Assembly: GCA_014871385.1 (NCBI GenBank)
Contig: CM026427.1
Span: forward strand, 1,546,068 to 1,610,067
Length of the DNA: 64,000 nucleotides
Source of the DNA: Ceratodon purpureus
Lineage: Eukaryota; Streptophyta; Bryopsida; Pseudoditrichales; Ditrichaceae
Direction of reading: 5' to 3'
Shown here: positions 1 to 64,000 of the stretch, piece after piece
How the letters are laid out: each line of letters starts with the position of its first letter
Position numbering within the stretch: the first letter of the stretch is position 1
Program-made: the position numbers and the translations under genes
The notes under the pieces: model-generated
The model's input: only the letters and a program-made list of their open reading frames with translations
Told to the model about the DNA's origin: nothing
Database searches by the model: none

Positions 1-1508
1 GACACATCATGGCAATGAAGCATGTGGACTACTCACAGTTTCTAGCATGCATTACAACCGTTTATATTTTCCAATTGAAAACTTTGCAGATTCATAGAAG
101 ATGTCAGGAAGTAGTTGCCTAAACCGAGTTGATTATATATGAATTGATTGCAATGCTAGAATAAGGGGCGAGGAATTATGAAACAAGTACTTGACAGAAT
201 GAACATAGAACTTGCTATTTTGTTCACAGATTATAGAAATCGATGTCCACACGTTTGAGCAATAGGAGAAAAAACTTGAGGTAAACCTTACTACAAATTT
301 CATTACAGTTACTAAGGCACCAGGAGATACCATATCTGTGCCACTGAAATTAGGGCATACAAAGGAAGCTCTAGGATTTCTGCGGCTACTAGCTCCTTGT
401 GAACAACAGCTGCACAAGATTAAGGTGGTGACCTTAATCCATGTCCACTCCATGTGTGCAATTCCTCCTTCAGGGATGTGTTGTATCAGGGATAAGGCTC
501 CACCATTTTCACTTTGTTACATTAAACTTTTCACCTCGATCTAACAAGACAGAATTGTGGTGAATTATACATGTCCGATTATTTATTTGATGATTATATA
601 TCATCATGTTGACCACAACGAACTGTAACATCATCAAAGTAACAATATTAATCTCGACTCTCTGAATTAAGCTTACCCATCTAACTCCGTTCACTAAACT
701 AAAGTGCCTATCTCAGGTTGACTCTATTTCATAGGGGATGACATTTGCGAAGAAGGGTAAGAAAGTTACAACTTCCAGAATCATCGGAAGCGAAGCAATG
801 CATTGGATAATATGTAGTTCCTCCCAACCAAAAGAGTGGTTGTTCAATGGACCCCATACTCTTCTGCACAATCATTGTACGTGGTTAAGGTGGTCACCTT
901 AATGTAAGGGTACACTTAATTCGGTTTTTCGCTCCATATCAATCTTTACCACGACAGGGTCATGGCCAAACTGGGCCTTCATAGAACTTAGGTGGTCACT
1001 TTAATAACTGACATACTACGGTTTAATTGGTAGATTCCCCGTGAATCCCTCCTCACATCCCCCCAAAATAGAGACGCAAAATAAGACTCCCTACCATAGA
1101 CAAATCCATGCACTACCATATGAAACATCCCATCAAAGCGCTTTCTACAACCAAAAATACAGATTATACACTCCTATATCATTTTCAATTAGAAGTTTGC
1201 ATTAATAGAATTATGGGCGGCTAGAGCACCTGCCGACTACAATGAACCATTCTTTCATCCTCTAGTACCTTTCATGTATCCAATCGGCAGTGTGAAATAA
1301 CATGACATACTCTATATACATCGAGAGTACTCCAAATGCGAAACAATCTTTACTCCTGAGATTATACCTACACAGATCACTGCAGCAGCACAGAACAAGA
1401 AGACCATCTTAATTTCATCACTCAACAACTCTAGCAGACCCCTTCCAACCAACACGCCACCCCCCCCCCCCCCCAACACAAAAAAAAAATTCACACTGAA
1501 ATTTTACC
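1..1508. other. non-coding left flank of the outer element
   Basis: No convincing gene is visible. The stretch lies downstream of the minus-strand transposase gene and carries three copies of the dispersed palindrome (420-438, 885-903, 988-1005). Those copies tie it to the outer element and mean that the element's left end is at or beyond the window edge. A poly-C run sits at about 1459-1474. Short open frames here have no domain or codon signature that I recognise. Confidence 0.6.
420..1005. repeat. dispersed palindrome, left cluster (3 sites)
   Basis: Three copies of the TTAAGGTG-type inverted motif are present: 420-438 (one extra base in the centre), 885-903 (perfect: TTAAGGTGGTCACCTTAA) and 988-1005 (degenerate). 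The half-site is TTAAGRTG, the spacer about 2 bp, and the second half CAYCTTAA. All three are non-coding. Confidence 0.8.
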
Positions 1509-4500
1509 TTAATCAGATTCCGCTGATTGGGAACTGCTCTCTTCATCCTCTTCACATCGTTCCAGATTACCCTTCGCAACAGCCACCTGCACCCCCGGGA
1601 TTGTGATGTTCATTGCTCTGGCTCTTGGTTTCCAAGCAGTCAGAATCGAATCTGTGTGTACCCAGCAAGGTGGCTGCCTGGAGTCAGCCTTCCACTTCAA
1701 TGCTGCCCTGCCACTGACATCCCACCCCTCGTAGGAATTTTGTATACTACGATCCTTCTTCACAGGCGTGAAGTACTGGACATTAATGTGCTTATAATGC
1801 TCACTGGTTGAGGAGAGTCTTGGGTCCGAAAGAGCTAGAGCAACCCAAACCGGTTTAGGATGTTCTCCGTCATCACCTGCACGAAGCAACAACATGTATC
1901 CTTCTCCACAGTCTCGCGAAACACGAAAAGAAGGTTGTGGCCTTGCCCTAGCTGGGCCAATGAAATGATCGTCCTCATCAAATTCCTCCCTTACACTCCC
2001 ATTGCCATTGAATATGTCGTTAACGCTCTCGTGAACCCTAGTGGTGGGCCAAAATCCATCTGCAAGGCGAGATCGATCCTGCTGAGCCAGACCAGCAGGA
2101 ACAGCAAGAGCGTCCCTAACACCCTTCCAATAATTTATCAATGGCCCCTGCTTTTCGAGATAACTCCCGGAATGATCTTGCGCTGCAAGCGACTCCCAGT
2201 ACAATATGAAGCCTGATAATCCTTTCACGATCTCGTCCTTGTTCCGCATGGGTATAGGAATGGCCGCGTATGGATCACCGGTCGGCAACATCTGTTTCCC
2301 TGCTGCGTCTATAGTCCACAACTTGATCCCCTCCGCCGGCTTCCAATTATCTTCAGTGCACAAAATCTTGAACTGCATTATCGGTTCACCTTCCCGCATA
2401 GAGAATTTGAATTGTTGGCCCTTTGTATGCCCAATGAGCCTGTCCCCGTCCTTTGCAATGTAGGGTGATACAAATGCCTTGAAATCGGGCACTTCTTCAA
2501 TCAAGTGGGGGATGACCTTTCCAGAATTCTCATCAATGTTCATATATGACTCCATCAGGGATGGAAGCGTTGGGAAATCGCTCTCTCGCAGCTTCATGCT
2601 CCATCTTCCAAACGAGGCGTCGATGTCTTCATGTGTGTGACCCACGAGAAGAAACGACACGAACACTTCATCAAATACTCCTCTCGCAACAAGTAGTGAC
2701 CAAAAGCAGAAAACGTATCTGCTTTTGTTATCCTTCCAGCAGTTATCGAGTTGCACATGAAGTACAGGAGGTAGAGGTGATGCATCCATTGATTCTCCAG
2801 AAATGCCTAATGCTTCAATGCATCGCTCCTTGTCTTGAAGGAGTGCACTGAACAACGGCGTCGTACCAGAATTCTCAAATAGTTGCCGAGTTGCTGAAGC
2901 TTTAGGACGCTCCAGGTCGCGAAGTAGTCTAGCAATAGATCCCACTGTGTGGTTAGAGTCTGCTGGATACAAATCAAGGGCATAGTGAGCGTATCGGACA
3001 TCACCATGACCATGCGCAATCATACCCGTAACCGAAACGGGAAGCTTCATAAGCCCCTCTGTATTTTTGTTTCGGTTAGCCAAACATGGGGACGCCGTTT
3101 TGGAATGGTCCATCTTATCGTGTATAATTGTTAAAACCTGGTTTGGCTTTTGAATTGACAGGTACCGTGAGGCATAATAGGCCTGACGATGAGCTTCTTG
3201 CTCAGCGAGGTGACGCTGAAGTGCGCTTGCATAAAATGTGTGGGCCGTGGAACCCACGGCATGAGAGTTCATAAGTTGTTTCCTCCTATCACACGTGCCA
3301 CACCTAGCAAACATATCCCCACGACGTTTGATGATACAGTCGCTGAACTCCAATCTCCGAAGAAAGCTCACTGTCGAAGAAGATATGAGTGGTAACCCCA
3401 ATGCAGTGTTTACCTGCAAGAAAACATGGGATTGATGAATGAGAACATATAAAATATATTTAATTGAATCACCATTGAAGCTACCTACGAAAGCTGCTAA
3501 GCAGTAATCTCGTAATTAAGATGGTCATCTTAATCGTCCTAACAAGAGAAATGTCCTGTATCCTCTGTAGAACTTCAGATCGTTCACGATGATGTACAGC
3601 CATACAATCAAAGGATCATACTGCGCAGTGAACATATACATTAAACACTAGTACATCCTTTAACCAATATTCTTTGTACTTTATTACGACCTGTTCAGTA
3701 AAAGTGAACGTCACAGACTAGACAATGAGCTACACCTGGAACCGCTACCAACCGAAGGAAACATACGTTTAGTCTATTACTCCAGATTAAGATTGTCATC
3801 TTAATCCAGTATCTATAGCGTATTCTGAGGTTGATGATATCTCTTTGCGAATCCAGAGCGCAATCTCTTCAGACGGACTACATAAAATGTAAGGAAAACC
3901 AGGCACATACGACTCACACAATTTGTATCATTGTTTGTGAATTTACTAAGATTAACTTTCAATGAATAAGCGGCTGTTCAGTCCAGAGAATCGTGCACGC
4001 ATTCTGTTCTAAAAAAATAAAATTCTCATTTACTAAGAAAATGCGTCCGTCTTTGAGAATTCAGTTCTATGCATAAAGAACTGATCCAATCTTCATTACA
4101 GTGTAGACTCTACTTTATTGATCTATTCTCTCAACTCAAAAGCATAAGACCTCACCAAGTCCAAATTAACTATGTTCTCTATATTTCAGATGTTCGAAAA
4201 AGGAGGAAAATTGACCTACGATCCTTGAAACACTTTTGGGCTACACCATCTAAAGACTACATCACTTAGAGTTGAAACAAAAAGGAGCTGCTCTTACCTC
4301 ATTCAGCTTATCCCGGATATCCTTCCATTTAGTCCCAGCAGGCAACACGCGCTCCACTACCCTTTCTCCTGAGGGCAAAGTTCGGAATCTATGGGGCATG
4401 AGATCGGCAGAGCCATTGATTATGCAAGAGAGCGATGCAGATGCCTGCCTTGTACCTGCCCTGCGCTTCCTTGTGCCCCGATTGCCGTGGTGAGAGGATC

Positions 4501-6168
4501 GAACACCTAACCCAGCGTTTGCGCGTTGTCTGTAAAATTCAGTTTTAGACACTCCCATAATAATCATCCACCCTTTAAGGCACACCTCATCATTTTCAAG
4601 CGGAACGTACTTGCGGTCTCCCCCAGCACGGACGTGTCTGTGTACATCAAGTTTGATGTGTGAACGTAACTTGTGGTCAGAGGACCACATTTCGTGACGA
4701 AGAGTTTTCACGACTTCCGTAGTAATGGTTCTTGTGCACCTCCTAACGCAACATGTTTTGGAAGCAACTTCCCAAAGAGCCTGATCGCTGGTAAGGCGTT
4801 GTAACTTATCTGACCGCATTCGTTGACGAACTCGAGTAGTCTCGTACTTCCGTCTCGGGCCGACTAGTTCTCCATTGTTTCGTCCTTGCATTTCCTCTTC
4901 AAAAGCTCTCCCTAAGTCATACAATGACACGCCATCGCATTTCACGAGATGGGACGACCAACGTCGCAGAGAGTACTTCCATCCAGCAGGTATGAGTTCC
5001 TGTCCAAAAGTTTCCAATACAAGAACGCCGACATCCACTGAACCAAGCGGTTCACTGTCCACGCAATCAGAGGGTTGGCAATTACGAACCAAGCCAGCAC
5101 CCACAAGTACATTGTTGCTATTATAAAGAGAGACATTTCTGTTCAGCCATTCCACCCGTGGTAGTCCCGCGCGAATAGGCTGTGGTAATTCAGCATCAGT
5201 GACATTTTCATCATCTGTTCCGGGCGCAGATAATTCAGCATCCATCTCATTCTGTGGGAAATACGACAATCATGGCATTAGCTTCTTGAATTCAACATTG
5301 GTATATCGTAGGTTACAGCAGCAAAGAATGATGATTATTCCAATTACATTTCCATAGATTTATAGTTGACGTACCGCAGTAGCATGGGCCTCGACTGTGG
5401 GGTTGGGAACGGCTTCACCATTTAGAGCTGGATCTGAACCACACTTGAAAATGAGTTTATGCAAATATTCAAGCACACGTAGTATTACAATTTTTAAGAA
5501 AGAATCCCAGAAAAACCTCTCAATGCAAATGAAGTTCTGTTGTGCAAGAAGGTGTCGTAAAAATTAGAATTCAGAGGTTAATAAGTGGTGTTAATCATCT
5601 CTCTCGTAAGTATTATTTCTGCACATTCTAGTCATTTAATTAACATTACGCTATTTTATTTAACCATTTATTGAAATTGCGACATGACATAATTCCACAG
5701 AAAAGGGAACTGAATAACTGGAGTTGCAACGTAAACATTGCACCCTGAAGGAGATTGTTACGTCCACATCTTTTAAAGCACGAGACGCATACATTCCTAA
5801 ATCCAGTACTAAAGAGGACATGTTGAAGAAAAAAACATTACACGGATTCAGGAGGACTCCTTAATTCGACGTTGAACTAAAAGTGCTGGACGAAAAATTA
5901 GTTCCGATTAAATTCTCTCACCACTATGAGAATATGCGTGAAATTGTAACAGCAGAAGGTAAAGAAATATAGAAACAAACCGTTTAAAATGGCGGGCACA
6001 CGGATAGCAGCATCTTCAATTTCTCCTTCGAAGATGATCTGCATGTAAACAAATCGGCATAAAAAACTAATACGGAAATCCATTATAATCCACCGACGAG
6101 GTTATAAACATTTCAGGTTTAGGGTTTGATTATACCTCTTCCGAGACAGGGTCCAGGATATCCTCCAT
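1509..6168 (-). CDS. DUF7869-like DDE transposase, 5 exons, about 1002 aa
   Basis: I infer five exons on the minus strand: 6168-6136, 6038-5981, 5433-5375, 5251-4298 and 3413-1509. All have GT/AG borders and compatible phases, starting MEDILDPVSEE. Residues near 590 read LHVQLDNCWKDNK and near 627 GHTHEDIDASFGRWS. These are hallmarks of the transposase-like family that Pfam calls DUF7869 (from memory). An upstream HDKMDHSK near 467 fits the first catalytic Asp, and LDN and EDID fit the later acidic residues. A CxxC pair (FARCGTCDRR) and a Cys/Arg-rich segment in exon 4 suggest zinc binding. The frame is open throughout, so the gene looks intact. The last intron holds two palindromes. Its likely role is mobilising the outer element. 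The exon model is strong for exons 4-5 and inferred for the three small 5' exons. Confidence 0.75.
3515..3805. repeat. two palindromes inside the transposase intron
   Basis: The sites are ATTAAGATGGTCATCTTAAT at 3515-3534 (perfect) and TTAAGATTGTCATCTTAAT at 3787-3805. Both lie in the 884-bp intron 3414-4297 of the transposase gene, so they are spared from coding sequence but transcribed. Confidence 0.8.
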
Positions 6169-8532
6169 TGTATGAAAAGTGCCTGCAAAAGAATTTAAAC
6201 AGGGTTAAACTTCTTGCTGTTAGATTCCACGACAGGATATAGACCGCCGTCAGATTCATTACATCAACTCTGGAATTACGCATTCTGAATCATTTACGGA
6301 CACCGTTATATATTTTGATTTCGGCTTTCTTTCTGACGTAATTTCCTAATAAAGCCTGAACTCTATAGATACACATGCATGAGACAAGAGTATTTATGTC
6401 TACCGCCAAAAACATGAAAGCCGTTATTATTAACGTATAAACAAAGGCGGGTTGAGATTAGATTAAGGAGACCCCCTGAATCCAGAATAACACATTGACT
6501 TCTGACCGACAGTCCGTGACAAAATGATAGAATATTGAACTGACATTCTAAAGTACAATCTATTGCTATTCCTGTATGGTGCATCTCATTCGTAACACTA
6601 ACTGTCAACTTCTGTGATGGTCGGCCGTTTTCCCGAAACGTAGGATGTATATGATATTCTGCATGCAACCAGAAACTTACGTGAAGCTAAATTTGATAAT
6701 ATGTCCCCATGCACTATCAAGTTTCTAGTGCTCAGAGTCCTACAGAAACATTCGGATCCAGAGAAGCCGAAACTCACTGTAAATTAAGAAGACATTCTTA
6801 AATACGATTTTCAACATGATGTTATGATATAGGGATCCATGATAAACTAGTGAACGTGCTGTAAGTTGTCTCAGGATGTTTCTCATGCAGTTAAGGACGT
6901 CAATACTGAATAAATATCTAGACATTACTAGAATGAGGTGACCATCTTAATCAAGTACATACAAGAACTGAATACCTCCTAATATATCTAATTATAGTAA
7001 AAAAATGTATTGTTAGAAAATGAAAGAGTATACACCGTATACAACTTGATACATTGTAGTCATACCGTTTGAACATGCATGGACATAGTATAGTCGAGCT
7101 TTCTCAGTACAAAGCAATAGGAAAGTACGTCTCAGAAAAACAAAGCTGTTTGCACTAACTACTACCAAAGCATCACTACAAAGCCAAGACATCATGTGCA
7201 TTAGGAAATGCAGGTTGCTGCTAAACATGAGCTACTCGATAGATAGACAGATACATACAACAAACAAGTAGAGTGGAATTAGAAACTACGCAGGAAGTAA
7301 AGTGGTGCACTACTTACCAGAAAGAAACAGCCTCCGAAATGACGATGTTAGAAATCACAAACGGGGAACTTCAACTCGACAGTCCAGTGTGTGAACGAAG
7401 CAAGAAAATACAATGTCTAAGACGAGAAGGTCATAGTAAAGCAATACTCTAAGCAGCAGCACAACATGCACATCCGGAAGTGACCACTATGACATCTCAG
7501 AGAGGAGGGACTGAACGAATCTGCAAGCGTAGATGATAGAAACTGAATTTGGGACCTAGCTTATATAGAGTAATGGACTGATTGGAAACAATCAAGCGGG
7601 AAAGGAATGTATTCCAATAATTGGAGGGAATGAGGGATCAAGCATTCAAACTGGAGGCTCAACTTCGGAACGTTCGTTCAAACAGAAATAGGATTCTGCC
7701 TGAATTTTAGGTGATGCAGCATTTCCCTAGGGGACACCTTCTACAGTAATGCCCGTCGTATGAAATAGAGTGCATGCGACAAGGAATTTGAACGTTAGAT
7801 GCTTCGCAATTATTACGTACTGATGTAAACTACGAATCCAGGAGGAGGTAAAACGACACCAACGTGTATGAAGAATAAATGAATGACGAACAATATAAGC
7901 TGCAGGGCTACGAAGCATTCTACAACACCGTGAATCCATGTCATCTATTGCCGAAGAGGCAAAATATTAAACACAATAACGACTAAACTCGCTTCTCTGT
8001 ATTTGACAAACGGAATGACATCAGAAACAGGAAACTATTAAAAATATTAGAGTCCCCGTGTATAGTCCAACGCATTAGCCGTTGACGGGATAAAATCACA
8101 GGCACTTACAAGAACTTCAGGAAGTTGATAATGGGAAAATTAGGTTGATATAGTATTGTCAATAGTCATCTCCTTTAAGAAGCGGGAGATACGCCATTAC
8201 ATCATAAACCATGGCAGTAGGAGGTAAACCACGTACAAAAACAGTTCTGTAAATCTGACATGCAGCTGAAACAAGCTGAAGCACGAGATATCTAACATCC
8301 GATATCCTGGTAAAGTAATATAAAATCCTGTTATACTAATCAAAGGTCATGCTATCCTAATTAAATTTCTCAGATACTAATCCTTATAGCTGTACACCTG
8401 TAATGCTCAAAGAAGGAATTCCAAGGGCTATGCGTCTAACCCGCCTTCAATTTCTCTGTATTCGTCAGTAAAGATTGGGTACAAAGGAGCAACCAATGCA
8501 CCGTTGCATGGCTGATCTCCTCCATCGGATTC
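6169..8532. other. non-coding region upstream of the transposase
   Basis: This is the presumed promoter side of the transposase gene, and no gene was recognised in it. One palindrome (ATGAGGTGACCATCTTAATC) lies at 6933-6952. From about 7.0 kb rightwards I see no further copy until 14.56 kb. A few 60-70 codon frames look random. Confidence 0.5.
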
Positions 8533-9246
8533 CTAAAGCTTGTGTAAGGATCTCCCGCAGGTGCATTTATCATCTTCAGATTCGTTACGAGGAGAATTAC
8601 CTTCAGCATGTGAGTAGGCCCCATTCTCCTGCGGCGACGTTGGATTTTCAGAACCTGTAGCAGGATCCAGCGCCATCGATGAAGAAGCCTCCACCCGTTG
8701 TAAAGCGCACCGCGGATTTGGTGGCCCAGTAACTCCATTGTCGTGAAGAGCAGGTCCACTTGAAGGAAGGCGCTGCGACGCGCTGATGGTGCGTGAGCGA
8801 CGCGTCCGATATGGTGGGCTTCCTCGCACTAAATTGAGTTGAGGCGGCACGGAGTTCGAGAGCTCATTTTCCTCGCCACGGCTCAAAGGTCTGCGGCGAA
8901 GACGTCGGGAAGGATTGACAGGGAGTGGGGCCGCGACTTGGTGGGGTACATTTACAGCTGGAGTTGCAGAAGTGAGGTCTCGGTGGGCGTGCAGATGTAG
9001 TGCCAGTAGGTTGGGAATGAAGTTGTAGTTCATTTCGGCATTGACATTTTCGAATTGCAACTGGCAAGTGGTAGTCCAGGGAAACTCTGTGCCTGTGTTA
9101 AGTAACGCCAGTAGAATGGCATCGTGCGGCGGAATGTATCTGAAACCTCTTCGCTCATGGATCTGGCGAACTTCTACCAACCACTGCAACAGTTCTACTA
9201 CAGACTCCGGATGAGAGTTAGGAAACCAGCCTGAAGTGATCGGCAT
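8533..9246 (-). CDS. small element-encoded protein, 237 aa, shared with the nested element
   Basis: A single open frame starts MPITSGWFPN at 9246. Residues of about 12-80 (ELLQWLVEVRQ, then IPP, then FPWTTTC, then NFIPNLLAL) form a compact predicted domain. It aligns in order with the 123-aa protein at 17730-18101 of the nested element (ELRPWLLEVER, LPP, WRWTVLC, SLIPYPLLS). The C-terminal 150 residues are Arg/Ser/Pro-rich and probably disordered, ending in an acidic patch and CTCGRS. I recognise no known family. The gene lies between the transposase and the giant ParB gene and is transcribed leftwards. The function is unknown. Conservation in two elements suggests a core role. Confidence 0.6.
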   Translation of the reverse strand: MPITSGWFPNSHPESVVELLQWLVEVRQIHERRGFRYIPPHDAILLALLNTGTEFPWTTTCQLQFENVNAEMNYNFIPNLLALHLHAHRDLTSATPAVNVPHQVAAPLPVNPSRRLRRRPLSRGEENELSNSVPPQLNLVRGSPPYRTRRSRTISASQRLPSSGPALHDNGVTGPPNPRCALQRVEASSSMALDPATGSENPTSPQENGAYSHAEGNSPRNESEDDKCTCGRSLHKL

Positions 9247-9949
9247 CGTGCTTACTCCTCGACAAAATGAAGTCAATCAGGCTTGATAAAAAAAGAAAGG
9301 AAGTCGAAGGAAGAAACTGAGTTTTCTAAAAGAGGCTGAGCACAAGAGATGGGAGAAATGAGGTCATGCAGACTGTGTACAGCAAGGAAATGGAGGGGAA
9401 GAAAGTCAGTTGTCTAATAGAAGTAGAACACAAGTTATGGGAGAATGGTAGAGCACTAGTCGTCTGCTGATTGGAGAGGTTCAGTGACCTTTATATTAAG
9501 AAGTCACTTCAAGCCGCGAAATGAGTGACATTTTCCATGAACTCGAAAATCACATCATGATAGACTGTGGAAAAGATTATTCCTAATGATAGTGTACTAA
9601 CTTGGAAACAGTGAAGTCACAATTGTTAAACTACCTCCTTTAGTGTCAGCAAATTTTCATGACCTGCATCTTACTACCAAAGTTCCCACTGTGAAATAAC
9701 GACGTTTTTTAAGCTGAATACCAAATAATAAAATTTTAAAAATACCAATGACAATATAAATGAAAAATGTATCAGACCGATTTTCAATGAAGTTGTCCAA
9801 GTACTTTGCATTCCACAACAATGTTTAGTAATATTGTAAGTAATATATTTGAACCGCCAGTCAACAATAATTTTCAAAGAATTCATTAATAAGCAACAAT
9901 TCAACTAAATTTAGGATATTCGATATATTTGCAAAAAATGAATTAAAAA
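9247..9949. other. AT-rich intergenic stretch
   Basis: I see nothing gene-like here. The region is the 5' flank of the small gene and becomes strongly AT-rich towards the right. It contains no palindrome copy. Confidence 0.5.
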
Positions 9950-10361
9950 TTTACAAACCTTGTGCAGCGTGCTATATAAAAAAAACTAAAGTAAATAAAA
10001 GGAAGAAAAAAAAAAACTAAAACTAACAATATTCAAGAGTAGTATTATTATACAATCATACTCATGCAAACAACCTTATAGGTCCATTACGAATAATCCA
10101 AAAAAAACTAACAACCACATCCTACATCTATGCGATTGAATTAAAAGATATTCTTGCTTTTTAAGTAGATTCCATTTTTATTAATGAAACTAAATTTCCT
10201 ATTTCAATATAATGGTCATCGTGAGCAAATAATTTAAGTCAACGACATGGATTTCTAATCCACATCTATAATAAGTGACTCCTACATGATAAAAAAATGA
10301 ATGTCTTATATATATAAATTTTATCAAAATCTAAATTACATTTATATATAAATATATCTAC

Positions 10362-10500
10362 AGAAATATCTAGATATATATATCTATATATATCTATATA
10401 TATATATATATATATCTAGATATATATCTATATATATCTATATATATAGATACATATATCTATCTATATATTATATATATATATATAAATATATATAAAT
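10362..10500. repeat. (TA)-rich microsatellite
   Basis: TA and TATC dinucleotide-type repeats end the first AT-rich unit. This is low-complexity DNA with no gene. Confidence 0.85.
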
Positions 10501-10900
10501 AAAAGCGAAAGGAGCAATATAGTTTGAGATTCTATCAATTTGAAATAATATTTCAAGAAAAAAAAATATCCTAGTCTAATCTTGGTAAATTATAATTTTG
10601 CAAACGTTCTCATAGGTCTATGACGAACTAAATAATAAAATAACAATAACCAACTGCATTACACATCTACGGGATTGAATTATAACATATTTTAGCTTTT
10701 AAATAGATACCATTTCTTATAATGGATCTCAATTTACTAATTATATATAATAGAGTTCCTAAGCAAATAATTTAAGTCAAGGATATGGATTTGTAATCCA
10801 CGTCAACAATTTATGACACATAAGAAATAAGAAAGTTAATGACTTGAATATAGAAATTTGTTAAAATTTAAATTACATAAAAAAACACACACACACACAC

Positions 10901-10903
<3 letters not shown>

Positions 10904-10981
<78 letters not shown>
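10904..10981. repeat. (TA)n microsatellite, about 78 bp
   Basis: An uninterrupted TA run closes the second AT-rich unit and is preceded by a short CA run (about 10885-10903). Confidence 0.9.
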
Positions 10982-10984
<3 letters not shown>

Positions 10985-11460
10985 ATCTAATGGAGTGATA
11001 TACTTTGAGATATTATCTATTTGAAATAATATTAAAGAAACCAATATCCTATACTACTCTTGTACAATCATAATTATGCAAACGTTGTCATAGATCCATT
11101 ACAAATTCAATAAAAAAAAATAAAAATAAAAAATAAACCAATAACTCGAGGACATCAAACAACTACGTGAATGGCTTCTAGATTATTCTAGCATTTTTAG
11201 TAGATACCATTCGTTTTAATAAAACTTGATTTACTTTTTCCATATAATCGTGTAAGTGCGCAAATAATTTAAGTGAATGACATAAATTTCTAATCAACGG
11301 TAATAATAGATGACACCTACGTAATAAGAAAGTGAATGTTTAAAATTTATAAATTTATTTAAACTAAATTACATAAATATACACACATACATATGTGTAT
11401 ATAAATCTAAGAAGTTAATCCTTTGTAATATATATATATATATATACATATATAATTATG

Positions 11461-13800
11461 GATCAAAGTTTTATTCACATCCCCATGGTAATGCCCTCAT
11501 GATCGTGGAGTTTTCATTTTTTTGTGTTGTGCTTCATGGACACAGCCAGGGTTTCGTTTACATCTCTAGGTTTTCGTTCTCATCACCAGGATATCGTTAT
11601 AATCTATAGGTTTTCTTCCATATGTCCAGGTTTTTGTCTACATTTTGAGTGGTGTCGTTGGAAAATCCTTTTTATAATTGGTCGGTCCAGGTCCTTCACA
11701 TGTACAAGCTTGTGTAATAGCTCTAGGCCTTCGTAGGGGTCAGTTGCAGCACTTTGGAATTATTTCAGCACCTTCATTGGATTCCTTCTACATTCAGATT
11801 TATCTACTAATAGCAAACTATTAGAATATTCAATGCAATTGACAGAGGGACTAAGTGGAGCATCTCCCAAACCATGGCGCAGGATAGGTCGTTCTGCGTC
11901 ACTGACCCAGTTTAGCATTGACAGTATTTAGAGGCTCATCGATACTGGTTTTCGATACTCGGTTCTATGTTCATTGGATAAAATAAACAAAATTGGAGTA
12001 AGACATAATACTAGCCTAAATTCTATATTTGATTATTCACATAAAGTTTTCGAATGTCGCCGTTATTCGTCCTCACCTAATACTATTAAAAAAATCCCAT
12101 TTAATGGAATGAGCATTTTCGACGTTTTCCACTTTATCATTAAATTCTTTACAGTTCCATAAATACATGTCCCCTACAACGCCAGAATTAGGGGAATCAA
12201 AGTTCTTAAAAGGCCTAACATTGCATGCCAGAACCAAGGTCATTTTTTTAAATGTTTTTCTGAAACAAATGAAAGTTAATTTCATTGCAAACGAGTAACC
12301 AAGAACAGTGCCCAGCTACAGGTGATCCGGGTGAGGAATCAAGGTTATTTTCATGTTGTCTCTTGCAAGTACTCAACTTAGTCTAGTAGATTTTGAAAAA
12401 CATCTGAAGCTACTTTGATCGAAAATATATTGCTGTTCTTCTCTCACTGGACCTCTCTCAAATGGTGTCTCTGTTTCTCAAATACACTGAATGTCATTCA
12501 TTCTTCATAAAGGAAGAAGTTAGAGTTAGAATACTTTGCAGTTTTAACTTGAACATTTCATTTGATGTACAATACACAACTTCCGGGAATTAAGGTTTCC
12601 ATCTAAATTTGGAAGTTACACCCCCAATATCATTGGCTTCTTCAAGTAATGGTATTTGAGTAACGTCTACCAAAGGGTCTGGGTACATTTCATTTCTAAG
12701 GACGGTTTTGCATTCCTATTTATCCAGTTACCATTAGTAAATGAATAGATGATGAATATGATAATGTATTCAAACTTGAGAGCGTCGTAAATCCATAGAG
12801 TAATTTATTATTAAAGAAAATTTTATAAAATAGTTTGATAAATTCAGTAATAGGCAATTCGTAATATACCGCATGAATGTGTTTTTTTTTTTTTTTTTAA
12901 ATTTTTTTTTTTGATCTACATGAATGAGCTACATGAATTTACTTCACCAGTAAAATATTGCCATAAAAACTCTTTGATAATATATTCAAATTTTATCCAT
13001 TTTAATGACTTCATTCAAGAAGGCTTCATTGCAAGCTGGAAATATACTTTGAATTATTTTTTAAGCTTCTTTACACCATTCTTCAAGTAAGTCTAATACC
13101 ATTGGCAGAAACTACCAAACACAAACCACGACTTCATGATATGTATACTCATTTGATGAGATAGATCTGACGTTTTTGCTTTCGCTGGATGTCCAAGGAA
13201 ACTGAAGAGTCCAGTTTGTCTAATTCCATCATTGTCTACAATTGTAGTAAATATCATTTCATGGCATGATTTGGTGGTGATCGACGTCTCTTGAGTATTC
13301 AGTTCACATCATTTGCTTGAACATGATCATCCATCATGTAACCGCCAGCACTATCCTAATTTTATCAATGACTGATTTTCATTTCCCGCCACCTCCCATT
13401 ATACTTATTTGTGTAATGAGTGTGTTTATCAAGCGTTCCCATCCGTTCCCAAATACATTTCCTCTACTGTCCTACCGTTCGCCACATTTCCCTTTGTTCT
13501 AATCATGTTCGAATACCCTCTGGCCTGCATCGACCTCCTCCTCCCTCTCCTCACTCTCCTTCATTTTGCATCCTCCTTGTGTTAGTCTATCTGTTTTCTC
13601 TCCTGAGTCTTTCCTTGTGGACTTCCGGCACATCCTACTGGAGAGCGCACCAATACACACCCATATCGATTTGCCCAGTACTGAAGACCTTTTATGTCAT
13701 TTCCTACTTAGTTACACATCGGTGTAGTATAGAGTGGATTGCAGTGTTTTTGTCCTTCTAGGTTGATCTGTCTCGCACCTTCCCACTCCAAGTTATACGT
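11461..13800. other. non-coding region with a short 20-bp tandem repeat
   Basis: No gene was recognised. Five units of exactly 20 bp beginning AGG (11548, 11568, 11588, 11608, 11628; consensus near AGGTTTTCGTTCTCATCTCC) form a small minisatellite. The rest is AT-rich, with a T run near 12880-12910 and a C/T-rich patch at about 13380-13640. It has no palindrome copies. Confidence 0.55.
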
Positions 13801-14919
13801 GAGCGGTGTTACATCTATCAGCATTTTTACAATTGGTGGGAGGAGAAGCGTTTGGGAGGAGGACCGTTTTGGAGGAGGAGCTTTTCGGAGGAGAATGAGC
13901 GTGCATGTTGTTTCTTAAAGCAGACAGCGTATGTCAGGTATTACTGAATATCTATGTTGTTTGTGCTGTGCCGTCTGATTTGAAAAAGGTTTTGTTCAAG
14001 TTGAATAACGAGTAATTGTTAAGCTCCTCTCTTGTCCTCTCTAACTTCGATCTCGACAAGTACTGTATCTGGGCAATTTCCATTTAGCTACCTAGTCAGT
14101 CTTTGTTTGCTGGCGACCCTGGTTGCTTCTGTCAATAGGTCCGCGCAATGCATGTTTTAGATCGCCAACCCGGTCTTCCTATCTCCCCGAGAGCGTCGTT
14201 TTCTCAATCACATGCCCTCAGTTCTGCTATAGTTTCCAGCTTCCCTGGTACCCTCTGTACACATAATTGTTGACTATCCGTGGCTGCATTTTTCTAGTTC
14301 GTGATTGATTTAGTCATAGAACCCCTTGTTTATGTTTAGCTTCATTATGTGGGATTACAATGCATTGGCGGTTGTTTTTAGGCTACACTACGAATTCTGA
14401 CACATTTCTTCTATCCCCGAACTCGAATGAACGTAGATGCTCAAAACTATATACCTAAGAATATTCGATTGAATACGAACTATGTACACAACCATTTAGT
14501 CCTAATGAATTGACAGATTCTCTTATTGGCTTAGCTTTGCTAAAGGATTAGTCAGTTAGGATTAAGTAGGTCACCTTAATTAGCAATGCATACATATATC
14601 TCCTTTTCTAGCGTACGCAAATAAGGTGACCATCTTAATCCCGAGTCATCATATAATGGGCTTGGCTTGTTTAACTTCCTATTGATTCTGTATTGCACGT
14701 AAACTGCTTGTATGGGGCTTCAACTGCTCAGATAACTTTGGTGCTTTGAATGTGAGTAGTTTTATGTTTCTCTGCCTCTTCAGATTAACCTGCCCATGTT
14801 AAAAACATTTCTCTGAGTTCATGATCAACGTTATGATGTGCATATTAGAGTCAGAATAGACGTCATTGATACTGTGAAGGATCATGTCATCTAATTTGCT
14901 TGTTTTTTGTATATGTAGG
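13801..14919. other. upstream region of the giant ParB-like gene
   Basis: A purine-rich GGAGGAGGA patch lies at about 13838-13905. Two palindromes lie close to the gene, at 14562-14580 and 14621-14640. A 3' splice-like TATGTAG directly precedes the proposed ATG at 14920, so one or more 5' exons may lie here that I could not define. Confidence 0.5.
14562..14640. repeat. two palindromes 5' of the giant gene
   Basis: TTAAGTAGGTCACCTTAAT lies at 14562-14580 and ATAAGGTGACCATCTTAATC at 14621-14640. They are about 300 bp before the first coding exon, a suitable position for promoter-proximal binding. Confidence 0.75.
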
Positions 14920-17900
14920 ATGGGAACAGACGATCCCTTTCTTTTCAGGGTTGCTATTCGACAGGATCTCTGTCCCAGTGATTGTGACACTGATTTTTTT
15001 GAGGAAATTGAGGACGTCAAGTTTACAATCCAAACCGACGTTGTTGATACGAGCGCAGGATGGTTCTTGGCGAGGGAGAACCTCACGTCTTCGAAACCCT
15101 CTCTTTTCATAAAGTTTGTTGGATCCCAAGATTATGTTCCTGTTACAGGGCATTCAGTTATATCGTGCAAAGCAACACATCCGTACGTATACATACTTCT
15201 TCAGAGGCCCGATTCTGTTCGAGAAGCGCTTCTTATCAACACCGTGATGTTTTCAATAAACCATGTGGAGTTGCGTAATGCGTGGAAGGATACTCCACTG
15301 GCAGCGTTCATTCTGGAGGCATTTAACAAGGACTCGAACAAGGCGGGGGTGACGCAGACACAAGTGGAGAAGCTAATAGCAAAATTGAAGGAATCGGTTT
15401 CAAAGAAAAAGAAGAAGGATAAGATTCCGAAGATAGACAAGGGGAGTTCATCCGGGGTCACCGAATCAGGTGCACTTCTAGAGAAAGCAGTTTCAGTGAG
15501 AGGCGCTCCTAAGAAGGTACCCAGATCGAAGGCAGCATCTAAGAAAACGGCGGGGGAGAAATCTACAGGGGGTGATGAGGATCCTGCCGATGCTGATGAT
15601 AATGAGGAGATACCAGCTGGGCATCACCTGCCTTCCACCCGCAACTCCGATGGATCAGTTGTCGCGGAGGAGTGCATCCGAAGATTCAAGAACTTCAAAG
15701 ACGATTTTGGGAAGTACTACCCCCTTGGATACGACACATTGGTGGATGTTGATGTTTCGAAGGTTGACATTGCGCCCTGCAACTACATCGTGCGAGTACT
15801 TGAAGGTGACGGTGTTACTACTGTTTACAACACCTTGCTGACACAAGTTATTCCGAACAAGCAAGTGCTTTGCCTTTTTCCACAGGGATTGACTTCCGTT
15901 CCTACCAGTTGGGAGCAAATTAAGAACCTAAGATTCTACGCAATTAACGGCCAGCATACGGTTAAGGCAGCTCAACGAATTCTCGCAACTCCTGGAGTTG
16001 ACAGTGCAAGAAAAGAGATGGTCCGAAATTGGAAGGCGCAGATTAAGTGGGATTTAGAAGCGTGGAAAATTCAAGCTATATCGGACTATTACAACCAGTC
16101 GAATCAAATTAATCCATTCAAGCCAACCTGGGCGTCTAATCTTGTTCATGTGAGGCGTATCTGGGTGGAGATGGGGAAGCCAGAGAGAGTCCGCTACAAC
16201 GCATCCGATAAGACGAGCCCCGAAATGTCACGCAAACGGAGCGATTGGAATGTAAGTACATCGCATTCCTATTGTCTAACCCTGAATCCAGTTTCAAAAG
16301 TTTTTGTTATTAAGACTGTCACCTCAATTTGTGGTCCTTCAAACTTTACATATTCACAGTAATACTTGTTATTCTGAATCAAAGTGAGCGAGAGTAAAAG
16401 GATTAGACAGTTGAGAACGAAGTACGTTAGAATCAGTCCAATTTTTCAATTCCAGTCCGCAAATGAATCAATTTCCAGTTGTTGAAGTTGTAAGGAAATC
16501 TCTGCTTGCTTGTCACATAAGCTGTTTCTACATGTAATGGTTGAAATGACTAACTTGTTAATATGAATGATCGTTTGAATTTGTCAGTGTAAATTAAAAA
16601 AAAATGCAAATAATTATAACTAATTTTCTAGCATGCATACATCAATCATCATTAGATGCCCTTCTTAATCTTGCGCTACTGAGTTAGAGTCTAATGTGCA
16701 TAAGATTAAGAACGTCATCTGAATTCAACCACATGATATTCGATCAAAACTCAGTATAGGTCCCCTGCGTGGAACCCCATGTTCTAGATTTGTAACCGCA
16801 TACTAGAGAGATATCTGTGTCGTTAAATTGCTAAAACCCGATCTGAAATTGAGGTGATCAGCGTAATATGAGACTGGGAATGACTGCATCTATTCAATCT
16901 CGGTCTGACGTAGATTTAAACAACTTGATTGAGCTGATACTAACACACATTGAGGTGGTGGGGAAAGTTCGTACGTGAGCGGAGAGCGTAGAGCGGAGAG
17001 CGGTGAGCGCAGAATGGAGAGCACAGAATTGACAATTAGGAAAAATTTCAAAAGCAAAGTAGACCCTATAACCGTGGAAAATTACTAAATTAAGGCTTAA
17101 TTTTGACACTTTTTTTAGAAAAAGAGTATATTACCGTGGAATTTAGGGTTATCTCTGGTAAGAATTTATTACATTTGTTCTCTAAGATACAAATTAGGGC
17201 TGATGTCATGATGACGTCATGCATACATTCCTTTAGATTTGTCATGGGTGTAGGAAAGCTACACTGATCAGGCGTTGAGTTTTAGATCAAACAATTAATT
17301 CTTTCATAGGATTATGTAAATGCACAAGGAAAGAAACAAATTTCACAGAACATAAAGGAGGCAAGGTTTGAAAACTTCCTGGAATATTTCAAAATTCGTG
17401 TATAATATCTTGACTGCTGAAACCAAGATATACCTTGTCAGAGTCCTTGTCTTCATCGAAGATTACTCTCTCTTCCTAGGCAGCGAAGCATCTGAATTTG
17501 AGTGATAGAAGTAGGAGATTTTCAGCATGAAACAACACTTGGTAAGCTGGGTTCCAGAGAAGGAGGTCACTCTTGGTTTCTTGAGCTTGTCTCTAGGTGG
17601 CGTATTAGGATAGTCATACAGTCCTTGGCATTCTGTGCTATATGCGAAGGTAGCGATGGAGTTCGGGGGGGTCAATCTGTAGGCTTGCGTGGAACGTTTT
17701 AAGACTACAACAATTTAGTGTGTTGCGCGATGCCGAAGGTGTGTAATGCGAGATCCAGGAGGACGAGAGCGGCTGTAGGTTTGCCCCCAAAGGCACCGGC
17801 GAGTTATGAGGAGCTGCGGCCGTGGCTGTTGGAGGTGGAGCGCGCCAGGGAACGAGGCATGGACCTGCCACCGTTTAGGCACATCGGAAGCCTCCATGTT

Positions 17901-20900
17901 GGTGAAGGTGAATGGCGTTGGACAGTGCTTTGTACCAATGAGCTTCTCCGTATTATGGAGTTGTCCCTAATCCCGTATCCCTTGCTATCGAACGTCGATG
18001 AGAATCCAGTTGTTCAGCTGCCCGAAGTGATCATATCGGATGGCGAAACTTGCTGGTTTGATATGGACAAGAGTTGGACTGTATATCCTTCGAAGGATTA
18101 GTACTGTGAAGTCTAGTGGGGTGTTTGAATACATTCCTTTAGATTTGGTCCCTTATTGGATCTAGATACGAGTATTCCAGCACGATGGTTTTAGATAATA
18201 TAGACGATTCTAGGAATAAGACAACTCGAAACCAACTAAAAGAAATGGTCTTCGAAGTTCGTGGAATATTTCAGAGTTCGTGTAGAATAATGGAGTAGCA
18301 GAAACCAAGATGTACACCAAGTCAAGAATAGATAACATGCCTATGGAAATATGGGATATTGAATGAGTAAAATATAATTAACAGCACAATATTATATTTG
18401 AGCCTTTCTTTTGTAACATTTCATTCTTCATATTATATTTTGAGCATTACAGTTGTGACATTTCATCCTTTACAAACACGGAGACAAAATGGACATGAGA
18501 ATCATAAGAAGTTTAGGTTTAGGGTAGTAGAGTAGACGAAGGATTACCCAAAGAACTCCAATTAAATCAAATCAAAGCAAATGAAAACAATGAAAGACCG
18601 AAGCCTCCTTCAAACTCAGAAAATGCTACCATCGCTACTTCCACTCTCAGAACTAGATGACTCTGAATCTCCTTCTACCGCCTCATCATCGACGAATAGA
18701 AGGGCCCTGGGATCAAAAGTAGTTGGCCGACTTGGAACATATGTCAGGGCTCCAGATTGAAACGCCTGTGCTAAGCCCTCTGCGTAGTCCGGAAGTATGA
18801 AAGGCTGAATCGGGCTGGAATGAAGACGCCACGATGGAGTGGACACTGCTCTTGGCCCACGTGGCGGTGTTGCTGAAACTACTCTGCAATAGAGAACCGA
18901 CTGTGGTTAGATAGAGTACGTAGAGCTAGAAAGAGAAGTAATGATTGGATAATATAAACAAAGAATGAAAGACTTACACCACTTATCAGGTCTTGGTCTC
19001 TTTGGAGGCGCTTCGCCTGCTGCTGCCAGCCTTGGATGTTTAGGAGGACCCATGGCTGATGGTTTGAGAAGGGCGTTGAATATGGCTTCGTCCTCCTCAA
19101 AAGCGAGAATGTGACGACCAACAGCCTGGGCGGCCTTGATGGAGGCCCCTGAAACTCGAAGAGAAACAAAGAAATGAGAAACTTTGGAAAAAACGAGAGG
19201 AAAAATGAAGCAGAGATATGTAAGAAGAGTTACCTGTCCCAGCATTCCAGTCAACAACTATGTCGCCGGGCTTGGACAGCTCCTCAATGATGCTCTGCAT
19301 CATCTCAGGGGATTTCTCCCTTGGGCCTCTCCACGGCACCCCCCCATTCATGAGCTGAGATTCGGAATCGGTGAAGTTGAAAATGGCATCACTCTTGGTA
19401 ATGTTGAGGAGCCCATGTATCAGGTCTTCCTTCTTCGTCTGGAAGGAGAAAGTACTGCCACTACGAACGTAGACGCGAATCCAGAATCGCATAGTCTGCA
19501 TTCAAGCAAAACTAGTGAGTAAAATGAAGCGGAAGGGTTATCAGTAAGCAAAGAGAAGGGCATGGTTAGGAAAAGTACCAAGTTCTCGGGGTTCGTTGGA
19601 GAAGTCAGGCCGAGTACATTGACACCCCACCAGTCCTTGAACAGCACGTATCCACCAGCAGCAGCTTCTTCCTCGATATCCTTAGCCAGCTTCTGATCAG
19701 TGTTGTAGATGAGGCAGAGGGCACCATCTTTCTGCAGGAAATCATCTGCAAAATGGAAGATGTCGTACAAATAATCCCTGTAGCGAGAGTTCCAAGGCGG
19801 AATACTCGTGGGAGGAACGGAAACGGAAGGGACGGGAAGATTCTCAGGAATGTCGGCAATGATCAAGTCGACTCTCAGATGGTTCTCTAGTTTGCACCGG
19901 TCCGGAACTTCGTTTTCGCGGCCTGCTCCAAACTTGAGGAAACAAGAAAGGAGAGTTAGTAGCTACATAACGAGTAGAGGTGGCAGAATCCATTAAATGT
20001 CGAAATATAGGAACAAACCTTGCGAATGAAGTCTTGAGTCTTGATCCAATCCGGGTCGCCACCTTTTACCTCCTGTCTCCTATTTCGCCGTAACATGGAA
20101 TCCACAGATGAGTTGAAGACGGAAACATGTGTGGAAATCGAAGCTCCAGCGGAAGAAGTTGGTTGAGGATATAGTTTGGCCTTCCTCTGCTCAATGAGAC
20201 TTCGCGTGATCGCAGAAGCACCAATGGATGAAGGCGCAGTCGCTGTGGTCGACGTTGGCATTGGGACGTCTACAGTTGGAGAAGCGTTGCCCGTCTCCTT
20301 CCCTGGTGAGGAAGACTCAGCCCCAGTATCTTGTGAGGTCTGTGACTTCGAACCAAGTGTTCGCAGTCGCCGAGCTCTCCCTTTCTTCGGTTGAGGTGCA
20401 GATGATTGACTTTGATGTTCTTCGTCTTCTTCAGAACCGTCGTTGGAGTCTCCGACTACTGGCGCTCGCAGATCAAGTGATGATTTGACATCGGCCTCAG
20501 AATCGACTGTAAAACCACGGAGGCAATCTAGATACCAACATCCTGCCTCCAAGTGGGGAGCTTTGTACCTCTTCAATTGCTGAGCAGAGTAGATACACTC
20601 GTCCGTGCCTCTCTGGATCCATAAAGGAAAGTACTTCGGGAGTTGGTGGACAGTGACGGCTCCTTTGGGAAGAAGCTCTCTCTTGAAGTACCTAATGTGG
20701 GCCAATTTTAAAATACTTAGTATGTGGGAGAGACGAAATGCAGGATTCGAAATGCACACATGTTTGAGAAAAGATTCATACCGGTAAATGACTCGCTTGA
20801 CAACATCTACCGTTCCAGGGAATTTCGTGAAAATCGACTTCTTATCAAAAGTCTTCTTCGCCTTGGATCCAAGGAATGTCGGGAATGCTCTGTCCCAAAG

Positions 20901-23900
20901 CAGAATACGCCAGCTCTCCACGTAATCGCCTGGTCGCTGAACATCAGGGGAGGCATTCCAATTGATGTCCAGCTCCTCAGACTTACACATGTTTTCGAAC
21001 TCTTGGATGACCGCTTCTTCCAACTACAGAAGACAGTCAGCAAAATTAGTCTACGACAATCAAAGTGATAGAATGACAAAGACATCATCAGTTCTGGAAA
21101 TAAGGGAGCATACCCCTGCCCAGAATGTAGCCCTGTTTAGCCAACGGTCGAGGTCAGCTTCCTTGAACTCCGGTGGTGGGAACCTATAAGACTGCCTTGA
21201 AGTCGGAGAGGAGTTCCACCACCTCAACCAACGAGCTTTGTACTTGGGTTCCACTGCCGCCGGCACAATCTTCTGCAGCTTGTCCAATGTCATCTCAGGT
21301 TTGTTGAGATCGCTGAAGTGGCGGTTAATCTGCATTTAGAACAGAACTGTTAGCATTATGAAATGAAGATATCATAGGAGATAAGAACAAAATAGCTTAA
21401 GATGAAGTGATTAAGGATTCACCTCGGCCAGGAAGTCGTCACCATTTTTGGGATTCGCAATGGCCAAGTACTTGGTGAAGTCCTTCTTCTTGACGGCCTC
21501 AATGTAGTTGTTTGACGCTGTCGTCATCGCATCCCAAACTCCAGATCCAGATTGATCGTCTACTGGCGTGTTCTCCTTGTAGGCTCTTGCGGCCTGATCC
21601 GAGGCGACTGCAATCTCTCTCTGTACATGGAGATACATTATATTAAAATCAATGTACAAACCACTTGAAATGCATTACTTAAAGTATATGCATCAAACGA
21701 ATGTACTTGCTGAGTCATGGTATAAATTCTTACTCGGTATAGGAACGCAATGAAAACCTTTGTTGTCAAGGTGAACCATCGGTCCTTTGCGTGTTTATTC
21801 TGCACACAGATTTCAAACTCTTCGGGGCTTAGAAGATCTTTGAATTCTTCTAACTTCATGACACCGAAAGAGCGGATGCGGAATAACTTCGCTGGAAGAT
21901 TACTCTTCACATGGTCATTCTCAGTAGACCTGTGGACAAAATAAACAGTTTAGAAAACACATCATAATAGAAGGATGATCCGAAATCAAAATTGAAAAAT
22001 TGTTCCACCAAAATTCTTACCAGTTGATGTCGTGCATGGCATGGAGAAGATTGCCCACTTGGCCGCGGGGGTCCAATATGATGCAATGCACGGAGATGTG
22101 CCAAGCTGGGTCGTCGGCATGATGCTTGTTGATGTGCCGTAACCAAGCTGAAAGGCGATGGTTACCTTCCCATACAAAAAACATTTTGCCACTGAATTGA
22201 TTGAGGTCATCGTCTAAACCTAGGTCGGCTTCGAAGGCTTCGTTAGCCCTACGCCAGCACGGGCTCCACTTTGCCTTCACTTCCTCCGTGACATCCATTG
22301 ACACCTCTTCAGTGTTGAACATGGAAATGTACATCACGCGGTCCCCATCTCTGTAGCCCTTCACGAACTCCCTCTCCAGATGTTGCACGCCCATTTCGCC
22401 AACCGGTCTGACTTTTGCCATTGCGACCATTCTACACAATGGGACCAGCAGGCGAGACTTCCTCAAGGGCTGAATACGAACGGCATTGATGACGTTGATG
22501 GAGTCAACTTTATGCTGTGTTCGATGAAGCAGTTCCCCTTCAACAGCGTCTTTCAAGTCCAAAGGCTTTGATGATGATGGCAACACGTCCTGTGTTTGCG
22601 TCAACTCGGGTACCTGCCGTAAGCAATGGAAATAAACAATCAAACACAACAATGTAGATACTGAGAAATGGAATTTACCAATCACATAGAGATTTTCTCA
22701 TAAATGAAAGAGTAAAAAAAAACATCTCAAATTTCATCTATAGCACCAAGAATCAAGGCCGTGCCACTCTACGAGGAGCTCTTCCATAGTACTGTCTAGC
22801 CTCTCTACTATTCCAATGATGGCGCCTCCTCCAAAATCGCCTCGTCTGACGGCAAGCGCTGGGCAGTATTGCCGGAAGGGCAAACACTACATGGGCTAGC
22901 CTCCTCAACACCAAAGGTGAAACTGGGGGATTAGGCGAAGACGGCGGTGTGCCAAGACGTGGCGAGTTGGGCATGTACACTGGAGAGGTGGGCATGTACA
23001 CAGGAGAGGTGGGCTCATAAACAGGGGAAGTAGGCATGTACTGGGGTGACTGGACCTCAAAAGGTCCAGTGTCTACACCCAAAGGAATGGCTAAATCACA
23101 GGTACAAAGACGCTCATCCTCTGGGTCTGACAGGTCTGAAAGGTTTATGACAGAGATTGGAGAATTGACAGACATGTCGGGAGCATCAGAGCCTACCTGC
23201 AAGTAAAAGGCAAATGAGGAAATATGAGCTTTCTAATCATTTGAAAGATCTTTCAAATGCTCAACTTCAATTATTTAGGATAATAGAACATGTGAATTTT
23301 AAAAATGAAAACATCAGAAACAATACCTCAGTCTCCTCAGGCCCCTTGCTTTCACTCTCGGTCCCGTTGTTCTGCTGAGAAGTATCCTGTAATTCACAAA
23401 AAAGGCACTAATGTCAATGATTAGAATTATTCTCACCCCTGTAGATAGGTTCTCATCTATATGCACAAATGATCACACATATATACAAGCAGGACATCCT
23501 AAAATGCTGGGCACATACAACAAGCAGTAAGCCCCAAGCTTCCTCGGAGGCATAGAGCCTCCTCGGCCGGGGCTCAGTTAGACGGCTCGCAGCACTCGTG
23601 TCTGCTCCGAAAGCAGGCACCAGGCTGCTTGCCACGAAATGGAAATTAAAAAAAAATGTGAGCCGCAAGCCTCATGGGAGGCTCATAGCCTCCTCAGCCG
23701 CGGCTCTTCAATACAAATGCTGGGCACATACAACAAGCAGTAAGCCCCAAGCTTCCTCGGAGGCATAGAGCCTCCTCGGCCGGGGCTCAGTTAGAGGGCT
23801 CGCTGCAGTGGTGTCTGCTCCGAAAGCAGGCACCAGGCTGCTTGCCACGAAATGGAAATAAAAAAAAAATGTGAGCCGCAAGCCTCATGGGAGGCTCATA

Positions 23901-26900
23901 GCCTCCTCAGCCGCGGCTCTTCAATACAAATGCTGGGCACATACAACAAGCAGTAAGCCCCAAGCTTCCTCGGAGGCATAGAGCCTCCTCGGCCGGGGCT
24001 CAGTTAGACGGCTCGCAGCACTGGTGTCTGCTCCGAAAGCAGGCACCAGGCTGCTTGCCACGAAATGGAAATAAAAAAAAAATGTGAGCCGCAAGCCTCA
24101 TGGGAGGCTCATAGCCTCCTCAGCCGCGGCTCTTCAATACAAATGCTGGGCACATACAACAAGCAGTAAGCCCCAAGCTTCCTCGGAGGCATAGAGCCTC
24201 CTCGGCCAGGGCTCAGTTAGACGGCTCGCAGCACTGGTGTCTGCTCCGAAAGCAGGCACCAGGCTGCTTGCCACGAAATGGAAATAAAAAAAAAATGTGA
24301 GCCGCAAGCCTCATGGGAGGCTCATAGCCTCCTCAGCCGCGGCTCTTCAATACAAATGCTGGGCACATACAACAAGCAGTAAGCCCCAAGCTTCCTCGGA
24401 GGCATAGAGCCTCCTCGGCCGGGGCTCAGTTAGACGGCTCGCAGCACTGGTGTCTGCTCCGAAAGCAGGCACCAGGCTGCTTGCCACAAAATGGAAATTA
24501 AAAAAAAATGTGAGCCGCAAGCCTCATGGGAGGCTCATAGCCTCCTCAGCCGCGGCTCTTCAATACAAATGCTGGGCACATACAACAAGCAGTAAGCCCC
24601 AAGCTTCCTCGGAGGCATAGAGCCTCCTCGGCCGGGGCTCAGTTAGAGGGCTCGCTGCAGTGGTGTCTGCTCCGAAAGCAGGCACCAGGCTGCTTGCCAC
24701 GAAATGGAAATTAAAAAAAAATGTGAGCCGCAAGCCTCATGGGAGGCTCATAGCCTCCTCAGCCGCGGCTCTTCAATACAAATGCTGGGCACATACAACA
24801 AGCAGTAAGCCCCAAGCTTCCTCGGAGGCATAGAGCCTCCTCGGCCGGGGCTCAGTTAGACGGCTCGCAGCACTGGTGTCTGCTCCGAAAGCAGGCACCA
24901 GACTGCTTGCCACGAAATGGAAATAAAAAAAAAATGTGAGCCGCAAGCCTCATGGGAGGCTCATAGCCTCCTCAGCCGCGGCTCTTCAATACAAATGCTG
25001 GGCACATACAACAAGCAGTAAGCCCCAAGCTTCCTCGGAGGCATAGAGCCTCCTCGGCCGGGGCTCAGTTAGAGGGCTCGCAGCACTGGTGTCTGCTCCG
25101 AAAGCAGGCACCAGGCTGCTTGCCACGAAATGGAAATAAAAAAAAAATGTGAGCCGCAAGCCTCATGGGAGGCTCATAGCCTCCTCAGCCGCGGCTCTTC
25201 AATACAAATGCTGGGCACATACAACAAGCAGTAAGCCCCAAGCTTCCTCGGAGGCATAGAGCCTCCTCGGCCGGGGCTCAGTTAGAGGGCTCGCAGCACT
25301 GGTGTCTGCTCCGAAAGCAGGCACCAGGCTGCTTGCCACGAAATGGAAATAAAAAAAAAATGTGAGCCGCAAGCCTCATGGGAGGCTCATAGCCTCCTCA
25401 GCCGCGGCTCTTCAATACAAATGCTGGGCACATACAACAAGCAGTAAGCCCCAAGCTTCCTCGGAGGCATAGAGCCTCCTCGGCCGGGGCTCAGTTAGAC
25501 GGCTCGCAGCACTGGTGTCTGCTCCGAAAGCAGGCACCAGGCTGCTTGCCACGAAATGGAAATAAAAAAAAAATGTGAGCCGCAAGCCTCATGGGAGGCT
25601 CATAGCCTCCTCAGCCGCGGCTCTTCAATACAAATGCTGGGCACATACAACAAGCAGTAAGCCCCAAGCTTCCTCGGAGGCATAGAGCCTCCTCGGCCGG
25701 GGCTCAGTTAGACGGCTCGCAGCACTCGTGTCTGCTCCGAAAGCAGGCACCAGGCTGCTTGCCACGAAATGGAAATAAAAAAAAAATGTGAGCCGCAAGC
25801 CTCATGGGAGGCTCATAGCCTCCTCAGCCGCGGCTCTTCAATACAAATGCTGGGCACATACAACAAGCAGTAAGCCCCAAGCTTCCTCGGAGGCATAGAG
25901 CCTCCTCGGCCGGGGCTCAGTTAGAGGGCTCGCTGCAGTGGTGTCTGCTCCGAAAGCAGGCACCAGGCTGCTTGCCACAAAATGGAAATTAAAAAAAAAT
26001 GTGAGCCGCAAGCCTCATGGGAGGCTCATAGCCTCCTCAGCCGCGGCTCTTCAATACAAATGCTGGGCACATACAACAAGCAGTAAGCCCCAAGCTTCCT
26101 CGGAGGCATAGAGCCTCCTCGGCCGGGGCTCAGTTAGAGGGCTCGCTGCAGTGGTGTCTGCTCCGAAAGCAGGCACCAGGCTGCTTGCCACGAAATGGAA
26201 ATTAAAAAAAAATGTGAGCCGCAAGCCTCATGGGAGGCTCATAGCCTCCTCAGCCGCGGCTCTTCAATACAAATGCTGGGCACATACAACAAGCAGTAAG
26301 CCCCAAGCTTCCTCGGAGGCATAGAGCCTCCTCGGCCGGGGCTCAGTTAGAGGGCTCGCAGCACTGGTGTCTGCTCCGAAAGCAGGCACCAGGCTGCTTG
26401 CCACGAAATGGAAATAAAAAAAAAATGTGAGCCGCAAGCCTCATGGGAGGCTCATAGCCTCCTCAGCCGCGGCTCTTCAATACAAATGCTGGGCACATAC
26501 AACAAGCAGTAAGCCCCAAGCTTCCTCGGAGGCATAGAGCCTCCTCGGCCGGGGCTCAGTTAGAGGGCTCGCAGCACTGGTGTCTGCTCCGAAAGCAGGC
26601 ACCAGGCTGCTTGCCACGAAATGGAAATAAAAAAAAAATGTGAGCCGCAAGCCTCATGGGAGGCTCATAGCCTCCTCAGCCGCGGCTCTTCAATACAAAT
26701 GCTGGGCACATACAACAAGCAGTAAGCCCCAAGCTTCCTCGGAGGCATAGAGCCTCCTCGGCCAGGGCTCAGTTAGACGGCTCGCAGCACTGGTGTCTGC
26801 TCCGAAAGCAGGCACCAGGCTGCTTGCCACGAAATGGAAATAAAAAAAAAATGTGAGCCGCAAGCCTCATGGGAGGCTCATAGCCTCCTCAGCCGCGGCT

Positions 26901-29900
26901 CTTCAATACAAATGCTGGGCACATACAACAAGCAGTAAGCCCCAAGCTTCCTCGGAGGCATAGAGCCTCCTCGGCCGGGGCTCAGTTAGACGGCTCGCAG
27001 CACTGGTGTCTGCTCCGAAAGCAGGCACCAGGCTGCTTGCCACGAAATGGAAATTAAAAAAAAATGTGAGCCGCAAGCCTCATGGGAGGCTCATAGCCTC
27101 CTCAGCCGCGGCTCTTCAATACAAATGCTGGTCATCGAAATTCGAATGCTCCCAACTGTCCTTATGAATCATTACTCCGGTCCCGAAGACCAACACAACA
27201 TGACCAGAGTCCTATTACGATATTTCATGCTAATGTATTCAGAGAATAGGCTTGCTTTAGGCACTCTAATTTTTTCAAAATACCATCGCCGACTCCCTGT
27301 CCCGACCAGCAAAAGCCAGGAGCGCGTCCCCGGCTGGACCAGTGCACACCCACAAGGGGCGGACCGCTCCTCCGACCTAAGATCCAACTACGAGCTTTAT
27401 ACGCACAACAACTTAATTATACGCACAAGAAGATCCTTCTTGTGAGCAGCAGCATACAGTCTGGAGCCGTAGCACTGTAGCAGCATTCAAATGCAAACGT
27501 CAATCGAAATCTCGAACAAGCAGATACCCGCAAGCCCACTACCCACAAACACGATAAACCCAAAACCCACCCAACCGAACTGCGACTCCTCGAATTCTCG
27601 CAATCCACAATCCCCCAACACACAATTTCTCAAGCACCCGCACTCCCCGAGCTTCCAATGCGAGATTCCAATCAACATCAGCAGGAACCCATAACCCTCA
27701 TTAACCCCACGTCCCCGTCAACCCCATCAAATAGTACCCATCAAGCATACAATTGCAAATTACCGACACCCATAGATTCTGACCTCGTCGTGCTCGTCTT
27801 CAGAGTCGAGCTCGTCGTCGTGGTCGCCCTCGATTTGGTCCTCGTGCTGCACTCCGGGCTGCTGCTGGAGCTCCACGCCTCCATCGAGCTCCAAGCCTCC
27901 ATCGACCTCCACCCCTCCAGCGACCTGCACCCCTCCAGCGACCTGCACATCATCCCCCTGGCCGCGGCCGCCCACATTCTGCTCTCCCTGCGCAGCCATT
28001 GCACTCCCTCCCTCGCCTGCGTCGAGAATGCCCAGCCTTGCTCGCCTCGCCTCGAGTCGGAGGTGCTCAAACTCCGTGCATTCTCCAAGAGCGGAGCCAC
28101 CACATTGATCCTCGACCCCTCTCATCCTCTCGATGCTCTGTATAAAAATAGCAGACAATTAAATCTACGATTCCCCTGTGTCAAGTGCCGCGGCCCTCTC
28201 CCTGAGACTTAGTATTCGAGTGTGAAAATTGCCGCGGCCCCTCTCAAATAGACTTAGAGCGAACCTCACATTCTTTATTCAAACTACTCAATTACAAACC
28301 TTTCACAAATATACTAGATTACACAAATAATTCCCATTACCTTGGTTCTAGAGAGAATATAAATACTTACCTTGTCGGGGTTTAAATAAAAATCTGATTG
28401 AGAATCAGCCTCCCCTGTCGAGAACTCATTGAATGAAAACGATGGTTGCGGAGACTCTAGTTTCTGACTACAATTGAAGACTAATTCTTCCGTCATGGCC
28501 TCACTTGCTCCTCTACTTAAATGTACAACCTGTTCGTGGTCGTGATTCTGGACGTCCTTGTCCTCTAATAATTCCTCTTTCTCCTCTACTATTGAGTCGA
28601 GAATGAGTTTGCGAAGGCTACAAAACTTCAAAGCTACAGGCAGATCTCCTCCTCTCCGTTTCACGGGTGCACTCAAATGGTCACTTTTAGAATCTACCTG
28701 CTTACGTGATGCTCTCCTCTTTCTAGCCCTTCTATTTGTAAAATCAGTGCGACCAGGTTTCCTTCTCTGTTTAGGAGTAACATAAGTGGAGGGAGATGGC
28801 CCTCCACTCTGCTTCATGTGTCTAACGAAAGGAAGGAATGTCTCACAAAAAGACTTCCATCAAAACTTCTCCCTGCTTAAATACCTCTCACGTACAACTA
28901 TTCACCTAGAACCCTAAGTTGATATACAATCTCAACAACTGATACATTGTCTGCCCACTTTATATTAGGAATATCATTAACAATTCTGTAATTGAAGCTA
29001 GATTTAAAATATCAACCTTTAATTATAAGGAATATATCTAAGTGCACTAAAAATTAAAAGATTTGAATCAAGCACTTTAATCATGCTCCTTTTTATAATC
29101 ATTGTTTTAAATGTAGAATTGAAATGACGGCTCATTCTAATCTTATAATACATCATGTCAAATAGAATCCGCTCTACGATTCAAATTTTAGAGTAGAGTA
29201 TAATAAACCTTACCTCATATACTTAGACCTGCAAAAAGTGGCACTGTAATTAGTTAGCGCCGTCTCTCTTAAATCATACATCCGTTACCTAACAGACAGC
29301 ATCATTCCCCAACTATTCACATGGACATTCCAACCCGAATAAAATGATCATCAACGATGCATCAGTCCTCTCACTCTGCTCTCGCGATAGCGCTTGGCTG
29401 ATGCACTCACTCTGCTTCCTTCTTCCACTTGTATCACTGAGTTGCCTGCGAACATGGGGATGGTCTGTCTGTACGCCCAAGGCATGGGCATCCCTCTTAG
29501 GTTTCGCGTAGATGACGATGGTCTAGCTACAGTTTCCTCTCTTCGCCTGAGTCTCAGATTCCATTTCCGTGAGGATACCATCAGTATAGAAGAGGAAATC
29601 TTTGATGACGTTACTGCAGAGGTTACCCACACCCTCGGGCAACTTTCCTCGAGAGATGAGAACAATATGTTGCAGTGGAGACTCCTCCCTGGATCCTATA
29701 GAGTCTATGGTCTTACTGATTCTCTTATGGCTGCATCCACTGAGATCCTCACCCCCCGTCGCTCTTCTACTTGCACAATTCAGACTCCCTTACCTCGTGA
29801 TGTCAAGGTCAAAGTCGAGCCTGGTACCGAGACTTCAGATGTAGAGAAACCTCCTCCTACCGTCATATCTCTCTCTTCTGATGACGAAGTCAGTCCCGTC

Positions 29901-32900
29901 AAGTTGGTGCCTAAGGTCCAAGCTGATGCTCCTCCTTCCAATGTGTCTCCTCCATTGTCCCAGGTCACAGTTAGCATTGTTCCGCTCCTTAAAGAGATTG
30001 CTAAGACGCGTGGGTCCAAAAACATTTTGAAGAAGATAGACTATTCCACTATTAGACACGAGAGAGTAGAGTACTTGCCTGCGAAGTTTGATGGTCCGGT
30101 TCTTTTTGAGTTGCCCCCACCTGCTGCAGGATCCTCTAAGCTCGCCGCCAAGTCAATGCAGGGAATGGACAAACGATACGACGGACACTTGTGGACCAAG
30201 ACCATCACAACAAACATCAAAAACGACTTCGGACTCTCTTTTCGAAGTTCCACCTGCGTCGGATGGCTGCGCTGCAGCAACAAGGAGTGTGACTTCCTGA
30301 AGCGTGTTCCCAAGATCTTCGAGGTTAACGAGACTGAGTTTGAAGGCTGTACCCTGCAAGCTTTTCTCATGGACCATCCTCCTCCATCTGACTCGACGCT
30401 AGTGTGCAAGGTATGTAAAGAACCTCCATCATGTGTAGCTACATGCGAGGCTAAGATTTATTACGTTGTGGGCAAACCGAATCAGACTAGAGCTTGTATT
30501 CACATTGGAACACATGATCATCCAGTGAAAGTAGGAGACTACAGAGACTCTAAAGCAGAGATTAGTAGCTTAATAGAAGAGCAGGTAGAGATGAACAACA
30601 AAGCAACAAAGAGCGCCGTTGTCCTGGAGGCGAGCAAACTCCTCATCGGGAGCTACCTGCTAACGCCCGAGGATGCACCACCGAGGAAGCTGACGATGGA
30701 GGAGCTGGTTCCTGTTATGGATCGATGCAAAGATATGGCGTCGCCCAACATCCGCAACAAAGTCGCCACCTTCAAAAAATTCAAAAGGTACGGAATCATG
30801 GACGGTATCACCAAGCTCCGTGGTAACAGTCTCTGGGCGTATGTCCAGGAGAATAGGTTTCCTGGTCAGGGATCGATGCGTGACAAAGTCTTCCTCTTCA
30901 AGATGTCGGAGGTCGGGCCGGGAAGTGGTGTCGACTTGGTCAGCCGAATGCAAGCTGGTGGCGACTTGGAGAACGCATGGATCATGTTCGACCATGTAAA
31001 ACGCGTCAAAGACTGGTCGACCATGGCGTGCCATGTGTACGACGCCACGTACTGCCGCGTGATGACAATCGCCACTTGCGACATGCAGTCCGAGGACACG
31101 GAGGCCCAGCTCGTCTTCTGGAAAAACCTGAACCTGGTCATGGAGATCAATGGCGTTGCAGCGCCGAACTTCAAGGGGTTCATGGCGGATAACGCACAGG
31201 CGAATTGGAATGCAGTGCGAATCCTTTACGGCAATGGCAACAAAGAGGACCCAATGGAGGACCGGGAGAGGTCGTGCTTGTTCCACTGGACTCAGAACAT
31301 GGTGGCGTATACGCAGAAGCACTTCCCCGAAGAACTCTGGGAACAGCACAAGAAGATGTGCACTCAGTACAAGAATGCGACCAGCATGGCAGAGGCGGAA
31401 ACTCTGTACCACGCGTTGCGAGCATGGTGGGCATCCACCGGGGTCGTTGGCGAAAGCGGGCTCATCAAACTCGATCAGTGGCTGTCATTCTGGCACCACC
31501 GCTTCCGCCAATGGGGGGGATTCATGACCGAGGTATTATCTCTGAACTCTGTTTTGATGTTTTTCATACTCGTTTCCTAGCCCTAACCTACAAAACTCTA
31601 ATCCGTGAATCTAATGGCACCTACTGTCAAAATTGCAGAAATTCACGGAAGAAGAACTGACAGAGATGCCCACCTGTAACCTCGCCGAAACAGTTCACAA
31701 CAAGTGGCTCCAAGCTTCTGGAAACAACGGGAACGACCTCTACGTTGCTACCGTGGACGATTTCGTTCGGGCTTTTCTTCAAGTTGTTAACTACTACCAA
31801 TTCCTCAAAGGTGACGTCGGCGGAACAGGACCGTCCAAGAAGGAACTCAGACTCCGGATGGCTGAACGCAACGCGAAGAAATGGGGAAATCCTACACTGC
31901 TCGATAAGCCCATGCTCGATATGCCAGGCGCGGATGAGTTCTGCACCCGTCAGCCTATCATGCCTGGAGCGGAAGTCTTCGGTTCACAGAAGCGAAAAGC
32001 CGACGTCCCCATCGGAGCTGACGAGGAGTCTCATCGCCCGGACAAGACAAACTTCTCACGCCCAAGAGGCCCAAGACGTGCCGTCAGGGCTCGCCCTATG
32101 CAGATGCCCGTCATTGTGGAAGACGACTCCGAACACGACACCGAGGTACAATGTACGCAACCTCCTGCCCAGGAAGTTGATTCCCCTTTACCTTCACCTC
32201 TGAACAAGGGCGGCATTCGCCATGTCAACGCGGTTGAAGAAACCAAGGTGGACGTGAAGGAGTGGCACATTTCGAGACTTCACAAACTTTCTGCGAAGTG
32301 CTGCTGGGCCCAGAGAGCTGAAACGAAGAAGAAGTGCACTGAGAGAATCGTCAGGGGGCCCCTTTGCACAGCTGCACCGACCTACACTGGGCTCTGGACT
32401 AACTATCGCAGGAACCTAGTTGAGAAGACTGAGTTCTTCTTCTGCTCCGACGATATTGAGCGCTGCGTGAAAGGCTCTAAGCGCAAGTGGGTAGCGCACT
32501 ACTCAAAGGACCAGGAATTCCCCTCCATTCCAGAGGTCTGGCCAGTGAAACTAGGTACTAATCTAAAACTCACTGAGATTCTTGCCCTCGAAGCAGCAGG
32601 CTTTCAACTTCCGCCTAAAAAGCCGGTCTCCCCAAGACGCCTCTTCTCCTCTGCCCCGCCCCCTGCGAATCTCAACTCGGTGCCAGTCCCTGCAGACGCT
32701 GACCGCTACCCAGGCAAGAGAGACGGCAAGATGGTGAAGCGCACTGCCACTCGTCCCAATCCGGCGCAGCGACTATCCATGGGCTCCTCCGAGTCTCTCA
32801 AAGCGCGCCTCCGTTCCGTCACCATGATACCTGAGCCGGGCCACGGTTGCATCATTGGGCTGGATTCGGGCGTCGCTCCTCACATCACACGTTACCAGAT

Positions 32901-35900
32901 TACCATCAGTTCTTACCCTGGTTGCACTTGCCCAGCATTCAAGAAGACGATGACTACGTTCAAAGGCAGGACTCAGTTCACGTATTGTAAGCACCTCTAC
33001 TACATACTCTTGAAGGTCTGCAACCGTGATCCCGAAGCCGAGCTTTTCATCCATGCGCCTACCTTTAGCTTCAACGAGGTCAAGCTTCTCCTAGAGAGTG
33101 GAATCTTGCGTCACCCCTTGGCGAAGAAGTAGGTAGCCCTCCTACTTTAGAACTGCCATTTCCACAATGGCCATTTGTCACGTAGTGAATGATTTTAGTA
33201 ATATACCATGTACTAAGTCAGCTATTCAGAAGCTGTATTGACTTTTTCCTTATATTAAAGGCTTTGTCGTTCACATTGATTGCATTCTATTTCAATACAT
33301 TCTATCTTGAAGAAGTGCACTATATACCTCGTATCCTCTGACATGTACCCTTTATTACAGCAAACATATACTTGTTATTAGATGTCCTAATCTTCGAACC
33401 TAACACGTTTAGGGTTGCCCACTACACTATCAGCAGGATTGCGAACCTCTGACTGTACTACAGGACAAACTACATTCGCATTCACTTTCGTTCCCACACT
33501 TGGAGCGTGTCCTTGGTATGATCGTTTCAGCAATGGCCCACCTCCCCGCCTCCGATTCACTGATTCCCTGGAATAGGTTCCCCTTGGGATCTTTCCAACC
33601 TTGGAGTATGCATGAGGTTGCAAAGGCACATCTGCGTCCTCCTCCTGCACTCTGATATCATCCGAATTTTCTGAACGTGGAGGGTCAGCTCTAACATCCG
33701 GTTGCACGTCAACATCCGTTGTTAAAGGACGCCCTTGGCTGCTGGCCATCACCTCTTCTTCGTCCTGGACATCAACATATGGTTGAAATGGACCAAGATC
33801 GTCAGCAAGTGAAACAACAATATCTCTGACGTCTTCCATAACTGCTGTCCCGCAGTACGGAAAAGAGCTTCACAAAACACCAACAGAAAAGAGGAAGAGA
33901 CATTCCATAATCCTAACTTAAATATCCGTGAAGGAGATGCTTGGCGCCCTTGAAAATCGGATATTCATTCATTTGAAAGTTGCATCTTCCTCAACTGAAT
34001 GGAAAAGGATGAGGGTTGAGCAGAAGTCATTTACCTTTTAAAATTAAAAAATAATAAAAAAAATTAAAAAATAATTATAAAAGCTAAAAGGAAAAAAAGC
34101 AAAAATAAATATTAAGGTTGAAAATAATATGAAGGCGACTAAGAAAATGAAAGAGAAAATAAAATGAAAGACAAAATAAAATGAAAGAGAAAATAAAATG
34201 AAAGAGAAAATAAAATGAAAGACAAAATAAAATGAATGAGAAAATAATATGAATGAGAAAATAAAATGAATGAGAAAATAAAATGAATGAGACAATAAAA
34301 TGAAAGAGAGAATAAAATGAAAGACAAAATAAAATGAAAGAGAAAATAAAATGAAAAGGAAAATAAAATGAAAGAGAAATTATAATGGAAGAGAAAATAA
34401 AATGAAAGAGAAAATAAAATGAAAGAGAAAATAAAATGAAAGAGAAAATAAAATGAAAGAGAGAATAAAATGAAAGAGAAAATAAAATGAAAAAGAAAAT
34501 AAAATGAAAGAGAAAATAAAATGAAAGAGAAAATAAAATGAAAGAGAAAATAAAATGAAAGAGAGAATAAAATGAAAGAGAAAATAAAATGAAAAAGAAA
34601 ATAAAATGAAAGAGAAAATAAAATGAAAGAAAAAATAAAATGAAAGAAAAAATAAAATGAAAGAGAAAATAAAATGAAAGAGAATTAAAGGAAAGGAAAG
34701 ATAGATAGAGTAATGGAAGTTAATATGAAAAATAAAAGAAATAAACCATGTAGACCATGGCGGATGATTTCTAACAATGTTAAGAAAATGTTACGATATT
34801 AAATGTTACTTTATCCCTCTTAAGAGCTTTAATACCAATACATTTTTAGCTGTAACTTGCGTATAAATTTGAGGAGATAAGGGGAATTAATCTATGCCTA
34901 AACTAGTTAGAAGGAGCTGGAGCATAGTAATTGGTGCACGTTAAAAAATTAATCATCAAAAAAAAGAGAAAACGAACTACAAATTCAATGAAAACACTGT
35001 AATTATTCCACGGTTATAGGGTCAATAAAATTACTAAAATTAGTGTTTTTCCAAAAATATACTGAGAATATTCGAATCTTCTAATTTTATATTTTATTTT
35101 TAGTAAAAAAAGTGCTATTTTTAGGTTCTGTCCCCCACTCTGTACTCTCCGCTCTCCAAATCTGCGCTCACCGCTCTCCGCTCTGCGCTCTCCGCTCACG
35201 TACAAGCTACGTCCTTGAGGTGGTCACCTCAATCTTAGACTCAGATATCGTTGTCATTCAAAATTGAAGAAGTTAAGGGTTGTAACTACATTTGATTTCC
35301 TATCGATGTTACTGTTCTTACAGTGTCTAAAATGCTAAGCCACATAATCGAAGTTTAAAAATTACATTTCATAAAATGTAAATGGTTTGCATATCATTTA
35401 TCCTATGGAGGTTTCACAAGGTATTGTATTCATAATATACTTTGTGTACTATAATCGTGAAGCTAATTTTCTGTGAACGACTTCTTCTTACAGAGGTTTT
35501 TGAACTCCATGATCCAAACTCTGTCGAGTGTAAGATCCAAGAAAGACCAGTTGGAGAAAGACGACAAGTTGATAAAGTGGACATACAATGAGGTGAGATT
35601 CGAGTGGACGTTGGTGCGGTCAAGTGACGCGTGCTGGGAGAAATGGGAACGTTTTTTCGAAAAACACATAAAAGGGGAACTCGTCTGTCCAGAATTCGGT
35701 CACTACATCAAAGACACTCCTAATTTCAAGAGCAACCTGAAGGCGATTGCACCGTTGACAAAGAATTGGTTTAAGTGTGTGGAATCACTCACAGAGAAGG
35801 AGATTGAAAAGCTGGTGACATATCTTCTGAATGAGAAGACTGATGATTTGAAGCCAATTCCAGTGTACCCCAAGGTGATTCCTTTTGCAGTGAAGGGTGT

Positions 35901-38900
35901 TTGTAAGAGTCGTAACATATTGTCCACGTTGGAGTGGGGCAACAGGAAAAGAACCAAGCGTCATGTTATTGGAGAGTTCAATCGCTATACTGGGGGAAAG
36001 TTTAATCTTATCGAGACAGGTTCAGCTAAAGGATTGGACGAAGCCCACGACGTCCACCGGGAGAACTGGAGAACTTTTAAGAAAGCACACATGATCTCAT
36101 CCAAGACTATGGCTAATGTAATACAGTCTGCCGGGGACAAATTTTTCAACAACTATGAGGGTAGAAATCGGCTTGACAAAGGCTACCTACCTCCAGCATT
36201 CATCGAGTCACTTCGCTCGGTAGTGGAAACTAAGTCGGATGAGGCTCTGACCACAGATGTAGGCATGTGCATGCTTTTAGCCCGGGATTATAAGACATTG
36301 GGGGGCGAGGTAGTGAAGAAGGGAAACTATACAGCAGTGGGGGATTTGAAGAAGATGGACATCCGAGAAAAGACTAAGTCTGATTGGGCTGCCTTTATCG
36401 ATTTTCGGAATGTTGAAGGACTTGTAGAGGGTTCGGACGTGGAGCACCCATTCTGGGAGGCGTTTGTAAAGAGGTTGGAAAGTTTCAAGATCCCGAGATG
36501 GGCTGAAACTCCTATTTGGATCTGGATAGCAGATGATACTCGAAAGGAGCAAGTGCAGGAGTTATATAAGCGGAAATTAAGAACCACGCATCAGAAACCA
36601 GTGGAGGCTTTTTATCACCCTGATCCTATAGAAGGGTTTAAAAGTGATAAAAAGGTGAAGGGGAAGGTAGTCACAGTGTACTACATCGTGAAGGAACACT
36701 GCAAAGTGCCCACACTCACAAATATCTTCAGATGTGACACTAGGTTAAAGGGATATACCAAGGGCAAATACCGATACTACCCAGGAGAGTTTCGGATGGA
36801 AACTTACCTCCGAATGCTTCAGGACGTGTCTGGCGCATACAAGGCAGTTTTTAACATCTTTGGCGGGCGGAAACTCATGCTTGCTTGTCAGGTAATCTGC
36901 TTCACCATATAACGTTTAAAATTATTATGATGTTTGTAGTATTGAGTTAATAATTTATCAGCTTATTCCAAGAAGGACGCAGCAACTTCAACTACTCATC
37001 TGGCATGGACACTACAATCAGTTTAAGATGCTCTTCTTAATCTTGCGCTATTGATCAAGAGAGTATTGTACATAAGTTTAAGATGGTCATCTTAATCCGC
37101 CGAGATGATATTCCATTATGAAATAGTTCTATGTCCTAGGGATCCTACATTTTAGATCTGTCACCGCGTATCAGAGTACTATTCCTGTTGCGTAAAATTT
37201 CTGCGATCTGATCTAGATATATGTGGTTGATTATTTTCATAATTAAGGTGACCTCCTTAATTTGACGATGCAGTCCTTCACAGTCATTATGATCTCTACT
37301 ATTATTTGTTAATGCTAGAAACTACCCATCTTCACCATGATGAAGCAGATCTCTACTGTAATTTTCTTACCAATACCGTACTCTAGATTCAGGAGGTCAT
37401 CTTAATTGCGATTGTTTGTTGCAAGTCTTTTATTTATTCTCATTGATACGCATTTTACAGGAATATGAAGAGTTTATCTAATAGTCTTTGCTTATGCTCG
37501 ATTGCAGATGTTGAAAATACATGTCTACACGTACTGTGACCAAGATTGTGTTGATGAGCTGATCTCCATGAAGTCTAAGGCAGCAGCAATGAACTACACA
37601 GACTTTCTCCAACCTCAACGCTCTATTGTAGCCGACGTTAGTAATGCGCAGTCCGGAGGTGTTAGTACTGGGCAGGAAGAACCTAGTTTAGGAGCCTTTC
37701 CATCCATTGATCATAGGGTAGTTGGTGCTCAAAGCGGATCCTTTACAAACCGAACAGAAGGCTCGTCAGACGACAACATGGATTCAGATGTTCCTCAAAG
37801 CCAACAAAACCGTAAGCGTCCGCATGGAGGAGAGTCCTACGAAATGGATGTAGGAGCTTACGAAGATGAATACATGAGCTATGGGAGTTCGCCAACGTTC
37901 AATCACTCTGGCGGTCCTAGTGAACAGAGGGAGCCAAGGGTTGATTCTGCAAAGAAATCTTGTGTAAGCCTAGTCGATAACGATCCGGATATCATTGCAT
38001 TGCAGAAGCAGATCAGGATGGCAGAGATGGAGGTTACATTGAAATCTCTAAGGGATAAGTTACAGCCCCATCCCGTAGTTAGCAGCCCGCATGGTGGATT
38101 TAGGCCCAACATGTTCGGTTATCATCCGGGTTACCGAATGGGGGTATATGGTGAGGCTAGTGCGTCGCAGATGGAGTATGATTACTTGAATGACGAGGCT
38201 GCGATGGTCAACTCTCATCTCTACATGCGCACACCACCAAACCAACTAGTTGGACGGACTGAGCCCTACACGGCTCCGAGGAACACTTTATCGAGATTCC
38301 AGAAGCAGTTAGCAATTACGAATGTGATCAATGCGTCCCCTATCCAAGAAGGTCCGTATGTGGACCATCCCATGGAGGATAGTTTCAATGTTGGAGAAGT
38401 TGATCCCATCCCCGCGAGTTCAGTGATAATTTTGCAGACTGTTCTTGAGCAGCGGATCAATGTCACCCCTGTCGTTGAAGAGGACCAAATTCAGGAGACT
38501 ACAATAGCTTGTCCGGGCTCAATTTTAGGGAGTAGTCATGTGCCACCTGTGGTGCCAATCCCCCGCAGAGAAGAGCTCTCGGAATCGACCTCCAAACCTT
38601 CTGGTGACGAACAGGATCAGATTGAGGTGGCTCCGTTAAATTCCTCCCCATGTGGAACTAAGCAGATTAAGGAGACATGTGACATCGAGATGACTTCTGA
38701 CAGCCCTCCTGATGAAGTGGATCACATGAAAGTCGTACCAATTATCTCCCACGAATGTGAAACTGCACAGCCCAAAATGTGCGTTACTTTAGAGCCAATC
38801 CCTTCACAAGTCATGGAAGATGGAGCTCATAGGATTGAGGAGGGCACCTCAATTCAATCCGCAGTTGGCGGCAGCGATAGTCACGAAGTTCCGTCCGGTG

Positions 38901-40533
38901 AGAATACAATAGTCGGCGCAGCAAGCCCTGGTCGAGGTAAATTATCGGTGGAAGGCAGTGATGGTTGTGCTTTTAGTGGTGATCCTAAAGCACTAAGTGG
39001 GGAGCCTGAAACAGAAGATGGGGATCCTAAAGGAATGGAGGGGGATTCTGGAGGAATGGTACGAGATGAAATGCCAGCTGGGGCAACCCTAAACCTAGGT
39101 GACCAGGTGGACGTCGATAATGGCGACGATGGGAACGGTAAGGAGTTGGAGACCGATACCATTGCTCTTCAGTTAGTCACCCCAACTGGTGACAATGTTG
39201 ACATTCCTGAGCAGACGAATGAAGACATTGGATGCAATAATGAGCCGGTGCAAATCAGTACTGAGGAGCCCTTGCAGACGTTGAAAGCTGGGACAGTAGC
39301 ACATAGCACAAGATCATCTCAACGACTTGGTTTAAAAACAGACAAGTCTGCTGGAAACTCTACACTTCCAGCTCATCACAACGCTTCTAAATCTGAGGAT
39401 AGGAGAATGAAGCAACCATCGACTCCTAATGCTACTCTTGCTTTGAAGACAACGGCTGTTCTGGAGCTATCGACGGAGAAGAAATGCAGAGAAAAAGAAA
39501 AAAACCAGACAGCAGTGTGGGCAGGAAAGGGGAAGGTACGTTATATTAAGGATTTTGATTAACCTTTATAACCATCTGAATCATATAGTGTTGGTCAAAT
39601 GTCAGTTCAGAAGTGACCATAAATTCGTAGTAGGTTTAAGGTGTCCTCCTTAATCCGCGTCCGATAATAGGTGACGTAGATATCTTGGTTGCACAGGATC
39701 GCAATCTGCCATATGGGATCGACGCGGGAACGTTGCTTCCCAACATCCGAGCACCACCGGAAGTTGATGTCCGAATGAAAACCTACTTTGTTGTTTTTGA
39801 AATTCAAAGAGTATTGGCATTTATTCAGAATCGTGGGGAGTCTGATATTTCGGGGCTTGTTCACACACCCCAAGATTGTTGCTTTGATGAAGTTTCTGTC
39901 ACTCTAGTTGGAAAAAGTGATCTAGTTCGCGTCCGAACCGATTTCGTAGAGTTCTGGGAGAAGTTGTCTGCGCTTGAGAATGTCTTCCCAGTCATTTGGA
40001 GTGAACTTCGTTATGATCGTGTTCGGGACATCTGTTCCTTTCTCTTTCAGGAGTGTAGCAGAAAACCAGGTAGAATCTTTTCTCACTACGACATGGTAGA
40101 AATGCGTGATAGAAGTGGGTATAAGCATAGGAAACCTGTCGCCCCAGGGTCCATCCAACGGCATGGTGATGTCTATCATTTGAAAGATGTAAAGGAAGTT
40201 CTCTGGTCGAGGACTCACAACTGGCAATTCAACCCCATGCCGCCTAGTGGAGTGCATCCAGATTTGACAAACACTTTACTGATTGATCCAAATCAGGAGA
40301 CCAACATATCCTCTCCAGGAAATGTTTTGTTCCCTCTACCTTGGCATAATATTTTAGACCGTCACTCTAGCTTGGTGAGGTATCTGTTCCCATTTATCGA
40401 CGAACTAGCCCATTCAGGTGAAAATGTGAGGGAATTTGTGAAGAAGAACCGGTTCAAAGTTCCTGGTCTAGATCCCGTAGGTAGCAAGAGTCATGTTGCG
40501 GTAGCTCTTAAGAAGTGGCGACTTTGTAGATAG
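14920..40533 (+). CDS. giant ParB-like / degenerate DNA-methyltransferase / HAD-like fusion, about 1864 aa
   Basis: The exons I infer are 14920-16251, 35494-36891, 37508-39535 and 39697-40533. All junctions are phase 0 with GT/AG borders, and the frame is open throughout. Exon 1 carries a ParB-type signature, YAINGQHTVKAAQ near residue 341, after a Lys-rich acidic linker. The end of exon 2 and start of exon 3 (VFNIFGGRKLMLACQ then MLKIHVYTYCDQDCVDEL) line up with motif I of the methyltransferase at 18616-22613 (VVDWNAGTGASIKAAQ). However, the SAM loop is changed and a DPPY-like motif is not evident, so it is probably catalytically dead. Exon 3 is long, acidic and disordered. Exon 4 resembles the HAD-like exon at 42309 but lacks its Asp motifs. 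Intron 1 contains the whole 18.3-kb nested element. The true start may be further upstream. The functional assignment is inference from weak motifs. Confidence 0.6.
16252..16959. other. left part of intron 1 of the giant gene
   Basis: The intron begins GTAAGT at 16252. It carries palindromes at 16310-16328 and 16706-16724 plus degenerate ones at 16652-16670 and about 16848-16866. Bases of about 16650-16890 are recognisably related to 37020-37275 in intron 2 (shared TTCTTAATCTTGCGCTA, then GATCTG and CCGCRTA landmarks in the same order). The nested element interrupts the intron at 16959. Confidence 0.7.
16950..16959. repeat. left 10-bp target-site duplication of the nested element
   Basis: TTGAGGTGGT here is repeated exactly at 35215-35224. 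A 10-bp duplication fits the 9-11 bp typical of Mutator-like elements. Confidence 0.85.
16960..17013 (+). repeat. left terminal inverted repeat of the MULE
   Basis: This is GC-rich, built of GAGCGGAGAGCG modules, and pairs with 35161-35214. The core of 43 bp has one mismatch, while the outer 11 bp diverge. Confidence 0.85.
17014..17729. other. subterminal region of the MULE with one arm of a direct repeat
   Basis: Non-coding. Bases of about 17222-17455 resemble 18133-18330 (shared ACATTCCTTTAGATTTG, GGAATATTTCA..TTCGTGTA and GAAACCAAGATRTACA in order), so the small gene is flanked by diverged direct repeats. A perfect ATGACGTCAT, a bZIP-type palindrome, lies near 17211-17220. Whether it is used is unknown. 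Confidence 0.5.
17730..18101 (+). CDS. small MULE-encoded protein, 123 aa, homologue of the 8533-9246 gene
   Basis: The protein starts MPKVCNARSRR at 17730, with a basic N-terminus. Residues of about 28-95 (ELRPWLLEVERARERG, LPPFRHIG, WRWTVLC, SLIPYPLLS) correspond in order and spacing to the first 80 residues of the outer element's small protein. It lacks that protein's long disordered tail and instead ends in an acidic segment. I recognise no known family. It converges on the methyltransferase gene (minus strand) 515 bp downstream, and is bracketed by diverged direct repeats. Its role is unknown. Presence in two elements with unrelated transposases argues for a conserved accessory function. 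Confidence 0.6.
   Translation: MPKVCNARSRRTRAAVGLPPKAPASYEELRPWLLEVERARERGMDLPPFRHIGSLHVGEGEWRWTVLCTNELLRIMELSLIPYPLLSNVDENPVVQLPEVIISDGETCWFDMDKSWTVYPSKD
18102..18615. other. intergenic space between convergent MULE genes
   Basis: This holds the right arm of the direct repeat (about 18133-18330) and AT-rich 3' sequence, probably including both poly(A) regions. No gene is visible. Confidence 0.5.
18616..22613 (-). CDS. ParB-like domain fused to beta-class N6/N4 DNA methyltransferase, about 1056 aa or more
   Basis: I infer ten phase-compatible exons: 22613-22021, 21929-21734, 21620-21423, 21329-21114, 21023-20782, 20691-20019, 19932-19579, 19495-19234, 19148-18978 and about 18881-18616. Residues 148-158 (WEGNHRLSAWL) match the ParB/Srx-fold signature. 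From about residue 707 comes a methyltransferase module in beta-class order. The motif-IV position is ADIPENLP (degenerate for DPPY) near 732. Then follow PWRGPREKSPEMM and GDIVVDWNAGTG (SAM motif I) near 903-912, and GRHILAFEED. A basic and then acidic Ser-rich tail ends the protein. No ATG-led first exon is evident. A phase-0 donor at 22890 in the preceding gene could join them, giving heptads-ParB-methyltransferase. The expected role is binding and possibly methylating element DNA. Activity is uncertain because motif IV is unusual. Confidence 0.7.
22753..28817 (-). CDS. disordered protein with RNA polymerase II CTD-like heptads, about 434 aa
   Basis: The exons are 28817-28371, 28137-27784, 23386-23327 and 23196-22753, all phase 0 with GT/AG borders. 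Exon 1 starts MKQSGGPSPSTYVTPKQRRK and has a bipartite-NLS-like Arg/Lys block. Exon 2 carries Gly/Val/Gln-rich repeats (VQVAGGV, VEVDGGL) and an acidic end. Exon 4 contains four tandem heptads, YMPTSPV YEPTSPV YMPTSPV YMPNSPR, closely resembling the Pol II CTD repeat YSPTSPS. It ends with an Arg-rich tail. Intron 2 (27783-23387) contains the entire 17 x 213-bp array. The stop at 22753 is only about 140 bp before the first methyltransferase exon, so the two may be one transcription unit with alternative splicing. No known family was recognised for the rest. Confidence 0.6.
23504..27124. repeat. 17 tandem copies of a 213-bp repeat
   Basis: The landmark ATGCTGGGCACATACAAC recurs every 213 bp from 23504. 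The array length is 3621 bp, exactly 17 x 213. Copies are nearly identical and differ at a few linked sites (AGACGG/AGAGGG, GCAGCACTGG/GCTGCAGTGG, AAATAAA/AAATTAA, CACGAAA/CACAAAA). Shared variant combinations point to recent duplication of multi-copy blocks. Each unit has hairpin potential (GAGCCGC..GCGGCTC; AGCCTCatgGGAGGCT; GAGCCTCC..GGGGCTC) and lies in an intron of the heptad gene. Confidence 0.95.
27125..27783. other. rest of intron 2 of the heptad gene
   Basis: This is unique sequence between the 213-bp array and exon 2. Open frames occur on both strands but none has a convincing product. An additional exon cannot be excluded. Confidence 0.5.
28818..29453. promoter_or_regulatory. divergent promoter region of the MULE
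   Basis: This is 636 bp of AT-rich sequence between the start codons of the minus-strand heptad gene and the plus-strand transposase gene. The arrangement implies shared or back-to-back promoters. No specific core element can be assigned with confidence. Confidence 0.5.
29454..33132 (+). CDS. MULE-type transposase with GCM/WRKY-like and SWIM zinc fingers, about 1190 aa
   Basis: Two exons, 29454-31532 and 31639-33132, are joined in phase 0 (ACCGAG|GTATTA, TTGCAG|AAATTC). The ATG at 29454 begins MGMVCLYAQG. Residues of about 240-355 hold a Cys/His region (CVGWLRCSNKECDF..THDHPV) like the GCM1/WRKY-type fingers of Mutator-like transposases. The MULE core follows: HVYDATYCRVM near 520, GFMADNAQANWNA near 575, CLFHWTQN near 606, and NLAETVHNKW at the start of exon 2. 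The C-terminus has a SWIM finger, CTCPAF then YCKH (about 1122-1145). All expected parts are present and the frame is open, so the enzyme looks functional. It presumably acts on the termini at 16960 and 35214. Confidence 0.85.
33133..33386. other. convergent 3' region of the transposase and small gene
   Basis: AT-rich sequence between the two convergent stop codons. It presumably contains both polyadenylation regions. Confidence 0.5.
33387..33839 (-). CDS. small MULE-encoded protein, 150 aa
   Basis: A single exon starts MEDVRDIVVSLADD at 33839. The N-terminal half is acidic. The C-terminal half is basic and Gly/Arg-rich (VNRRRGGGPLLKRS) and ends PKRVRFED. The stretch HAYSKVGKIPRGTYS followed by RRRGGGP resembles HAYSDV..GNTYTKFPGRRSGTGIP in the outer element's 43833-44243 frame, a weak but ordered match. 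Both lie near the right end of their element. I recognise no family. The frame is open and flanked by AT-rich DNA, so it is probably a real accessory gene of the element. Confidence 0.5.
   Translation of the reverse strand: MEDVRDIVVSLADDLGPFQPYVDVQDEEEVMASSQGRPLTTDVDVQPDVRADPPRSENSDDIRVQEEDADVPLQPHAYSKVGKIPRGTYSRESVNRRRGGGPLLKRSYQGHAPSVGTKVNANVVCPVVQSEVRNPADSVVGNPKRVRFED
33840..34150. other. 5' flank of the 150-aa gene
   Basis: Probable promoter of the minus-strand small gene, grading into A-rich low-complexity sequence. No other feature is visible. Confidence 0.5.
34151..34685. repeat. 17-bp A-rich minisatellite, about 31 copies
   Basis: The unit is near GAGAAAATAAAATGAAA, with minor variants. 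It lies 0.5 kb inside the right end of the MULE. Long open frames on the opposite strand are by-products of the repeat. Confidence 0.9.
34686..35160. other. right subterminal region of the MULE
   Basis: AT-rich and non-coding. It contains the inverted block TTCCACGGTTATAGGGTC (35006-35023) that pairs with 17062-17079. Confidence 0.6.
35161..35214 (-). repeat. right terminal inverted repeat of the MULE
   Basis: Reverse complement of 16960-17013 with one mismatch in the 43-bp core. It is followed directly by the target duplication. Confidence 0.85.
35215..35233. repeat. palindrome that served as MULE target; includes the right target duplication
   Basis: TTGAGGTGGTCACCTCAAT is an 18-bp palindrome of the dispersed family (with GAGG for AAGG). 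Its first 10 bp are the duplicated target, so the MULE inserted inside one of the outer element's palindromes. Confidence 0.85.
35234..35493. other. right part of intron 1 of the giant gene
   Basis: Intron sequence ends CTTCTTCTTACAG before exon 2. No other feature is visible. Confidence 0.65.
36892..37507. repeat. intron 2 of the giant gene with four palindromes
   Basis: The sites are 37023-37041, 37078-37096 (TTAAGATGGTCATCTTAAT), 37242-37261 (ATTAAGGTGACCTCCTTAAT) and 37388-37406. Four sites in 616 bp make this the densest cluster. Its central 250 bp resembles intron 1. Confidence 0.8.
39536..39696. repeat. intron 3 of the giant gene with one palindrome
   Basis: The intron runs from GTACGT to TTGCACAG and contains TTAAGGTGTCCTCCTTAAT at 39636-39654. 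Confidence 0.75.
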
Positions 40534-42308
40534 ATGTTCGGTCATCTAGATTTTACTGCAACCCTTCTTGTGTATATTTCCCACTTCGGATATTGTTTTA
40601 ATACACTTACCCTGGAGTAATCTTTTTGGAGGACTTGGTGCTTGATATCACGTGGTTGAACTTAGAAATCTGAATGTTACTTACGGACATAATCACTGGA
40701 AACAAGTTCTGTTTGAGTTATCTCAGTATGTTGAATGTTACAGCGTGTTCAATTTTGGTCATGCGTTAGTTTGATAGCTGGATTGAACTTGCTAATTAGT
40801 AGTGTCTACATCCCAGCTCTTTGGCGATCCAGTATTTGTTTCTCGTGATTTCTTATATCTTGATTTGGAATTGGATGCGTCGTCGTATTCCTGTAGTTTT
40901 GAGTCAGAATGTCTACTATTATTCTGTAAAATCAAAGTTAGATTTGAATAAGTCACGGGGCAATTGTTTCTGGAACTGGGTGTTTATTTCGGCATGGTTG
41001 ACATCTGTTTGTATTTCAGGATGACGTAATGTGTTGCCCCGTTGGTAATAGCTTGTTGTAATTAATTGATTTTGACTTAATTCGAAATTAAAAGCCATGG
41101 CAGTGTGATTTTGTGAATTAATGGATCACCTAATAAGTCTCATTATTCAGCAGGAAATGAATAAATAGCTTCTGTACCTAAACTGTTTGCTTGCCCGGCA
41201 TGGTTTTAGGATTAAGGTAACCTTCTTAATCGTGTGTTGAGACCTCGTTCACACTAGCTTTTTGGCGCTTGTCTCCTCTATTATTCTCCATACTTTTTGT
41301 TTATTCGCTATGATTGTTTACTGTTATTGAGCTTGCCTATCTCAAGCTGTTTCTGCTTTATGGATTAAGGAGACCTCCTTAATCCGTATCACGTTGGGAG
41401 AATTGGATTTACTTTTGGATAAGTCTCGAGTCATTTGAAAATTTGTTTCATTTTGGGTCCTGATATCTTGGACGTGTTTCTGAGAATGTTGCATGGTTGA
41501 ACCACAAAGAAGACTTCAATAATTGCCGTGATTCTGTAGGAAAATTTTAAGATGGTCATCTTAATTTTTGTACGACTTCTAGTTTTCGAAAATCATCATA
41601 CTTATTGCCTCCGGTACTATTGTGTTGGGCCTTTTCAGATGTTGGATATCACTTGATTTCTATTTTCCTCGCCTTTCTTTGTTTTGGGTTTTGAATGGGT
41701 ATCGATATGTCCATTGGTCAAAATTATATTCATATATGATGAATTTGATTTTCAGTTAGATTTCGATGTATTCAATCTGGACACCGTTTTACGAATTACG
41801 GTAGTACTCCTGTATTAAGTGGATCCAGGATTAAGGTGGTCATCTTAATTCTTCACCTACTAGATTGATTAGGATGATTAGTCTTATATCACTCTCTCCG
41901 CCTTGATGATAAGATGAATACTTAGATTTTATCAGTAGTCTTTGTGAGTCTTCTTGTAATATTTTTACTTATTTGTCTTCAGAGGACCTCAAGATTGTGT
42001 AGACGAGACTCTACTTGCGATATGGCGATGTACTCTGAGGGTGGTACCTGTAGAGAATTACCTCTCAAACCAATCTACCGAACCCGCTCGACAACAAGAT
42101 CTGGGAGACAATCATAGTTCTGACGGTCAGCTTTGTACGACTTAGTGAGTGCGGCACACGTAAAGTGTGCTGGACTAAAATCAATAGCACAAGTCAGTTT
42201 AGAAGATTTCGTTGTTTTGGAAGTGTGCCAGGTACTGGTAGTCTTAATGTTGGTGGCTTGTTTAATTCATATTGGTCTTGAGATTTGGCGTGTCGTTATT
42301 CTCCACAG
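40534..42308. other. spacer between the two HAD-like exons, four palindromes
   Basis: Sites are at 41211-41230, 41364-41383 (ATTAAGGAGACCTCCTTAAT), 41547-41565 and 41830-41849. A short frame beginning with the ATG at 42022 (MAMYSEGGTC) could be a first exon for the next gene. I found no phase-compatible donor to prove it. Confidence 0.55.
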
Positions 42309-43142
42309 GATAGCTGGGGAGATGCTCCAAGGATTCAGAAGGCCCCGTCTGGCCTAAGTAGGACAAGATTGATCATTCTTGACTTGAACCACGTGCTATG
42401 CAACATCGTTTTTGTCCACGGCAAGAAAGACGATATACCCCCACATACTTATGTGGACATCGGGGAGGAGATCCAATACGAGAAGCCGGTGCTAATAAAG
42501 GCTGACAAAAGGGAGAAGTACAGACTAGTGACTGCCCGTCCGAATGTCCGATTATTTTTAGAGAAGCTAACCTCCATGGCACATGTCGGGGTTTGGACTT
42601 GCATGGCAAGGGACATGGCTGCGCCAATAGTTTCTTGGTTGTTTGGGGAGTGCCATCCTCTATTCCTTTTGTCTCAAGAGCATTGCACGACCCTAAAACA
42701 TGAGCAGAAGAATGTTATGTATCGGTCTGAGGATGGACAGCATGAAGCGTTTTTTAAGGAACTTCAGCTTTTCTGGACTATGCAGTGGCCTTTAGATTTA
42801 AAGGGATTCGTACCTAAACCCGAAAACACATTGATCGTGGATGATAGCCCGTTGAAGTGTTTCCTGAATCCGCCAGAGAATTGCTTTCACCCGCAACCAT
42901 GGCGTAGCTCAAATGAATCACACAGTAATATTTTGAAAGAACTAGGAGTACTTTTTAGTGTGAGTCGAGACAGTATGTCAGTCCCGGAATTCGTGAATAT
43001 ATTGATGGTGGATCCTGAGGGATCTAGAGTCTTCGGTCAAGATCCGGTGTCAAAGAACAGTCGTATTGGGAAGACATTAGACCCTTTCACTAGGTTGATT
43101 AGGCCCAGCATTCTCATGCTGGTTCGTACCGGTTGTAAATAG
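42309..43142 (+). CDS. FCP1/NIF-like HAD phosphatase domain exon, 277 codons
   Basis: Open from a CTCCACAG|GAT acceptor to a stop. It contains LIILDLNHVLCN (HAD motif I, with the second Asp replaced by Asn, as in some plant DLNG-type FCP1-like proteins) and TLIVDDSPLKC (motif IV) near residue 178. It also has a PQPWRSS element and a DPEGSRVFGQDPVS tail. The exon at 39697-40533 has the same length, phase and segment order (VFEIQRVLAF, TLLIDPNQETN, LFPLPW, VPGLDPVG) without the acidic motifs. This copy may therefore be an alternative terminal exon of the giant gene or a separate gene with unseen 5' exons. Phosphatase activity is doubtful with the Asn. Confidence 0.6.
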   Translation, partial: DSWGDAPRIQKAPSGLSRTRLIILDLNHVLCNIVFVHGKKDDIPPHTYVDIGEEIQYEKPVLIKADKREKYRLVTARPNVRLFLEKLTSMAHVGVWTCMARDMAAPIVSWLFGECHPLFLLSQEHCTTLKHEQKNVMYRSEDGQHEAFFKELQLFWTMQWPLDLKGFVPKPENTLIVDDSPLKCFLNPPENCFHPQPWRSSNESHSNILKELGVLFSVSRDSMSVPEFVNILMVDPEGSRVFGQDPVSKNSRIGKTLDPFTRLIRPSILMLVRTGCK

Positions 43143-43832
43143 CTGAATACTCAGTCTTAGATTAAGGCGACGATCTTAATCATCTTGATACTTTTGAGGT
43201 TGCTCGGTATACATGTTTTGGTTTTTCTGTGATTTTGGAGAGTATGGCAGAAGTAAAACTTGATGGAAACTTTTTGGACGCGCGTGAATCTTGATGAGAT
43301 GTTCTGTATTATGTTCTAGTATGTTGAAATCATAGCACTTCATGGTGCACAAAACAATTTAAGATGTACTCCCTTTAATTGTATGCAATCTACAAAAGGT
43401 GCAAAGGATTTACTTATGTTGGGGAAAATGAGTACTGTTTTTTCGGCTATTATCTTCGACGATACGGAGGACAATGTGGGCTTTCTGTGCATTTCTCAAC
43501 GCGTGAGCACAACAAATATGACTTCCAGAATTTGAGCACTTTATGGTTACAATGTACTGCAATGTGCACACTGCTTTGGCAGAGTATTTGTTGCCTTTCT
43601 TGATAGTGTAGGATCATTGTAGAAGCGTGTGTTTTTCTTACAAGTGTTTCAGTGAAAGATGCCCTTCTACCTAGCTTTATTTTGAAACCTGAACGGTGAA
43701 CTGTAATAAAAACCGGTATATTGTGATGTAATATGTTCATTTTGAATAAAAATTTGAAGAACTGTCTCGTCGATGCCTTTGATTTGCTAAAACTTGAGCA
43801 CATTTTAACGTAACTTGCTTTAAATTTCCCAG
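43143..43832. other. spacer with two palindromes
   Basis: ATTAAGGCGACGATCTTAAT lies at 43161-43180 and a degenerate site at 43358-43379, the rightmost copies in the window. No gene is visible. Confidence 0.6.
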
Positions 43833-44243
43833 GGCTTCAGAGACGGAGCTGCTTGCAGTTTGCAATGTGCACTTAAGAATTCTACCAAACGAGGGGTGCG
43901 TCGAGATGCACGTGACTGCCATGTTCTTCCAGCAATGGACTATTCTTTACCTTCAGAACTAGAGGTTGGCGTCGTCAATAGCTGGCCACATCGGCCAAAA
44001 CAAATGGTGAACCCACGTAGGATAGTTCATGCGTATTCAGATGTGAATACCTCTTTCCATGGGAACACGTACACAAAATTTCCAGGAAGGCGATCAGGAA
44101 CTGGAATACCATCGAAAATCAAGGTCATTGGCCCCATGCCCCGTGGAAGTACTAGATCAAATAGAGATGCAGTTATGAAAATATACGAAGAGAGAAAGGC
44201 TGCTGCAGCGGCAGGAATTTCTCACTGGACTGATAGTATGTAG
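43833..44243 (+). CDS. short basic terminal ORF of the outer element
   Basis: The frame is open from a TTTCCCAG acceptor at 43832 to a stop at 44243 (136 codons), beginning GFRDGAAC. An internal ATG at about 43937 gives MDYSLPSELEVG and about 101 residues. HAYSDVNTSFHGNTYTKF then GRRSGTGIP weakly matches the MULE 150-aa protein in the same order. It may be a last exon with missing upstream exons. I recognise no known family. Confidence 0.4.
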   Translation, partial: GFRDGAACSLQCALKNSTKRGVRRDARDCHVLPAMDYSLPSELEVGVVNSWPHRPKQMVNPRRIVHAYSDVNTSFHGNTYTKFPGRRSGTGIPSKIKVIGPMPRGSTRSNRDAVMKIYEERKAAAAAGISHWTDSM

Positions 44244-45379
44244 TGAATTACATATATAGATCGTCGACAGCTCCATGCGTTGGAACCTCCAGCCCCTCCG
44301 GGTTGGTTAGTTTTATTTAAAAAATAAATTAAAAAATAAACCCATTGGATTTTGTGATTCTTTATTCCTTCTGACCAGCAGTGATCTGCTTGGCATTTGT
44401 ACTTTATTTGCAACGAGTAATGAAGCTTCTCGTTTGTGTCAAAATAAAATAAAATAAAAAAATTTACATATATAGATGTGGACGCATAGGTTTCAGCTAA
44501 ACCCGTATTGGGCAAAAGTATATGTATTACATACCACATAAATGGAATGAAGATGATTTTTAGCAGGAAAAGGTGCTCATTGTTCTACATAGATCTTGTG
44601 AAATGGAAGTTGCAAGCAAGTACGCATTCAGTGTATGTGAAGTATTCTCAAAGACACACATCGAGTGTTCAAAAACGTCACAGAATTCTCATGTATTTCT
44701 AGAGGTCCGTTAACCCTAATTCAATTAATTCTAATGAACTCTGATTGAAATCAGTGTAATTAAGAACATGTTATTGATTTTACAACCTTATGATACAAAC
44801 TCTGAAGTGAAATGTATGACGAACTTTAATGAGTTTCAAAAAGGCTACAGGACGCAATTCACCACCAATGTCCCAAAATCGCCCCCTTTTCCCAATTTAA
44901 TGAATATCGTGTTGTTAGCAATTTAGCAACGTTTGTTTACGATGGTGCCTCAAGCTAAGAACATAGTATTCAAAACGGAGGATGTTGTACTTTGACATTG
45001 GTTTAAATCTTCATTATTGTAACTGTCTCGTTTTCAGTTTAGGACAGCCTTCGGATCAGTGTTCCTGTAGAGCTGACTCATGCGGGCATTCTTAGATTTG
45101 TTCGGATCTCACCTACAATGCATCAGCATGTTTGACGCTGGGATTTTGAATGCATTCTACAGCAGTCACAATTTTTTTGCTGTGAGTATATGTCATAGTT
45201 TTGATGAATTAGAATGGTAACTGCTAAAGGAGTTTCGATGGAAACATTACGATGGTAATCAGTAAACATAACGATGGTCCAGATCTGGATTAGTAATTCC
45301 GCTGCTTTTCCCCTAAATTGTCTAGAGCACGGTATCACTTCCTCATGTGTGACCTGTTTCTAATAATTTATTGGACTAA
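44244..45379. other. boundary zone between the outer element and the piggyBac region
   Basis: AT-rich and without a gene or palindromes. The right end of the outer element should lie here. TTAACCC at 44708 is a possible piggyBac edge, but no convincing partner was found. Confidence 0.4.
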
Positions 45380-46152
45380 ATGGCTTGGGAGTTTGAAGTT
45401 CCTAAGAGAGCCGGCGCACAAGGATGGTATGAACTAATTAATAAATGCAGGGATAGTAAGGTGTTGTGCACTACAGGATTGGCACTAGGAGGTGGGAAAC
45501 GTACCTGAACAGCACGGACAAGAAATGCTGGTCTGTTTTCAGGAATCCTAGCTTCGTGAAGAAGTCGCTTGTGAGCAGGAGCCATTCCCAAGGCACTCGC
45601 TGCCTCAGTCGCACCCGCACCTACTTTTGCAGGATCTGCACTTCTAACCAAAGCTTCGTGAACTTGTAAAGATCTACAACATGATACATGCGAGTATTCT
45701 CCATACATGTGCAGATTCAGGTGCACAAGAAGGCAGGAGAGGTGCTGCAGTCAGCAGCAGAGGAAGATCAGACGGGAGGAGGGCCGTCTCCGAAGGAGGA
45801 CCTACGGAGGGACTTCAGTGCAGGGACGCCGAAGTTGAAGCGACCTGCGGTTGGGGAAGCTGAAGAAGATCCGCAGCTGTGCAGTAGAAGCCCGACAGAT
45901 GGTCTCGCATGCTGGGCCCAGCGACGTAACGTGCAAGCTACACAAGTAGATCGTCTCATTAGGGTGTTGGATCAGCAACATCTCCGTGAACTCCCGGTTC
46001 GGAAGAAGAGTAGAAAGTGGCCTATGACAGCAAAAGCTGAGAACTACAGACACCATTTTTATAGACAGGCTGCATTCATACTAGGGTGGAGAGAGCAGCA
46101 AAAATTTGACCAGGAGTTCTTAGACATTGTAAGAGACGTTTGGCAGGATTGA
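45380..46152 (+). CDS. possible two-exon gene of 170 aa beside piggyBac
   Basis: The proposed exons are 45380-45460 (MAWEFEVPKRAGAQGWYELI..) and 45721-46152, with phase-0 junction AAG|GTGTTG and ATTCAG|GTGCAC. The C-terminal part is basic and aromatic (KKSRKWPMTAKAENYRHHFYRQAAF..LGWREQQKFDQEF) and could be a small helical DNA- or protein-binding domain. I recognise no family. It ends 4 bp before the next start codon and about 0.46 kb before the piggyBac frame, so it may be accessory to that element. The first exon is the less certain part. Confidence 0.4.
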
Positions 46153-46156
46153 CAAT

Positions 46157-46607
46157 ATGCCGACACAAAGGTCTCGCAAAAGAGCGAAGCAGGTAGAGTA
46201 ATAAAACTGTAATGTTATTTTCAATCAATACAAAAATTCAAAAATGCATGTTGTGCTCACATGGTGACGTTGACACTTGTCCACAGATGGAGTGGGATGG
46301 AATTCCAGTAAGAAGATGCCAGCGATTGCATCAATCACCGCCACCAATGCCTACACAACCAAGTCCACGACGTGATGATTCACCCCATCTCATGCAATTC
46401 GAGACTCCTGATCTGAGCGACTTTCCTGATGTTGGGGCGCATGTAGAGCTAGTTGCGATCCCAGAGGTGAACACTGACCTTGGAACAGATCACGAATCTA
46501 CTCAAGAGCAACCGCATGGATTTGAGGGTATTTCGCAAGAGGAACTCTGCTCGGATGAATCTGATCTGGATCTAAACACACTTGGAGGCCTAGAAAACAT
46601 GTTGTAG
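46157..46607 (+). CDS. possible small two-exon gene, 118 aa, acidic tail
   Basis: The exons are 46157-46192 (MPTQRSRKRAKQ) and 46287-46607 (MEWDGIPVRRCQ..), with junction AAGCAG|GTAGAG and TCCACAG|ATGG. The N-terminus is basic and NLS-like. The C-terminus is acidic (ELCSDESDLDLNTLGGLENML). It starts 4 bp after the preceding stop and ends 10 bp before the piggyBac frame, so these frames may be alternative splice products of one transcript. No family was recognised. Confidence 0.4.
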
Positions 46608-46616
46608 CCCCCGGAA

Positions 46617-48910
46617 TTGCTTCTACAGGCAAGTACCTATGGATCTAGGAAGGCAAGGAAACGTCAAGCTACACAAGAAGAGAGACGACTGGGTGGAGCA
46701 GAGGTGGGTGCGGAAGGAGATATCCCCAACGTGAGTCTCACTGCGGAGGTCGGAGGAGGATGGTTCGGCGCCGAAGAGACAGTGCCGTCGGAGGGAGACG
46801 ACGTAAGAGCGAGAGAGGAGAGCGGGAGAGTGCATGCGGGAGAAGGGCTTGGCGGGGTTCCAGCCTGGCCCGGGCAGGTCCGAGCTGGCGACGACATGGG
46901 TGGCTCGGCAGGCTGCGGGAGGGAGCCGGCACAGGCTGGCGGGGACAGGGCACGCGGGGCCAGTCCGGATGGGGACAGGTTGGGTGGACGGTTGGGGACC
47001 CGCATCGGTGGAGGGAGGGAGACCGGCATGGGTGGAGGGAGGGGGACCCGGATGGGTGGAGAGAGTGATGCATGCATGGAGAGGGGGGACCGCATGGGTG
47101 GAGGGAGGGGGTACCGCATGGATGAAAATATATTCAATGGGAATGAGATTGAGGACATGGGTATGGCATTTGATGAGCCTGAAATGGGAACAATTGGAAG
47201 TGGTGATGAAAGTGTAGGTTTTCCTGAGATTGAAAGTGAAGCAGAAAGTGTTGAAGAGGTTCCAGACTTAGAAAATGGAGAACGTGGAACTGGCCTAAGA
47301 TATGACTTCAGGGATGAGACATGGGATGAGTCTAATTTCACATATTCACCAATGCCTATGCCATTCAGTGGAAGGAGGAGGGGTCCTTCCACAACCTATC
47401 GTGGTGTTCCTTCTTTTGGGACACTCATTGCCCTTTTTTGGACACCCGCTATTCTGAGTACCATTGTCCAGGAAACAAACCAGTATGCTCATCAACCGGT
47501 CAATGCAAATGGTGACATAAAGGGTGGATCAAGGTGGAAAGACACTACCGTGCTTGAATTGCAAGCTTTCATGGCCATGGCATTATATATGGGCATGAAA
47601 GTGCAACCCAACTACTATACTTATTGGAGCATCTCCGATTTCTTTCATTGTCCTATCATTTCTGGTATTATGAGCAGAAACGGCTTTCAAGAGCTAAGGA
47701 GGTGTTTGCATCTAACCAATTTGGATGGTGTTAGAAGGGGAGACCCAAGATATGATAAAATTGGACAAACTAGATGGCTTGTGGAAGCCATAAGAGATAG
47801 ATGTAAGAGTGCTTGGTGTCTTGGCAAGTTTCTAACAGTGGATGAAATGATGATTCGATACAAAGGTACGTATTCTCCTATCCGACAGTATATGCCCAAA
47901 AAGCCCCTAAAATGGGGCTTGAAGTATGGTGTCTTGCATGCTCAATTTCTAAATATGTCTATAGCTTTGAAATTTATTGTGGCAAGGATAATATTGTTAT
48001 GCCTTCACTTGGTGAGACAGTGCAACCTGGACCTAATGTTGGTGAAACTAACTTAGCCCACAATGTGGTGATGAGGTTATGCTATGGTCTATGGAATGTT
48101 GGTCATTGCCTCACACTGGACAATTATTTTTCTAGCATAGGACTATTTACCTCTCTTCTAGCTTGTGGGATCTATGCTAGAGGCACCATCAGGCAAAACC
48201 GGATTGGACTTCCTCTTTTTTTGAAGAACTTAGCCTGTTTCAAGAATGTGCCACAAGGGACAACGCACTAGAGGATGCATGTAAGTCGATCCATCTCTAC
48301 TGTAATGTGGAAAGATAAGAAGCCAGTTCTTCTAATTTCTACACACAGTTTGCCAATTCAACCCCCATGTGAACAACCCGTGGTTAGCGTGCCCCGACGC
48401 AATGGGGCTGTTCGGGAGATGATTCAGACATCACGAGTGCTGAAGGAGTACACCACCCACATGCGTGGAGTGGATGTAGCTAATCAGTTGCGAGCATCAT
48501 ACTCATGCCAGGTTCGAAGCCACAAATGGTGGCATCGAATCTTTTTCTTTTTGCTAGATGTCACTGTGGTGAATATGTACATTATCTATCTAGATTGTGT
48601 GGCAAATTCTAATTCCGGGAATCCAGTGACACCTATGACTCATCTCCAGTTCAAGCAACGTTTGTGTGAGGAGTTATTAGCAGGTTGGCCCAGAAAATCC
48701 ACTGAACCTGCTGACTTACCACCCTTACCACAGCGTCTGGTGATACATACTCCTTCACATTCTACCTTGAGGCGGCGTTGTGTGGTTTGTATGGTAAAAG
48801 ATCCACATTACTATTGCCACAAATGCGGTGACAAATTTATGTACTTGAATGATGGGTGCTATGAGAGGTGGCATATCAATTTGGCACTACGGCGGCGACG
48901 AGATTATTGA
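46617..48910 (+). pseudogene. piggyBac transposase (DDE_Tnp_1_7 type), decayed
   Basis: The N-terminal part is Gly/Arg-repeat-rich and then acidic. The core contains FWTPAILSTIVQETNQYA, ALYMGMKVQPNYYTYW, FLTVDEMMIRYKGTYSPIRQ (first Asp), LTLDNYFSS (second Asp), MRGVDVANQLRASY (third Asp) and a C-terminal Cys-rich finger (CVVCMVKDPHYYCHKCGDKF). All are in the order expected for piggyBac. One frame change lies near 47924, where a base appears lost between the codons for LK and VWCLA. One in-frame TAG lies at 48269-48271. Otherwise it is open, so inactivation is recent. It ends RRRRDY at 48910. I could not fix the TTAA ends. Confidence 0.8.
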
Positions 48911-50530
48911 CTAAAGGTATGTGAATCCATGAAAATCTTATTATGTAAATTATATTTTAGGTGCCACTTATTTTGTTGCACTTTTATTTATGTTTTGACT
49001 CACAGTTTCTTAGAAGATTGTTGTACTGATTTGTACCTTTATATTTCACGCATTGTATGGTATCACCGATTCACCATCTCTGAATTTTATTTTCATATAT
49101 GCTTGTGGTAGGAACAGAGAGCTGAAATCAAATTCAACATCACTGAATCAGGAAAACAGGGGAAGGTGGGGCGGCTGCTGCTGCACAGGCTGTGGCAATT
49201 GCAAGGGGCATGGGGCAAAGGCGTGGGCATGGGGCATGGGCAGGGGCATATCCATTGGTTCATCTGCAAATGGGCTGGGGCTTGGTGAGCTGGGGGAGCA
49301 GGGTCGGAAGTTGAAGCTTCACTGCAGTAATACTGTACTTTCATTACTGTTGACTCAGTGAGTCATCAATGCCCACAACCTTCAATTGTTGCTGCAGTTA
49401 TTACTGCATATAGAATTTTAGATGGATCTTGTCTTTTTGCAGCAAGGGTGGGAGGGAGGATGGAGGGGTTCCAATATTCCATGGCTGCCCCTTCTATTTT
49501 ACTGAAATTTGGAACACTATATCCTTCCAAAATTCATAGTAAATTGAGAATTTCTATTTTCCTTGAAATTTTTTTTGCCTTGGTTTTCAAATGTGCCAAG
49601 CTACAATTTGACCGTTCAGACTCATGGAAACACATTTACATCATGAGCTATTGAAATCAACACCGTCTTTACCAAATAAACCGAGTTTAGACCCCTTCCA
49701 ACAAAATAATTTCGTCACGGATCATAGATCTGAATGAAGATCTGAAATTTTTTGTACGCATTCCCAACTTAGTGGGCTCCTAGGAAAAAAATACAAGCAC
49801 CATGTTTGGACCCATATTCATCCACTTTCGCTTTGCACAGAGGAGCAACTGTCTTTCTAGCAGTGGCAAAATAATGTTTACTACAGACTTTGGATGTTAT
49901 GATCTTCAAAATGGTGATGATCCAACGGTTCAAACTTAAACATTGACTACTGATGGTAATAACCTTCAAGATCTTACGGTTGGAAGTACAAAAAATAGAT
50001 CAAATTCAGGTCCTATATTTCACATTCCACTAGGTGGTAGGAAATCGAAGTTTTTGACATTGGAGCTCCAAAAACATGGTGGTTTTTTAGGGGTTAAGTA
50101 GTAATTAAGTAGTAATAGAAACCGGTTGTATAAAGAAAATATAGGATAATTATTGGTTTCATTGAAAAATTGTCCAAGCATATGTGTGGTGTTGGAGAGA
50201 CAAATAAGTTTTTCTGTATCTATAAAAAAATCCTCAAGAAGCTCTTCAAAATGCCTATTCACATTAAATTTTTCAAAAAATTACAAATTAAATTGAAATT
50301 TTAGGAACCTTGGTTAAGTTTTAAAAAAACCCATTCCAGGACAATTATCCTGTAGAGGTTAAGTTAAATATCGGACGCCAATATTACTCGTGTCCAAAAA
50401 CTAAAATAAAGTAATATTGGATACCTTTACAAATAACTCTATAGATGATTTTAGAATTTCTAGCATGATTGATTTCAATTGGCGCAATCTAGCACCTCCT
50501 GGAAGAAATAAAAAAATCTTTTACACAATA
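48911..50530. other. non-coding region right of piggyBac
   Basis: A GC-rich GGGCATGG-type patch lies at about 49200-49300. The rest is AT-rich. An 11-bp inverted repeat, CCAATATTACT / AGTAATATTGG, lies at 50378-50388 and 50410-50420. No gene is visible. The right end of the piggyBac unit is presumably here. Confidence 0.45.
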
Positions 50531-50554
50531 AGGTAGCGACACCCATAAGCGTCC

Positions 50555-51153
50555 AAGTATGGAAATACGGTCTGTTACAACCACAAAGGAAGTTTGAAAA
50601 AAATACCTGCAGATTAGCAATTGGGAGTGAAAAATATTTGCTTTGACAAATGATGTTTCGTGACAAACATGAATTCGTAGGAATTATTTGAAGTACAAAA
50701 TGAACATACTTATATGCCTGTCCATAGGTGGAGCTAGAAATGACCACCACCAAAGTCTTTGTTGTCCTGTAGCGACTTAAAACCGGCAAAGATAGTTCGT
50801 ATAAAAATAGAACAGGGGATTAAAAAACGTCTCGCCATGGTTCAAAATTCCAAGCTGTGGATAAGCAAAGACTACCAACAGAGGAAGAAAATGCTGGCCC
50901 CTAGGATTCCTTAACCAAGCACTATTAACATAAAAAGCAACAGTAAATGAACCTAACACCGCCCTCCAAGAACAGAGAATTGTGACTGTTGTCCCCTTCG
51001 CCACCACTGAAGTGACCCAAATTAGACCGCAACAGCCTGGCGTCGCAACGGCTCCTGACTACCAGATCCGAAAATCACGTGTCTGCATGTAGACTGCGCC
51101 TCACCAGCCCGTCGAAGCGAGTCTTCTGGCTTCAGCATCCCTCCGCTTATCAG
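50555..51153. other. 3' non-coding part of the pogo element
   Basis: AT-rich sequence between the left inverted repeat and the transposase stop. No gene is visible. Confidence 0.6.
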
Positions 51154-53574
51154 TCATACTGCTTGCGCTCCTTCTCCCATCGCCTCACCGGACGTGCTTA
51201 CGCGGGTCGAGCCCCTGGATGCAAGTCTTCTGGCCTCTGCCTCCCTCCGCTTTCGGCAGCGCTCACTTTCTTTCCGAGCCTTCTCGCGCTCCTTCTTCAC
51301 TCGCTTGCGGTCTGCGTGCACCCTGCGCAAAACCCTGTCAGCTTCCTTTTGTGCTCTCTCCTGTTCTCGTTGTAGCTTTTTCTGTTCCGCAAGCTTCTTT
51401 CGCTCCTCACGTTCCTTTGCCACGGCTACCTTTCTCCCAGCTTTCGCCTCCATCGTCGAAATATAGTCCTCGGAGGTCATAATTATGGACTTGGAGTAGT
51501 CGACCAGGGGCTCGCCATCCCGTCGTGCTCGCCTCACCGACCGCACCAGCTGTGGCAGCTCGAAGAAATTTTGAGGCAGCAGCGGCACTTCTTCTTCTCC
51601 GTTGGAGTTGAGGGTTGCCTCCGAATCAACCTGAACGGGCTCCTGAGGATCTTCTTCAACGAAGAAGTGCGGCGCTTCGTGAGTATCGACCTGCGTCTCT
51701 GGCACGCAGTCGACGTCTGATGCGGCCGCCCTATCAAGGTTTGTCTCGTCTTCAGAGTCGTTGTTGGACTCATAGCAGTCGTCGTGTTCCTCTGCAGGCA
51801 TTACGTAGCACTCGCTCGGGGCCATGTATGCATCCATGGCTCTGGGATTCAGAGGCCATATCCCCGTGCAAGCGAAGCCTTTTTTTATTTTTTCTGCTGT
51901 CAGTGCTTTCTTTAACCCTAGCGAGACCCACTCCGCCAGATCTTCCTTGCTTGCTCCTTTTCCCTTGTTTTTCACTGTCCATCTGTCTCTATAAGCGCGA
52001 AATGCCACTTTGAATGGTTTGAATATGCTAACATCTAGTGGCTGTAATCTATGACTCGTATGGCTAGGTAGTGTGATGATATCAAGCCCCTCAGCCTTTG
52101 CTTTCTGTACCACCTCTAACGTCACATGCGACCCATGGCCATCAAGAACAAACAAGTGCCTGTTTTCTTGTGACAGTCCATACGTTTCCCTCACTATTGT
52201 TATGAAATGCGTGATCCAGGCAGAAAATAAGAAAGCCGTCATCCACGCATTCGGCTGCATCGCCATACAAGCCTTGGGTTCACATCTGATGATGTAGTTT
52301 CGCAATTTCCTCTTGCCTTTGAATATGTAAAAGTTAGGAATGAAACTGCCTGCTGCATTGACACATGACAGAACTGTGAGGTGCTCTCTACTGTCAGGTA
52401 CTGTTGCATGAACGGATCTAGTGCCACGCCGTGCGAATACAAGCGTTCCACCTCCATTCTTCCCGGCCTGCGCACCTGACTCATCTGCATTCCAGATCTG
52501 CGAAGGTGAGTACCCTTCGCACTCATAAACTTTTTGCAAATTTTCATAGAAAGATGCTACACTGCCTTCGTTCAGCCCCCTTGCCCGCCCCTCCTCTAAC
52601 CCCTGTGGACAGCGCAATGTGAGCTCAGGATGCCGCAGGCGGAACCATCGCATCCAACCTCGGCCGGGTATGCCCTCTTTGAACGGTGTCCAGCGCTCCT
52701 GAGTAATCTCGGCAACCTTGCTTCGCAGCTCTATTACCGACACCGGATGTCCCACTGCTTGCATGTCCAACATCCACTGCACCACGGTGCTCTCCTCTGC
52801 CGCACTCAGGACCCCTGCTCTCCCTTTCTTTCTCTGTGTTGTTCTACCCAAGTAGTGATCGCGAAGTGATGACGCTGGAATATCAAAGTTACGAGCCACA
52901 GCTTTGATTTTTTCACCACTGTCGATGGTAGCAATCGCCGCGTCTAGCTGTGCGTTGGTCCAGGTTCCTGTCCATCGTTTTTTGCTTGCGGTGACTGCGT
53001 CATCTGTGCACACTTCTGCTGGCCTCCCTCAGCCCTCTCTTATCTGCTGCAGTTCCTCCGTGCATTCGGCCCCTTGCGCCTCCCTCTGCTGTTGCAGGTT
53101 AGCAGGACCCGTAGCTCTCGGCCTTCTCGCGCTCCGTCCGGCTCTTGTTAATCCTACAGTTGACTGTCTGTTCAGCCCTTGCCCGCGCCCTCGTACATCG
53201 CTGCAGACAACGCCGCGGCCCCTAGTCCCGTCGCTGGCCTCCCCCCGCCCTCCCGTCGCAGCGCCGTGGAAGATACTGCCCCTCCTATCGTCGCTGGCCT
53301 CTCCCGGCCCTCGACTCGCAGTAGCTCTTGAACCGGTCCGCCAGGCATCAATGCCATCGAACTCCCCTTGCAAAGCTCTCGACGCCACTGGTCTCTCCAC
53401 AAAGAATCGAAACTCCTGACAGTGCTCTTGACTCTCATGGAAGCTATGTGTACTGTGAGAACTCTCATGAAAGCTTAACTGATCACTATAAGGAGACCAT
53501 ACTCCACAATTTACATTTGCATAATGTTGTAACTCTGGTGTCCATGATTGTGGCTCATTGAAGCTTCTCTCCAT
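51154..53574 (-). pseudogene. pogo/CENP-B-like transposase with one in-frame stop
   Basis: From the ATG at 53574 (MERSFNEPQSW) the frame runs to a TGA at 53029-53031, then continues open in the same frame to 51154, about 806 codons in all. The second part has a PSQ/CENP-B-type HTH (KRWTGTWTNAQLDAAI..SLRDHYLGR) and a Tc5-like HTH. The DDE_1 core has IWNADESG, HLFVLDGHGSHV and LPSHTSHRLQPLDVSIFKP, which supply three Asp. A Lys/Glu/Arg-rich coiled tail follows. No ATG precedes the HTH after the stop, so the single nonsense codon probably inactivates it. Read-through or an unseen intron is the alternative. Confidence 0.85.
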
Positions 53575-54138
53575 GTATTCCTCACTCTCGATGCTATTTG
53601 AGGACTTATTGACGTTGGAAGTGTAGCAAATATCCAGAACACACTCAAAACTTAAGGGAAATGGAAGATTGAAGTTGCTAATGACGGAAGGGACCCTCAC
53701 TTAACTTAAACCTTTTTGTGTTTTGCTAATACCTTATACCAAGACCGCCGACCTTCTTAACCACCTTGCAACCCTCATATTTATGATAGTTCATTTACCT
53801 TAAGCTGCCGTCACAAATCCCATATCCAGCTTTATGCGCACAGTAATCCACCTTACAATGTACCTTTAAACCACTCATTAATCTCTTATGTTGCCATGCA
53901 AATCACCCTAAACTATCCGCTCAACCACCTCCCAATATTACTCCATTAAAACACTATGCACTTTGCACCATCACAGCCAACACCCATTTCCAACCATTTG
54001 GCACAAAATTACATAGCAATAGTCACCCTTTACTGTTCCTTTTTCGTAAAAATCAGGTATGGGACTGAAAAGGTTAGCAATGGGTCCAATTATAGGACAC
54101 GCCTATGGGGACAGGGACGCTTATGGGTGTCGCTACCT

Positions 54139-54508
54139 TAGAGCTTGATTTGTCTCACTCAACCATCCCACACTGGAATCCGTGAAGTAAACAAACCAAG
54201 TTGCCGTCAATGTGCTCAACGGCACGGGTCCCACTAGTTAAAATAAAATTTAAAAAAAAAACAATCACCGGTCCTGAACCTGCACCTGCAAAGAAAACTT
54301 TCTTAACTTACCTAAACACTTGACACGACGACAATTCCACTTGGAACCCCGGAACCCTAATCCCCTGTCTCTCCCAAAAACCAGAACCTCACTCTCAACT
54401 TACAGCAATCAACACCGATTGCACCCGAATTGCAGCGCTCGCAATCGCCATGAAGCGCAATCCATCGCCATAGCTGCATCTCCACACTGCCAGCGATGAC
54501 CGTCAGCA
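54139..54508. promoter_or_regulatory. promoter and 5' leader of the INTS4-like gene
   Basis: 370 bp separate the pogo element from the start codon. C/A-rich leader sequence (54290-54508) is typical of a plant 5' UTR. The transposon therefore marks the edge of the remaining native promoter. Confidence 0.5.
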
Positions 54509-57500
54509 ATGGAGCAGGACACAACGCTCGACCACAACCACGGGAAGCTCGCGTTTGATGGCGAGAGCGATGCGCTCGTCAAGCTTCTGCAGGAGCATGT
54601 CACAGCTCTGCACCATGGGGAGCCTCATGTCCGCCGGGGAGCGCTCGCCGGTGTTGCATCTCTCCTGGACTTGACGCGGGAGGTCAAGACGCGGGAGGCG
54701 CTTCTGGGAGTTCTGAAGGTTTGTCTCTGGAGAGAGGACGATCCGTGTCTGGTGCAGGGCGTGGTGAAGGTGCTGGTTGATGTTGCGGTTGTGCCGCTGG
54801 CGAGTGGAGGCCAGGGTTTGGAGGCTGTGGATGCGGGGGCGCGGGATGGATTCGTGTCGTCGACTTCGTCGCCGATGAAGCGGGGAGGGGAGGGTGCAGG
54901 GGAGGAGGAGAGGGAGAGGTTTGCGGTTGTAAGATTGGTTGCGAAGGTGCTGCATGAATTTCTTGCGGGGAAGGATGGGGTGGGGTTAGGGTTGCAGAGT
55001 TCGGTGCGGGTGCAAGTGCTGCATTCGTTGCTGAAGGTCGGGGAGAAGAGTGAGGGAGTTGTGACGTGGGAGTCGCTGGGGTTGGTGGTGCGACGGCAGC
55101 TGAGGAGTAGTGATCCTCGCGTGCGGGCGGTGGCGTTGCGGTTGCTGGTTGAGAGCGTGCAGGAGAGGAGGGTTGGAGAGGTGGAGAATGTGAAGAGGAG
55201 GCGCGTTGGAGAAGCGACGGGCGTGGGTGAGGTCCAGGGGAGTGCAGACGTAGAAATGAAGTTAGTTAGGAGTGATGGACATGAAACGGATCAGCAAGTT
55301 GTTGGTAGGTCATCTATGAAGGTAGGGGAGATGCTTTTGGTGTCGCTGGTGGATTACATGAAGGATCCGTATCCGTCTGTGAGGGAGACGGCTGTGAGGG
55401 CGCTGATGAAGCTGCACGGAAAAGGATATGAATTGACAAGTGAGTGTTGCAAGAATGCTGCTATCTTGTACAGGGATTCCTTCGAATACGTGCGCATAGC
55501 TGCGATTGAAATGGTTAGTTGAGAGTTCACCCTTTCTCTGATTTGTGAGGGTTTGCTTCATTTTGACCTGTGTTGTGAGCTTGTCAGTTTCTCAGGGTGT
55601 CGAATTGTGCTCCTCAGAAGCATGTTGAGTTGTATTTAAACAAATGTGCACCTTGCAGGTGGGGCTGTGGGTGAGGAGTCACTTGGATGTGAAGGATCAC
55701 TCGTCTTTGAAGCAACGCACGGAGGCATTTTTACAGGTAGTCTTTCAAGGCAATTTTTTTCAATTATTGGAGAGGGTTTTTGAGCACAGGCTGGTGCCGA
55801 TTTAGGTGAATAGGTTAACCTAGTGTGAGGGGGTAATCATATGCTATGAATGACGCTCTACGGATTTGTAAGGTCGTAGAGCCCTATATCATGGCATCTG
55901 AATATTACCAAGACGTGACTGTGGAATTGAGTTTTTAAATGTACTTGAGAGGTCATCTGTTTTCCTAAACATAACTCCTCTATCGAAGTTCAATATTCAT
56001 TCTTCAATCTAGTTTTCATATAGATCAAATCCATTCTTCTTGTTGGTGACTGCTATACTTTGGTTAGATCATCGACCATTAGGAATTATATTGATATCAT
56101 GCAGTACCATTTCACAGCATTTTTATCACTCGTTCTCTCAGGTTTGCACTACGGTCACAGACATGAATATGAGGGTGAGGGAGGCGGCTTTCCGTGTGCT
56201 TGGTGAGGCGACCAGGATACCAGAGAGCGTGTTACTTCAAACTTTGACCAAGAAAGTGGCTAAGGCTCCCAAAGAAGCGGATGTTTCAAGTAATGCGTCT
56301 ACAGTCGCAAAAGAAGGTGACACTGGCTCACCCAAGTTTGAGGAAGGTGCAAATCTTTTGGACGCAAGTGCTGCTGGTGCGTTTGTGCATGGGCTAGAAG
56401 ATGAGTATCTTGAGGTATATCTTGTCACAACGCTCCATAGTTCTGTCGGTTGACCTATTGGTTGTAGGAGAAAAGCATGGTTTTGCATTATACCGTGGTA
56501 CAGACCGATCCATGTCAGCTTATTTAGAGGCAGATGTTTGTGTATACTTTGTAAACCTTTGTGACAGCTGAACTTGTCGGCTCCTACCAGGTACGATGTG
56601 TGGCAATAGAAGCCTTGGCAAAACTGGCGTGCAAGTGCGAGAGAATGGTTTTTGGTGCTGCGAACCTTCTCCTTGATATGCTGAATGAAGAAGTGGAGGT
56701 TGTGCGGATGCAAGCTTTGTCTGCGCTTTCACAGCTGGCAACTTCCGGCTATCTGTCTGTGCATGACCAACATCTTCATCTGGTAAACCTGGCTTTGTCT
56801 TTTCATGCGCTTCAGCTGTAAATTTTCAGCTTTTGCCCTTTTAGCAATCAGCCATTATGGCGGTCTGGATATCGAAAGGAAAGAAAGGCTCTTAATGAAT
56901 GATTTTGGGTGTACTTCTGTCGTTAAACATTATCTTGCACATTGGCCCTGCAGTTCCTAAGCGTGGTGGAGGACATAAGTCCAGAAATGCGAACTGGTGG
57001 CCGCAACTTGCTGGCTTCGTCCCGACTGCCAAGCTTCAGCACTTTCCATTCTATAGTTCGGGCACTCTTGACCAGTTTAGAGCATCATCCTGAGGTCTGT
57101 GAGACAATATGCCCTCCTACCTCTTCTTGCATGTGCGGTCTGAAGGATTCTCTAATGGAACTAAATAGTTTTCACGGGATTAACTAGAGATTTTGTCTCT
57201 TAGAAGAAAATCTTGACGCATCATATGGAATTTGCTCAAATTGTGATTTTACTACAGGATCGTACAATGTTGCCCAATGCTGTCCCTCAGTTGCTTTTTC
57301 AGGAACTCATTAGACGATCACTCTTTCCTGCAGGACGAAGAGGGTGTAATTAGTACTTTTAGCGTTTTGGGTCAGACCCATCCAACTTACACTGAATGCA
57401 TCACACAGGAGTTGCTTCAGGAGGTAAGCTTTCTAAAACAATTCTTATTTGGTTAAAAGAAAATACGATGGGAATCCTCTTCGAACTTGATCTTTTCCAT

Positions 57501-57866
57501 TAAGTTAATCTGATATCACGGTTGAATATTACTAACGGAGCATTTTGTCACTGTTGTGAATAGATGCAAGGCTATCTCAACGAAGAAGTTGGGCTTGACG
57601 AACCCCGATTTGCTGCAATCTTGTCATTATTTTTGGGCGCTGGACTTTCAAATTCCAACATCGTCTCACTTATACCTGCAAGGTTTCTGTCTTATTCTAG
57701 TTTCATCAGTCATAAACTCCCTGATAGCCTTCCATCGATCAAGTTGCGACCTGTAGGCTTAAAATCAGTGCGTTTTTCTTGGACAAACAGAGAGAAACTG
57801 CAAATGAATGCCCATGTCGGAATTGGCCGCAGAGTTTTACACATATCGAACCCTGCGGCTAGATGA
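54509..57866 (+). CDS. Integrator complex subunit 4 / SIEL-like HEAT-repeat protein
   Basis: I infer seven exons: 54509-55513, 55659-55736, 56142-56414, 56591-56782, 56954-57094, 57334-57423 and 57565-57866, all phase 0, about 693 aa. The order of HEAT-repeat segments matches plant SIEL/INTS4. It includes DPYPSVRETAVRALMKLHGKGYEL, FEYVRIAAIEM, MRVREAAFRVLGEA, GAFVHGLEDEYLE|VRCVAIEALAKLA and VVRMQALSALSQLA. Later come FAAILSLFLGAGLSNS and HKLPDSLPS. INTS4 scaffolds the Integrator cleavage module, and Arabidopsis SIEL is also linked to SHORT-ROOT movement (established). Family members are usually about 930-960 aa. Here the frame stops at 57866 with the C-terminal 200 or more residues missing, and I see no downstream coding exon. 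It is either lineage-specific shortening or truncation. Confidence 0.8.
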
Positions 57867-59460
57867 CATACCTTGTGGAAATTGTTTACTGCTATTACTG
57901 AGTTCATTCTCAGGATTTGTATCAAAGTATTGTGTTATTGATCCCTAGGTTTTGTACATACTTATACTACGGCATCCAAGCCATGTAAACGCTGTAACAC
58001 ATACACAAAATATCCTAATGAAACCAAAGTCTCAACCCTTCGCTCTTGTTGGTTCAGCTCCTTGAGCTGGATGTGGATTTTTTTTCCCGTAAATTCTTAC
58101 TGTGATTGCTTAGGTAAGTTGAGATTCTTGGTTCTCTTGTGACCACTTGTTTGTGGAGGAATGTCGTACTTGTTGCATCCATGGTCCTTAACGTCAAAAC
58201 ACCTTGAGTTGATTTCATGAAAAACACATGAAAACTGCCATATCCAAATAAGGTAATTTGCCTCTCAAAAATGAATCCCTCGGGCTTAAAGCATCAACTC
58301 AACAAGAACGGGTTGATTTAGGGTCTGGTGAGGCTCTCGGTAAACCAATTTTTATACAATGATGCTATAATTTTGGCATAGTGTAGACAATAATCATATC
58401 TTTCTAACAAGACTATTCATGCTTCAAAATTCCTAATAATTTAGGAGATATTTACTCTCAAAGTTTGAAAGCACTATTTGGGCATGCTTAAATTTGCCCA
58501 AAACTGGGGTATATGCTCATTTATCCTCAAAATCTGCCCAAAATAAAGTACATTATAGAAAGTTCAAAAATTTATCAAAATTTGAGATTTTACTTTTTTA
58601 AACTCCATTTTCTTCTATATGTAAAAGAGGTATTGATGTATGTTCTGACAATTTGAATTTCCAATTCAATAATTTTTTACATGCTTTTATCTTTGTCAAA
58701 AACTAGCCTTTGTATTTGAATTTCAGAATACCCCCATGTAAAAAATAATGTTTTCTCAAGGTTCTATATGTCCAATGAAGGAGAACAAGAATTTGAAGAG
58801 ACTCCATTCATATCTACTTGAAAAAGTGGTATTTCTGGCCCCTAAAACACTATTGTCTCTTTATAGTTCAGAGGAATTTTTTATTTTTTTTCCAACTTCA
58901 AAATTTGTAGTCTCACAAACGGTGTGGGGTTTGTATCTAAGATTTGGTGTACATATACATGTACAAATTAGGTACTGAATTTAACGGTTACACTCTTCAA
59001 AATACTTCACAAATTAAATTTTTAAGGAGAAATTGCAGAATTTGATGTCAAAAACTTTAGGGGTCAGATTTTATGATTTTTGTTGTTTAGCAAAAAATCG
59101 TGAAATATGTCCTAAAATGGCTTAGAAATAACAAAAAAATAATGAAATATCTATTTTTCAAGAAACTTTATATTTTCTATATTTAGAACCATTTTCAGGC
59201 GAACCTGCTATGATGCTACGTACACACAGACACAGATCCTGTCCAGCCTCACTCTCAACCCCTCCTCATGATTGAAACTCTGACTCCAACGCACACAACC
59301 AAAAGCATGCTCCAAAAACACCACAACCTGACGGAACGCCATAATACCACTATAATACCCGCCATATACCCATCGTAATACCCGCCCTATACACAGATAT
59401 CAATCCCACGAAATGCACTGCCCGACCACAGACACTGCCAATACCAATACAACACCCGGC
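57867..59460. other. intergenic AT-rich region
   Basis: No gene was recognised. About 58130-59200 is very AT-rich with TTTGGGCA/TGCCCAAA-like short inversions near 58480-58540 and may be an old insertion. About 59340-59400 has repeated ATACCCGCC. The C-terminal exons expected of INTS4 are not visible. Confidence 0.5.
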
Positions 59461-61679
59461 GGGTATGTTCGAAAAATGGACACTTAAATTACGGAACCGC
59501 ACGTCGGTCGTCCTGGCATGTCCTGGGCGTCCTTCACGACGGCGACGGCCATCGAGAATCATGCGCAGGCGATGGATCAGTCGCCATGGAGATCTCGCCC
59601 CGGAGATCCCAGACATGGAGATGGAGATGACGAGGTGGAGATGGCGGAGGAGGAGGTGGAGGTGGAGGGGCCCAGGGAGGAGGCGACGGGCGATGGGGAT
59701 GAGGAATCGTTCGAAGCGCCGGAGAGCCGGCGCGGACATCGCAGGCGCGTCCACAATTAGCAGCAGCGGCGTCAAAGCACAATTGCGTCAAAGCTTTTCC
59801 GCCAAAAGGAGCAGCGTCGCCGTGCTTTTCTTGGCAAGCGCTCTCCGACCCGGTCACGCCCACCACCTGGGCTACCCCCCAACGCCACCAGCCTCGGCAA
59901 CCAGCCACGGCAACCAGCGCAATGGGTCACTGGCATGTGGGGAGGTCGAGAATCTGCTCGGATCATGAGGATTTCCAGTTTTTCTTCACCATCTTCTCAG
60001 GTGCGGATCTCTAGGTGGGACTTTGCCATCCAAGGTCAGGCTCAGATGGAGACCGGGATGATGAGCATGTGGGGACGAGTCGGGGAATTTCGGAGATCAT
60101 ATGGTGATGAGTGCACTCCTTTCGAGTGTTTTGCTCCTGTTTGTTTGTCTTTTATGTTACGTTAAATGGTTGTTTGATCTCAGTTACTGGAGGTCTACTT
60201 TGGGAGGATTTTATGTTTGGGTTGGCAGACTTTGGGAGTACTCCAACTGTTTTGGGACTGATTGCGGTTTGGAATGCTGCAAACAGGGATGATGCGTGAT
60301 AGGCCGGGTAGAGGATGCGTTTGGGAGGATTTTTGTTAATTTTGTTTCGGTAGTGCATTTGGCTTGAAACCCTTTTGAATGTTGGTCGTTAGAGTAGAGA
60401 GTTGGGGAATTTTCTCCTCTTCGCTTGGGGGGATTTTTGTTGATGGGTTTACAGGCATTCATTCCGCTGGTTATAGTCTTTAGATTTTGAGAGTTTTGGA
60501 GAATTGCGTTTGAGGGAGGGAGCGGTGACTGACTCAATGAATGCGCTTTCGGGATTGGGCTGAGGATCTCTCTTTTGCGTTCCCTCTGTAGCAGGGGGCC
60601 ACCATATCTTATCTTGAAATTTGGTGAGTAGCTTCTTGGGACGGCGCATTCTGCCTCTGTTAGTTCTTTGGTTCATTGTACATTTTGCAGTGTCTCCATA
60701 GGTCGGAGTTGTAGTCTCACTTCGCGTTTCTAGCTTTGTCCGCGATCTCAGGGGATAGTGTGTCCGGGCGGGTAAATTATGCTAGTTTTCGATATCCAGA
60801 GCTGAGATTTCTTTTTAGCACAGATTTCTTAAATTCTTGCGGAGGTTTTTTTTTTTTTGTTTTGGTTTAGGTGAAGAATTTTTCACGTCGTCCTGTTTTC
60901 GGGGGTTAAGCGCCAATTGTTGACTTTATTACGCAGCTTCAGAAAGTAGGGAAACAAGATTATCAAGTCTTCACAGTGATGTTCACTGAATTTAAACAGT
61001 TGATTGAAGTATGTTAAACAATTTGGCCCAGAATCTGAAGCCGCACTTCGGGTAACAGTTTAGGGTTTCTTTGTTAGCTGGCTTGCCGAGGCTTGTGATC
61101 GGAGGAAGGTATTTAAGGGGCCGAAGATCCACTACCTCTCCAATTGATCTGTTGGAAGTTAGGTTGTATTATAGGGAGCTCATATTTTAAACATGTGTGG
61201 TTCAAGATTGTCGAATTTCACAGAAAATGGGTGTTTTAGATCTAATTGTTATTTTTTTTTCCAGGATTGAGGATCTTCAGAAGATGTGTCTTTCGCTGAT
61301 ACTTTTGCTCATTGCTCTGAATTGCAGATCACATCAACCTTGTGTCTTTTGGAGCGAAGCACAGTTGATAAATGGATTGGAGTATCTTGCCATCGGATGC
61401 GGGGCTGAATGAGCCTCTACAGGGTTGGTGATATTTGTTCAATGTAGAAAATAATTTTAGTTTTAGGTTTTGGATCAGCTCACTGAAACTAGTACTGATC
61501 AGTATAGGTAAGTAGTCAAGGACAGGACCAACCATAGTTGTTGGTTCATTCTGAAGTTGATATGATCGAAGCCGAAGTGTATGAGAGGAAGTGGCTGAAC
61601 AAGCGATTTCAGAAGAATCGTATAAGTGAGGAGAATGCTAATTTTTAGATTTCTTTGAGAAGTGCAATCATTTCTTACA
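59461..61679. promoter_or_regulatory. GC-rich leader and promoter region of the O-fucosyltransferase-like gene
   Basis: About 59460-59990 is GC-rich, contains an 80-codon acidic frame (59518-59760, starting MSWASFTTAT), and ends in a TTCTCAG splice-like site. It may be a non-coding first exon with upstream frames, or a relic gene. 60000-61679 is T/G-rich leader or intron-like sequence. I cannot assign a product. Confidence 0.4.
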
Positions 61680-64000
61680 ATGGACGAAGTAAATGGAGAT
61701 CCCAGTTTGCATGGTAGAACTGGGGATGGAGAGAAACAGATCTCACCGGTTAAAGAAGACAGGCTTTCAGTACTACGAAGGGCAGATTCGTCTGTTGTGC
61801 AAGGTGGATATTCGAGCTCAGGACGAACGTCACCCACTCTTTTACAACGCTCAAATTCCATGAGCACAGATAAATCACAGTTTCTGAATTCACAACAGTC
61901 TGGCGTCTCTTCTCCAACGACACGCAGCCGACAGACTGGAGCCTTCAAATCACCTTCTAGTCCAAGATCGGATCTTCTCACCAGGCCTCATTCTCCACAT
62001 CCTCGATCTCCAAGGGCTCTGACGCCTGAAACTTCGCTTCCGGAAGCAGTACGAGGTAGTCCAAGGTTTAGAACAACAATATCCGGCAAGTTGGCATTCC
62101 AACAGTTTACTAAAAGTGCTACATTTTCAAAGAAAGGACGTGGGCGCCTGCTTAAGAAAGGCGGGACTATGTTCTTCGTTATCTTGTTTTTGTGGTTTGC
62201 ACTTGACTGGTGGTACCTCTCCCGCTTCCAAGTGTCTACCCTGCAGTCCTTGAAGAAGTTGGGGTCTTCACAAGCAGATACTGTGAGTTCTACAACCTCT
62301 GCGTTTGTCAATTTGATCATCGTGCTCACTTTTCATGTTATTCTTGTGAGATTATATTACATATTGCCATAGGACTCCCTCTTTTTGGCACTAAGCTATG
62401 GTGGAGGTCACGTCGTGGCAACTTGTTGTCTTAGATATGTGAATCGGTATATTAGTCTTGAATAAGGATTCTTTATGTCAAGCTTGTACTCATCGTTTGC
62501 ATGAGGTTTTTTTGACCGTTGACGACTTTAAATTGTAGGCATCAGGGTTTAATTTCGTTGTGGATTATTGTAGGTGCATCAGGCTGGTCTCAACAATGGA
62601 ACTTCTGCCGTATTTTATGAGCGACTCATTGCTTTGGCAGCACATGCACTTGCTGAGGTAATTAGGTCTTTTTACAGGTGACGAGTTCTTGTTTGTGCAA
62701 TTCTATGTTTGGCACTGAAAATTCAAGTTTCCAATCTCTTATCCGATGTCCCATCACTGAAAATGGGGCAGTTATGTTCTTTCCAACTGTGCTTGTATGA
62801 AAAGTAATGTAGAAGCGTCTATTTTCCATCGCTCTTGACTTATCAGGATTGCGAAGATGTAACTTCAAATTCAGTAAAAATTTGTGATAGTATCCTCCCT
62901 TATTTTTCTCACCATTAGCTACTTGAAATTGCAGAATGAGTTCAAGCCCGAGCCTGAGGACTTATGGGATGAGCCAGCTCTAAATAGCACTACATGGCTT
63001 CCATGTGCTGATCAAAGACTTGAGGGTCATATTTGTGAGTTCCTTGCCATCCTGACAATACTGTAATTACCTTTTCAACTTACACAGATGTCCGACATCT
63101 ATACGTTTTCGTTAATATTGTTTAGTTGTTGACCACAAAACTATCTTGCATATGCACCCGGTGTTCAATTTCTAAATGCACCATCCTTCACTTGAATAAG
63201 GAGCATCACAAGGATCATCACAGCATAATCACCCAATTTATGATTGATACTGTGATTGCAGCTCCTCCATCACTCGAGGATTCGTCCGGCTACATCATGA
63301 TTAATGCCAATGGCGGCCTCAATCAGCAACGTGTTGCGGTAGGACATCTACGTTTTGGCATTTTCCCAGCTTCAATTGAAGTTTTTAAACAAAAAATAAC
63401 TTTGGAATATTAACTTAGCTCATTGTTTTCAAATGTTTGATTGTCTTCTACAAGCATGACGCATTGACAATGTCTTATTGGATTTGGGCTTGCAGATCTG
63501 TAATGGTGTAGCAGTGGCACGTTTGCTGAACGCCACTTTAGTTTTGCCTAATTTTTTATTCAACAGTGTATGGAAAGACCCAAGGTGCCGTTTCTAACAA
63601 ACTCCATCACATGTGAATGGTCTAGTAGTATGAAGAGAATCAATAATCTTTGGTCTAGGAGTAAATTTTACTTCTCAATGTGAACACGGGATGATATGTT
63701 CTGGTCATGCCTACCTTTCTAGCTTTCAACTGGTAACGCCAAGTTTTTCTGGGGGATGGTGCAGTCAGTTTGGAGATTTATACGACGAAGACTACTTTAT
63801 AGATTACTTGAAAGACGACGTGCGAATAGTGAAAGAGCTACCTTTTGAGCTACAGTCTTTGGATCTCGAGGCAATTGAAGCCGTGGTAAGTTCTACAGAC
63901 CCGTTTCGATTTAGTAAACATAATTCAGCCTGTGGGTTCATGGGTGGTTACCAAGTTCAAGTGTCTGATTTCTTAATTGGACATCAGCATTGTTTTTATG
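61680..64000 (+). CDS. plant O-fucosyltransferase-type (GT106-like) protein, 5' part
   Basis: The exons are 61680-62282, 62574-62657, 62935-63034, 63262-63338, 63496-63584 and 63765-63885. The gene runs past the window. The protein starts [10 protein letters not shown] and has a Ser/Pro-rich cytosolic tail ([10 protein letters not shown]). One membrane anchor ([17 protein letters not shown], about residues 163-179) marks a type II Golgi protein. The lumenal part shows the family's hallmark [16 protein letters not shown] then [20 protein letters not shown] and [21 protein letters not shown], the GDP-fucose-type GT-B donor region. Splice phases agree throughout. The start has a plausible context and no longer upstream frame. 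The acceptor substrate is unknown. Members act on cell-wall glycans or proteins. No sign of damage. Confidence 0.88.

What the first reader, a model, noticed from the sequence alone, without database searches (positions are those of the whole stretch)
18616..22613. Plant DNA transposon encoding a ParB-like domain fused to a DNA methyltransferase
A ParB-type signature (WEGNHRLSAWL) precedes a beta-class N6/N4 methyltransferase layout: ADIPENLP, then PWRGPREKSP, then VVDWNAGTG, then GRHILAFEED. Such fusions are known from phage and bacterial mobile DNA. In a eukaryotic MULE it would be an unusual acquisition and a candidate for writing 6mA or 4mC on the element. Motif IV departs from DPPY, so activity is open.
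Basis: partly seen in the sequence, partly recalled or inferred. Interest (0 to 1): 0.88.

Follow-up and report, generated by a model that had tools for sequence, protein, structure and literature searches.

The report
Moss transposon carrying methyltransferase-like accessory gene
A large transposon of a plant (probably a moss) carries a second gene for a protein with a bacterial-type DNA-methyltransferase half and a possible ParB-like half, and in the copies examined a long array of repeated mirror-image DNA sites lies beside that gene and could be what the protein binds.

Summary
The motifs are real: the - strand gene (22613..18616) has 10 exons and splices to an open 1056-aa protein. Its C-terminus is a genuine N6/N4 (beta-class) methyltransferase homologue (Pfam E 4.9e-8, above cut-off; PHROG 7e-10; DpnA and CcrM by profile). 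ParB is unproven: a GNHR (GxxR-type) motif, but no profile match and a failed fold. Motif IV is DIPE here, DQPY/DQPF in sister families of the same genome, so catalysis is doubtful. The gene sits in an 18.25-kb element with inverted termini and 10-bp target duplications (6 of 6 copies), divergent from a MULE-like transposase that Pfam does not recognise. New: between the two genes 6 of 6 copies have a tandem array (units 128-213 bp) carrying one conserved 25-bp dyad; all 17 dyad clusters listed lie 0.8-2.1 kb upstream of this gene, same strand. On one contig the exact dyad goes with the N-terminal-half type, while the methyltransferase half has recombined between types. Best reading: a VANC-like accessory factor binding its own array. 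ParB-methyltransferase genes are already reported in algal transposons: a variant of a known kind.

The parts
16960..35214 (.). Whole element, 18.25 kb
   Evidence: Matches begin at 16954-16960 in 5 of 5 other copies and end at 35210-35222; inverted termini; TSDs.
16950..16959 (.). Left target-site duplication TTGAGGTGGT (10 bp)
   Evidence: read
35215..35224 (.). Right target-site duplication TTGAGGTGGT (10 bp)
   Evidence: read
16960..17013 (+). Left terminal inverted repeat, GGGGAAAGTTCGTACGTGAGCGG...
   Evidence: arms 16966-17013 / 35161-35208, 94% complementary
35161..35214 (-). Right terminal inverted repeat
18616..22613 (-). Accessory gene, 10 exons: 22613-22021, 21929-21734, 21620-21423, 21329-21114, 21023-20782, 20691-20019, 19932-19579, 19495-19234, 19148-18978, 18881-18616; 1056 aa open; further 5' exon(s) likely
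   Evidence: exons found again in order in other copies
22021..22613 (-). Exon holding the ParB-like candidate region (GNHR motif, residues 148-158 at 22172-22140)
   Evidence: motif by eye; dN/dS 0.10-0.11 between subfamilies in the two pairs where dS could be computed; no significant profile match
18978..19932 (-). Methyltransferase-like domain over three exons; motif IV ADIPE at 19857, motif I VVDWNAGTG from 19258
   Evidence: Pfam PF01555 4.9e-8, PHROG 6952 7.2e-10, PDB DpnA 8.4e-7 with profile A1
22756..23232 (-). Open frame with PTSPVY repeats, likely an upstream exon of the accessory gene (splice to 22613 not resolved)
23502..27131 (.). Tandem array, 213-bp unit x 17, with 17 copies of a 25-bp dyad (1-2 mismatches to the commonest form) and 34 GAGGCN5GCCTC dyads
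29454..33132 (+). Transposase-like gene, exons 29454-31532 and 31639-33132, 1190 aa; C-terminal CxC...CxH (SWIM-type) motif
   Evidence: no Pfam match
34120..34684 (.). 17-bp A-rich tandem repeat x 33 near the right end
   Evidence: also in copies c7, c1a, c10

Best explanation
The gene is the accessory (second) gene of an 18-kb MULE-like transposon, divergently transcribed from the transposase. Shown: methyltransferase homology, linkage of the two genes in many copies, purifying selection on the N-terminal half, and a tandem array of one conserved dyad just upstream of the gene in every cluster listed. Inferred: the N-terminal (possibly ParB/Srx-fold) half recognises that dyad and loads the protein on the array; the C-terminal half is an exchangeable effector module that binds S-adenosylmethionine and DNA but, with DIPE for motif IV, has weak or no base methylation in this subfamily. 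The net effect is to keep the element's control region active against host silencing, as VANC does for VANDAL elements.
For: Methyltransferase homology: Pfam, PHROG, PDB, and 5 of 5 family members match PF01555 at E up to 1, best 1.2e-9. Gene linkage: 36 of 61 transposase places have an accessory-gene place within 25 kb, 36 of 36 on the opposite strand and 35 of 36 upstream of the transposase, against 1-4 of 61 after shifting (105 of 150 ParB-exon rows and 150 of 150 methyltransferase rows entered). Array at the corresponding place in 6 of 6 copies, unit lengths 213, 213, 213, 128, 212, 202. A 24-base word shared by the 4 unit types, against 5-7 bases in 300 shuffles. Genome: 847 dyads with up to 3 mismatches, 0 for the reversed pattern. 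Of the 100 places listed (of 847) and the 100 listed (of 162), 17 of 17 clusters (16 elements) lie 0.8-2.1 kb upstream of a ParB exon on the same strand; shifted controls 0. On contig C1 an exact dyad cluster goes with 5 of 7 window-type genes and 0 of 6 of the ~73% type, although 4 of 4 complete 73%-type genes read have the methyltransferase half in common with the window type (dS 0.09-0.12, against 1.6-2.1 or saturated in the first five exons). That points to the N-terminal half as the site-specific part. Precedent: VANC binds motifs in tandem repeats that co-diverge (PMC5735166, passages; PMC10398659, abstract).
Against: No binding, expression or methylation data. ParB homology not established (failed fold); an unrelated open frame of the window (8.2 bits) scored above every moss row (0.7-4.9). 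The transposase or a host factor could bind the dyad. The dyad was sought genome-wide as two close variants, so 73%-type arrays may carry a diverged form; the C1 comparison is 13 genes, and two window-type genes there (C1:22500816, 99% identical, and C1:28480583) have no exact cluster. The array units are related by descent (about 68-80% alike where aligned), so part of the sharing is ancestry, which the shuffle control does not remove.
Confidence: 0.48

Rival explanations
1. The protein is an active N6A or N4C writer that binds its own element and marks it with 6mA/4mC.
For: Order IV then X-I-II, GTG loop and acidic motif II kept; invariant residues shared with sister families; sister families have DQPY/DQPF; near whole-domain alignments to phage methyltransferases, 22-245 of 246 (best E 0.03), and to CcrM.
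Against: Motif IV is DIPE in 11 of 11 copies printed and in the window; the aromatic that stacks on the flipped base is a glutamate (recalled role). The methyltransferase half shows dN/dS 0.33-0.47 (0.59 in c1b, where dS is only 0.006), weaker constraint than the N-terminal half.
Confidence: 0.2
2. The array is a binding site of the transposase or of a host factor (promoter, insulator or excision function) and the methyltransferase-like gene is a captured passenger with a separate role such as a transposition cofactor like MURB.
For: The array lies between two divergent genes, so linkage alone cannot name the binder; the methyltransferase half has been exchanged between subfamilies.
Against: On C1 the exact dyad follows the N-terminal-half type (5 of 7 against 0 of 6), while the other 60 of the 61 transposase places scored are 96-98% identical to the window's.
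Confidence: 0.22
3. Decaying passenger without function.
For: Many copies on the 110-Mb contig carry stops.
Against: Open frames in 9 of 13 other copies read; N-terminal half dN/dS about 0.1 between subfamilies; 10-bp TSDs and near-identical copies suggest recent movement.
Confidence: 0.05

Closest known systems
ParB + N4C/N6A methyltransferase accessory protein of Sola1-1_Ec32 (Ectocarpus), and similar proteins cited there for green and red algal transposons (PMC12477816; passages seen; the cited works not read)
   Same: Giant transposon (21.5 against 18.25 kb), protein of like size (1104 against at least 1056 aa), same two claimed domains, opposite strand to the transposase.
   Different: Here a land plant and a MULE-like element with 10-bp TSDs; motif IV DIPE; a dyad array linked to the gene. 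The algal sequences were not held, so homology was not tested.
VANC of Arabidopsis VANDAL MULEs (PMC5735166 passages, PMC10398659 abstract)
   Same: Element-encoded second gene; conserved motif multiplied in tandem repeats in the non-coding part; repeats differ between related copies.
   Different: VANC is an unrelated protein (recalled); binding and hypomethylation are shown there, not here.
Phage ParB-N6/N4 methyltransferase fusions (PMC12704722 passages; here phi1_186018 and Phlop)
   Same: N-terminal ParB-like then C-terminal methyltransferase with motif IV before motif I (by eye); GNHT in phi1_186018, GNHR in some phage ParB-like proteins read, GHHV in Phlop.
   Different: The two phage fusions have DPPY and no large middle region; the moss N-terminal half does not match their family significantly.
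Mutator-like elements (PMC6446971; passages)
   Same: TSD 10 bp, TIR of about 50 bp, SWIM-type motif.
   Different: Transposase matches no Pfam model nor a profile of six other MULE loci of the same genome.

Membership tests
N6_N4_Mtase (beta-class amino methyltransferases) | Profile match above curated cut-off | tested here: met
   33.6 bits against 26.7
N6_N4_Mtase (beta-class amino methyltransferases) | Permuted motif order IV ... X-I-II | tested here: met
   residues 732, 878, 904, 922; CcrM aligned over profile positions 18-232
N6_N4_Mtase (beta-class amino methyltransferases) | Catalytic motif IV [DNS]PP[YFW] (recalled) | tested here: not met
   DIPE in the window clade, DQPY/DQPF in sister families
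ParB/Srx fold | Match to ParB_N PF02195 or another ParB profile | tested here: not met
   0 matches in the whole genome while 11 of 14 control genomes ring; phage ParB profile 2.4 bits for the window row, 12 of 2000 shuffles as high
ParB/Srx fold | Box II / P motif GxxR | tested here: met
   GNHR, invariant in 3 of 3 rows of A2; motif definition from PMC12704722
ParB/Srx fold | Predicted ParB/Srx fold | tested here: inconclusive
   single-sequence AlphaFold2, pLDDT 32
Mutator-like elements | TSD of 8-11 bp and TIRs | tested here: met
   10 bp in 6 of 6 copies; TIR
Mutator-like elements | MULE transposase profile | tested here: not met
Mutator-like elements | SWIM zinc finger and DDE core | tested here: inconclusive
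   CxC...CxH, DATY, ADNA and CxxH read by eye
Algal ParB-MTase transposon accessory proteins | Sequence homology to the Sola1-1_Ec32 protein | not testable with these tools
   sequence not held; architecture alone compared
VANC anti-silencing proteins | Binding to own tandem motifs and loss of methylation | not testable with these tools
   array and linkage shown; binding not

The most novel reading that the evidence does not exclude
A eukaryotic transposon runs a parS-like system: a ParB-fold protein loads on an array of dyads beside its own gene, spreads as a clamp over the element and carries a methyltransferase-like module that shields or marks the element, with dyad and reader half co-evolving while the effector half is swapped between subfamilies.
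Probability: 0.14. Interest if true: 0.92.

Novelty: new variant of a known kind. Interest (0 to 1): 0.63.

Why it matters
ParB-methyltransferase accessory genes of giant transposons are a little-studied kind reported from algae, without a tested mechanism in the passages I saw. This case puts one in a land plant, in a different transposon type, in many near-identical copies, and supplies a candidate binding site that is conserved, dense and tied to the gene. That makes the question of how such proteins act directly testable with one protein and one 25-bp probe.

Tried and rejected
Rejected: prokaryotic contamination (nine introns; 150 scored places in the same genome in each); chance motif matches; decay. 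Methyltransferase selection: the strong conservation of exons 7-9 in the 73% type looked like constraint, but introns 6-9 are equally alike (0.90-0.93) and dS is low, so it is recombination.

With a 42-residue GNHR core the only phage hit was one phage (two records) annotated ParB-like, E 6; with a two-piece core the plasmid hits were four records at E 0.6-10, two of them DUF262 proteins. Suggestive only.

Literature: ten searches used. With ParB plus methyltransferase, the moss search gave none, the bryophyte search two papers on bacterial plasmids and genomes, the land-plant search only the Ectocarpus paper, the algal search that paper and three others that I saw only in the listing. The library misses most subscription journals, so this is weak evidence of absence.
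Full report
What is there. The window lies in a 362-Mb assembly of 151 contigs, one of 110.5 Mb. I infer the moss Ceratodon purpureus (360 Mb, U and V each over 100 Mb; PMC8000587, passages); no tool names it. The gene of the finding runs on the - strand from 22613 to 18616. Ten exons with GT donors and AG acceptors give 1056 open codons and all five quoted motifs. At least one more 5' exon with PTSPVY repeats probably precedes it; its splice was not resolved.

Methyltransferase. The exon with the motif I region alone matches PF01555 below the cut-off (E 3.3e-4); the spliced protein matches at 4.9e-8, over the curated cut-off. PHROG models 6952, 3008 and 67 match at 7e-10 to 1e-6, NCBIfam CcrM weakly and far below its cut-off. 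A scan of the genome with PF01555 (150 of 772 candidates scored) found this family and others; the four best-scoring loci, the only ones cut out and read (L038-L041), belong to sister families with motif IV DQPY (1) or DQPF (3). The window clade has DIPE in 11 of 11 copies printed and in the window. A profile of five sequences (29-35% identity between the window and the sisters) finds DpnA at 8.4e-7 and CcrM at 5.5e-6, the latter over nearly the whole domain. So it is a beta-class homologue with a damaged catalytic motif; loss of activity is inference.

ParB. GNHR fits the GxxR P motif (PMC12704722, passages) and is invariant in three subfamily rows. The other tests failed: Pfam, PHROG, PDB, prokaryote scan, phage tblastn. 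Against a profile of 11 phage ParB-like proteins the moss rows score 0.7-4.9 bits; 12 of 2000 shuffles reach the window row and an unrelated window frame scores 8.2. PF02195 has no match in the whole genome. The fold job on the exon alone gave pLDDT 32. I hold ParB as possible, not shown.

Element. Matches to five other copies begin at 16954-16960 and end at 35210-35222. Termini are inverted repeats, flanked by 10-bp duplications in the window and 5 of 5 other copies read. The + strand gene at 29454-33132 encodes 1190 aa with a CxC...CxH motif at the C-terminus. TSD length and the motif fit Mutator-like elements (PMC6446971, passages), but neither Pfam nor a profile of six other MULE loci of this genome matches, so I say MULE-like. 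Four places have the methyltransferase exon 100% identical, the window among them, which suggests recent movement.

Linkage. Of 61 transposase places, 36 have an accessory-gene place within 25 kb, 36 of 36 on the opposite strand and 35 of 36 upstream; shifting by 100-500 kb leaves 1-4. The place lists are capped, and in that script I entered 105 of the 150 ParB-exon rows, leaving out 45, mostly C6 rows of 77-94% identity.

Two halves with different histories. Against four copies of the 73% type (L030, L031, L033, L035), the first five exons have dS of 1.6-2.1 or saturated with dN 0.16-0.19, so dN/dS about 0.1 where it can be computed (L030, L033). The methyltransferase exons have dS 0.09-0.12 and introns 6-9 are 90-93% alike, against 48-53% for introns 1-5. 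Exon 6 is intermediate (dS 0.77-0.80), so the join lies in it. Two further 73%-type copies fetched (L032, L034) were broken and gave no methyltransferase half.

Array and dyad. In the window 17 units of 213 bp lie between the two genes. The corresponding place holds arrays in 5 of 5 other copies with units of 213 (35 copies), 213 (21), 128 (31), 212 (16) and 202 bp (45). The four unit types share nine consecutive 16-mers, that is one 24-base word, against 5-7 bases in 300 shuffles. The word covers one arm, the loop and half of the other arm of a dyad, GGTGTCTGCT-TTCGG-AGCAGACACC. The window has 17 such sites within 3 mismatches (15 with one, 2 with two), all in the array, all on the - strand, none elsewhere in 64 kb. 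A second dyad, GAGGCN4-5GCCTC, occurs in all six arrays and nowhere else in the window. Genome-wide there are 847 sites within 3 mismatches and none for the reversed pattern. The places shown (100 of 847, 100 of 162) form 17 clusters in 16 elements; 17 of 17 lie 0.8-2.1 kb upstream of a ParB exon, on its strand; six shifted controls give 0 (all 150 ParB rows used). The lists run by mismatches and then by contig, so I take exact matches on contig C1 to be complete: 5 of 7 window-type genes there have an exact cluster and 0 of 6 of the 73% type (one-sided Fisher about 0.016, by hand). The two window-type genes without one are C1:22500816 (99% identical) and C1:28480583 (88%, with a stop). One of the six 73%-type genes, L033, has methyltransferase exons 91-95% identical to the window's. 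So on this small sample the dyad goes with the N-terminal half.

Reading. The pattern is that of VANDAL elements, whose VANC protein binds a motif multiplied in tandem repeats and removes silencing (PMC5735166, passages; PMC10398659, abstract). The protein is not VANC. The likeliest mechanism is binding of the array by the N-terminal half with the methyltransferase-like half as effector. Binding, methylation and anti-silencing are all inferred.

Known or new. The Ectocarpus paper reports a ParB plus N4C/N6A methyltransferase protein on the strand opposite to the transposase of a 21.5-kb Sola element and cites green and red algal cases (PMC12477816, passages; the cited works were not read). The kind is therefore known. 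New here, as far as these searches go, are the land-plant host, the MULE-like carrier, the DIPE motif with DQPY/F sisters, the recombined halves, and above all the gene-linked dyad array.

Noticed in passing
22756-23232: Likely upstream exon with YMPTSPVYEPTSPVYMPTSPVY repeats resembling the RNA polymerase II CTD heptad (PF05001 E 0.0084, below cut-off); seen in 10 of 14 loci scanned (L001-L008, L012, L020; L001 is the window, L012 and L020 repeat L002 and L007; the other four do not reach it).
   Followed up: partly
1512-3515: Open frame with DUF7869 (E 3.6e-44), possibly another mobile-element protein.
   Followed up: no
46608-48907: piggyBac-type transposase (DDE_Tnp_1_7) split over two frames.
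   Followed up: no
51157-53028: Pogo/Tc5-type transposase (DDE_1 and HTH_Tnp_Tc5).
   Followed up: no
42282-43139: NIF-type phosphatase (E 1.6e-14), with a NIF-like frame below cut-off at 39640-40530.
   Followed up: no
L038-L041: Sister families with methyltransferase motif IV DQPY or DQPF and no intron inside motif I.
   Followed up: partly
contig C6 of G000: Many accessory-gene copies with stops sit on the 110-Mb contig, as if decaying there, while only 5 of 61 listed transposase places are on it.
   Followed up: no
34120-34684: 17-bp A-rich minisatellite near the right end, present in three other copies.
   Followed up: no
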